Shown piece by piece: positions 1 through 36,783 of a DNA stretch of 36,783 nucleotides (its first letter is position 1; the number at the start of each line of letters is the position of its first letter). The DNA comes from Candidatus Rokuibacteriota bacterium (GTDB lineage Bacteria > Methylomirabilota > Methylomirabilia > Rokubacteriales > CSP1-6), in assembly GCA_030647435.1 (NCBI GenBank), contig JAUSJX010000043.1:1-36783 (forward strand). Direction: 5' to 3'. The position numbers were made by a program, and so were the translations under genes. Under the pieces are notes generated by a model. It saw only the letters and a list, made by a program, of their open reading frames with translations, was not told the DNA's origin and ran no database searches.

Positions 1-80
1 CGTGAAGCGGCGGACGGGGCCCCAAGCTCCGGGACGGTCTCGGTCGACCGAGGGGGAAACGGGCTCCCGCCCACCTTCAC

Positions 81-101
81 CCGGCCAGTCTTCTTGGCCG
101 G
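81..101. repeat. Short hairpin
   Basis: CCGGCCA and TGGCCGG form a perfect 7-bp stem around a 7-nt loop. It lies downstream of the small leftward gene at 144-267 and could terminate it, although no T-tract follows. I see no convincing gene in 1-143. Confidence 0.35.
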
Positions 102-117
102 TGTCTGCATGATACAA

Positions 118-142
118 GGGGGAGAGGGCAGGGTGAGGGGGG
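118..142. repeat. Half copy of a CCCTCTCCC/CCCTCACCC-type repeat
   Basis: The plus strand reads GGGGGAGAGGGCAGGGTGAG followed by more G. The same words (GGGGGAGAGGG, then GGTGAGGGGG) occur in the perfect hairpin at 18431-18475. The two sites look like members of one dispersed repeat family. Only one arm is recognisable here, so this copy is partial or diverged. Confidence 0.45.
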
Positions 143-143
143 G

Positions 144-267
144 CTAGCGCTTGGTGCACGGCGGGTAGTCGCGCGAGTAGACGGGGTTCTTCAGCAAGTC
201 CTCGGGCCGGTAAGGCGCGCACGAGGGCGGCGCCGATCACGACGGCAATCGAAGGTACCTTGCGCAT
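144..267 (-). pseudogene. Small secreted peptide gene with a one-base frameshift
   Basis: A leftward ATG at 267 follows a strong AAGGAG ribosome-binding site. The first 15 or so codons (MRKVPSIAVVIGAALV) read as a signal peptide. One frame over, the sequence becomes YRPEDLLKNPVYSRDYPPC then TKR and a TAG at 144-146. That tail has a much more natural composition than the continuation of the first frame. The interval is 124 nt, one more than a multiple of three, so a single-base indel near 206-215 would join the parts into a peptide of about 40 residues. It may be a sequencing error or a real lesion. I do not recognise the family. It lies just downstream of the isochorismatase-like gene on the same strand. 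Confidence 0.45.
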
Positions 268-299
268 GAACCTCTCCTTATCGAACCCCGAAGGGATGT

Positions 300-923
300 T
301 TACCTGCCGAGCGCTTGGAAAATATCGTCGTTGCCGAGAGGCCAGCCGGTAGCGGCGGCCATGAGCCGGAGCGCGAAGCGGTGCATCTCCTCCCCGTCCA
401 TCGAGTCCACGGCCTCGCTAGCGATCACCACGCGGAAGTCGAGGTTGGTGGCTTCGAAAGCGGCGCAGAGAACGCAGGTGGTCGTATTGATGCCTGCCAG
501 GATCACGGTGTCCACGCCGAGCCCGCGCAGGACGAACTCGAGATCCGTGCCGTGGAAGGAGCTGTAGCGTTTCTTTCCGCGCACGATAAGATCGCCCGGG
601 TCCAGCAGATCGGGGATGATCTCCGTGCCCGGGCCGCCGGCCAGGTTATGGGCGAGGATGCCGCGCCGGGCCTTCCCAGGATCATCGTGCGCGGCTCTCC
701 AGAACGGGTTGGCCGCGATCTCGCCGGGATCTCGGTACTCGGTGACGACGTGGATGACGCGGACGGCGCGCTCGCGAAGGCCTGCCAGGAGCGCGGCGGC
801 GCGCTTGATCACGGGGCCGCAGCGCTCGGCGGGCAACGGCAGCGTGGCGACCGAGGGGTCGAGATGCCCTCGGTGCATGTCGATCGCGATGGCCGCTGTC
901 GTCTTGGGATCGAGTCGGATCAT
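300..923 (-). CDS. Isochorismatase-family cysteine hydrolase
   Basis: Predicted 207-residue cytoplasmic hydrolase of the isochorismatase/nicotinamidase/N-carbamoylsarcosine-amidase fold. The triad is visible: Asp15 in AIDMHRGH, Lys117 in GKKRYSSFHGTDL and nucleophile Cys150 in AGINTTTCVLCAAFEA. Members hydrolyse C-N or vinyl-ether bonds in small molecules, and substrate cannot be read from the motifs. I chose the ATG at 923 because family homology begins right after it (MIRLDPKTTAAIAID). The upstream in-frame extension looks non-coding. The gene is 76 bp downstream of the DinB-like gene on the same strand, so it may be the last gene of a leftward operon with the SDR and DinB-like genes. Given the ring-cleavage enzymes nearby, an amide or carbamate step in an aromatic pathway is possible, but that is inference. 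Confidence 0.85.
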   Translation of the reverse strand: MIRLDPKTTAAIAIDMHRGHLDPSVATLPLPAERCGPVIKRAAALLAGLRERAVRVIHVVTEYRDPGEIAANPFWRAAHDDPGKARRGILAHNLAGGPGTEIIPDLLDPGDLIVRGKKRYSSFHGTDLEFVLRGLGVDTVILAGINTTTCVLCAAFEATNLDFRVVIASEAVDSMDGEEMHRFALRLMAAATGWPLGNDDIFQALGR

Positions 924-999
924 GGATGGGAGCCCGGGAGACAAGTAGCACAGCGCGCCAGGGGATGGCAACCGGCCTGCCCCGCGGCGGGGGATACGG

Positions 1000-1542
1000 T
1001 CATCGCTGCGGGTCCGGCGAGTAGGGAATAGGGCCCGCGTATTCGGCCCGGAGGGGCACCCATCGAAGCGCCCAGGTCCGCGCGAGTGTCCCGGCGAGCT
1101 GAGCCAGATGGATGCGGTCGTGGGCCACCCATGCCGCGAGGATGTCGAGGCCGGAGAGGCGGCCGAGCCGTTCGTGAGGCCGCGATCCCTTCAGCGTCTC
1201 CGGTGAGACGGAGGCGAGCAGGTCGAGGCTGGCCTGGCGACGCGCGCGAAGCGACTCGAGCACATCGGGCAGGCTCGCCTCGTGGTAGCGCCGCTCTTTG
1301 GCCCAGCGCTCCGGATCGATCGGCGCGAATTCATCCGCGCCGTCCACGATGACGCGCAGGCGGTCGCCGAAGTCTTCGGTCTCCTCATCGCGCAGGTGGC
1401 AGAGGATCTCGACCGGCGACCACTCGTCCGGCGCCGGTCGCGTCCGCGCGCCCGCCGAGTCGAGACCGGCCAGCAGGGCCTCGAGCACCATCGGCAGCCG
1501 CGCCAGCTCGCGGCGCGCTTCGACGAGGAGCGTATCGGTCAT
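1000..1542 (-). CDS. DinB-family (DinB_2) four-helix protein
   Basis: Predicted 180-residue protein with DinB/YfiT-like four-helix-bundle features. It has an N-terminal helix rich in Leu and Arg, then PAPDEWSPVEILCHLRDEE with the His typical of the metal site. A second half contains LDILAAWVAHDRIHLAQLAG, whose AHDRIHLAQL carries the two C-terminal His residues. This three-His arrangement usually binds a divalent metal. Characterised relatives are thiol-dependent transferases or of unknown function. The ATG at 1542 is 4 nt downstream of the SDR stop, so the two are almost certainly co-transcribed. Frame continuation further upstream overlaps the SDR and is not used. Role in the catabolic island is unknown. 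Confidence 0.8.
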   Translation of the reverse strand: MTDTLLVEARRELARLPMVLEALLAGLDSAGARTRPAPDEWSPVEILCHLRDEETEDFGDRLRVIVDGADEFAPIDPERWAKERRYHEASLPDVLESLRARRQASLDLLASVSPETLKGSRPHERLGRLSGLDILAAWVAHDRIHLAQLAGTLARTWALRWVPLRAEYAGPIPYSPDPQR

Positions 1543-1546
1543 CTGC

Positions 1547-2299
1547 TCACGCCATGACCTGGCCGCCGTTGACATCGAGCGTAGCGCCGTTGATGAAGGC
1601 AGCCGAGTCCGAGGCAAGGAAGACGACGGCATCGGCGATCTCCCCGGGCTCGCCGAGGCGCCTCACGGGGATAGCCTCGGCCACCCGCCGCGTCTCCTCG
1701 GGGGTCCGGGCCTTGAGCACGCGCTCGGTCGCGGTGGTGCCGGGCGCGACCGCGTTGACGGTGATGCCGTCGGCACCGACCTCGAGGGCCAGGTGACGCG
1801 TGAACCCGATCACGCCGGCCTTGGCCGCCGCGTAGTGGGACGTGACGCGGACCGCGCCGGCGCGGCCGACCACGGAAGCCAGGTTCACGATCCGGCCGTA
1901 ACGCTGCCGCTTCATGATCGGGAGCACGGCCTTGGAGCAGAGGAAGACGCTGGTCAGGTTGGAGGCGAGGATGGCCTGCCACTCTTGTTCCGTGATGTCC
2001 TCGGTGGCGCGGATCACCGCGAAGCCGCCAGCGTTGTTGACGAGGATGTCCACCCGTCCCCAGCGCGCGAGCACGGCGTCGAGCGCTTGGGCGATGTCCG
2101 CCGAGTGGGTTACGTCTGTCCGGATTGCCAACACGTCGGCTCCGCGCCCCCGCTGCGCCGCTGCGAGGGCCTCGACCCCCGCGCCGTCCAGATCGAGCGC
2201 GGCGACCCGCGCGCCCTCGCGAGCGCACGCCTCCACGATGGCGGCGCCTATCCCCTTCGCCGCGCCCGTGACGATCGCGACCTTCCCGTCGAGCCGCAT
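1547..2299 (-). CDS. Short-chain dehydrogenase/reductase (SDR)
   Basis: Predicted 250-residue classical SDR oxidoreductase, cytoplasmic, NAD(P)-dependent. The Rossmann motif TGAAKGIG is at residues 11-18. NNAG is at 88-91. The catalytic tetrad is Asn114, Ser142, Tyr156 and Lys160 (HYAAAK). The C-terminus GATLDVNGGQVMA is typical of the FabG-like group. Asp37 at the end of the second strand (AALDLDG) favours NAD over NADP. The ATG at 2299 has AAGGGG about 7 nt upstream; a possible earlier in-frame start at 2338 has no such site. It is the first gene of the leftward group and diverges from the cyclase gene across 81 bp. It probably oxidises or reduces a hydroxyl/keto intermediate of the neighbouring pathway. 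Substrate unknown. Confidence 0.92.
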   Translation of the reverse strand: MRLDGKVAIVTGAAKGIGAAIVEACAREGARVAALDLDGAGVEALAAAQRGRGADVLAIRTDVTHSADIAQALDAVLARWGRVDILVNNAGGFAVIRATEDITEQEWQAILASNLTSVFLCSKAVLPIMKRQRYGRIVNLASVVGRAGAVRVTSHYAAAKAGVIGFTRHLALEVGADGITVNAVAPGTTATERVLKARTPEETRRVAEAIPVRRLGEPGEIADAVVFLASDSAAFINGATLDVNGGQVMA

Positions 2300-2380
2300 G
2301 GCGCACCCCTTTCGCTGGATGGGACGGATAGCATACACGGAGCGCCGGTGCTAGTCTTGACCGCCGGGAAAGGGGACCGC
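2300..2380. promoter_or_regulatory. Divergent intergenic region between SDR and cyclase operons
   Basis: These 81 bp separate two divergent groups of catabolic genes, so promoters and any operator should be here. TAGCATA at 2329-2335 reads TAGCAT on plus and TATGCTA on minus, giving -10-like hexamers in both directions. A second TAGTCT is at 2352-2357 on plus. No good -35 is visible at 17 nt for any of them. No regulator gene lies beside it. Confidence 0.4.
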
Positions 2381-3046
2381 ATGGGCCGCTTCGTCGATCT
2401 GTCCGTCACCGTGGACTCGAGCACCATGAGCCCGCCTTCGACCAACATGCGGCTCGAGGTCACGCCGCACAATCGGGGCCCCGGCTTCTGGCAGGTCTCG
2501 AGCGTCCACCAGAGCCTCCACACCGGGGCGCACATCGACTCGCCGCTCCACGTCTTCAAGAACGGCATCACGACCGCGGAGATCTCGCTGGACCAGGTGA
2601 TGGGAGAGGCGCTGGTGGTGGACCTCTCCTGGGTCGGCGCCAATCACGCGATCACGATCGACGACCTCAAGACGGCCGGCGCTGGCGACGTGAAGCGCGG
2701 TGATATCGTACTGCTGCGCACCGGCTGGACCGACAAGATGTACGGGACGTGGCCCGACTACTTCACCCAGTCGCCGTACTTCCCGCCGGAGTCCGCGCAG
2801 TGGCTGGTAGACCGGGGCCCGAAAAACATCGGCTTCGATTTCTTCGAGGAGTACTGCGCGCGGCTGGCTGACTTCACCTCCGAGGACTTCGCGATGCACC
2901 GGGTCATCCTCGGCGCGGGCGTGGTCATCATGGAAGGACTGACCAATCTGGGCGCGCTGCCTCGCCGCCGCGTGGACTTCGCCGCGCCCTTTTACAAGAT
3001 CGCGGGCACCGAGGGCGCGCCCGCGCGCTTCTTCGCCACCGTCTAG
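2381..3046 (+). CDS. Cyclase-family (kynurenine-formamidase-like) metal hydrolase
   Basis: Predicted 221-residue cytoplasmic enzyme of the cyclase superfamily (Pfam Cyclase, PF04199). The signature metal motif is at residues 47-57, HTGAHIDSPLH, close to the family HxGTHxDxPxH. The canonical Thr is Ala50 here. Family members include kynurenine formamidase and isatin hydrolase, which use Mn or Zn to hydrolyse amides or lactams. The ATG at 2381 has AAGGGG at a good distance. An upstream open frame overlapping the SDR is antisense shadow. It is the first gene of the rightward group, with the ring-cleavage-like enzyme 25 bp downstream. It may act on an amide or lactam of an aromatic compound; that is inferred from family and context only. 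Confidence 0.88.
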   Translation: MGRFVDLSVTVDSSTMSPPSTNMRLEVTPHNRGPGFWQVSSVHQSLHTGAHIDSPLHVFKNGITTAEISLDQVMGEALVVDLSWVGANHAITIDDLKTAGAGDVKRGDIVLLRTGWTDKMYGTWPDYFTQSPYFPPESAQWLVDRGPKNIGFDFFEEYCARLADFTSEDFAMHRVILGAGVVIMEGLTNLGALPRRRVDFAAPFYKIAGTEGAPARFFATV

Positions 3047-3071
3047 GCAGCGCTGACTCAGGAGGCGAGCC

Positions 3072-4367
3072 ATGGAGAAGTTCGAGTACTTCAGCGGGAT
3101 CCCCGAGGTCGGAATCGTGCCGCGCGCGCCGCACGCGGGGCCGCTCATGCGTCACGTGTACGAGCAGGAGCACGGTCGCGGCGGTTTCGCCGGCAAGGTC
3201 AGCCACACCTACCACCTCTACCCGCCCACGAACTGGCTGCCCGAGGAGAGCCGGCTGCTCGACGGCGCGACCTTCTCCCCGCACTGGGAGTCGGCGCTCC
3301 GTCCTGTCGGCGGCGTCCACCACGCCCTCGGAGTGCTCAAGCCCGAGGCGCCGCGCGACGTCTATCGCGGCATGGGGCGCCTGATCGCCAACGCGACGGC
3401 GGCGATGAACGTGACGGCGCCGGCCGCGCCGATGGACTATTTCTTCGAGCACCACTCGGCCACCCTCGTCTTTTTCGTCCACGAGGGCTCGGGCACGCTC
3501 GAGACCACGTTCGGCCCCATCGCCTACCGCAAGGGCGACTTCCTGATCATCCCCAAGGGCATCACGCACCGCTTCGAGTGCGACCCGGGCCCGCAGTACT
3601 ACTGGGTCTACGAGAGCTTCGCGGGCGACCCGGAGAAAGCCGAGGCCGTGACGACGGGGCAGTTCCTCACCCACAGCCGGAGCGATTACAAGTTTCCGCG
3701 CTCGCTCGATACGCGCAACGAAGCCGGGCGCTTCGAGATCGTCTCGAAGACCGACGGCACCTACGCGCGCCGCGTGCACCCGACACATCCGTTCGACGCC
3801 GTCGGCTGGCGCGGGACCTACCTGCCGTACAAGTTTGCGGTGGAGGACGTGCGTCCCCTCGTCGCCGACCGCTCGCACGTGCCGCCCTCCGGCCATACGG
3901 TCTTCATCCTTCCCGGCTGCTACATCTGCGTCTTCACCGTGCGCTCGGCCGAGAAGGAAGGGCTCTGGGTGCCCTTCTTCCACAACAATCTCGACTACTG
4001 CGAGACCCTCGGGTACCACACCGGCAAGTTCTTCAGCCGCGGCGGAGTCTTTTCGGAGGGCATGGTTTCGGTCCATCCGGTGGGCCTGCCCCACGGGCCC
4101 CATCCCAAGGCCCTCGGGGCGCTTCTCGACGACAAGCGCCCGCAGATCTTCGAAGAGGTCGGCATCATGGCGGACTTCGCCAACCCGGCGAAGATCTCCG
4201 ACTTCGCGCTCGGGCTGTCGCGGCCCGACTACATGGCGAGCTGGTCGGGCTACACGACGGAGCCGCGCTTTCTCTACGACCCGGGGCGATTGGCGAAGGT
4301 GCGGAGCGAGGCCGAGCGCCTGGCGGATGCCCGCGACAAGCTGAGGCCGGGAGCATCGGAGGAGTAG
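3072..4367 (+). CDS. Homogentisate 1,2-dioxygenase-like enzyme
   Basis: Predicted 431-residue double-cupin Fe(II) dioxygenase of the homogentisate dioxygenase (HmgA) family, close to the usual ~430-445. The C-terminal cupin holds the iron site: His304 in VPFFHNN, Glu311 in DYCETLGY and His341 in LPHGPHP. In the human and Pseudomonas enzymes the first His and Glu are six apart; here they are seven apart, as I recall for the divergent branch with HNN-x-DYxE. This may therefore be a homogentisate or related (hydroxyquinol-like) ring-cleavage enzyme, and substrate should not be assumed. The start is firm: AGGAGG lies 7 nt before the ATG. It is followed after 8 nt by an alpha/beta hydrolase. No fumarylacetoacetase or maleylacetoacetate isomerase is present in the window. 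Confidence 0.85.
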   Translation: MEKFEYFSGIPEVGIVPRAPHAGPLMRHVYEQEHGRGGFAGKVSHTYHLYPPTNWLPEESRLLDGATFSPHWESALRPVGGVHHALGVLKPEAPRDVYRGMGRLIANATAAMNVTAPAAPMDYFFEHHSATLVFFVHEGSGTLETTFGPIAYRKGDFLIIPKGITHRFECDPGPQYYWVYESFAGDPEKAEAVTTGQFLTHSRSDYKFPRSLDTRNEAGRFEIVSKTDGTYARRVHPTHPFDAVGWRGTYLPYKFAVEDVRPLVADRSHVPPSGHTVFILPGCYICVFTVRSAEKEGLWVPFFHNNLDYCETLGYHTGKFFSRGGVFSEGMVSVHPVGLPHGPHPKALGALLDDKRPQIFEEVGIMADFANPAKISDFALGLSRPDYMASWSGYTTEPRFLYDPGRLAKVRSEAERLADARDKLRPGASEE

Positions 4368-4375
4368 GGCATAGG

Positions 4376-5224
4376 ATGGCCTGCGGCGCCGCGCGCGACA
4401 TCGAGGCGAACGGGCTTCGCCTCCGGCTCCACGAGTGGGGCGAGCCCGGCAGGACGCCGGCGCTCCTCCTCCACTCGCTGGCAGCCCACAGCCACTGGTG
4501 GGACTGGACCGCGCCGCTCCTGGCCGAGCGCTACTCCGTCGCCGCGCTCGATCTGCGCGGCCACGGCGGCAGCGGCTGGTGCGAGCCCCCTGCCTACCGG
4601 CCCGCTGACTACGCGGCCGACATCGTCGCCGTCCTCGACGCGCTCGGTTGGCGCTCGCCGCTCGTCATCGGCCATTCGCTGGGAGGCTACGTCGGCGCGT
4701 ATCTCGCCGCCCGGCACCCAGATCGGGTGGGCGCCCTCGTCATCACCGACACCATGACCCAATGGTCGGAGGACGAGACGGCCTGGGCGCTCAAGCAGGT
4801 CGAGCGCCCGGGCCCTGAATTCGCGAATCCGTCCGAGGCGGGCTCGCGCTACCGGCTCTCTCCGCCGGAGACGAAGGCGCCCGCGGACTGGATCCGCCAT
4901 CTCGGCGAGACGGCCGTCGTCGAACGGACGCCCGGCGTCTGGCACTACGCGGTCGATCGTCGCGTCTTCACCCAGGCGCGGCCCGACGCCTGGCCGCTGC
5001 TTCCCGGCGTCGTCTGCCCCACGCTCGTGGTGCGCGGCGAGGGCAGCCGGATCATGGACCGCGACGCGTGGCTCCGCGTCGCGACCGCGGTGCAGCGCGG
5101 CCAGTTCGCCGAGGTGAAGGACGCCTGGCACCACTTGATCCTCGACGACCCCGCGGGCTTCTGCTCCATCGTGACAACCTGGCTCGATCGGGTCGTGACG
5201 CCCAGCCCGGCAGGGGGCCGGTGA
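4376..5224 (+). CDS. Alpha/beta-fold hydrolase
   Basis: Predicted 282-residue hydrolase. The nucleophile elbow GHSLGG places the catalytic Ser at residue 101. The oxyanion region is LLHSLAAHSHWWDW near 31-44, and LDLRGHGGS follows at 59-66. The catalytic His is 252 or 253 in DAWHHLILDDP. After the seventh strand the sequence is RGEGSRIMD, so the usual acid position is Ser224; the acid may be Asp228 or Asp124. The start is the ATG 8 nt after the preceding stop; GGAGGAG lies a little far upstream, inside the previous gene's end. Position right after a ring-cleavage-like enzyme suggests hydrolysis of a ring-fission product, as MhpC/BphD relatives do. Esterase, lactonase and dehalogenase activities remain possible. 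Confidence 0.87.
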   Translation: MACGAARDIEANGLRLRLHEWGEPGRTPALLLHSLAAHSHWWDWTAPLLAERYSVAALDLRGHGGSGWCEPPAYRPADYAADIVAVLDALGWRSPLVIGHSLGGYVGAYLAARHPDRVGALVITDTMTQWSEDETAWALKQVERPGPEFANPSEAGSRYRLSPPETKAPADWIRHLGETAVVERTPGVWHYAVDRRVFTQARPDAWPLLPGVVCPTLVVRGEGSRIMDRDAWLRVATAVQRGQFAEVKDAWHHLILDDPAGFCSIVTTWLDRVVTPSPAGGR

Positions 5225-5229
5225 CGTTC

Positions 5230-5258
5230 TTGACGGCTCCTGCGGGCGCCCGTATGCT
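5230..5258 (+). promoter_or_regulatory. Sigma-70-type promoter for the gentisate-dioxygenase-like gene
   Basis: TTGACG at 5230-5235 and TATGCT at 5253-5258 are separated by exactly 17 nt. Expected transcription start is about 5265, giving a short leader of about 18-24 nt. The gene may thus be transcribed separately from the upstream hydrolase operon. Confidence 0.6.
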
Positions 5259-5282
5259 GAAGCGCTTTCCTACGTCACGTGG

Positions 5283-6344
5283 GTGGAGATGAACGTGGAT
5301 TCCAGCTCGATGACGACCCGCGATCCGAACTTACCCGCCGAGTACTCTGCGGGGCTGGACCGGCTCTCCCTGGCGCCGCTGTGGACGGCGCTGCACGCGC
5401 TCTTGCCGCAGGAGCGCGTCACGCAGGCCGTGCCCCACCGCTGGCGCTGGACCGAGATGCGCGGGCCGCTGCTCGAGGCGGCGCGCCTCGTGCCGATCGA
5501 GCAGGCCGAGCGCCGCGTGCTCGTGCTGCGCAACCCGGGCTTGGGCGGCGCGTACGCGGCGACGGCGACCTTGTTCGCGGGGCTCCAGATCATCCTGCCG
5601 GGCGAGACCGCGCCGAGCCACCACCACACCCCGGCCGCGCTCAGGCTGATCGTCGAGGGGCGGGGCGCTTTCACGACGGTGGACGGCGTCAAGTGCGCCA
5701 TGGAGCCGGGCGACTTGATCATCACACCGCCGATGCGCTGGCACGACCACGGCCACGACGGAACGGAACCCGTGATCTGGCTCGACGGGCTCGACATCCC
5801 GCTCGTGCGGAGCTTCGAGGCGGCCTGGGCGTCGAAGATGCGCCCGGCCGCCGCCCCGGCGACGGCCATCGACTCGTCGCAGGATGAGCTGACCGCCGCG
5901 GGTGTCGTCCCGCGCGCCTCGCGCTACGAGGACACGGGCTATCCGCAGGTGCGCTGGCCGTGGAGCGCCGTGCGGGGAGCGCTCGCGGCCATGGCGGCCG
6001 CCGCCCCCGGCGATCGGCCCGTCATCCTGCGCTACGTCAACCCGCGGACCGGGACCTTTCCGCTCCGCACGATGGGCTGCGAGGCGCAGTGGCTGCGCTC
6101 AGGCGAGCGGACGCCGGCAGAGCGCCGGACCGCGAGCGGGGTCTTCCACGTGATCGAAGGCCGCGGCGAGAGCAAGATCGGCGACGAGACGTTTACCTGG
6201 GAGCAGGGTGACTGTGTCGCCGTTCCGCCCTGGCAGTGGGTCCAGCACCAGAATCTTTCGGCGTCGGCTCCGGCCTGTCTCTTCCACTTCAACGACGAGC
6301 CGGCGCTGCGCGCGGTCGGGCTCTGGATGGAAGAAACGCGCTGA
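5283..6344 (+). CDS. Gentisate 1,2-dioxygenase-like bicupin
   Basis: Predicted 353-residue two-cupin Fe(II) dioxygenase, matching gentisate or 1-hydroxy-2-naphthoate dioxygenase length (~345-375). Cupin 1 carries the iron ligands: His113 and His115 in PSHHHTPAALR, and His154 in GDLIITPPMRWHDHGHDG. The TPPMRWHDHGH block is a gentisate-dioxygenase hallmark. Cupin 2 (about 240-345) contains VIEGRGESKIG and GDCVAVPPWQWVQHQN with fewer His residues, as usual for the non-catalytic half. Start is GTG 5283 or ATG 5289; GGTGGAG is too close to the ATG to discriminate. A promoter lies 25 bp upstream. The family opens a ring between the carboxylated and hydroxylated carbons using O2. The downstream isomerase and hydrolase normally paired with gentisate are not recognised here, although the alpha/beta hydrolase could substitute. 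Confidence 0.88.
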   Translation: MEMNVDSSSMTTRDPNLPAEYSAGLDRLSLAPLWTALHALLPQERVTQAVPHRWRWTEMRGPLLEAARLVPIEQAERRVLVLRNPGLGGAYAATATLFAGLQIILPGETAPSHHHTPAALRLIVEGRGAFTTVDGVKCAMEPGDLIITPPMRWHDHGHDGTEPVIWLDGLDIPLVRSFEAAWASKMRPAAAPATAIDSSQDELTAAGVVPRASRYEDTGYPQVRWPWSAVRGALAAMAAAAPGDRPVILRYVNPRTGTFPLRTMGCEAQWLRSGERTPAERRTASGVFHVIEGRGESKIGDETFTWEQGDCVAVPPWQWVQHQNLSASAPACLFHFNDEPALRAVGLWMEETR

Positions 6345-6370
6345 TCCTTCCGCGGGCGCTGAGGGACCGG

Positions 6371-6790
6371 CTAGCTTTTGGTCAGCCCGATGGCGCCCGT
6401 GCCTAGGAAGCACTGGGCGAGGGTCGCAGCCAGGACGAACAGCGCGTATTCGTAGCCCACCACGTCCGCCTTGCCCCGCGCGGCGTCGATGATCACCCCT
6501 CGCAGGAAGAACCCCTGGTCGAAGTGGAACAGCAACACCGCCCCGATCATGATGGGCAGGTTCGCCATCGCCGCAATGCGTGTGAAGACCCCGAGGATCA
6601 GCATGACGCCGCCGACGAAGTGGGCGAGGAGTATATACGACGTGACGTAGTCGCCGAGGGGCAGGCCGAGCCGCTTGTTGATCATCACGCTGAGGACGTC
6701 GGAAGTGACCACGTCGTAGATGTAGTAACCGTGGGCGATGAAGGTCACGCCCAGCATGATCCGGAGGACGGTGGCGCCGAGTGGGCTCAC
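6371..6790 (-). CDS. DoxX-family membrane protein
   Basis: Predicted 139-residue inner-membrane protein with four hydrophobic helices (about 5-25, 48-68, 74-92 and 112-130). The opening LRIMLGVTFIAHGYY and LLAHFVGGVMLILGVFTRIAA are typical of DoxX/DoxD-like proteins. These are linked in some bacteria to quinone or thiosulfate redox and oxidative stress, but most are uncharacterised. The start is GTG at 6790 with GAGG just upstream; the ATG at 6792 is out of frame. It is convergent with the dioxygenase gene, 26 bp away, and lies 45 bp downstream of the P1 peptidase gene on the same strand. Confidence 0.85.
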   Translation of the reverse strand: MSPLGATVLRIMLGVTFIAHGYYIYDVVTSDVLSVMINKRLGLPLGDYVTSYILLAHFVGGVMLILGVFTRIAAMANLPIMIGAVLLFHFDQGFFLRGVIIDAARGKADVVGYEYALFVLAATLAQCFLGTGAIGLTKS

Positions 6791-6835
6791 ATCAGCCTCT
6801 AGTACCGGATTCTACCCCGTCGCGCGCGCGGCACT

Positions 6836-7789
6836 TCAAGAATTCTGGGCTTCGATCTCCCGCGCCGTCGGGAGGCCCGGCAGGGGTGTCGCGCAGAGCA
6901 CGGCACGCGCGATCGCCGCCGCCACGGCCTCCGCCGCCGCCCTGCCCAGCGACGCGAGATCGGCCCGCGCGTCCCCGACAGACAGGCAGAAGAGGGCGTC
7001 GCCGTCCGTCGGCAGGTGCGGGGGAGAGAGCGCCCGCTCGAAACCCTGGAGGCCCAGCCGCGCCACGCGCGCGGCTTCGGCCTTGCCGAGGGCGGCCGAC
7101 GTGACGACGACGCCGATGGTGGTGTTGACGGGGCGGAATCCGGGAGGCGGCGCGCCGCTCTCGAGGGCCGCGGCGGAGTCCACCAGCCGCCTGCCGTCGG
7201 CCGCGTCCCGCGCTCCCGCGATGAGGCGGCCCGTGACGGGGTCGCGCACGTCGCCGACGGCGTTGACGACCATGAGCGCGGCCGTGACGACGCCGTCCCG
7301 CTCCACGCGCGAGACGCCGAGGCCGCCGCGCATGGCGCGCTCGATGCCGTAGAGCTTCCCCACCGTCGCGCCCGTCCCGGCGCCCACGCTGCCTTCCTCC
7401 ACCGGCCCCGGCCGGGCCGCGGCGCACGCGGCGTAGCCCATGGCGCGGTCCGGCCGGACGCGGTGGTCGCCCACGTTCAGATCGAAGATGATCGCGCCCG
7501 CGACGTGCGGCACCACGGTGCGGGAGACCGGGAAGCCCCGGCCATGCTCCTCGAGATACTCCATCGCGCCCCAGACGGCCTCGAGGCCGAAGGCGCTGCC
7601 TCCCGCTAAGACGATACCGTCTACCGTCGGCGCCAGGTGGCGGGGGTCGAGGAACTCGATGCCGTGGACCCCCGCCGCCCAGCCGGCGATCTCGAGCGCG
7701 CCCACCGCCGGCCGCTCAGGCAGGATGGCCGTGCAGCCGGTGAGCGACCGGAGATCGGTGACGTGTCCCACGTGGACGCCCGGAATCAC
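6836..7789 (-). CDS. P1-family self-processing aminopeptidase (DmpA/S58-like)
   Basis: Predicted 317-residue peptidase of the DmpA/P1 Ntn-like family, which includes L-aminopeptidase/D-esterase and beta-peptidyl aminopeptidases. The N-terminal half has VGHVTDLRSLTGCTAILPE, GIVLAGGSAFGLEA (62-71) and GAGTGATVGK (136-145), all conserved in the family. The proenzyme normally cleaves itself before a Ser/Thr that becomes the nucleophile. Here the site is Asn222-Thr223 in RPVNTTIGVV. It has no signal peptide and is probably cytoplasmic. The start is GTG with no Shine-Dalgarno; TAGAGT lies 6 nt upstream, suggesting a leaderless transcript. Substrate cannot be assigned from sequence. Confidence 0.9.
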   Translation of the reverse strand: MIPGVHVGHVTDLRSLTGCTAILPERPAVGALEIAGWAAGVHGIEFLDPRHLAPTVDGIVLAGGSAFGLEAVWGAMEYLEEHGRGFPVSRTVVPHVAGAIIFDLNVGDHRVRPDRAMGYAACAAARPGPVEEGSVGAGTGATVGKLYGIERAMRGGLGVSRVERDGVVTAALMVVNAVGDVRDPVTGRLIAGARDAADGRRLVDSAAALESGAPPPGFRPVNTTIGVVVTSAALGKAEAARVARLGLQGFERALSPPHLPTDGDALFCLSVGDARADLASLGRAAAEAVAAAIARAVLCATPLPGLPTAREIEAQNS

Positions 7790-7848
7790 GGACGCACTCT
7801 AGCAAATTCTGGCGGCGCCCGACCCCGTGATGCTAGTCTCGAAGCGAC

Positions 7849-8196
7849 ATGCGCAGGGATCGCTCCCCAGAGGACGAGCAGGACGCCGGCCCGTTGCGGG
7901 ACGAGCGGCCGCCGCGGCGTCCGTGGGCCCTCATCGCCGCCTGCCTGGTCCTCGTGGTGCTGTCGGCGGTGCTCTGGGGCAAGTGGTCCGGCGCGCGGCA
8001 CGAAGCGGCCAAGCTCCAGAAGGAAATGACGCGCGTCTACAAGGAAGCCGAGGACCTGCGCTTGCAGGCGGCTCTGGCCCAGGAGCGCATCGGCAAGCTC
8101 GAGCGGGAGCTCCGCGCGCTGCACGCCGAGCGGGCAGCGGCGGCCAAGGCGGGGGACGACAAGACGCGGGCCGCCAAGCCGCCCGCTCGGCGGTAG
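7849..8196 (+). CDS. Small single-pass membrane coiled-coil protein
   Basis: Predicted 115 residues. A charged N-terminus (1-25) is followed by one membrane helix (about 26-43, WALIAACLVLVVLSAVLWG). A heptad-like charged helix then runs over about 48-98 (KLQKEMTRVYKEAEDLRLQ onward), and the tail is basic and Ala-rich. Likely anchored in the inner membrane; orientation uncertain. It lies 17 bp upstream of the cNMP-binding gene and is probably co-transcribed. TAGTCT is 9 nt before the ATG and no Shine-Dalgarno is seen. I do not recognise a named family. The leftward hisC frame runs antisense through most of it, but codon and residue pattern on this strand are those of a real protein. Confidence 0.65.
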   Translation: MRRDRSPEDEQDAGPLRDERPPRRPWALIAACLVLVVLSAVLWGKWSGARHEAAKLQKEMTRVYKEAEDLRLQAALAQERIGKLERELRALHAERAAAAKAGDDKTRAAKPPARR

Positions 8197-9826
8197 CGCC
8201 GAAGGAGGCCGCATGGAACTGATCGGCAGGATCCTCGACGGCTCCATCCCGCAGGACCTCAAGGACGCGCTGCGCCGGGCGGAGCCCTCCGGGCCTCGCG
8301 TGAGCCATGACGAGAAGATCCGTCACCTGGAGGAAGTCCCGCTGCTCGCCGACTGCACCCAGAAGCAGCTGCGCTCGCTCTCCGACATCTCGCGCGTGGT
8401 GGAGGTGCCCGCCGGCACGTCGCTCACGCGGGCCGGGCAGCCCGGCGACGAGTTCTTCGTCATCCTCGACGGGTCGGCGGCCGTGGAGAAGCCGGGCAAG
8501 AAGCGGGTCTTTCTCAAGCCCGGCGATTTCTTCGGCGAGATGAGCCTCCTCGACGGAGGCCCGCGCTCCGTGACGGTGCGGGCGGCGACGTCGCTCCGCG
8601 TGCTGGTGATCGACAGGAAGAACTTCCAGGAGCTGCTGCGCGAGGTGCCCGAGTTGACCCAGCGGCTCCTCGTCACGCTGTCCCGCCGCATCCGCTCGCT
8701 CGAGAGCGCCGACCGCAGTTAGCCCGCGGGCGAATCTCCGGGCGGGGCGGTCCCAGGCTTCGAGCAGGCGGTTGTTGTTCTCGCGCGTGCTGATCGAGAT
8801 GCGCAGGTGGCCGGGGAAGCCCACGGCCGCGCCGTCCCGTACCAGGATCCCCGCCTTGAGGAGAGCCGCCCTGAGCGCGTCCGCCTGCCCGCCGACACGC
8901 GGGAGGATGAAGTTCGACTGCGAGGGGGGCGCGGGCGCGCCGCGCCGCGCCACTTCCGCGAGGAGCCTCGGGCGCTCGGCGAGGATGAGCGCGCGCGTCC
9001 GCTCGAGATGCGGGACATCCTCGAGCGCCGCGACGCCCGCGACCTGGGCGAAGCGGCTGACGTTGAAGGGCGCGCGCACGCGGCCCAGCCAGCCGATGAC
9101 CTCCGGCTGCGCCACCGCGTAGCCCACCCGCAGCCCCGCCAGCCCCGCGATCTTCGAGAAGGTGCGGAGCGAGATCAGCCGCGGGTACCGCTTCGCGAGT
9201 TGGACGCCGTCGGCGGTCTCCGGATCGTCGCAGAAATCGCGGTACGCTTCGTCGAGGACCACGAGCGGCGGATCATCGCCGAGCCCGGCGAGGAACTGCT
9301 CGAGCGGCCCGCGCCTGACAATGGTCGTCGCCGGGTTGTGAGGCGTGCAGAGGAAGACGGTCTTGGTGCGCGGGGTCACGCGCGCCAGGATGTCGTCGAG
9401 ATCGGTGTCGTAGCCCTTGAGCGGGCTTCTGACGGGCGTGGCGCCCGAGAGGCGCGCCTCGATGTCGTAGGGCTCGAAGGCCGGGTGCGGCATCAGGATC
9501 TCGTCGCCGGGCTCGAAGGCCGCGCGCGCGATGAGCCCCAGGATCTCGTCGCCGCCGTTGCCGGCGATGATCCAGCCGGGAGGAACACCCAGCCGCCGCC
9601 CGATCGCTTCGCGGAGCGCCGTCGAGCCGCCGTCCGGGTAGAGGTGGGCGCGCGAGGCTTCACGGCACAGCGCTTCGATGACGATCGGGGAAGGGCCCAG
9701 GGGGTTCTCGTTGGCCGAGAGTCTGAGGACGGCCTGGAGCCCCAGCTCCTTCTCGAGGGCCTCGAGCGGCTTGCCTGCCTCATAGGGCGTCACCGCTCTG
9801 AGCGCCTCGCGCCAGATCCGTCTCAT
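7931..9826 (-). CDS. hisC: Histidinol-phosphate aminotransferase with lost stop codon
   Basis: The first 365 or so residues are a complete class-I/II PLP aminotransferase of the HisC type, converting imidazole-acetol phosphate plus glutamate to histidinol phosphate. Visible motifs are LSANENPLGPS (37-47), TPHNP (161-165), Asp192/Tyr195 in VLDEAYRDF, the PLP Lys225 in TFSKIAGLAGLRVGY, and Arg342 in LRISISTRE. The normal end would be near 8723, beside the stop of the convergent cNMP gene. TAA at 8719-8721 lies there but one frame off. In the HisC frame no stop occurs until 7931, giving 631 residues whose last ~260 are antisense to two other genes and look non-protein-like. A one-base indel in the C-rich stretch near 8745-8755 is the simplest cause. 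TAGAAT is 8 nt before the ATG. It diverges from glnD. Confidence 0.85.
   Translation of the reverse strand: MRRIWREALRAVTPYEAGKPLEALEKELGLQAVLRLSANENPLGPSPIVIEALCREASRAHLYPDGGSTALREAIGRRLGVPPGWIIAGNGGDEILGLIARAAFEPGDEILMPHPAFEPYDIEARLSGATPVRSPLKGYDTDLDDILARVTPRTKTVFLCTPHNPATTIVRRGPLEQFLAGLGDDPPLVVLDEAYRDFCDDPETADGVQLAKRYPRLISLRTFSKIAGLAGLRVGYAVAQPEVIGWLGRVRAPFNVSRFAQVAGVAALEDVPHLERTRALILAERPRLLAEVARRGAPAPPSQSNFILPRVGGQADALRAALLKAGILVRDGAAVGFPGHLRISISTRENNNRLLEAWDRPARRFARGLTAVGALERADAAGQRDEEPLGQLGHLAQQLLEVLPVDHQHAERRRRPHRHGARASVEEAHLAEEIAGLEKDPLLARLLHGRRPVEDDEELVAGLPGPRERRAGGHLHHARDVGERAQLLLGAVGEQRDFLQVTDLLVMAHARPGGLRPAQRVLEVLRDGAVEDPADQFHAASFGATAERAAWRPASCRPPPWPPLPARRAARGAPARACRCAPGPEPPASAGPRLPCRRASFPSGAWPLRAARRTTCPRAPPTAPRGPGRRR
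8213..8722 (+). CDS. Cyclic-nucleotide-binding (Crp-like cNMP) domain protein without DNA-binding domain
   Basis: Predicted 169-residue cytoplasmic protein. Residues 1-35 are a linker. A single cNMP-binding beta-roll fills about 38-155: VPLLADCTQKQLRSL, GDEFFVILDGSAAVE, then the phosphate-binding cassette FGEMSLLDGGPRSVTVRA. The cassette keeps the FGE glutamate and the PRS arginine that contact cyclic nucleotide, so binding looks possible. No helix-turn-helix or other effector follows. The ATG has GAAGGAGG at good spacing. It follows the membrane coiled-coil gene by 16 nt, so the two could form a small membrane-linked sensor pair. Its TAG overlaps the apparent original hisC stop in TTAG at 8719-8722. 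Confidence 0.82.
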   Translation: MELIGRILDGSIPQDLKDALRRAEPSGPRVSHDEKIRHLEEVPLLADCTQKQLRSLSDISRVVEVPAGTSLTRAGQPGDEFFVILDGSAAVEKPGKKRVFLKPGDFFGEMSLLDGGPRSVTVRAATSLRVLVIDRKNFQELLREVPELTQRLLVTLSRRIRSLESADRS

Positions 9827-9866
9827 GGGTTGTTATTCTATCCCGCCGTCCAAGTCCGCGCCACGT

Positions 9867-9895
9867 TTGACATCCCTGGTCCTGCCATGTAGGGT
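9867..9895 (+). promoter_or_regulatory. Leaderless promoter of glnD
   Basis: A perfect -35 TTGACA (9867-9872), a 17-nt spacer and a -10-like TAGGGT (9890-9895). The ATG of glnD begins 6 nt after the -10, where transcription should start. No Shine-Dalgarno is present, so the mRNA is probably leaderless. Confidence 0.65.
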
Positions 9896-9901
9896 TTCTG
9901 C

Positions 9902-12607
9902 ATGTCTGCGGACTTGTTCCACCAACTTCGGCGCGTGGAGGCGCAGGCGGAGCGGGGCTTCGAAGGCACGGCCGCCGAAGGTGCGGAGCGCCGGCGCCGG
10001 CTGAGGCTCGAGCTCCTCCGCCAGCACCTCGCCCAGAACGTCGATTTCCTCAAGGCCGCCCACCTCGGCGGCGCCTCGGGCCAGCAGTCGGTGCAGGCCT
10101 ATGCGGCCTTCATGGACGGCTTCCTCTCGACGATCTTCCGCCTGGCCGTGGCGGACGCCAAGAAGGAGGGCGCCGTCCCCGGGGCGATCGTGCTCGTGGC
10201 CTTGGGCGGCTACGGGCGCGGGGAGCTGGGCCCGCTCTCCGACCTGGACCTCATGGTCATCTACGACGGCGAGATGGGGCCCTTCGTCCAGCGCGTCACG
10301 CAGGTGCTGCTCTACACGCTGTGGGACCTGGGGCTGACGGTCGGGCATTCGGTCCGGAGTCTTCCCGACTGCGTCGCCATGGCCCGCACGGATTTCGCGT
10401 CGCGCACCTCCATGCAGGAGGCGCGCTACGTGATCGGCGACCGGCGGCTCTTCCAGCGCTTCCGCCGCGTGCTGGCAGAGAACGTCTACCGCAAGGACTT
10501 CGGCCAGTTCCTGGAGACGGCGCTGACCGAGCGGGACCAGCGCTACCGGAAGTTTGGCGGCTCGCCCTACATGGGCGAGGCCAACGTCAAGGAGTCGGCG
10601 GGCGGCCTGCGAGACCTCCACACGGCGATGTGGCTCGCCTCGACCAAATTCGGCGCGCGCACCCTGCGGGATCTCCTCGAGAAGCGGCTGATCACCCAGC
10701 GCGAGGAGCGGCTGACGGATGCGGCCCTGACCTTTCTCTGGCGCGTGCGTAACGAGCTCCACTTCCTCTCGGGCCACAAGAACGACGTGCTCTCGCGCGA
10801 CGTTCAACCGCAGATCGCCAAGCACTTCGGGTACGAGAGCGACGAGGTCTCGCTCGACGTCGAGAAATTCATGCGCGACTACTACCTCCACGCCCGCGTC
10901 ATCCACCGGGTGTCGAGCCGCCTGATCGCGCGCTGCCAGGAGACGCTCTCGCGGAGAGGCACCGCGCTGCGCCGGCTCCGCCAGGCGGCGCTGGCCGACG
11001 GGCTCTTCGTGATGGACGAGCGCATCCACCTCGTCCACGCGGACGGCCGTGACTTCCGCGCCGAGCCCGCGCGGCTCATGAAGGCCTTCTGGCACTCGCA
11101 CCGGCTCGGGTTCGAGCTGGGCGTGGACGTGGAGCGGGCGGTCGAGGAGGCCCTCGACCTCGTGGACGACGGCTTCCGCCGCTCGCCGGAGGCGCGCGAG
11201 CTCTTCCTCGACATCTGCCGGAACTGGGGGCGCGTGGCGCAGACGCTCCGCCAGATGCACGAGGTGGGCTTTCTCGGGCGCTACCTGCCCGAGTGGGACG
11301 CGCTGACCTGCCTCGTCCAGTACGACGTCTACCACAAGTTCACGGCGGACCAGCACTCGCTCCTCGCCGTGGAGAACCTCGAGGCGCTGGCGCCGGGCGC
11401 GTCCGCCTCCTCCGAAGGGATCGCGCAGGTCCTGAACGAGGTCCACCGGCCGGACCTCCTGATGCTGGGCATGCTCCTGCACGACATCGGCAAGGGCAAG
11501 GGGCACGGCCACGTCGCCAAGGGCATTCCGCTCGCCGAGGAGCTGACGGCGCGCATCGGGCTCGAGGGAGAGGCCGCAGGCGCGGTGGTCTTCCTGGTCG
11601 CCCAGCACGTCGCGCTCTCGCACATCGCCCAGCGGCGCGACGTCAACGATCCCAAGACGGTCGAGGCGCTGGCCGCGCTCTGCGGCACGCCCGAGCGCCT
11701 CCGCAAGCTCTACCTCCTCACCTTCGCCGACATGCGCGCCGTCGGCCCCGGCGTCATGACGGGCTGGCAGGCGCAGATCCTCTGGGAGCTCTACGGCGCC
11801 GCGCTCCAGCGGTTGACGGGCGGCCGCCCTGAGAAGCTCACGCTCCAAGACGTCGCCCAGCGCGTCCTGGCCGAGCTCCGGGACGCGGGCCTCAAGCGCG
11901 CGGTGCCGGGGCACCTCGCCATGACCTCGGAGCGCTACCTGTCGACGACACCGGCGGCGAGGATCGCGGCGCACATGAGGCTCATCGAGCGCCTCGAGGA
12001 CGAGCTGGTGGCGACCGAGCTCTTCCACCACCCGGACCTGGGCTCCTCGGACCTCGTCATCGTCACGCGCGACGTGCCGGGGCTCTTCTCCCTCATCGCG
12101 GGCAGCCTGGCCGCCAACGGCATCAACATCCTCTCGGCCCAGATCCACACGCGCGCCGACGGCATCGCCATCGACACCTTCCAGGTCAACGACCCCTTCG
12201 GCGAGGCGGTGACCGAGGAGGCGCGCTGGCGCCGGACGCTCCAGTCGCTGCGCCGCGTGCTCCTGGGCGAGCAGACGGTGGAGGAGCTCCTCGCCGTGCG
12301 GCGGGGCAGCCGCTCCGGCGACGAGCCGGTCCCGGGCCCGGCCAAGGTCTCCGTGGACAACCACCTCTCGGACACGCACACCGTGGTCGAGGTCAAGTGC
12401 CCAGACCGCGTGGGCCTCCTCCACCTCATCACCCGGACGCTGGCGGGGTTCGAGCTGTCGATCGCGAGCGCGCGCATCGCCACGGACATCGACCACGCCT
12501 TCGACACCTTCTACGTCGCGGACCCGCACGGCCTCCGCATCGAAGATCCCGACGAGATGGCCCGCGTGCGCGGAGCGCTGGAAGACGCGCTCCTGAAGCC
12601 GCTGTAG
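9902..12607 (+). CDS. glnD: Bifunctional uridylyltransferase/uridylyl-removing enzyme (PII regulator)
   Basis: Predicted 901-residue GlnD, the nitrogen sensor that uridylylates PII (GlnB/GlnK) when glutamine is low and removes UMP when it is high. Domains in order: nucleotidyltransferase with GGYGRGELGPLSDLD (102-116; Asp114 and Asp116 bind metal); the GlnD-specific helical region with GEANVKESAGGLRDL; an HD phosphohydrolase with LLHDIGKGKGHGH (His527-Asp528); and two C-terminal ACT domains, about 716-790 (IVTRDVPGLFSLIAG) and 826-895 (EVKCPDRVGLLHLI), which sense glutamine. Length equals the usual 850-930. All catalytic residues look intact. The start sits directly at the predicted transcription start. 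Its TAG is immediately followed by the ATG of a CDP-alcohol phosphatidyltransferase. No PII or glutamine synthetase gene is in the window. Confidence 0.96.
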   Translation: MSADLFHQLRRVEAQAERGFEGTAAEGAERRRRLRLELLRQHLAQNVDFLKAAHLGGASGQQSVQAYAAFMDGFLSTIFRLAVADAKKEGAVPGAIVLVALGGYGRGELGPLSDLDLMVIYDGEMGPFVQRVTQVLLYTLWDLGLTVGHSVRSLPDCVAMARTDFASRTSMQEARYVIGDRRLFQRFRRVLAENVYRKDFGQFLETALTERDQRYRKFGGSPYMGEANVKESAGGLRDLHTAMWLASTKFGARTLRDLLEKRLITQREERLTDAALTFLWRVRNELHFLSGHKNDVLSRDVQPQIAKHFGYESDEVSLDVEKFMRDYYLHARVIHRVSSRLIARCQETLSRRGTALRRLRQAALADGLFVMDERIHLVHADGRDFRAEPARLMKAFWHSHRLGFELGVDVERAVEEALDLVDDGFRRSPEARELFLDICRNWGRVAQTLRQMHEVGFLGRYLPEWDALTCLVQYDVYHKFTADQHSLLAVENLEALAPGASASSEGIAQVLNEVHRPDLLMLGMLLHDIGKGKGHGHVAKGIPLAEELTARIGLEGEAAGAVVFLVAQHVALSHIAQRRDVNDPKTVEALAALCGTPERLRKLYLLTFADMRAVGPGVMTGWQAQILWELYGAALQRLTGGRPEKLTLQDVAQRVLAELRDAGLKRAVPGHLAMTSERYLSTTPAARIAAHMRLIERLEDELVATELFHHPDLGSSDLVIVTRDVPGLFSLIAGSLAANGINILSAQIHTRADGIAIDTFQVNDPFGEAVTEEARWRRTLQSLRRVLLGEQTVEELLAVRRGSRSGDEPVPGPAKVSVDNHLSDTHTVVEVKCPDRVGLLHLITRTLAGFELSIASARIATDIDHAFDTFYVADPHGLRIEDPDEMARVRGALEDALLKPL

Positions 12608-13195
12608 ATGCTCGGTCACTACAAGGCCCCGCTGCACCGCTTCTTCGACCCTGTCGCGCGGCTCCTCCTTCGCGCGCGGGTCCGCCCGAACCATCTCACC
12701 GTGCTGGGGCTTGGCGTGAGCATCGCTGCGGCCTACGTCTTCTCCGTGGGGCGCCTGCGCTGGGGGGCGGCGCTGCTCGCGGTGGCGGGGCTCTTCGACT
12801 TCTTCGATGGTGCGGTCGCGCGCCTCGCGGGCTCGGACAGCGACTACGGCGCGTTCCTCGATTCCGTGGTGGATCGCTACTCGGACTTGGCCGTCCTGCT
12901 CGGCATCCTGGTCTACTACGAGCACACGGCCGACACGCCGGGCGCGATCCTGACCATGGCCACGCTCGCCGGCACGGTCATGGTCAGCTACACGAAGGCG
13001 CGCGCCCAGTCCATCGGCGTGAGCTGCGAGATCGGCGTGATGGAGCGTCCGGAGCGGCTCATCGCTCTCATCGCGGGGGCGACGTTCCATCTGCTCACGC
13101 CCGCCATGGCATTGCTCGCCGTGCTGACCAACGTGACGGCGATCCAGCGGATCGTCTACACCCGGAAGATCGTCCGCGACACGTCCGTGCGGTAG
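12608..13195 (+). CDS. CDP-alcohol phosphatidyltransferase-family membrane protein
   Basis: Predicted 195-residue integral membrane enzyme. The family signature DGxxARxxxxxxxxGxxxDxxxD is complete in DFFDGAVARLAGSDSDYG followed by AFLDSVVDRYSD (about 64-93), so it should be active. It has about six hydrophobic segments. Relatives transfer a phosphatidyl or phospho-alcohol group from a CDP-activated donor (phosphatidylglycerophosphate, phosphatidylserine and phosphatidylinositol-phosphate synthases). The YTKARAQSIGVSCEIGVMERPER block resembles the phosphatidylinositol-phosphate-synthase-like group, but substrate is uncertain. It begins directly after the glnD stop codon, so translation is probably coupled. 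The transglycosylase gene starts 9 bp downstream. Confidence 0.88.
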   Translation: MLGHYKAPLHRFFDPVARLLLRARVRPNHLTVLGLGVSIAAAYVFSVGRLRWGAALLAVAGLFDFFDGAVARLAGSDSDYGAFLDSVVDRYSDLAVLLGILVYYEHTADTPGAILTMATLAGTVMVSYTKARAQSIGVSCEIGVMERPERLIALIAGATFHLLTPAMALLAVLTNVTAIQRIVYTRKIVRDTSVR

Positions 13196-13204
13196 ACTCA
13201 AGAT

Positions 13205-15298
13205 ATGCGACGGGCGCTCGCTGCCGTCGGATGCCTCGCCCTCCTGGCGCTCACCGTCCCCGTCCGGGCGGCAGGGCCCACGGTCCCGCGCTTGTCGCCC
13301 GAGGCGCGCGAGCGCTTCGCCGCCGCGCTCGGCGCGTACAGGGCCCAGGACTGGGCGCAGGCCGCGCGCGAGCTCGGCGAGGTCGGCCGCATTGCATCCC
13401 CTATCGCCGAGTACGCGCTGCTCCACCAGGCCGAGAGCCTGGCGCGCCTTGGCGACGCCTCCGCCGCGCGCGCCGCGGCGCAGCAGGCCGCCGACGCCGC
13501 GCCCGACAGCCGCGCCGCGCCGCCCGCGCTTCTCCTGGCCGCCGAACAGGCTTCGCGGATTGGAGACGACGCGGGCGCGGCCGGGCTCTGGCGCCGATTC
13601 CTCGACCGGTTCCCCGACCACGCCCTGGCGCCGCGGGCGCGGCTCCGCATGGGCCAGTCTCTCGCAGCGGCTGGGCGCGCGGGCGAGGCCGCGGTCGCGT
13701 TCCGCGATCTCTGGCTTTCCGCCCCCTCGACGCCGCAGGCCGATGCAGCGGCGCGGGAGCTTCGCGCCCTCGAGGCGCGACGTCTTCCCGTGGCCCCACT
13801 CACCCCGGCTCAGCGCGTCGAGCGCGCGGAGCGCCTGGCGGCAGCCGGTGTCGGTGACCAGGCGCGCACCGAGGCGGAGGCGGTCCTCGCCGGAGCGCCG
13901 CCCGTTGACTTGACGCTGAAGGCGCTCCGCGTGGTGGTGGACGGCGCGCGGCGCTCGGGGCGCGACGATGTGGCGCTCACCGCGGTCAACCGCGGGCTCG
14001 GGCTGTCGCCCGCCGACAAGCGCGCGCCGTGGCTCCTCGAGTCAGCGAAGATCCAGCAGAGGAAGAACCGGGACGGCGCCATCGCCGCGGTGGATCGGCT
14101 CGTTGCCGATTCCCCGAAGGCGCCGGAAGTCCCCGAGGCGCTCCTGCTCAAGGCGCGGCTCCTCGAATCGGGCCCCGACCCGAAGTCGGCCGAGCCCGCG
14201 TATCTCAGGCTGGCGCACGGCTATCCGGAGTCCGAGGAGGGGCTACGCGCGGCGTGGCGGCTCGGCTGGCTTTCGTGGCTGCGCGCAGAGTATGCCGAGG
14301 CCGCCGAGCGCTGGGGCCGCATCCTGGGCGTCCGGACGGCGAGCCAGGGCTATCGCGACGCCTCGATGTACTGGATCGGGCGCACGCATGAGCAGCGCGG
14401 GGATGCGGAAGGCGCGGCCAGGCAGTTCGCCAGTGTCGTGGCCGAGGCGCCGCGCAGCTATTACGGCGTATTGGCAGCGCACCGCGCGCCGCGCGCCCAG
14501 CCGAACCAGGGCCGCAACCCCCGCTCGGCCCAGCTCGCGGCCTCGCTGCCGGTCGACCCGCGCGAGACGCTCCAGGCCGACGCGCCATACGCGCGCGTCG
14601 AGGCGCTCCGCGCCGTCGGGCTCGGCGATTTCGCCGACGAGGAAATGGACGAGGCCGTGCGGCGCTCGACGGGCGATCTCCGTCGGCTCTACGCGCTCTC
14701 GGCCGCCTACGCGCAGGAGGCGCGACACTTCCAATCGCTTCGCATCCTGCGGCGGCACTTCATCGGTCTCGCCCGCAGCGCCCCGGCCGCCCTGCCGCGG
14801 GCCTTCTGGGACTTCTTCTACCCGCTCGGCTGGCGCACGGAGCTGAACGACGCCGCCACGCGCGCGGCGCTGGACCCGTATTTCGTCGCCGCCGTCGTGC
14901 GCGAGGAATCATCTTTCGACCCGCAGGCGCGATCGCGCACGGGCGCGCGCGGGCTCATGCAGCTCATGCCCGACACCGCGCGCCAGCTGGCCAAGGGGCG
15001 CGGGCTGCCGGCGGGCGACGACATGCTGGCCGATCCCGGCGCCAACCTCGCCCTCGGCAGCGCCGACCTGGCGGGGCTCATGAAGGAGTTCGGGGAGCCG
15101 CGGCTGGCCGTCGCTGCCTACAACGCGGGGCCCGCGCGCGTGCGCGAATGGTGGAAGGCCCGGGCCACGGACGATGTCGAGGTCTGGGTGGAGCTCATCC
15201 CCTTCGATGAGACGCGCTTTTTCGTCCGGCGCGTGATGTTCTCGTGGGAGGAGTACCGCCGCCTCTACGGCGCGCCGCTGGCGGGCGCCCGGCCGTGA
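13205..15298 (+). CDS. Soluble lytic murein transglycosylase (Slt70-like)
   Basis: Predicted 697-residue periplasmic peptidoglycan lyase. A signal peptide (about 1-23, ending PVRAAG) is followed by a long Ala-rich superhelical region with TPR-like repeats (about 30-530). The C-terminal SLT domain (about 555-670) has catalytic Glu568 in REESSFDP, then GARGLMQLMPDTA and AAYNAGPARV, ending with FVRRVMFSWEEYRRLYG. It cleaves the MurNAc-GlcNAc bond to give 1,6-anhydro-MurNAc. Length and layout match Slt70. TAGACT lies 6 nt before the ATG, suggesting a leaderless start, although the gene could also be read through from the phosphatidyltransferase. The TGA overlaps the GTG of the RDD gene. Confidence 0.93.
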   Translation: MRRALAAVGCLALLALTVPVRAAGPTVPRLSPEARERFAAALGAYRAQDWAQAARELGEVGRIASPIAEYALLHQAESLARLGDASAARAAAQQAADAAPDSRAAPPALLLAAEQASRIGDDAGAAGLWRRFLDRFPDHALAPRARLRMGQSLAAAGRAGEAAVAFRDLWLSAPSTPQADAAARELRALEARRLPVAPLTPAQRVERAERLAAAGVGDQARTEAEAVLAGAPPVDLTLKALRVVVDGARRSGRDDVALTAVNRGLGLSPADKRAPWLLESAKIQQRKNRDGAIAAVDRLVADSPKAPEVPEALLLKARLLESGPDPKSAEPAYLRLAHGYPESEEGLRAAWRLGWLSWLRAEYAEAAERWGRILGVRTASQGYRDASMYWIGRTHEQRGDAEGAARQFASVVAEAPRSYYGVLAAHRAPRAQPNQGRNPRSAQLAASLPVDPRETLQADAPYARVEALRAVGLGDFADEEMDEAVRRSTGDLRRLYALSAAYAQEARHFQSLRILRRHFIGLARSAPAALPRAFWDFFYPLGWRTELNDAATRAALDPYFVAAVVREESSFDPQARSRTGARGLMQLMPDTARQLAKGRGLPAGDDMLADPGANLALGSADLAGLMKEFGEPRLAVAAYNAGPARVREWWKARATDDVEVWVELIPFDETRFFVRRVMFSWEEYRRLYGAPLAGARP

Positions 15299-15789
15299 CG
15301 ACGCCGGCCACGGCCGGCTTCTGGCGCCGGCTGCTGGCCCACTGCCTCGACTGCTTGGTCGGCCTCGCCGCCTGGCTCCTTTTCTCGATGTGGCTCGTGA
15401 TCGGCCTCTGGGCGCTCGAGAACCCGCCGCGCGATCTCCTCGACCTGGCGCTGGTGCTCCTGGCCACGCTGGCGCTGGCGTTCGCGCTCCACATCGCCTA
15501 CCACGTCGTGCTCGTCGGGGGCTGCGGGCAGTCGCTCGGCAAGATGGCGCTGGGCATCGAGGTGGTCAGGGGCGACGGCGGCGCGGTCGGCTATGGCCGC
15601 GCGGGGCTCCGGTGTCTCGGCGGGCTCCTGTCCGTTGCGAGCTTTGGGCTGGGCTATGCGGGCGTGCTGTTCACGGCGGAGCGGCGGGGCCTGGCGGACT
15701 GGCTCGCAGGCACGCGGGTGGTCGTGGTATCAGCGGCGCCGGCTGCGGCAGCGCCGGGCCCAGCAGAGGTGAGCCCGCTCGGCGCGTGA
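15295..15789 (+). CDS. RDD-family membrane protein
   Basis: Predicted 164-residue inner-membrane protein. FWRRLLAHCLDCLVG near residue 10 is a degenerate RDD motif (Arg and Asp retained). GQSLGKMALGIEVVRGDGG is the conserved second block, and GLADWLAGTRVVVV gives the C-terminal Asp. There are three or four membrane helices (about 22-42, 50-75 and 105-125). RDD proteins are thought to transport ions or small compounds, but most are unassigned. The GTG start overlaps the previous TGA by 4 bases (GTGA), so it is translationally coupled to the transglycosylase. It is convergent with the M48 gene across a large palindrome. Confidence 0.85.
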   Translation: MTTPATAGFWRRLLAHCLDCLVGLAAWLLFSMWLVIGLWALENPPRDLLDLALVLLATLALAFALHIAYHVVLVGGCGQSLGKMALGIEVVRGDGGAVGYGRAGLRCLGGLLSVASFGLGYAGVLFTAERRGLADWLAGTRVVVVSAAPAAAAPGPAEVSPLGA

Positions 15790-15803
15790 GCGCACCGCAA
15801 TTC

Positions 15804-16020
15804 GGTACTGGGCCAAGTTGCGAGCCAGACCAACTCAGCTCTCGCCTCGGGGCTACGCCCCTCAGCTCGAACGGCCAGGCCCGAGGGAGCCAGGGACGCG
15901 AGGCGTACGTGGGTGTACGTTGAGCGTCGCTGGCGACCGAGAACATGGAAGTTCGAGTTGAGCGGCCCCGCCGCGAGACGAGGGCTGAGTAAATCTGGCG
16001 AAGCAAATCGGCCCAGTACC
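15804..16020. repeat. ~217-bp imperfect palindrome
   Basis: The ends GGTACTGGGCC (15804-15814) and GGCCCAGTACC (16010-16020) are exact complements. Complementarity continues inward with mismatches: CCAGA/TCTGG, ACTCAGC/GCTGAGT, CTCGAAC/GTTCGAG, GAGCCAGGGACG against CGTCGCTGGC. The centre is near 15912, between two GTAC words (15905-15908 and 15915-15918). Inside the left arm is a nested hairpin GGGGC-TAC-GCCCC. The element fills the gap between the convergent RDD and M48 genes and could act as a two-way terminator. Its size and nested structure look more like a dispersed, possibly mobile, palindromic repeat than an ordinary terminator. No coding function is evident on either strand. Confidence 0.8.
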
Positions 16021-16026
16021 CCCGGC

Positions 16027-16676
16027 TCAGGGCTTGGGCGCGGCCTCCGCCACGGGCAAGGGTTCCAGAGGATCGAGCGCGCTGAGCCGCTCTTTGAGCG
16101 AGGGGCGGATGTCCAGCGCGCCGCCCTCGCCTTCCTGGCTCCTGACCGGCGCCTCGTCCACGGTGCGGAGCGCCTCGGCAAGGCTCCGGCGCGGCGTCGG
16201 ATCGCCCATGCCGCGCAGGATCTCCACGGCGCGCTGGTCGGCCGCAAGCTCCTGCTTGCGCGAGAAGGCGCGTATCACCAGCGGGTTGACCATGAAATCG
16301 AGCAGCCCCACGCCGGGGACGAAGAAGCCGACGGCCATGCGCCGCCGCGTGCCGACATGGTCGAGCACCTCGTGGGCCACCTCGTGGGCGCTCACCGCCT
16401 GCAGCACCGGCATCGGCATCTGCGCGAGCCCGTGTCCGAGATGTAGAAGGTCGCGTCCTCGTCGGTGAAGGCCGCCGGTTGCCTGGTCTTGATGAGGGCG
16501 AAGGTGTAGCGCGCGGGATCGCCGCCGGCGGCGACTGCGGCCCGGTGGAGCATGTTGGCCACGCGGAGCGTGTTCGGGTCGTTGGGCGCTGGGTAGTAGG
16601 TCCCGGAGGGCAGTCCCGCGCAGCCTGCGGCAAGGATGGCCAGAACGAAGAGCCCCACCGGCGCCCAGCGTGTCAT
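16027..16676 (-). pseudogene. M48-family metalloprotease lipoprotein, frameshifted
   Basis: Two leftward frames make one M48-type zinc peptidase. The first part (16676 to about 16430) starts [19 protein letters not shown], a lipoprotein signal with Cys19 as the lipidated residue, and continues to FYISDTG. The second part (about 16430 to 16027) continues LAQMPMPVLQAVSAHEVAHE with the zinc motif HEVAH, a membrane-like stretch, and ELAADQRAVEIL with the third ligand Glu. One missing base at the GGG of 16429-16431 (CCC on plus) would join them into about 216 residues. The family degrades misfolded envelope proteins (BepA/LoiP-like). Either a sequencing error or a recent null allele. It is convergent with the RDD gene. 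Confidence 0.8.
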
Positions 16677-16771
16677 AGGACTTAATATCGTAGACCCCGG
16701 GTCGGCGGGAGCCCAAGGAAAAGGGGCCTTTAGGAGCCCACGCGGCAAGGGGACAGGGAGTTCACAGCCCC

Positions 16772-16802
16772 GTGACACAGCTCGAAGCGAACCTGCTAGC
16801 AT
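16772..16802 (+). promoter_or_regulatory. Possible promoter of msrPQ
   Basis: GTGACA at 16772-16777 and TAGCAT at 16797-16802 are spaced by 19 nt (18 if TGACAC is used). Transcription would start near 16809, leaving a leader that holds the AGGAGG site at 16822. Confidence 0.4.
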
Positions 16803-16836
16803 CAAGGAGACGTCTCACCACAGGAGGCCATACGGC

Positions 16837-17811
16837 ATGCTCGTCAAGCGCGACATCGAGAGAAAGCTTCGGGGAGAAGACATCCGGCCCCGGGAGATCA
16901 CGGACCACGGCGTGTACCTCAACCGCCGGGCCTTCATGACAGGGGCCGCGGCGGTCGCTCTGGCGCCGGCGCCGTGGGGCCGGGAAGCTTCCGCCCAGGG
17001 CAATCTCCAGCCGCTCCAGGCCACGAAGAACCCGGCCTACCAGGTGCAGGAGGCGCTCACGCCGTACAAGCACGTGACGAGCTACAACAACTTCTACGAG
17101 TTCGGCACCAACAAGGAAGACCCGGAGCACCTGCAGGCGTCGCTCAAGACGCGCCCGTGGACGGTCCAGGTGGACGGGCTCTGCGCCAAGCCGAAAACGT
17201 TTGGCGTCGAGGAGCTGCTCAAGTTCCCGCTCGAGGAGCGCGTGTACCGCCTGCGGTGCGTCGAGGCCTGGTCCATGGTCATCCCGTGGATCGGCTTCCC
17301 GCTGAAGGATCTGCTCAAGCGCGTCGAGCCCACGGGGCAGGCCAAGTACGTGGAGTTCACCACCCTCCTCAGCCCGGAGATGTTTCCGGGCCAGAAGCGC
17401 GGGCTCTTCGGCTTCTCGCTCGACTGGCCGTACACGGAAGGGCTGCGCCTCGACGAGGCGATGCACCCGCTGACGCTCGTGACGGTCGGGCTCTACGGCC
17501 AGGTCCTGCCCAACCAGAACGGCGCGCCGATCCGCGTGGTCGTGCCGTGGAAGTACGGCTTCAAGAGCGCCAAATCGCTGGTGCGCATCCGGCTCACCTC
17601 CGAGGAGCCCAAGACGGCCTGGAACAAGGCGGCGGGGAACGAGTACGGGTTCTACTCGAACGTCAACCCCGAGGTGAGCCACCCGCGCTGGAGCCAGGCG
17701 ACCGAGCGGCGCATCGGTGAGCTGCGCCGGCGCGACTCGCTCATGTTCAACGGCTACGGCGACCAGGTCGCGTCCCTTTACACGGGGATGGACCTCAAGC
17801 GATTCTACTAG
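16837..17811 (+). CDS. msrP: Protein-methionine-sulfoxide reductase catalytic subunit
   Basis: Predicted 324-residue periplasmic molybdopterin enzyme of the MsrP/YedY family, repairing oxidised methionines in envelope proteins. A twin-arginine signal is at 30-45 ([16 protein letters not shown]), cleaved near 54. The sulfite-oxidase-like Moco domain follows. Cys141 in YRLRCVEAW is the Mo ligand. Further conserved blocks are [33 protein letters not shown] and [12 protein letters not shown]. It is full length. The ATG has AGGAGG about 10 nt upstream; an earlier in-frame extension overlaps the M48 region and lacks support. Seven bp downstream is msrQ, its haem-binding membrane partner, so this is the classic msrPQ operon. 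Confidence 0.95.
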
Positions 17812-17818
17812 AGGCCCG

Positions 17819-18469
17819 ATGAGCTACCGGGCGCGCGTCGCGCTCAAAGCCGCCATCTGGATCGGCAGCCTCTGGCCCCTCGGCCTGCTGCTGCGCGGCT
17901 TCATGACGGACGACCTCACCGCCAACCCGATCGAGTACGTCACCCGCACGCTCGGCCTGACGGCCCTCGTGCTGCTGCTGACGAGCCTTGGCATGACACC
18001 GCTCCGCGCGCTCTTCGGCTGGTCCTGGCCGATCCAGCTGCGGAGACTGTTCGGGCTCCTCGCCTTCTTCTACGTGTGTCTCCACTTCGCGGTCTGGATC
18101 GGCCTCGACCACTTCTTCGCCTGGCGGCGCATGTGGGAGGACGTGCTCAAGCGGCCGTTCATCACGGTGGGCATGTCGGCGCTCCTGCTGCTGATCCCGC
18201 TGGCGGCGACCTCGACCCAGGGCATGATCAAGCGGCTCGGCGGGGCGAAGTGGCGCCTGCTGCACAAGCTCGCCTACGTGATCGGCGGGCTGGGGGTGCT
18301 GCACTTCCTGTGGCTGGCGAAGAAGGGGCGCACGACACCCTACTACTACGTGATCGCGCTGGCGCTGCTGCTGGGCGCGCGGATCTGGGACTGGGGCAGA
18401 AAGAAACTCGCCGCGGAGAGGGCGTCAAAAACCGAACCCTCTCCCCCACTGGGGGAGAGGGTTCGGTGA
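17819..18469 (+). CDS. msrQ: Haem-binding membrane subunit of MsrPQ
   Basis: Predicted 216-residue inner-membrane b-type haem protein of the MsrQ/YedZ (ferric-reductase-like) family, passing quinone-derived electrons to MsrP. It has about six membrane helices. Candidate haem ligands are His in YVCLHFAVWIGLDHFF, KWRLLHKLAYV and LHFLWLAKKG. The ATG follows the msrP stop by 7 nt. The last 11 codons (EPSPPLGERVR) are encoded by a perfect inverted repeat at 18431-18467, and its final T begins the TGA. The native protein probably ended around KKLAAERA. This PSPPLGERV-type tail is seen when the dispersed repeat inserts into the 3' end of a gene. Confidence 0.93.
   Translation: MSYRARVALKAAIWIGSLWPLGLLLRGFMTDDLTANPIEYVTRTLGLTALVLLLTSLGMTPLRALFGWSWPIQLRRLFGLLAFFYVCLHFAVWIGLDHFFAWRRMWEDVLKRPFITVGMSALLLLIPLAATSTQGMIKRLGGAKWRLLHKLAYVIGGLGVLHFLWLAKKGRTTPYYYVIALALLLGARIWDWGRKKLAAERASKTEPSPPLGERVR
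18431..18467. terminator. Perfect 17-bp hairpin between convergent msrQ and nfu
   Basis: A perfect 17-bp stem spans 18431-18447 and 18451-18467 (5' arm ACCGAACCCTCTCCCCC) with a 3-nt ACT loop, followed by GAGGGGG. It overlaps the end of msrQ and precedes the convergent Nfu gene, so it could terminate both. The lack of a T-tract and its match to the repeat at 118-142 suggest it is a member of a dispersed palindromic repeat family. Confidence 0.65.
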
Positions 18470-18495
18470 GGGGGTCGGCCCGTAGCGTCTAGGCG

Positions 18496-18774
18496 CTACT
18501 TGGCCGGTGTGTAGTAGGGGTTGGTGCCCGACGCGTGGTCGGTGGCGTCCAGCACTTCCTCGATCTCCGGCAGCTCTTCCTTGATCAGGCGCTCGATGCC
18601 GGCCTTCAGCGTCACGTCCGCTGCGCCGCAGCCCTGGCAGCCGCCGCCCATCTGCAAGTAGACCTTGTTGTCCTTCACGTCGACAAGCTGGACGAAGCCT
18701 CCGTGCCCTGCCACCGCGGGGTTGATGGTCGAGTCGATCAGCGCCTGCACCTTGGTCATCAGTTCATCGCTCAT
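18496..18774 (-). CDS. NifU-like (Nfu) iron-sulfur cluster carrier
   Basis: Predicted 92-residue cytoplasmic protein consisting of one Nfu domain. The cluster-binding Cys46 and Cys49 are in GGGCQGCGAADVT. The rest fits the family: VQALIDSTINPAVAGHGG at the start and LPEIEEVLDATDHASGTNPYY at the end. Stand-alone Nfu proteins receive a 4Fe-4S cluster and deliver it to target enzymes. The ATG has AGGTGAG upstream. No isc or suf genes are in the window. It is convergent with msrPQ and is divergent from the MFS gene. Confidence 0.93.
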   Translation of the reverse strand: MSDELMTKVQALIDSTINPAVAGHGGFVQLVDVKDNKVYLQMGGGCQGCGAADVTLKAGIERLIKEELPEIEEVLDATDHASGTNPYYTPAK

Positions 18775-18879
18775 AGGCTCACCTCGCTTGGGTTTCACTG
18801 TACCTGAACGCGGGCGCGCGGGCCATCCGGCTCCCACATCGGCCCCCACAGTCTACACCATGCTAGACTCGGGGCTCAC

Positions 18880-20121
18880 GTGGGCCTCCGATCCGCCGGT
18901 GGCCGCGCCGTCGCGGCGACCTTCGTCACCCTCGGCCTCGTCTACGGCGTCTGGTACGCCTACAGCGTCTTCCTCGTCGCGCTCCTTCACGACTTCGGCT
19001 GGAGCCGGTCGCTGCTCGCGGGCGCGTTCTCCGTCTTCGCCCTTGTCCACGGGCTCCTGAGCCCCGGCCTGGGCTGGCTCGCCGACAGGATCGGCTCGCG
19101 CCGACTCGTGCTGGCCGGCGGCGCGGTCCTGGCCGCCTCGCTCGTCCTCGACGGCGCCGTCCAGAGTCCCGGTCACCTCTACCTGGCCTTCGGCGTGTTG
19201 ACGGCCATCGGCGCCGCAGCCGCGGGATGGGTGCCCGCCGTCATTCTTGTCCAGGGATGGTACCCGCGGCACGTGGGCCTGGCCCTCGGCATCGTGTCGT
19301 CGGGCATCGGCGCGGGTATCTTCCTGGTCGTGCCGCTCTGCCAGTTCCTGATCGACGCCCTCGGGTGGCGCTGGGCCTTTCGCGTGATGGGTGCCCTTTG
19401 CGCGCTCTGGATCGTGCCGGCCACGCTCTGGCTCCTTCGTGACCCGCCGCCGGTCTCGGCCTCGGCTGGCGGCGCGCCGCTCGCCATCGGCCTGGCCGGC
19501 GACCTCACGCTCGCCGCGGCGATGCGGGTGCCCGTCTTCTGGCTGCTCGGCTCGGCCCACCTCCTGGGCAACGTCGCCTGCCAGACGCTGCTCGTCCACC
19601 AGGCGGCCTATCTCGTGGACCACAGGATCGTGCCCTTGGTCGCAGCCTCGGTGGTGAGCTTGGTCGGGCTCGCGAGCATCGTCGGTAAGGCGGGCGGGGG
19701 ATGGTTCTCGGATCGCTTCGGCCGCGAGGTGACGCATGCGATCGGCATGGCCTGCGTGGTCGCGAGCGTGGCCATGCTCGGGCTGGTCGCACTCCACCCC
19801 GGTCCCGCGCCGGCCTTTGCCTACGGTGCACTGGTCGGCCTCGGATACTCGGTGACGGCCGCGCTCATGCCGGCCATCTTCAGCGACGTCTTCCGCGGCC
19901 GCCGGTTCGGGATGATCTTCGGGACGCTGCAGACCTCGACGGCGCTCGGCGGCTCGGCCGGCCCCTGGCTGGCGGGCCGCGTCTTCGACGTCACCGGCAG
20001 CTATGCCCTAGCCCTCTACGGCATCGCGGGCGCCGCCGTCGCCGCCAACGTCGCGCTGTGGATCGCGCGCGCCTCGCTGCGGCGCCGGCCTCGCCTTGAC
20101 AGTGACGGCGCCGGCCCCTAG
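18880..20121 (+). CDS. Major facilitator superfamily transporter
   Basis: Predicted 413-residue, 12-helix MFS permease. Motif A is GWLADRIGSRRLVLAG (about 64-79) between helices 2 and 3, with a second copy GGWFSDRFGREV in the C-terminal half. The pattern resembles the oxalate/formate and monocarboxylate antiporter group, but substrate is not readable. The start is GTG with TAGACT 10 nt upstream and no clear Shine-Dalgarno; the ATG at 18860 is out of frame. The C-terminal codons contain the promoter of the next gene. Being next to a crotonase suggests import of a carboxylate or CoA-ester precursor, which is inference. Confidence 0.9.
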   Translation: MGLRSAGGRAVAATFVTLGLVYGVWYAYSVFLVALLHDFGWSRSLLAGAFSVFALVHGLLSPGLGWLADRIGSRRLVLAGGAVLAASLVLDGAVQSPGHLYLAFGVLTAIGAAAAGWVPAVILVQGWYPRHVGLALGIVSSGIGAGIFLVVPLCQFLIDALGWRWAFRVMGALCALWIVPATLWLLRDPPPVSASAGGAPLAIGLAGDLTLAAAMRVPVFWLLGSAHLLGNVACQTLLVHQAAYLVDHRIVPLVAASVVSLVGLASIVGKAGGGWFSDRFGREVTHAIGMACVVASVAMLGLVALHPGPAPAFAYGALVGLGYSVTAALMPAIFSDVFRGRRFGMIFGTLQTSTALGGSAGPWLAGRVFDVTGSYALALYGIAGAAVAANVALWIARASLRRRPRLDSDGAGP

Positions 20122-20124
20122 CAT
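20096..20124 (+). promoter_or_regulatory. Sigma-70-type promoter of the crotonase gene
   Basis: TTGACA (20096-20101), a 17-nt spacer and TAGCAT (20119-20124), spanning the last codons of the MFS gene. Expected start about 20131; the leader then holds GGAGG before the ATG at 20157. This gives the crotonase-TPR pair its own transcript. Confidence 0.65.
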
Positions 20125-20156
20125 CGCCCGAGACCCCCCACCCGGAGGATTCAGCC

Positions 20157-20954
20157 ATGGACTACGCGGAGTACCGGCACCTGACCTTCGACCGTCGCCC
20201 GAGCGGTGTCGTGCTCGTCACCATCAACCGCCCCGAGGTGATGAACGCGACCAACGCGCGGCTTCACTGGGAGCTGACCCAGGTCTGGCTGACCATCGAC
20301 GCCGACCCGGCCGCGCGCGTCGCCCTCGTCACCGGCGCGGGGCGCGCCTTCTCCGCGGGCGGCGACATGTCGCTGGTCGAGGAGATGGCGGGCAACGCCG
20401 CGGCCGCAGCGCGCACCATGCGCGAGGCCTCCGACCTCGTCTACAACATCATCAACCTCGACAAGCCCGTCGTCTCGGCGATCAACGGCCCTGCGGTAGG
20501 TGCCGGGCTCGTCGTCGCGCTCCTCGCGGACGTGAGCATCATCGCCGAGACCGCGCGCATCACCGACGGCCACACGCGGCTGGGCGTCGCGGCCGGCGAC
20601 CACGCCGCCATCATCTGGCCGCTCCTCTGCGGGATGGCGAAGGCCAAGTACTATCTCCTGACGAGCGAGTTCCTCGACGGGCGCGAGGCCGAGCGCATCG
20701 GGCTCGTGAGCCGGGCCGTGCCGGCCGAGAAGGTCATGGATGTCGCGTGGACCGTGGCTGAGTCGCTGGCGCGGGGCAGCCAGCCCGCGATCCGCTTCAC
20801 CAAGCGCGCGCTCAACAACTGGCTGAGACAAGCGGGACCGATCTTCGACCAGTCGCTGGCGCTCGAGATGCTGACGTTCATGGGCGACGACGTCCGCGAG
20901 GGCATGCAGGCGATCCGCGAGAAGCGCCTGCCGGTCTTCCCCTCGGCGCGGTGA
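20157..20954 (+). CDS. Enoyl-CoA hydratase/isomerase (crotonase) family protein
   Basis: Predicted 265-residue cytoplasmic crotonase. Oxyanion-hole motifs are [11 protein letters not shown] (about 62-72) and [20 protein letters not shown] (about 109-127). The two catalytic glutamates of enoyl-CoA hydratase are not conserved: the first position falls in GLVVAL and the second in [10 protein letters not shown], where Asp replaces Glu. Ordinary hydratase activity is therefore doubtful; an isomerase, hydrolase or decarboxylase of an acyl-CoA is more likely. The ATG has GGAGG 8 nt upstream. The TGA overlaps the GTG of the TPR gene by 4 bases, so the two are coupled. Confidence 0.9.
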
Positions 20955-22531
20955 CCCGGGCCCTCGCTCTCGCCCTCCTGCTCTTCTCGCCGTGCTGGGC
21001 CGCCGCCCAGTCCCCCGGCTGGGAGGAGATCCTCGGCGCGGCCGACCGCGCGTGGGAAGCCGGGCAGGCCGGGGACGCCGAACGACTCTACGCCGCCGCG
21101 ATCACGAAGGCGGAAAGCTTTGGCGAGTCCGACCTGAGGCTCGCCCGGAGCCTGAGCGCCCTCGGTGTCTTTTATCGCGAGCAGGGCCGCTACCGGGACG
21201 CATCGCCGCTCTTCGGCCGGGCGCTGTCCGTGACCGAGAAGGCCGTGCCGTCGGGCGACCCCGGCCTCGTCCCGGCTCTCAACAACCTGGGCGCCGCGTG
21301 GCTCCAGCAGGGGCAGGCGTCCGCCGCCGAGCCGCTCTTCCGCCGCTCCATGGCGATCGCCGAGAAGGCGCTTGGTCCCGACGACCCGTCGACGGCCACC
21401 TCCATGGCCGGGCTCGCCGCCGTGTACCAGGCCCGCGCGCGCTACGCCGAGGCGGAGTCGCTCTACCGCGGCGCCACCCGCATCTACGAAAAGACCCTGG
21501 GCCCCGCCGACCCCGCGGTGGCGCGGCCGCTGTCGAGCCTGGGTGGCCTCTTCAGGGAACAGGGGCGCTACCGCGACGCGGAGCCGTTCTACCGGCGCGC
21601 GCTGTCCCTCGTCGAGCAGGCGCTCGGCCCCGACCACATCCAGACGGCCTTGCCCCTGGGCGGCCTGGCCGCGCTCTACAACGCGCAGGGGCGGTATCGT
21701 GAGGCGGCCGAGCCGCTCTACCGCCGCACGCTCGCCATCCAGGAGCGCGCGATGGGTCCCGATCACCCGGCGCTGGCGGGCACGCTCAACGACCTCGGCG
21801 ACCTCTACCGCGTGCAGGGGCGCTACGCGGAGGCCGAGCCGCTCTTCCTCCGCAGCATTGCCATCCGGGAGGCGCGGCTGGGTCCGCGGCACCCTGATGT
21901 AGGCGCGACGCTCGGCAACCTCGGGCTCCTCTACTTCGACCAGCGGCGCTACGCCGACGCCGAGGCCGCCTACAAGCGCGCGCTCGCCATCCTCGATCCG
22001 GGCCCGGGCCGCGAGACTCCGGTGGTGACCGAGTCGCTGAACAACCTGGCGGAGCTCTACCGGATCCAGGGGCGCTACGCCCTAGCCGAGCCGCTCTACC
22101 GCCGCGCGCTCTCGATCCGCGAGCAGGCGTTAGGTCCAGAGCATCCGAGCGTCGCCACGAGCCTCAACAACCTGGCGGCCTTCTACCATGTCCAGGGGCG
22201 CTACGCCGAGGCCGAGCCTCTCTACAGGCGCACGCTCGTCATCCTCGAGAAATCAGTCGGCCCGGAGCATCAACGCGTCGGCATCACGCTCAACAACCTG
22301 GCGGAGGTCTACCGCGCCCAGGGACGCTGGGAGGACGCGGCCCGGCTCTACCCGCAGGCCATCGCCATCGTCGAGAAGAACCTCGGCCCGGATCACCCGA
22401 CGCTGGCGGGCCTGCTGGAGAACTACGCGGTGGTGCTTCGCCGCGCGCGCCGGGATGCCGAGGTGCTCGAGATCGACGAGCGCGCCCGCGACATCCGCGC
22501 GCGCCACGCCATACAGAACCCGCGCCGCTAG
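20951..22531 (+). CDS. Exported kinesin-light-chain-type TPR protein
   Basis: Predicted 526 residues. A signal peptide (about 1-19, LALALLLFSPCWAAAQ) is followed by ten tandem 42-residue tetratricopeptide repeats over about 65-495, each with YxxQGRYxEAEPLYRRAL and ending LGPDHP. A partial repeat precedes them (AGDAERLYAAAI). Repeat 5 has one extra residue (REAAEPLY). The units are similar enough that the DNA repeats every 126 bp. TPR_10/TPR_12 arrays of this kind are protein-binding scaffolds, probably periplasmic here; no enzymatic domain is present. The GTG start overlaps the crotonase stop (GTGA). A functional link to a cytoplasmic crotonase is not obvious. Confidence 0.88.
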   Translation: MTRALALALLLFSPCWAAAQSPGWEEILGAADRAWEAGQAGDAERLYAAAITKAESFGESDLRLARSLSALGVFYREQGRYRDASPLFGRALSVTEKAVPSGDPGLVPALNNLGAAWLQQGQASAAEPLFRRSMAIAEKALGPDDPSTATSMAGLAAVYQARARYAEAESLYRGATRIYEKTLGPADPAVARPLSSLGGLFREQGRYRDAEPFYRRALSLVEQALGPDHIQTALPLGGLAALYNAQGRYREAAEPLYRRTLAIQERAMGPDHPALAGTLNDLGDLYRVQGRYAEAEPLFLRSIAIREARLGPRHPDVGATLGNLGLLYFDQRRYADAEAAYKRALAILDPGPGRETPVVTESLNNLAELYRIQGRYALAEPLYRRALSIREQALGPEHPSVATSLNNLAAFYHVQGRYAEAEPLYRRTLVILEKSVGPEHQRVGITLNNLAEVYRAQGRWEDAARLYPQAIAIVEKNLGPDHPTLAGLLENYAVVLRRARRDAEVLEIDERARDIRARHAIQNPRR

Positions 22532-23054
22532 CACTTCCGCCGAATGGGAGCGGGGGGCCGCCGAAGCCGACGGCGCTATCGGTGAAGGTGGTAGAGCCAT
22601 CGGATACGGGACGCTGGACAGGGTCATTGAGCAAATGAATAGGTGCGGATTCGCGGCGCGCTTCAGAGTGACGGGCAGTCTTAGTATGCCGCTTCTTCCT
22701 GACGGGCTCAGCCCTGACCTCCATGGCTACGTAAGCGTCCGGCGAATCCCACCCCCGCACACGGCGGCCCCGAACGGCGGCCGGGCGGTGCCGCTTCACT
22801 GGGTCATCCCTGTCCCACCGGAGCCGGGCGTGGAGCCGCTTCGAGACGGGTAAATCCGCGGAAACGAGCCCGTCTCGCTCGCAACGCCCGATGGCAACCG
22901 GAATGCATTTGGAGAGAACCGGCCACGGCGGGCGCGCGGGGCAAGGGGAGGTTCCGGATCCGACATCGCCGAGGCGATCCTGCCCATGGTCGAGAAGGAG
23001 CGTGGTTTCGTCCGGTACTCGAGAACCTAATGGTCGAGAGGCGGGAGAGTCGTC
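22532..23054. other. Gene-free stretch
   Basis: About 520 bp without a convincing gene on either strand. Open frames here have no recognisable domain and no good ribosome-binding site. A 9-bp inverted repeat is present at 22842-22877. A short readable run (DIAEAILPMVEKERGFV, around 22964) could be a gene remnant but cannot be assigned. GGGAGAG just before 23055 is the ribosome-binding site of the next gene. Confidence 0.5.
22842..22877. repeat. 9-bp inverted repeat
   Basis: CGAGACGGG (22842-22850) and CCCGTCTCG (22869-22877) are exact complements around an 18-nt spacer. The long loop and distance from the TPR stop (over 300 bp) make a terminator unlikely; an operator or remnant end is possible. 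Confidence 0.35.
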
Positions 23055-23621
23055 GTGTTGATCCAGGAACTGACTAGGCAGGCGAGTCTGGATCTGCTGG
23101 CTCGTACGCATCTCGGTAGATTAGCGTGCACCCAAGGGGCCCGGCCCTACGTCGTGCCCGTCTATTTTGCCTACGACAATGATTACCTCTATAGCTTCTC
23201 CACGGTCGGACAAAAGATCGAGTGGATGCGCGCCAACCCGCTGGTGTGCGTCGAGGCGGACGAGGTGGTGAGCCCGGAGGAGTGGGTGAGTGTCATTGTC
23301 TTCGGTCGCTACGAGGAGCTGCCGGATACGCCCGAATGGCAGGGGGCGCGCACACTCGCCCACACACTGCTGAAACGGAGCGCCGTGTGGTGGGAGCCCG
23401 CTTACGTGAAAACGATCCTCCACGGCACAGAGCGCCCGCTGGTGCCGGTCTTCTACCGCATTCACGGCCTTCAGATTACCGGCCACCGCGCCACCCCTGA
23501 GCCGGTGACGCCGGCTCACACAAGCCTTTCGTCGATGACCGACTCGGGCGAAGACGGTCGGCTGCAAAACCTTCTGCGGCAGGCCCGGGGGAGCCTGCTC
23601 GCGCGTCATCTGAGGAGGTGA
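23055..23621 (+). CDS. Pyridoxamine 5'-phosphate oxidase (PPOX)-like flavin-binding protein
   Basis: Predicted 188-residue cytoplasmic split-barrel protein (Pyridox_ox_2 type). The opening LARTHLGRLACTQGARPYVVPVYFAYDNDYLYSF is characteristic, followed by KIEWMRANPLVCVEAD and VSVIVFGRYEEL, which build the FMN or F420 site. Family members bind flavin, F420 or haem; the biochemical role is usually unknown. The GTG start has GGGAGAG upstream. The C-terminal 35 residues are a disordered-looking tail. Its TGA overlaps an ATG (TGATG) that opens the broken CBS frame, and a BON-domain gene follows. The set PPOX-CBS-BON is typical of bacterial stress gene neighbourhoods. Confidence 0.87.
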   Translation: MLIQELTRQASLDLLARTHLGRLACTQGARPYVVPVYFAYDNDYLYSFSTVGQKIEWMRANPLVCVEADEVVSPEEWVSVIVFGRYEELPDTPEWQGARTLAHTLLKRSAVWWEPAYVKTILHGTERPLVPVFYRIHGLQITGHRATPEPVTPAHTSLSSMTDSGEDGRLQNLLRQARGSLLARHLRR

Positions 23622-23737
23622 TGTGCCTCATGGCCGACCGGAGCATCGGGCCGCTCGCCGTCGTCGATGCTGGCCCGGTTGCTGGGACTCTCACGTAGAG
23701 CGATGTCGTCAGGGCCCTCGCACAGCGGGGACGGTGA
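23621..23737 (+). pseudogene. Remnant of a CBS-domain protein
   Basis: The ATG overlaps the PPOX stop and has AGGAGGTG just upstream. In frame it reads MCLMADRSIGPLAVVDAG then PVAGTLT, a TAG at 23696-23698, and continues SDVVRALAQRGR before a TGA at 23737. Read through the TAG, the sequence matches the end of a CBS motif (xxxPLAVVDxGxxxGTLTxSDVVRAL). Only the second half of one motif is left, so this is either a decayed gene or the tail of a larger lost one. A CBS protein would fit between PPOX and BON genes. Confidence 0.55.
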
Positions 23738-23925
23738 CGACGCGAGGCGGGCGCGGAAGTGACGGGGCGGCCGCGCTCCCATGTGAGACGACGGCGCCCG
23801 GCCCCGGCCGTCACGCGCGCTCGGGACGGCCCAAATGTCCCACGTGTCGCGTTTGGCAATGCTGATGCAGCTCGCGCCCGCGGCGCGAGAAGCGCCGCCG
23901 CCGAGGAAACGAAAGGAGATCAGCC
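23738..23925. other. Intergenic stretch upstream of the BON gene
   Basis: About 190 bp with no recognisable gene on either strand. The last bases hold the ribosome-binding site AAAGGAGA of the BON-domain gene. I see no clear promoter or hairpin. Confidence 0.4.
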
Positions 23926-24600
23926 ATGACACAGGCAATCAAGAAGAGTGACGCTCAGATCCATCATGACGTGCTCGAGGAGCTCAAGTGGGACTCCCGC
24001 GTCGATGAGACGGAGGTCGGGATCCAGGTGGCCGGCGGCGTTGTCACGCTCACCGGCACGGTGACGAGCTGGGCAAAGCGCATGGCGGCCCAGGAGGCGG
24101 CCCGTCGCGTGATCGGCGTCCTCGACGTGGCGAACGACATCAACGTGAAAGTGCCGGGCGGCCTCGCACGCACCGACACCGAGATCGCTCAGGCGGTGCG
24201 GCGGACGCTCGAATGGGACGTGTTCGTCCCCGAGGAGCAGATCACGTCCACGGTCACGGACGACTGGGTCACGCTTGAAGGCACGGTCGAGCGCTGGAGT
24301 CAGCGCGAGGACGCGGAGCGGGCTGTCCGCAATCTAACGGGTGTGAAGATCGTGGTGAACAAGATCACAGTGACGCCGGCGAAGCCGGTGACCGAGGACG
24401 TCAAAAAGGCGATCGAGCAGGCCCTGGAGCGGCGCGCCGAACGCGAGGCCCGGCAGATCGGCGTCGATGTCCGGGACGGCACCGTGACACTGACGGGGCC
24501 GGTCCATTCGTGGGCGGAGCGCAAATCGGTGCTGGCGGCCGCCCGCTTCACTCCTGGTGTCCGCGCCGTCGAGGACCATCTGCGAACAGAGCCGGTCTGA
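23926..24600 (+). CDS. Triple BON-domain protein
   Basis: Predicted 224 residues with three BON domains (about 10-77, 86-152 and 155-222). Each has the pattern D/E-xx-I-xx-V-xxGVVTLTG-xVxSWAxRxxAxxAAxxxxGVxxVxNxI. The first and third copies both contain GTVTLTGxVxSWAxR-like cores. There is no signal peptide, so it should be cytoplasmic, unlike OsmY. BON domains bind phospholipid or small molecules and often occur in osmotic or general stress proteins. AAAGGAG precedes the ATG at good spacing. It lies in the stress-flavoured set after the PPOX gene. Confidence 0.92.
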   Translation: MTQAIKKSDAQIHHDVLEELKWDSRVDETEVGIQVAGGVVTLTGTVTSWAKRMAAQEAARRVIGVLDVANDINVKVPGGLARTDTEIAQAVRRTLEWDVFVPEEQITSTVTDDWVTLEGTVERWSQREDAERAVRNLTGVKIVVNKITVTPAKPVTEDVKKAIEQALERRAEREARQIGVDVRDGTVTLTGPVHSWAERKSVLAAARFTPGVRAVEDHLRTEPV

Positions 24601-25035
24601 GCCGGTCGCCGGGGAGGTGAACGCCGCGATAGAGATCCACATCGAGGGCAACGTGGCCCGCCGGATCCTGCGTGGGCAGTCACGACGCGCACGGGCGCTG
24701 AGCCGCCTGCCGGTCTATCCGGTGGCGGCTCACGTCCCGTTCTCCGCCGTGAACGGGCCCAAGGCGGGGGCGTCGATATCCGGTGCGCCGCGGGTTTAAG
24801 TCCCTCGAGCAGGCACTCGTCCCGCGAGGTTGTGCTCACGTCCAGCCGGTCTCTGTGGGGAGGCCGGATCCTGGGTGCGGGTCCCGCACGCCCGAGCCAC
24901 CCCACGACCGAGAACGGACTTTGTGTCTCTTACGCCCTGCCTCGGAGCCGGCAGTCTGGCACCCGAGATGCAATTCCCGTAGACGTGAACCGATCCGTAA
25001 CCGAAAAAAGAATCAACGCGTCTTGGAGGCAAGCG
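24601..25035. other. Gene-free stretch
   Basis: About 435 bp. One 60-codon frame opens with a GTG near 24617 (NAAIEIHIEGNVARRIL), but its GGGGAGG touches the start codon and no family is recognised, so I do not call it. No tRNA, hairpin or promoter stands out. The last bases carry GGAGG for the next gene. Confidence 0.4.
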
Positions 25036-25332
25036 ATGGACACGTCGGTTGAAAAATTGAATCCTCATCGTGTCGGGATGGCACTGGGCGGCCTCTACGG
25101 ACTCTGGCACCTGACCTGGTCGCTGCTCGTCCTCGTAGGGCTGGCCAAGCCATTCCTGGACTTCATCCTATCCCTGCACTTCCTGCAGGTGACGTATGCA
25201 GTCGCGCCGTTCAACGCGCTCAAGGCGCTCGGGCTGATCGTTGTCACCTCGGCGCTCGGCTATTCCCTGGGCTATGTCCTGGCGTGGCTGTGGGACCGGT
25301 TTGGCGTGGCGCGCGAAAAGCTCGTGCGATGA
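25036..25332 (+). CDS. Small two-helix membrane protein
   Basis: Predicted 98 residues: a short hydrophilic start (MDTSVEKLNPHRVGMALG), two membrane stretches (about 16-50 and 60-86) and a basic end (RFGVAREKLVR). LYGLWHLTWSLLVLVGLAKP and FNALKALGLIVVTSALGYSLG are well conserved in form, and I recall similar unnamed proteins in several uncultured bacterial phyla. Function unknown. GGAGG lies 7 nt before the ATG, so the start is good; the open frame extends upstream without support. Confidence 0.75.
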   Translation: MDTSVEKLNPHRVGMALGGLYGLWHLTWSLLVLVGLAKPFLDFILSLHFLQVTYAVAPFNALKALGLIVVTSALGYSLGYVLAWLWDRFGVAREKLVR

Positions 25333-25516
25333 CGCCCGGCGATCAGTTCTCCACGCGGACGATCGGGAGCGGCCCGGCTGGAGTCCGCCGCGGACCTCGT
25401 CCGGGCACCAGTCGCCGCGCCGCCGGCCTGAATGAAGCGTCATCCCCGCCTCAGCCAGGCTTCCCAGGCTACTCCGCATCCTTGCACACCGGGTGCCTCG
25501 GAATGGGGGAGATTCC

Positions 25517-27511
25517 GTGCCCGACATGAGCGTCCTGCGCGAGAACATGGTGCGGTATCAGATCGCCGCTCGCGGCGTGACCGACGAGCGGGTGCTCGAC
25601 GCCATGCGGATTGTCCCTCGAGAGGCATTCATGCCCGAGGAGCTCGCGGAGTTCGCTTACGAAGACACCCCGCTGCCGATCGAGGAAGGTCAGACGATCT
25701 CCCAGCCCTATATCGTCGCTCTCATGATCGCCGCCATCCAGCCGGAGCCACAGGACCGGGTGCTCGAGATCGGCACCGGCTCGGGGTCCGCCGCGGCGGT
25801 CCTGTCCCGGGTGGTCGGCCAAGTCTATACGGTCGAACGGCACGAGGCGCTGGTCGACCTGGCGAGCCGCCGCCTCCGGACCCTGGGATACGGCAACGTC
25901 GAGGTGCTCCACGGCGACGGCAGCCTCGGCTGGCCGGAACATGCCCCGTACGACGGGATCATCGTGACGGCGGGCGGGCCGCACGTGCCGCGCCAGCTGC
26001 GCGAGCAGCTGGCCGTCGGCGGCCGCCTCGTGATTCCGATCGGGCCCGACCCGCGCCAGCAACACCTCGTCCGGATGACTCGTGTCACCCGCGAGCGGTT
26101 CGAGGAGGAGCAGCTCGGGCAGGTCCGCTTCGTTCCACTGGTGGGTGAGGACGCGTGGGAGGGCCCCGGGGTCGTTCCGGTGGGCGTTTCCCCGCCACGA
26201 GGCACCCGGCCCGCGACGACCGCGGCGCTGATTCGCGAGGCGGCCGAGCCGATCGCCGACATCGACGATGTGGACCTCGGCCCGCTCCTCGATCGGATCG
26301 GCCAGTCGAAGGTCGTCCTCCTGGGTGAAGCGACCCACGGCACCTCCGAGTTCTACCAGATGCGGGCCCGCATCAGCCGGGAGCTGATCACGAAACGCGG
26401 CTTCACGATCGTCGCCGTGGAAGCCGACTGGCCCGATGCCGCGCGGGTCGATCGCTACGTGCGCCACGGCCCAACGGCGCAGGAAGGGCATCCCGCTTTC
26501 AGCCGCTTTCCGACCTGGATGTGGAGAAACGCCGAGGTCCACGACTTCGTCGAATGGCTGCGATCCTGGAACGCGGACCTGCCCGACCCCGCCCGCCGGG
26601 CCGGCTTCTACGGCCTCGATCTCTACAGCCTCTTCACCTCGATCGCCGCGGTGCTGCGCTACTTGGACGAGGTGGATCCGGACACGGCCGCGCTGGCGCG
26701 CCGGCGTTACGCCTGTCTCAGCCCCTGGGAGCGGAACCCCGCCGTCTATGGCCGCGCCGCCCTCACGGGCCAGTACCGGACCTGCGAGGAGCCGGTCACC
26801 CGCATGCTCCGCGACATGATGGAGCGCCGCCTCGAGTACACCGTTCACGACGGCGATCGCTTCCTGGATGCGGCCCAAAACGCCCGGCTGGTGGCCAACG
26901 CGGAGCGCTATTACCGCGTGATGTACTCCGGCCGGGTGGAGTCGTGGAACCTACGGGACCGCCACATGTTCGACACCCTGGACATGCTTCTCAAGTTTCA
27001 CGGGCCCGAGGCCAGGGCCGTGGTCTGGGAGCACAACTCCCACGTCGGCAACGCCGCGGCCACCGAGATGGGCGCCCGCGGCGAGTTCAATGTCGGCCAG
27101 CTCTGCCGTGAGCGGTTCGGCCGGGAGGCCTTCCTCCTGGGATTCGGTACCGACCACGGGACCGTCGCGGCGGCGCATGACTGGGACGCGCCGATGGAGG
27201 TCATGGCGGTCCGGCCCTCCCATGCGGAGAGCTACGAGCGGCTGTTCCACGAGGCCGGCGTGCCGGCCCTCCTGCTTCCGCTCGGGCCGGCGGCCCGGCC
27301 CGAGGTCCGGGACGAGCTGCGGCCGCCCCGTCTGGAGCGCGCCATCGGGGTAGTCTACCGGCCGGAGACGGAGCTGCAGAGCCACTACTTCCAGGCCGTG
27401 CTCCCCATTCAGTTCGACGAGTACGTCTGGTTCGACGAGACCCGGGCGGTCCGGGCCCTTCCGGCGCACGCGCGCGAGGGGGTGCCGGACACTTACCCGT
27501 TCGGCGTATGA
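25517..27511 (+). CDS. Fusion: protein-L-isoaspartate O-methyltransferase plus erythromycin-esterase-like domain
   Basis: Predicted 664 residues. Residues 1-215 are a complete PCMT: MVRYQIAARGVTDERVLDAM, the substrate loop EGQTISQPYIVALM, and the SAM site LEIGTGSG (83-90). Residues about 235-655 are an erythromycin-esterase-family domain with GEATHGTSEF (270-279), VAVEADWPDAARV and WEHNSHVGNA (about 502-511), supplying the His/Glu/His set of EreA/EreB. PCMT repairs isoaspartyl damage; Ere domains hydrolyse macrolide lactones in resistance proteins, but many homologues have unknown substrates. GTG 25517 has GGGGGAG at good spacing; ATG 25526 is the alternative. The stop overlaps the next ATG by 4 bases. 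No signal peptide, so cytoplasmic. Confidence 0.92.
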   Translation: MPDMSVLRENMVRYQIAARGVTDERVLDAMRIVPREAFMPEELAEFAYEDTPLPIEEGQTISQPYIVALMIAAIQPEPQDRVLEIGTGSGSAAAVLSRVVGQVYTVERHEALVDLASRRLRTLGYGNVEVLHGDGSLGWPEHAPYDGIIVTAGGPHVPRQLREQLAVGGRLVIPIGPDPRQQHLVRMTRVTRERFEEEQLGQVRFVPLVGEDAWEGPGVVPVGVSPPRGTRPATTAALIREAAEPIADIDDVDLGPLLDRIGQSKVVLLGEATHGTSEFYQMRARISRELITKRGFTIVAVEADWPDAARVDRYVRHGPTAQEGHPAFSRFPTWMWRNAEVHDFVEWLRSWNADLPDPARRAGFYGLDLYSLFTSIAAVLRYLDEVDPDTAALARRRYACLSPWERNPAVYGRAALTGQYRTCEEPVTRMLRDMMERRLEYTVHDGDRFLDAAQNARLVANAERYYRVMYSGRVESWNLRDRHMFDTLDMLLKFHGPEARAVVWEHNSHVGNAAATEMGARGEFNVGQLCRERFGREAFLLGFGTDHGTVAAAHDWDAPMEVMAVRPSHAESYERLFHEAGVPALLLPLGPAARPEVRDELRPPRLERAIGVVYRPETELQSHYFQAVLPIQFDEYVWFDETRAVRALPAHAREGVPDTYPFGV

Positions 27512-28425
27512 CCGGGTCCCTGCCCTTGAAGGAGATCGCGGCCGTCCAGGCCAGGCTGGCCTGGATGCGCGAGGCGCGCATCTGGCCCAACGGGCGGCGC
27601 TATCTCTGGACCGACGCGTTCGGCGTGGTGCTGCTGGTGTCGCTGTGGCAGGAGCGCCACGACGATCGCTTGCTGCGCGAATGCGAATGGGTCGTCGCCG
27701 AGGTCGACAGGGTGCTGGGGCGGCCGCGGGGAATCCGGATCGGCGAAGAGCCCGACCGGGATGGCCAGTACTTTCATTACCTGGCCATGTGGATCTTCGC
27801 GCTCGACCGATTGGGGGCCATCGACCCCCGCTATCGCCAGAAGGCGATCGCGCTCGTGCGCGACATTCACCCCGCTTTCGTCGTTCCAGGGACCGGCGTC
27901 ATCTGGAAGATGCGCGAGGACTTGAGCGGCCCCTATCCGGGCTTCGGGCTGGGCTCGCTGGATGCCTTTCACGGGCTGGTGGTCTATCGCCTGCTGGACC
28001 CGGCCGGGCTCGCGCCGGAAATCGCGGACCTGAAGGCGCTGGTCGAGACGAGCTATCGCGCCCTCACGATCACCCAGGACCTCGGCCTCGGCATGATGCT
28101 CTGGATGAGCCACTTCTTTCCCGACGAGCCGTGGGCCGTGCTTCAGCGCGCGAGGGCCCTCGCCATGCTGGACCGGATGTGGGTCGACCCGCCCGGCTAC
28201 TTCTGCCGCGAGCCGACGCACCGCCAGGTCAAGCTCGCCTTCGCCAACTACGGCGTCTCGCTGGGCCTCCAGGCCGTGCCCGCGCACGGCGATCGGGTGC
28301 GGCGACTGAACGCGTTTTTCGACTCGTACCGCTCCGGCGACGAGTACGACACCAATGCCATCACGCACGTCATGGCGTGCACGTCCCATTTTCCGGGACG
28401 GTTTCTTCGCCCGGTCGTTCCTTGA
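27508..28425 (+). CDS. Unrecognised 305-residue protein coupled to the PCMT/esterase fusion
   Basis: I cannot name this protein. It is soluble-looking, helical and Trp/Tyr-rich, with no signal peptide. Distinct blocks are WPNGRRYLWTDAFGVVLLVS (about 26-45), DGQYFHYLAMWIFALDRLG (about 85-103), GLGSLDAFHGLVVYRLLDP (about 147-165) and GLGMMLWMSHFF. The alternating helix and G/W/H loop pattern resembles alpha/alpha-barrel proteins (glycoside hydrolase or lanthionine-cyclase-like), without a catalytic signature I can identify. The ATG overlaps the preceding TGA (ATGA), so translation is coupled and a shared role with the fusion protein is likely. Confidence 0.8.
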   Translation: MTGSLPLKEIAAVQARLAWMREARIWPNGRRYLWTDAFGVVLLVSLWQERHDDRLLRECEWVVAEVDRVLGRPRGIRIGEEPDRDGQYFHYLAMWIFALDRLGAIDPRYRQKAIALVRDIHPAFVVPGTGVIWKMREDLSGPYPGFGLGSLDAFHGLVVYRLLDPAGLAPEIADLKALVETSYRALTITQDLGLGMMLWMSHFFPDEPWAVLQRARALAMLDRMWVDPPGYFCREPTHRQVKLAFANYGVSLGLQAVPAHGDRVRRLNAFFDSYRSGDEYDTNAITHVMACTSHFPGRFLRPVVP

Positions 28426-28561
28426 CTGCGGGGCCCGGCAGGCGCAGCGTCGCGACCAGCCAGCGGGCGACACGGACGCGTTCAGCTGACCCGATGTCGG
28501 GTCCAACGACGACGATGGAGCCGCTTGGGCATGCGCGCCTGAGTGGGACGAGGAGCGGGAC

Positions 28562-29668
28562 ATGAGCGTGGTGGCGCGTGGTATCGGGGACGAGCTCGGA
28601 CCCGCCAAGATTCTGATTCTTCGCGAGCCTCGGGTGGGCCTCGAAGCGGTGGTGGTGGTCGATAACGTCGCGTGCGGGCCGGCCATCGGCGGGGTGCGCA
28701 TGGCTCCGGATGTGACGCTGGAGGAGGTCTGTCGGCTCGCGCGGGCGATGACCTTCAAGAACGCCGCCGCCGGGTTGCCGCATGGGGGCGGCAAGTCCGG
28801 TATCCTCGCCGACCCAACCTGCTCGCCGCCGCAGAAGGAGGCGCTCGTCCGTACCTTTGCGCGGATGATCAGGGAGCTCACCGAGTACATTCCGGGCCCG
28901 GACATGGGGACCAACGAGGCGTGCATGGCGTGGATCAAGGACGAGATCGACCGGGCCGTTGGCCTGCCGCGGGCGCTGGGCGGCATTCCGCTCGATGAGA
29001 TCGGGGCGACCGGCTTCGGTCTCGCCGTGGCGGCCGAGGTCGCGACGGCGGAAGCTGCGCTGTCCCTGAAGGGAGCGCGTGTGGCCATTCATGGGTTCGG
29101 TGCGGTAGGTCAGCACGCGGCACGCTTCCTCGTCCAGCGGGGTGCGCGGGTCGTCGCCGCGTCCGACAGCCGAGGCGCGACCTACAACTGCGACGGGCTC
29201 GATGTGGACGCGCTGATCGCGCACAAGCGGGCCGGTCGGGGAGTGAGCGCGTTCCCGACGGGTTCTCCGATGAAGAGCGAGGACGTGATCGCCGTCGAGT
29301 GTGAGATCTGGATTCCTGCGGCGCGCCCGGACACGCTGACCGCGGACAATGTGGGTCGCCTTCGGGCCAAGCTGGTGCTCCAGGGTGCAAACATTCCCGC
29401 GACCGACTCGGCAGAGGAAGAGATGCATGCCCGTGGAATCCTGAACCTGCCGGATTTCGTCGTGAATGCCGGCGGTGTGATCTGCGCGGCGGTCGAGTAC
29501 CACGGCGGTACCCAGGCCCAGGCCTTCGCGACGATCGAGGAGAGGATCCGGGCCAATACCGGCGAGGTGCTGGAGCGCAGCCGGACGCATCACCTACGCC
29601 CACGGCAAGCCGCCACTCAAATGGTGCGGAGCCGGATCGATGAAGCGATGCAGTACCGGAGGCCCTGA
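28562..29668 (+). CDS. Glu/Leu/Phe/Val dehydrogenase
   Basis: Predicted 368-residue NAD(P)-dependent amino-acid dehydrogenase. The substrate-binding half has IGGVRMAPDVTLEEVCRLAR, the active-site block FKNAAAGLPHGGGKSGI (second Lys catalytic) and PGPDMGTNEACMAWI with the catalytic Asp. The Rossmann half has IHGFGAVGQHAARFL. It reversibly deaminates glutamate or a branched or aromatic amino acid. Length (368) is nearer to leucine/phenylalanine dehydrogenases (~350-365) than to glutamate dehydrogenase (~410-450), so substrate is open. GAGGAG sits 8 nt before the ATG. It lies 136 bp after the unrecognised gene and converges on the DUF2238 pair. Confidence 0.9.
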   Translation: MSVVARGIGDELGPAKILILREPRVGLEAVVVVDNVACGPAIGGVRMAPDVTLEEVCRLARAMTFKNAAAGLPHGGGKSGILADPTCSPPQKEALVRTFARMIRELTEYIPGPDMGTNEACMAWIKDEIDRAVGLPRALGGIPLDEIGATGFGLAVAAEVATAEAALSLKGARVAIHGFGAVGQHAARFLVQRGARVVAASDSRGATYNCDGLDVDALIAHKRAGRGVSAFPTGSPMKSEDVIAVECEIWIPAARPDTLTADNVGRLRAKLVLQGANIPATDSAEEEMHARGILNLPDFVVNAGGVICAAVEYHGGTQAQAFATIEERIRANTGEVLERSRTHHLRPRQAATQMVRSRIDEAMQYRRP

Positions 29669-29710
29669 GAGCGTAGCCAACACCCGTTCTCAGTCATGGC
29701 TCGCTTCGCC

Positions 29711-29728
29711 CGAGGGTCTTCCCTCGGA
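29711..29728. terminator. Hairpin between convergent dehydrogenase and DUF2238 genes
   Basis: CCGAGGG and CCCTCGG form a perfect 7-bp stem with a TCTT loop in the 70-bp gap between convergent genes. It is placed as a bidirectional terminator; no long T-tract follows on either strand. Confidence 0.5.
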
Positions 29729-29738
29729 ACCTGCCGTG

Positions 29739-30365
29739 TCACAGCACCGCCTCGCTGAGACTTGGGTCACGGCCCGGCTCCCGTCGCTCAAGTCGCTGCC
29801 AGCCTGCGGTCAGAAGCAGCGCGACCACCGTCCCGCAGGTCGCCGCGAGCATGTCGTGCTGCGCGTCCCAAGGGTCGCCCTGCGCCCCGAGGAAGGCCGC
29901 CCCGAGATCGGGTCGGGTGAGCTGGGCCACCACCGACTCGATGATCTCCCAGGCCCCGGCCAGCCCGAGCTGGGTCATGAAGGCCAGGTAGAAGAGCAGC
30001 AGGCGCCGGGCGCCGGTGAGCCGGCGGAAGACCTCCAGGAGAGGGTAGGTGAGGAGGAGGCCGAAGGCGAAGTGCGTGACCCGGTCGAAGTGGTTCCGCT
30101 CCAACCCGAGGAGGCCCTGGAGCCAGTGACCGACGGGCACCTGCGCATAGGTGTAGTGGGCCCCGACGGTGTGAAACGCGAGGAAGCCCCCGACCAGCAT
30201 GTACGAGGCGGTCGAGAGCGGCACGCTCCGGCGCCCGAAGACGAGGGCCCCGACGAAGGTCAGCGGCAGGATGCTCGAGAGGGCCCAATTCTGGGAATCG
30301 AGGGGCGCCAGGCCCATGGCGCCCCAGAAGACGAGATAACCGGCGAGTAACACTGACTGAATCAT
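29739..30365 (-). CDS. DUF2238 (YjdF-like) membrane protein, copy 1
   Basis: Predicted 208-residue inner-membrane protein with about six helices. Family landmarks are FHTVGAHYTYAQVP, ERNHFDRVTHFAFGLLLTYP, AWEIIESVVAQL and GAQGDPWDAQHDM. Function of the family is unknown. It is a clear paralogue of the gene immediately upstream and starts 8 nt after that gene's stop. There is no good Shine-Dalgarno; TAGAAT lies 5 nt before the ATG, which suggests a separate leaderless transcript from inside the end of the first copy. Confidence 0.87.
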   Translation of the reverse strand: MIQSVLLAGYLVFWGAMGLAPLDSQNWALSSILPLTFVGALVFGRRSVPLSTASYMLVGGFLAFHTVGAHYTYAQVPVGHWLQGLLGLERNHFDRVTHFAFGLLLTYPLLEVFRRLTGARRLLLFYLAFMTQLGLAGAWEIIESVVAQLTRPDLGAAFLGAQGDPWDAQHDMLAATCGTVVALLLTAGWQRLERREPGRDPSLSEAVL

Positions 30366-30373
30366 GCCGGATT

Positions 30374-31057
30374 CTACCCGGCCGGACTCGATGCCCGCAA
30401 CTGATCGTGCCGGCCGGACCGCCAGCGGTGTGTCGCGGCGGTCGCGGCTGTGGCCACGATGGCCCCCAGGGCGGCCAGCGACATATCCTTCTGCGCGTCC
30501 CAAGGATCGCCCTGCGCCCCCACGTAGGCGATGCCGAGATCGCCGCCGAACACCACGGCGGCCCCCCACTCGATCAGCTCGAAGCTGGCCGAGCTCGAGA
30601 TCGTCAGGTCCATCGGCAGGAAATACCCCCAGAACCCGCGCAGCCCCGTCACGCGAATGACGACCTCCCGGACCGGATACGTCAGGAGAAGCCCGTAGAT
30701 GAAGTGCGCGATGCGGTCGAAGTTGTTCCGTTGCCAGCCGAGTGCCGCGTTGAGGCTCCGGCCGGTGAGCGCGGTGGCCCAGGCGTCGTACGGAACCTCG
30801 GAGTAGGTGTAGTGCGCGCCGATCACGTGGAAGCAGAGGAACACGAAGATCAGGGTGTACGACAGGTGGGACAACGCCAAGCGCCGGTGCGCCAGGGCGA
30901 GGACGAGCACGGCAAGCACGACCAGCGCGTTCTCGAGCGCCCAGTCCGCGCGGTGGCGAGGCCGGATGGCCAGGAGGAGCCAGATGACAGCGAAGAGCGC
31001 AGCGAGTCCCGCGACGTAGCGGCGCCCGGGCACGTCACGCGTGCTCCGGTTCGACAT
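30374..31057 (-). CDS. DUF2238 (YjdF-like) membrane protein, copy 2
   Basis: Predicted 227-residue inner-membrane protein with about six helices. It carries the same landmarks as its downstream neighbour: FHVIGAHYTYSEVP, QRNNFDRIAHFIYGLLLTYP, SFELIEWGAAV and GAQGDPWDAQKDM. The conserved His, Asp and Glu residues at membrane edges suggest metal or small-molecule binding, but no activity is known to me. The ATG has a strong GGAGGTG site, unlike copy 1. It is the first gene of a leftward pair formed by tandem duplication; divergence between copies is considerable, so the duplication is old. Confidence 0.9.
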   Translation of the reverse strand: MSNRSTRDVPGRRYVAGLAALFAVIWLLLAIRPRHRADWALENALVVLAVLVLALAHRRLALSHLSYTLIFVFLCFHVIGAHYTYSEVPYDAWATALTGRSLNAALGWQRNNFDRIAHFIYGLLLTYPVREVVIRVTGLRGFWGYFLPMDLTISSSASFELIEWGAAVVFGGDLGIAYVGAQGDPWDAQKDMSLAALGAIVATAATAATHRWRSGRHDQLRASSPAG

Positions 31058-31272
31058 GTACACCTCCTGACCGCTCGAAGTGGTATCGGAATCCGCTCGC
31101 GCGGCGGCGCCGCGCGCTCGTGCAAGGGTACCTCGTGTCGCGGGGCACGGCCGACCCATTCGAGGTGCCTGCGCCTCGTGGGTCGGGTTGCCGGCGGGGA
31201 GGTGACGCGGTCCAAGCTTCCAATTTCCTTTACGTTTCGATCCGGCACCGCTCATGCCGCATCTCCCGTCAA

Positions 31273-31380
31273 GTAAAGAATTTCGAGGTCGCGCGGTAGT
31301 TCGAGCTCATGGCCGACGTCCTGGAGCTCAAGGGTGAGAACCCGTTCCGCATCCGGGCGTACCGCCGCGCCACGCAGAAC
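31273..31380 (+). pseudogene. polX: N-terminal remnant of DNA polymerase/3'-5' exonuclease PolX
   Basis: In one frame from 31273 the sequence reads KNFEVAR, a TAG (31297-31299), then FELMADVLELKGENPFRI and RAYRRATQN. This is the start of bacterial PolX, whose first residues form a helix-hairpin-helix domain. Homology stops at about 31380, roughly 18 bp before the IS inverted repeat. The in-frame stop and the truncation mean no working PolX. The rest of the gene is not found on the other side of the IS. Confidence 0.75.
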
Positions 31381-31480
31381 AGAGATGGCCGCGCTTTTTT
31401 GGACAAACATTCGAGCTGCGTTGAGTGGATGAACTGCTCCATCGTAACGGCGACAATGTCAATGCAAATGAGTAGCAACC

Positions 31481-31840
31481 ATGAAACGCTCACGCAGGAA
31501 CCACGCATCGAAGTGCAAGGCCCGGGTTGCCCTGGAAGCGCTACGGGGCGATGCCACGCTGGCCGAACTTGGATCACGCCACGGCGTACACGCCACCCAA
31601 ATCGCCGCCTGGCGCACGCAGGTGCTTGAGCACCTGAGCGAGGTATTCGACAACGGACATCCGGTACTCAAGAACGCCGAGCGCCACATCCGGGATCTGC
31701 GCGCCAAGGTGGGGGAACTCACCATGGAGCGTGATGTTTTGGCCGGTGCGCTCGGCCGCTTCGGGCTGCCGAGCGCAAAGCGCTCATCGACCGGGACAGC
31801 ACGCGCTCCATCATGCGCAGGATTGACGAGTTGCACCTGA
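31481..31840 (+). CDS. IS3-family transposase OrfA
   Basis: Predicted 119-residue product. The first ~95 residues are a normal OrfA: KCKARVALEALRGDATLAEL, the helix-turn-helix LGSRHGVHATQIAAWRTQVL, and a leucine-zipper-like helix ending LTMERDVLAGALGR. The last ~25 residues are read out of the native frame past the orfA/orfB junction. OrfB lies in the -1 frame, as is usual for programmed frameshifting in this family, but no A-rich slippery heptamer is obvious here. Confidence 0.85.
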   Translation: MKRSRRNHASKCKARVALEALRGDATLAELGSRHGVHATQIAAWRTQVLEHLSEVFDNGHPVLKNAERHIRDLRAKVGELTMERDVLAGALGRFGLPSAKRSSTGTARAPSCAGLTSCT

Positions 31841-32525
31841 CCCATCCCTTCCTCGGTGCCCGACGCCTTGCCCGCATGCTCCAGCGCGAGGGCGTCGCCG
31901 TGGGGCGCCGCCATGTGGGGACCCTCATGCTCCTGATGGGAATCGAGGCGAGCTACCGCACGAAGCGAACCAGCCTCCCGGACAAGGGCCACCGGATCAC
32001 CCGTACGTGCTTCGCGATGTCGTCATCGAGCGGCCCAATCAGGTCTGGGCCACCGACGTGACCTATCTGCCCATGGCCAAGGGCTTTGCCTACCTGGTGG
32101 CGATCCTGGATCTCTACAGCCGCAAGGTGCTCGCCTTTCGGGTCTCCAACACCCTTGCCACCGATTTCTGCATCGAGGCGCTGGAAGAGGCGCTGCACCG
32201 CTACGGCACCCCCGAGATCTTCAACACCGACCAGGGCAGCCAATTCACCGACGGGGACTTCACCGCGGTTCTGGACACCAAGGGCGTTCGCATCAGCATG
32301 GACGGCACGGGGCGCTGGATCGATAATGTGTTCGTCGAGCGGCTGTGGCGGAGCGTGAAGTACGAGAGCATCTACCTCCACGCCTACGAGACTCCCCGGG
32401 AGGTGACAGTCGCGCGTGCGTGCTACGTCGAGTTCTACAATGCACACCGGCCGCATCAGAGCCTCGAATATCGAACACCGGACGAGATGTACTTCGGAAC
32501 GCACGAGCTGAAAGAGGCAGCGTAG
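31765..32525 (+). pseudogene. IS3-family transposase OrfB (DDE integrase), broken
   Basis: The orfB frame begins AAERKALIDRD and jumps straight to STRSIMRRIDELHLTHPF. The ~30-35 residues normally lying between these blocks are missing, which indicates an in-frame deletion. At about 31990-31997 the frame changes: KGHRI ends one frame, and HPYVLRDVVIERPNQVW opens the next. The catalytic core is intact in that second frame: Asp in WATDVTY, Asp in NTDQGSQF and Glu in FVERLWRSVKYE. It ends with NAHRPHQSLEYRTPDEMYF, typical of IS3. With one deletion and one frameshift it cannot give a full integrase. Confidence 0.85.
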
Positions 32526-32647
32526 GATGACACACGGGTGTCCCACCGCGTCGTGCGTTGCGTGCGTGAGAAGGGCCGCACGCACGCCGCCGTGGAACAC
32601 CGTGCATCGCAGTTCAACATCTAACGACAGCTCTTTTTCTGTCTAAA

Positions 32648-33002
32648 CCGGTGAGGCCACTGCTGGGGACGTCACGGGGGTGCCCTTGGGGGAGGGCGTC
32701 GACAGGGGGTTCCGACCGGGCGTCCTCCTACCGGGGGCCCTCCAGTGGATCTCGTGAAAGGGTTCTTGCAGGCCGAGGAGCCGGAGGTCGTCGTTGCCCT
32801 GCATAGGAGACGCAGAAGGGTGGCGCCGTACGCGGGTGACGAGGTGGGGAAGGCTCCGGGAGATGACACCGTGTCGAGCCTCGCGCACTGAAGCAGAGAG
32901 GCCTCCGAGCGCGAAGTCCTACGCTATCGCTGGTTCAAATCCTGGGCACGATTTGGAAATGCAACCAGCCACCTGATGCCAGGGGCTCCTCCGGCCAGTT
33001 GA
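32648..33002. other. Gene-free flank of the IS
   Basis: About 355 bp between the right inverted repeat and the efflux-adaptor tail. I see no recognisable coding frame. GGTTCAAATCC at 32932-32942 resembles a tRNA T-loop, but the flanking bases do not pair. The stretch is probably debris from rearrangement. Confidence 0.4.
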
Positions 33003-33191
33003 GGCCGGGTCTGGCTGCTCGGCCCCGGCGGGAAGCCTCACGTCGGGCGCCGCAGGCTTGGCATTACCGACGGTTCCTTCACCGAGGTGCTGGAGGGTGC
33101 ACTCGACGAACAACAGGAAGTCATCACGGGCGTGACCGCTCCCGGCCAGCAGCCAGCCGGCTCGGCCGGTGGCCCGCGCCTCAGGTTCTGA
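33003..33191 (+). pseudogene. C-terminal tail of a HlyD/MacA-type efflux adaptor
   Basis: The frame runs GRVWLLGPGGKPHVGRR then RLGITDGSFTEVLEGALDE, QQEVITGV, and ends GGPRLRF with TGA at 33189-33191. This is the membrane-proximal end of a periplasmic adaptor of an RND or MacAB efflux pump (pattern VWVLxxDGKPxxxxVxxGxxDGxxxEVxxGLxxGxxVVxG). A TGA lies directly upstream in frame and no N-terminal part or pump gene is present, so it is an orphan fragment just before ppsA. Confidence 0.65.
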
Positions 33192-33219
33192 GTACACTGG
33201 GCAAGGAGAAAATGCTGTC

Positions 33220-35658
33220 ATGATCTCCTACATTCGCTGGTTTCGGGATATCCGGCTGGCCGACGTTCCGCTCGTCGGCGGGAAGACCGCCTCGCTTGGG
33301 GAGCTCTACGGTGAGCTGGGTGCTGCGGGGGTGCGCGGTCCCGACGGGTTTGCTATCACGGCCGAGGCCTACCGGGCGCTGCTTGACGCCAACGGTCTCC
33401 GGGAGCGCGTTGCCACGATTCTCAAGGGAGTGACGGGCGAGGACGTGGCGGCCCTGGCCGCTGCCGGCGCGGAGCTGCGCGGACTCGTAGAGGCGGCCGC
33501 ACTGCCGCCGGGCCTCGAGGAAGACGTCATCGCGGCCTACCGGGCCCTGGCGCGCGAGTACGGGTCTGATCTACCCGCCGTGGCGGTCCGGTCGAGCGCG
33601 ACCGCGGAAGACCTTCCACAGGCGAGCTTCGCCGGCCAGCACGAGAGCTACTTGGGCGTCCGCGGGGAGGCGGCGCTCCTGGCCGCCTGTCGGTGCTGCT
33701 TTGCCTCGATCTTCACCGACCGGGCCATCGTCTACCGCATCCAGAACGGGTTCGACCACCTGAGCGTGCTGCTGTCGGTCGCGGTACAGAAAATGGTGGC
33801 TTCGGAGCGTGCCTCCTCGGGCGTCATGTTCACGGTGGATCCGGACAGTGGCTTCCCGGACGTGGTGCTCATCAACGGGGCCTTCGGGCTGGGGGAGGCG
33901 GTGGTGCAGGGGCAGCTCGATCCCGATGAGTTCCTGATCTTCAAGCCGACGCTTCGCACCGGCCACCAGGCCCTGCTCAGACGGAAGATCGTCCGCAAGA
34001 CGTGGAAGCTCATCGCGGGAGTCGGCGGGCAAGCCGAGCGTGCAGAGGTACCGGTGGAAGCGCAGCTTTTGGCGAGCCTCACCGATAGCGAGGTGTTGGA
34101 ACTCGGCCGCTTTGCGGTGGCCATCGAGGAGCACTACTCGCGCAAGGTTGGGCGGTCGCTCCCCATGGACATCGAGTGGGCCAAGGATGCCGATGATGGC
34201 CGGCTCTACATCCTCCAGGCACGACCCGAGACGGTGCACCGCGCCGAGCGGCGGGCCGTGATCGAGGTCTTCTCGCTGCAACCCGGGATCGCGCCTGAGC
34301 GGCTGGCGAGCGGGGCGGCCATCGGCCAGCGTATCGGCGTGGGTCCGACGCGGTTCCTCCGTGACCCACGCGACCTCGAAGCCTTCCGGGCCGGCGAGGT
34401 GCTCGTGGCCTCCATGACCGACCCCGACTGGGAGCCGATCATGAAGCGCGCCGCGGCCATCGTGACCGACCGTGGCGGCCGCACCTGTCACGCGGCCATC
34501 GTCAGCCGCGAGCTGGGCGTGCCGTGCGTGGTCGGCACCGGCAACGGCACCGAGGTGTTGCGCGACGGCCAGGTGGTTACCGTGTCCTGTGCCGAGGGGG
34601 AGACCGGATCCGTGTATCGCGGGGCCCTGCCGTTCGAACGCCGGCAGGTCGACCTCGCGGCGCTGCCCAGACCCGCGACCAAGGTGATGCTCAATGTCGG
34701 CAACCCGGGCGAGGCCTTCCGGCTGGCCACGCTGCCCAACGACGGCGTAGGGCTCGCCCGGATCGAGTTCATCATCGGCAGCTTCGTGCGCACCCACCCA
34801 CTCGCCCTCCTCTACCCGGAGCGCGTGCGCGATCCCAAGGTTCGAGCGGAGATCGATGCGCTGACCCAAGGATATGCGGATCGTGGGGAGTACTTCGTGG
34901 ACCGCCTGGCGGAAGGGGTGGGGATCATCGCCGCCGCCTTCTACCCCAAGGATGTGATCGTGCGCCTTTCGGACTTCAAGTCCAACGAATACGCGGGCCT
35001 TCTCGGAGGGCGGGACTTCGAGCCGGTGGAAGGCAATCCCATGCTCGGTTTCCGGGGCGCCTTCCGCTACGCGCACCCGCGGTACCGGGACGCCTTCGGG
35101 CTCGAGTGCCGCGCCCTGCGCCGGGTTCGCGAGCGGATGGGGCTCACCAATGTGAAGCTCATGATCCCGTTCTGCCGAACGCCTCGGGAAGGCCAGCGCG
35201 TGCTCGAGCTGCTGGCCGCCGACGGGCTCACGCGTGGGGAGAACGGCCTCGAGGTCTACGTGATGGCCGAGATCCCCTCCAACGCGATCCTGGTCGACGA
35301 ATTCGCCGCCCTGTTCGACGGCTTCTCTATCGGGTCAAACGATCTCACCCAGCTGGTGCTGGGGGTGGACCGGGACTCGGAGCTGGTCGCGCCCGAGTTC
35401 GACGAGCGCAACCCCGCCGTGCTCAGCGCGATCGGCGCGATCATCGACGGGGCGCGGCGGGCAGGGCGGAAGGTGGGGATCTGCGGCCAGGCGCCGAGCG
35501 ACTATCCCGACATGGTTCGATTCCTCGTGGGGAGAGGGATCACCAGCATCTCGCTGAATCCAGACGCGGTGGTGCGCGGCCTGGAAGCCGTCGCAGCAGC
35601 CGAGGCTGACCTTGGTGTCCAGCCCGGAGTGCCTTTGGTGAAGGGCGGCCGGGCATAA
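33220..35658 (+). CDS. ppsA: Phosphoenolpyruvate synthase
   Basis: Predicted 812-residue cytoplasmic enzyme converting pyruvate, ATP and water to PEP, AMP and phosphate for gluconeogenesis. An ATP-grasp domain (1-350) has [11 protein letters not shown] and [20 protein letters not shown] swivelling phosphohistidine domain (about 380-455) has His424 in [17 protein letters not shown]. The TIM-barrel domain (about 470-795) has [31 protein letters not shown] and the catalytic Cys755 in [11 protein letters not shown]. Key residues align with E. coli PpsA His421 and Cys751, and length is near the usual 790. ATG 33220 has AAGGAG 12 nt upstream; ATG 33212 is out of frame and quickly stops. It is the only intact gene between the IS and the window end. 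Confidence 0.95.
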
Positions 35659-35731
35659 CCTGGCGCGGGTGATCTGGCAGTTCGTTTGCGGGAATGTCTG
35701 TGGCAGGGGGCGAACCTCGTGGAGGATCTGA

Positions 35732-35812
35732 ATGAGGAAGGACGAGTTCCTTTCGCAGCTACAGGTTACGCATGCAACGGCGAGAAATTGCTCAGCCGAT
35801 AAGCAGCCCTAG
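35732..35812 (+). pseudogene. Possible start of a DUF2267-type gene
   Basis: GGAGG lies 6 nt before an ATG that opens MRKDEFLSQLQVTHATARN and stops after 26 codons (TAG 35810-35812). The M-x-x-DEFLxxVQ opening is typical of DUF2267 proteins, which occur in stress gene sets. The match covers about ten residues only, so it may be chance or a short real peptide. Confidence 0.3.
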
Positions 35813-35823
35813 GTGTTAGGGCT

Positions 35824-36198
35824 GTGCCGTTGAGGCCCCTGCACGACTTTCTGCTCGCCTTCATCCCGCTGTTCGTGGCCGTGGACGTCGTGGCTCTGGT
35901 GCCGATCTATCTTGGGATCGGTATGCCGCTCGATGAGGCTGCACGGCGCCGGCTCGTGCTCGAAGCGACGCTGACGGCAGCGGCGGTCGGGCTCGGCTTC
36001 CTGCTGATTGGCGACGCCGTCCTGTACTTTCTCGGGGTGACGGTCGGAGATTTTCAGGTCGCCGGCGGCTTGCTGCTGTTCGTGCTCTCCATCTACGTTC
36101 ATTTCGGCACCTCACTTCACGAAGCTGATGCCTCACCTGGGGGCAGGTCACGAAAAACTGGCGGGGCAATGGCGGTGCGCAGCCCTAGCCGGCGGTGA
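35824..36198 (+). pseudogene. Truncated MarC-family membrane protein
   Basis: Starting at GTG 35824, the first ~90 residues are a MarC/UPF0056 protein: LHDFLLAFIPLFVAVDVVALVPIYLG, then RRRLVLEATLTAAAVGLGFLLIG and VGDFQVAGGLLLFVLSIYV. These give three membrane helices of the normal six. After about 36100 the frame continues with an unrelated hydrophilic tail and stops at 36198, at 124 residues against the usual ~200-210. The second half is not found downstream. The family is of uncertain function (once linked to multidrug resistance). There is no good Shine-Dalgarno before the GTG. Confidence 0.75.
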
Positions 36199-36555
36199 GC
36201 GCTGTCGCGACGCCATGCACGTCAGTGCATAGCCACGCGATGACGATCTTGCTCCTGCGCCAGGGTGAACTGGTGATAGGCCCTGTGATTGGCCCGCAGG
36301 CTCCGGCGATAGGAGAGATTGCTCACCAGCGACACGACCGAGTGTCGCCCGCGCCAGAAGGAGCATAGAAGGAAACATAAAGGCCATCATCAGCCACGGA
36401 CCCCCTGCTCACAGCGCGGATAGAGCCGGGTTCCGGGCCTGGAACGGCGCGTGCGAGGGGGCGAAGGCGCGGGTCGGCGTCACGAGCGCCCGCTGGCCCC
36501 CACCTAAGCTGCGCCGCCGCGGGCTCGCGGTCAAGGCGCGGGTGCAGGGGGGGGG
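36199..36555. other. Rearranged stretch between marC and groEL fragments
   Basis: No intact gene. On the minus strand, 36222 to about 36375, one frame reads RHSVVSLVSNLSYRRSLRA then NHRAYHQFTLAQ and ends at a TGA; its composition looks like a real C-terminus, but I cannot name it. A run of nine G (36547-36555) directly precedes the groEL fragment. Confidence 0.4.
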
Positions 36556-36783
36556 CGCGGCTACCTGTCGCCCTACTTCATCACCAATCCCGAGAAGATG
36601 GACGCGGTGCTCGAGGAAGCGGTGATCCTGATCAGCGACCGCAAGATCGGCGTCATGAAAGACCTGCTGCCGCTGCTCGAGCAGGTCGCCCGGACGGGCG
36701 AGCCGATCCTGATCATCGCCGAGGACATCGAGGGCGACGCGCTGGCGACCCTCGTGGTGAACAAGCTCCGGGGCGCGCTGCGC
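36556..36783 (+). pseudogene. groEL: Internal GroEL fragment
   Basis: Seventy-six codons match chaperonin GroEL at about E. coli residues 197-272, in the apical domain: [15 protein letters not shown], then [18 protein letters not shown] and [20 protein letters not shown] plus VNKLRG. Upstream of 36556 the frame is G-rich non-GroEL sequence with a TAA at 36505, so the equatorial and intermediate N-terminal parts are missing. The sequence runs off the window, so the 3' end is unknown. It may be a gene remnant, a chimeric assembly joint, or a broken second copy. Confidence 0.8.

Follow-up and report, generated by a model that had tools for sequence, protein, structure and literature searches.

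A methyltransferase-esterase fusion and its predicted toroid neighbour: a proposed mobile maintenance module for low oxygen or growth arrest

Within the 36,783-nucleotide window (the whole stretch of DNA analysed here), a gene encoding a protein-L-isoaspartate O-methyltransferase (PCMT) joined to an erythromycin-esterase-family (EE) domain is followed directly by the gene of a 305-residue protein, P305. On balance, we read the pair as a horizontally mobile low-oxygen or growth-arrest maintenance module that consists of a two-headed fusion and an optional toroid partner. Such a module would equip resting cells for survival; neither antibiotic resistance nor a wholly new system is suggested. The PCMT half would methylate isoaspartyl residues in ageing proteins. 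The EE half would be a Glu/His hydrolase that needs no metal. Under the same stress conditions it would attack a substrate of ester or imide type, which may be the methyl ester or succinimide coming from the PCMT half. P305 would be a translationally coupled, optional and cytoplasmic (alpha/alpha)6-toroid enzyme, whose substrate is probably a sugar or a glycosylated compound. The pair and its island neighbours in the window are as follows.

23055..23621, + strand: pyridoxamine-5'-phosphate-oxidase-like protein, island neighbour (PF12900)
23926..24600, + strand: OsmY-like protein with three BON domains, island neighbour (PF04972; NF007858 below cut-off)
25493..27511, + strand: PCMT-EE fusion gene, open reading frame of 672 aa (34-sequence alignment A2; AF2 model, pLDDT 78)
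25541..26149, + strand: PCMT domain, residues 17-219 (PF01135, E 7.8e-61)
26150..26212, + strand: interdomain linker, disordered (pLDDT <50; variable in A2; lowest confidence at residues 225-239)
26387..27442, + strand: EE domain, span as matched (PF05139, E 3.5e-138)
27508..27511, + strand: ATGA stop-start overlap read from the sequence, the fusion TGA overlapping the P305 ATG
27508..28425, + strand: P305, unnamed family, 305 aa, predicted (alpha/alpha)6 toroid
28562..29668, + strand: Glu/Leu/Phe/Val-type dehydrogenase, downstream island gene (PF00208, E 4.6e-51)
29739..31255, - strand: two DUF2238 membrane proteins, island neighbours (PF09997)
33169..35658, + strand: PEP synthase, island neighbour (TIGR01418, 1057.8 bits)

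For the fusion, GTG 25517, behind GGGGGAGA, or ATG 25526 is a likelier start than 25493, and both are in frame. The overlap of its stop with the P305 start, already seen in the first-pass annotation, makes translational coupling of the two genes likely. Base composition gives no signal of horizontal transfer, the fusion and P305 (G+C 0.69-0.70) resembling the remaining window. A relative of the downstream dehydrogenase is also present in another locus (L009), DUF2238 adjoins the pair in a further one (L071), and PEP synthase lies close to the fusion in locus L114 too.

Both enzyme halves had been described as apparently complete, and full-length profile matches with invariant key residues bear this out. 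The PCMT half covers positions 4-208 of the 210 in PF01135 and scores above the cut-offs of two NCBIfam models (NF001453, 249 against 188 bits; TIGR00080, 215 against 159 bits). It carries the SAM motif VLEIGTGSG and the active-site motif QTISQP, in which S70 aligns with the active-site serine of E. coli Pcm (3lbf; also aligned to 4l7v). Ten residues are invariant in the 34 relatives of A2 (Q67, T68, S70, Q71, P72, G94, G96, S97, G98, and E115), and the best Foldseek matches are 2yxe and 3lbf (TMt 0.95 and 0.94, respectively). Stand-alone PCMT/PIMT enzymes such as Pcm share the domain architecture, the SAM motif and the active-site serine with this half but have no EE domain. Judged from its sequence, the PCMT half is a putative repair-type protein-L-isoaspartate O-methyltransferase, which would be active on isoaspartyl residues. 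A PADLOC match of the fusion to the defence protein 'mad2' was rejected, as it spans the methyltransferase fold only.

The EE half (residues 299-650) matches the entire PF05139 profile (1-358 of 358, 463.9 bits against a cut-off of 26.4). In EreC, the catalytic set comprises E47, H50, E78, and H289 (PMC7979712). The predicted counterparts are E279 and H282 (GEATHG) and E310 by profile alignment, and H514/H517 (HNSH) by the HNxH motif; E279 and H282 sit just upstream of the matched span. These Glu/His residues are invariant in both A2 (34 sequences) and A3. Foldseek matches include the Bacillus cereus esterases 2qgm and 3b55 (TMt 0.82) and EreC (6xcs, TMt 0.71), and sequence comparison also places the EE half closer to these non-macrolide esterases than to EreC. 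BcR135/BcR136 (2rad, 3b55, and 2qgm) and EreC (6xcq and 6xcs) share the fold and the GExxH / E / HNxH residues with the EE half but are single-domain proteins; EreC cleaves macrolides, whereas the EE group of the window is not expected to. Elsewhere the EE domain is joined to a phosphoribosyltransferase (PRTase), a form found in same-genus relatives of the window, or stands alone. Databases name the fusion as PCMT alone, including the copies on Sinorhizobium meliloti megaplasmids, and our literature search found no paper on a PCMT-EE fusion.

FNR/FixK boxes precede many relatives of the fusion. We scanned 300 bp upstream for TTGAYN4RTCAA, taking the expectation from dinucleotide shuffles. Perfect boxes were detected before 11 of 40 fusions (0.000 expected), and boxes with one mismatch before 17 of 40 (1.1 expected). 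Neighbouring genes have 21 perfect boxes against 0.5 expected, while stand-alone P305 genes are at chance level (2 of 32, 0.95 expected). No FNR-type box was found before the window's own fusion copy; its phylum may use regulators other than FNR-type, and this copy may be under low-oxygen control as well. The alphaproteobacterial EcfG promoter (GGAAC-N15-19-CGTT) gave just three scattered matches in 41 loci and was not found before the fusion, so general-stress control by EcfG/RpoE2 was discarded; a sigma-70 promoter scan gave no match. Neighbours in the loci include Lon, FtsH, Hsp20, Cpn60 chaperonin, CBS, Usp, DUF2267, host-attachment/baeRF, and PEP synthase. The transmissible locus of stress tolerance islands share the trait of being mobile clusters with Hsp20, FtsH, chaperones, and proteases, but to our knowledge they are not known to contain PCMT-EE or P305. 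Most copies of the fusion and P305 lie in gene islands that appear to be switched on when oxygen is exhausted.

In locus L114, the fusion lies on the - strand with a perfect box upstream of it at 8623, and nitroreductase, DnaJ, DUF302, and PEP synthase genes come next, an arrangement syntenic with bll4651-blr4652-blr4655 of Bradyrhizobium. bll4651 of Bradyrhizobium diazoefficiens is induced by microoxia and is a direct FixK2 target, with a nitroreductase gene adjacent and PEP synthase and CBS genes near (PMC6515984). Its syntenic gene in L114 is the complete fusion just described, preceded by the perfect box; bll4651 itself is annotated only as 'protein-L-isoaspartate O-methyltransferase', and no P305 is reported beside it. 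From synteny and annotation, bll4651 is probably a PCMT-EE fusion, and this one paper together with the synteny would place the Bradyrhizobium counterpart under microoxic induction and FixK2 control. A comparable case is Rv2030c of Mycobacterium tuberculosis, a PRTase joined to an EE domain, which is hypoxia-induced and lies in the HspX operon alongside genes for Hsp20, Usp, and a kinase (PMC4410610). Here too an EE domain is joined to another enzyme inside a hypoxia-induced stress operon, but the partner is PRTase rather than PCMT, and P305 is unmentioned for the operon.

P305 had been assigned to no recognised family, and profile searches (Pfam and NCBIfam) indeed came back empty, as did comparisons with PADLOC, PDB sequences, and phage records; its sequence profile gave only chance-level matches to the PDB. 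A role as a defence or phage protein was discarded given the zero matches in PADLOC and phage records. Yet P305 has 80 relatives (~58-75% identity) in at least eight bacterial phyla, and 64 columns are invariant among the 46 aligned sequences of A1, which shows that it is not a chance open reading frame. The model (pLDDT 91.8) has 12 helices arranged as six hairpins in an (alpha/alpha)6 toroid, and the nearest folds are GH76 mannanases and sugar epimerases (Foldseek probability 1.00, TMq 0.60-0.65). Column entropy is lower in the inner helices (0.31-0.69) than in the outer ones (1.32-1.82). Given this fold and the inner-helix conservation, P305 probably acts on sugars as an (alpha/alpha)6-toroid enzyme, which recasts the 'processing or binding partner' of the first-pass annotation. 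GH76 alpha-mannanases (4v1s and 4boj) and AGE / cellobiose 2-epimerases (5zhb and 3gt5) share with P305 the toroid and, we infer, a conserved central cavity, but the identity is 10-13% and no counterpart of their catalytic pairs was found. The GH76 profile does not match the window P305 and matches 3 of 46 relatives with a best E of 0.012, which falls short of the profile cut-off. An invariant DD pair (the GH76 catalytic Asp-Asp) is absent from the sequence columns of A1, compared without structure-based residue mapping. One Rhizobium copy of P305 bears a GH76 annotation. A 629-aa P305 'fusion' (locus L074) was set aside as a probable open reading frame run-on, its N-terminal part being domain-free.

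In 42 of 80 P305 loci the fusion lies directly upstream of P305 in the same orientation, so the neighbourhood is not due to chance; in three more it is nearby. The matched stretches are -7 to +145 nt apart, mostly <50 nt. The evolutionary linkage of the three parts is supported by co-occurrence, with the fusion present in 74 of 80 P305 genomes, whether whole or truncated at a contig end. Importantly, the locus set was collected by similarity to the window P305, and the linked share may therefore be inflated. When 249 genomes of one order were sampled evenly, an EE protein was detected in six of the seven P305 genomes against 30 genomes overall (hypergeometric p 1.2e-5). The majority of fusions in this sample are without P305; P305 is thus optional and the fusion does not need it. 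Unlinked P305 in other genomes had been named beforehand as evidence against the proposed system. The outcome is mixed: P305 is non-adjacent in 35 of 80 cases and most fusions are without it, yet 30 of those 35 genomes have the fusion elsewhere. The distribution is scattered; among 95 genomes of the window's phylum, P305 is found only in the window genome, as is the fusion, and the pair was therefore probably gained jointly.

It is possible that the genes each ride in a low-oxygen stress island on their own account: co-regulation would be the sole reason for fusion or adjacency, and there would be no common substrate. Most fusions do without P305, and P305 in other islands adjoins FtsH, Cu-ATPase, ZIP, Sir2, chaperonin, or FAD/Rieske oxidoreductase genes; one locus (L006) has kept P305 after losing most of the fusion. 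However, P305 without any fusion trace in the genome is rare even where unlinked (5 of 80), the spacing is tight, and the fusion and P305 distance matrices correlate (Mantel r 0.74, p 0.001, 21 loci).

A methylate-then-hydrolyse repair machine is an unlikely reading. Here the isoaspartyl methyl ester formed by PCMT would collapse to a succinimide, the EE half would hydrolyse either in a directed way to yield more L-Asp, and P305 would remove or read the sugar adducts that these damaged proteins carry. The covalent fusion is kept in the 42 clustered loci as well as in unlinked genomes, the catalytic Glu/His residues of the EE half are invariant, and chaperones and proteases are neighbours, all of which fit. 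However, the EE domain is equally joined to PRTase (Rv2030c, PMC4410610) or alone, which means that PCMT is not a necessary source of its substrate, and plain hydrolysis of the methyl ester would reverse the repair step. The AF2 model of the fusion (pTM 0.59), with its disordered linker, predicts no definite arrangement of one domain against the other and gives no sign of facing PCMT and EE active sites. More doubtful still is a dedicated low-oxygen repair pathway in which the EE half would enzymatically resolve the PCMT-made methyl ester or succinimide, otherwise an inefficient, spontaneous process, while P305 would handle sugar-derived damage on the same proteins.

The antibiotic inactivation suggested at first pass finds no support. 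A macrolide inactivation or self-resistance module would agree with the EE family name and the conserved EreC catalytic residues, but it is very improbable: the scores miss the NCBIfam Ere cut-offs by far (EreB, 37.7 against 750 bits; EreD, 23.4 against 800 bits), the non-macrolide B. cereus esterases are much nearer than EreC, the setting is stress islands with FNR/FixK boxes and not resistance contexts, and no resistance genes were identified beside the fusion in the window. Graspetide-like maturation of a ribosomal precursor peptide by a PCMT-type methyltransferase and an EE homologue has precedents, PCMT-like methyltransferases being common partners in graspetide loci and an EE homologue occurring in some (PMC8939145), but is scarcely credible here, since the PCMT half is of the repair type (NF001453 above cut-off; graspetide methyltransferase model TIGR04188, 101.5 against a cut-off of 380 bits) and no ATP-grasp gene was found among the scanned window genes or the top neighbour families listed.

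Protein damage in long-term anoxic, non-growing cells is poorly understood. The EE domain fused in low-oxygen regulons to PCMT here, or to PRTase in the dormancy regulon of mycobacteria, points to a common ester- or imide-hydrolysing step in dormancy. P305 represents a conserved enzyme family that has no name but whose fold can be assigned. The Sinorhizobium meliloti megaplasmid copies make genetics possible at once. We know of no enzyme for the step after isoaspartyl methylation; if the repair-pathway reading is true, the fusion would be the first such post-methylation enzyme, widespread in soil and symbiotic bacteria.

The gene pair lies on contig C43, the window, of a 5.79-Mb genome that is 98% complete. 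The features discussed here are the following:

25493-27511, + strand: open reading frame of the fusion (672 codons)
fusion residues 17-219, + strand: complete protein-L-isoaspartate O-methyltransferase (PCMT) domain, Pfam profile match
fusion residues 299-650, + strand: complete erythromycin-esterase-family (EE) domain, Pfam profile match
27508-28425, + strand: P305, an unnamed 305-residue protein, with its start in an ATGA overlap with the fusion stop
31481-32525: IS3-type transposase inside the island of the window (HTH_Tnp_1, 31481-31840; integrase core, 32007-32525)

The domain matches and the ATGA overlap bear out the first-pass annotation, which described a PCMT-EE fusion that looks complete in both halves and overlaps an unrecognised 305-residue protein. 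Judging from the sequence, GTG 25517 (preceded by GGGGGAGA) or ATG 25526 is the more likely start of the fusion. The IS3-type transposase is adjoined by a short ORF (31309-31629, no Pfam match) whose start looks, by eye, like a DNA polymerase X (PolX) N-terminus. Because PolX genes occur in related islands, the element may have disrupted one here. Elsewhere in the window, a 1262-amino-acid open frame without domains (9833-13621, - strand) runs antisense to a GlnD-like uridylyltransferase (9902-12607, + strand) and its downstream genes, and is probably a high-G+C artefact.

Across 34 aligned relatives, the PCMT half has an invariant QTISQP motif and SAM loop, and in the EE half E279, H282, E310, H514 and H517 do not vary. 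S70 of the fusion aligns with the active-site serine of E. coli Pcm (3lbf). The EE half was compared with E47, H50, E78 and H289 of the macrolide esterase EreC (PMC7979712); the first three are matched in the alignment by E279, H282 and E310, and the H289 region corresponds to H514/H517 through the HNxH motif. In the AlphaFold model of the fusion, the PCMT half superposes on 2yxe with a TMt of 0.95; for the EE half, TMt is 0.82 with 2qgm and 3b55 and 0.71 with EreC 6xcs. With a pLDDT of 78, a pTM of 0.59 and an unstructured linker, the model is therefore uninformative on channelling. The EE half is nearest to non-macrolide esterases of B. cereus, and it scores far under the Ere cut-offs against Ere models.

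P305 has no identifying match in Pfam, NCBIfam, PDB or PADLOC. Its model, built from a 46-relative alignment (pLDDT 91.8), has twelve helices forming six hairpins, and Foldseek retrieves mannanases of family GH76 as well as sugar 2-epimerases, with E-values of 1.7e-5 to 1e-3 and a TMq of about 0.54-0.66. Single relatives give sub-threshold matches only, half of the best ones being toroid glycosidases (GH127, GH76, GH88), and a truncated Rhizobium copy is annotated as GH76 by NCBI. The six inner helices are strongly conserved (mean entropy 0.31-0.69) and the outer helices weakly (1.32-1.82), with D36, D85, H90, E137, D152, Q190, N247 and D281 invariant; on the predicted structure, this is how conservation is usually distributed in toroid enzymes whose active site is central. 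Tests for family membership placed P305 in no family; it is an unnamed family with a known fold.

Among 84,980 species genomes scanned, 88 relatives of P305 were detected, of which 80 loci were retained (66 in Pseudomonadota, the remainder across seven other phyla). The fusion is immediately upstream in 42 of the 80 and near in three more; among the remaining 35 genomes, 30 encode it elsewhere (24/29 in one test and 6/6 in another). Overall it is present in 74 of the 80 genomes, with some copies cut by contig ends, and none was found in five. These loci were collected by similarity to the P305 of the window, so the proportion of linked cases may be overestimated. A fairer test is an even 249-genome sample of one order, with the fusion in about 21 genomes, EE without PCMT in nine, and P305 or its fragments in seven; EE also occurs in six of these seven (p 1.2e-5), or in three of four P305 genomes (p 0.004) when three previously known genomes are left out. 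Given the counts in both sets, the presence of P305 nearly implies the fusion, and the presence of the fusion does not imply P305. The distance matrices of P305 and the fusion are correlated (Mantel r 0.74, 21 loci), as shared descent predicts too. In the one remaining genome of the 80 (L006, 1544-2191), a deletion remnant lies directly 5' of an intact P305 and links the beginning of PCMT with the end of EE; either the core of the fusion was lost naturally or the MAG was misassembled.

Within the phylum of the window, P305 was detected in one of 95 genomes, and the full fusion is restricted to that genome. EE without PCMT occurs in eight others (match-table count); two of these, from the same genus as the window, encode instead a phosphoribosyltransferase-EE fusion of the mycobacterial Rv2030c type (L089, 460-2763; L090, 697-2820). 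Phyla are intermixed in the P305 tree, in which few branches are strongly supported. Copies of P305 are found on Rhizobium plasmids, and 201 plasmid records contain the fusion or one half, with at least 80% of the fusion covered in 130. On one conjugative Rhizobium plasmid (L110, 4028-6504), the fusion is intact and P305 is reduced to fragments before an IS110 transposase.

Perfect FNR/FixK boxes (TTGAYN4RTCAA) lie within 300 bp upstream of 11 of 40 fusions, compared with 0.000 in dinucleotide shuffles; with at most one mismatch, the same 300 bp contain a box in 17 of 40, compared with 1.1. The enrichment extends to the other genes in these loci (21 perfect boxes vs 0.5, n=583). Neighbours include Lon, FtsH, Hsp20, Cpn60, Usp, CBS, DUF2267, host-attachment/baeRF, PolX and phosphoribosyltransferases. 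In a Planctomycetota locus (L117, 5459-8499, - strand), two large frames of 651 and 362 amino acids with an ATGA-style overlap adjoin the fusion and have no Pfam match. At locus L114, a perfect box lies 42 nt before the called start of the fusion, which is divergent from nitroreductase, DnaJ, DUF302 and PEP synthase, the gene order of bll4651, blr4652 and blr4655 in Bradyrhizobium diazoefficiens. From this shared order we infer that bll4651, which is induced by microoxia and is a direct FixK2 target (PMC6515984), is a PCMT-EE fusion. The copy in the window has no box of this type, so low-oxygen control there rests on gene content only.

Databases carry the fusion under the name PCMT, and the literature searched contained no paper describing it. 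The EE half may act on the PCMT product, but EE recurs together with a phosphoribosyltransferase in a hypoxia operon of mycobacteria (PMC4410610), which argues for a substrate of its own. For PCMT-EE and P305 themselves, the analysis shows only intact domains, the fold, genomic linkage and binding-site motifs. The pair most likely serves as a maintenance module in resting cells starved of oxygen, in which the PCMT half would repair isoaspartate, the EE half would hydrolyse an ester or imide, and P305 would act on sugar.
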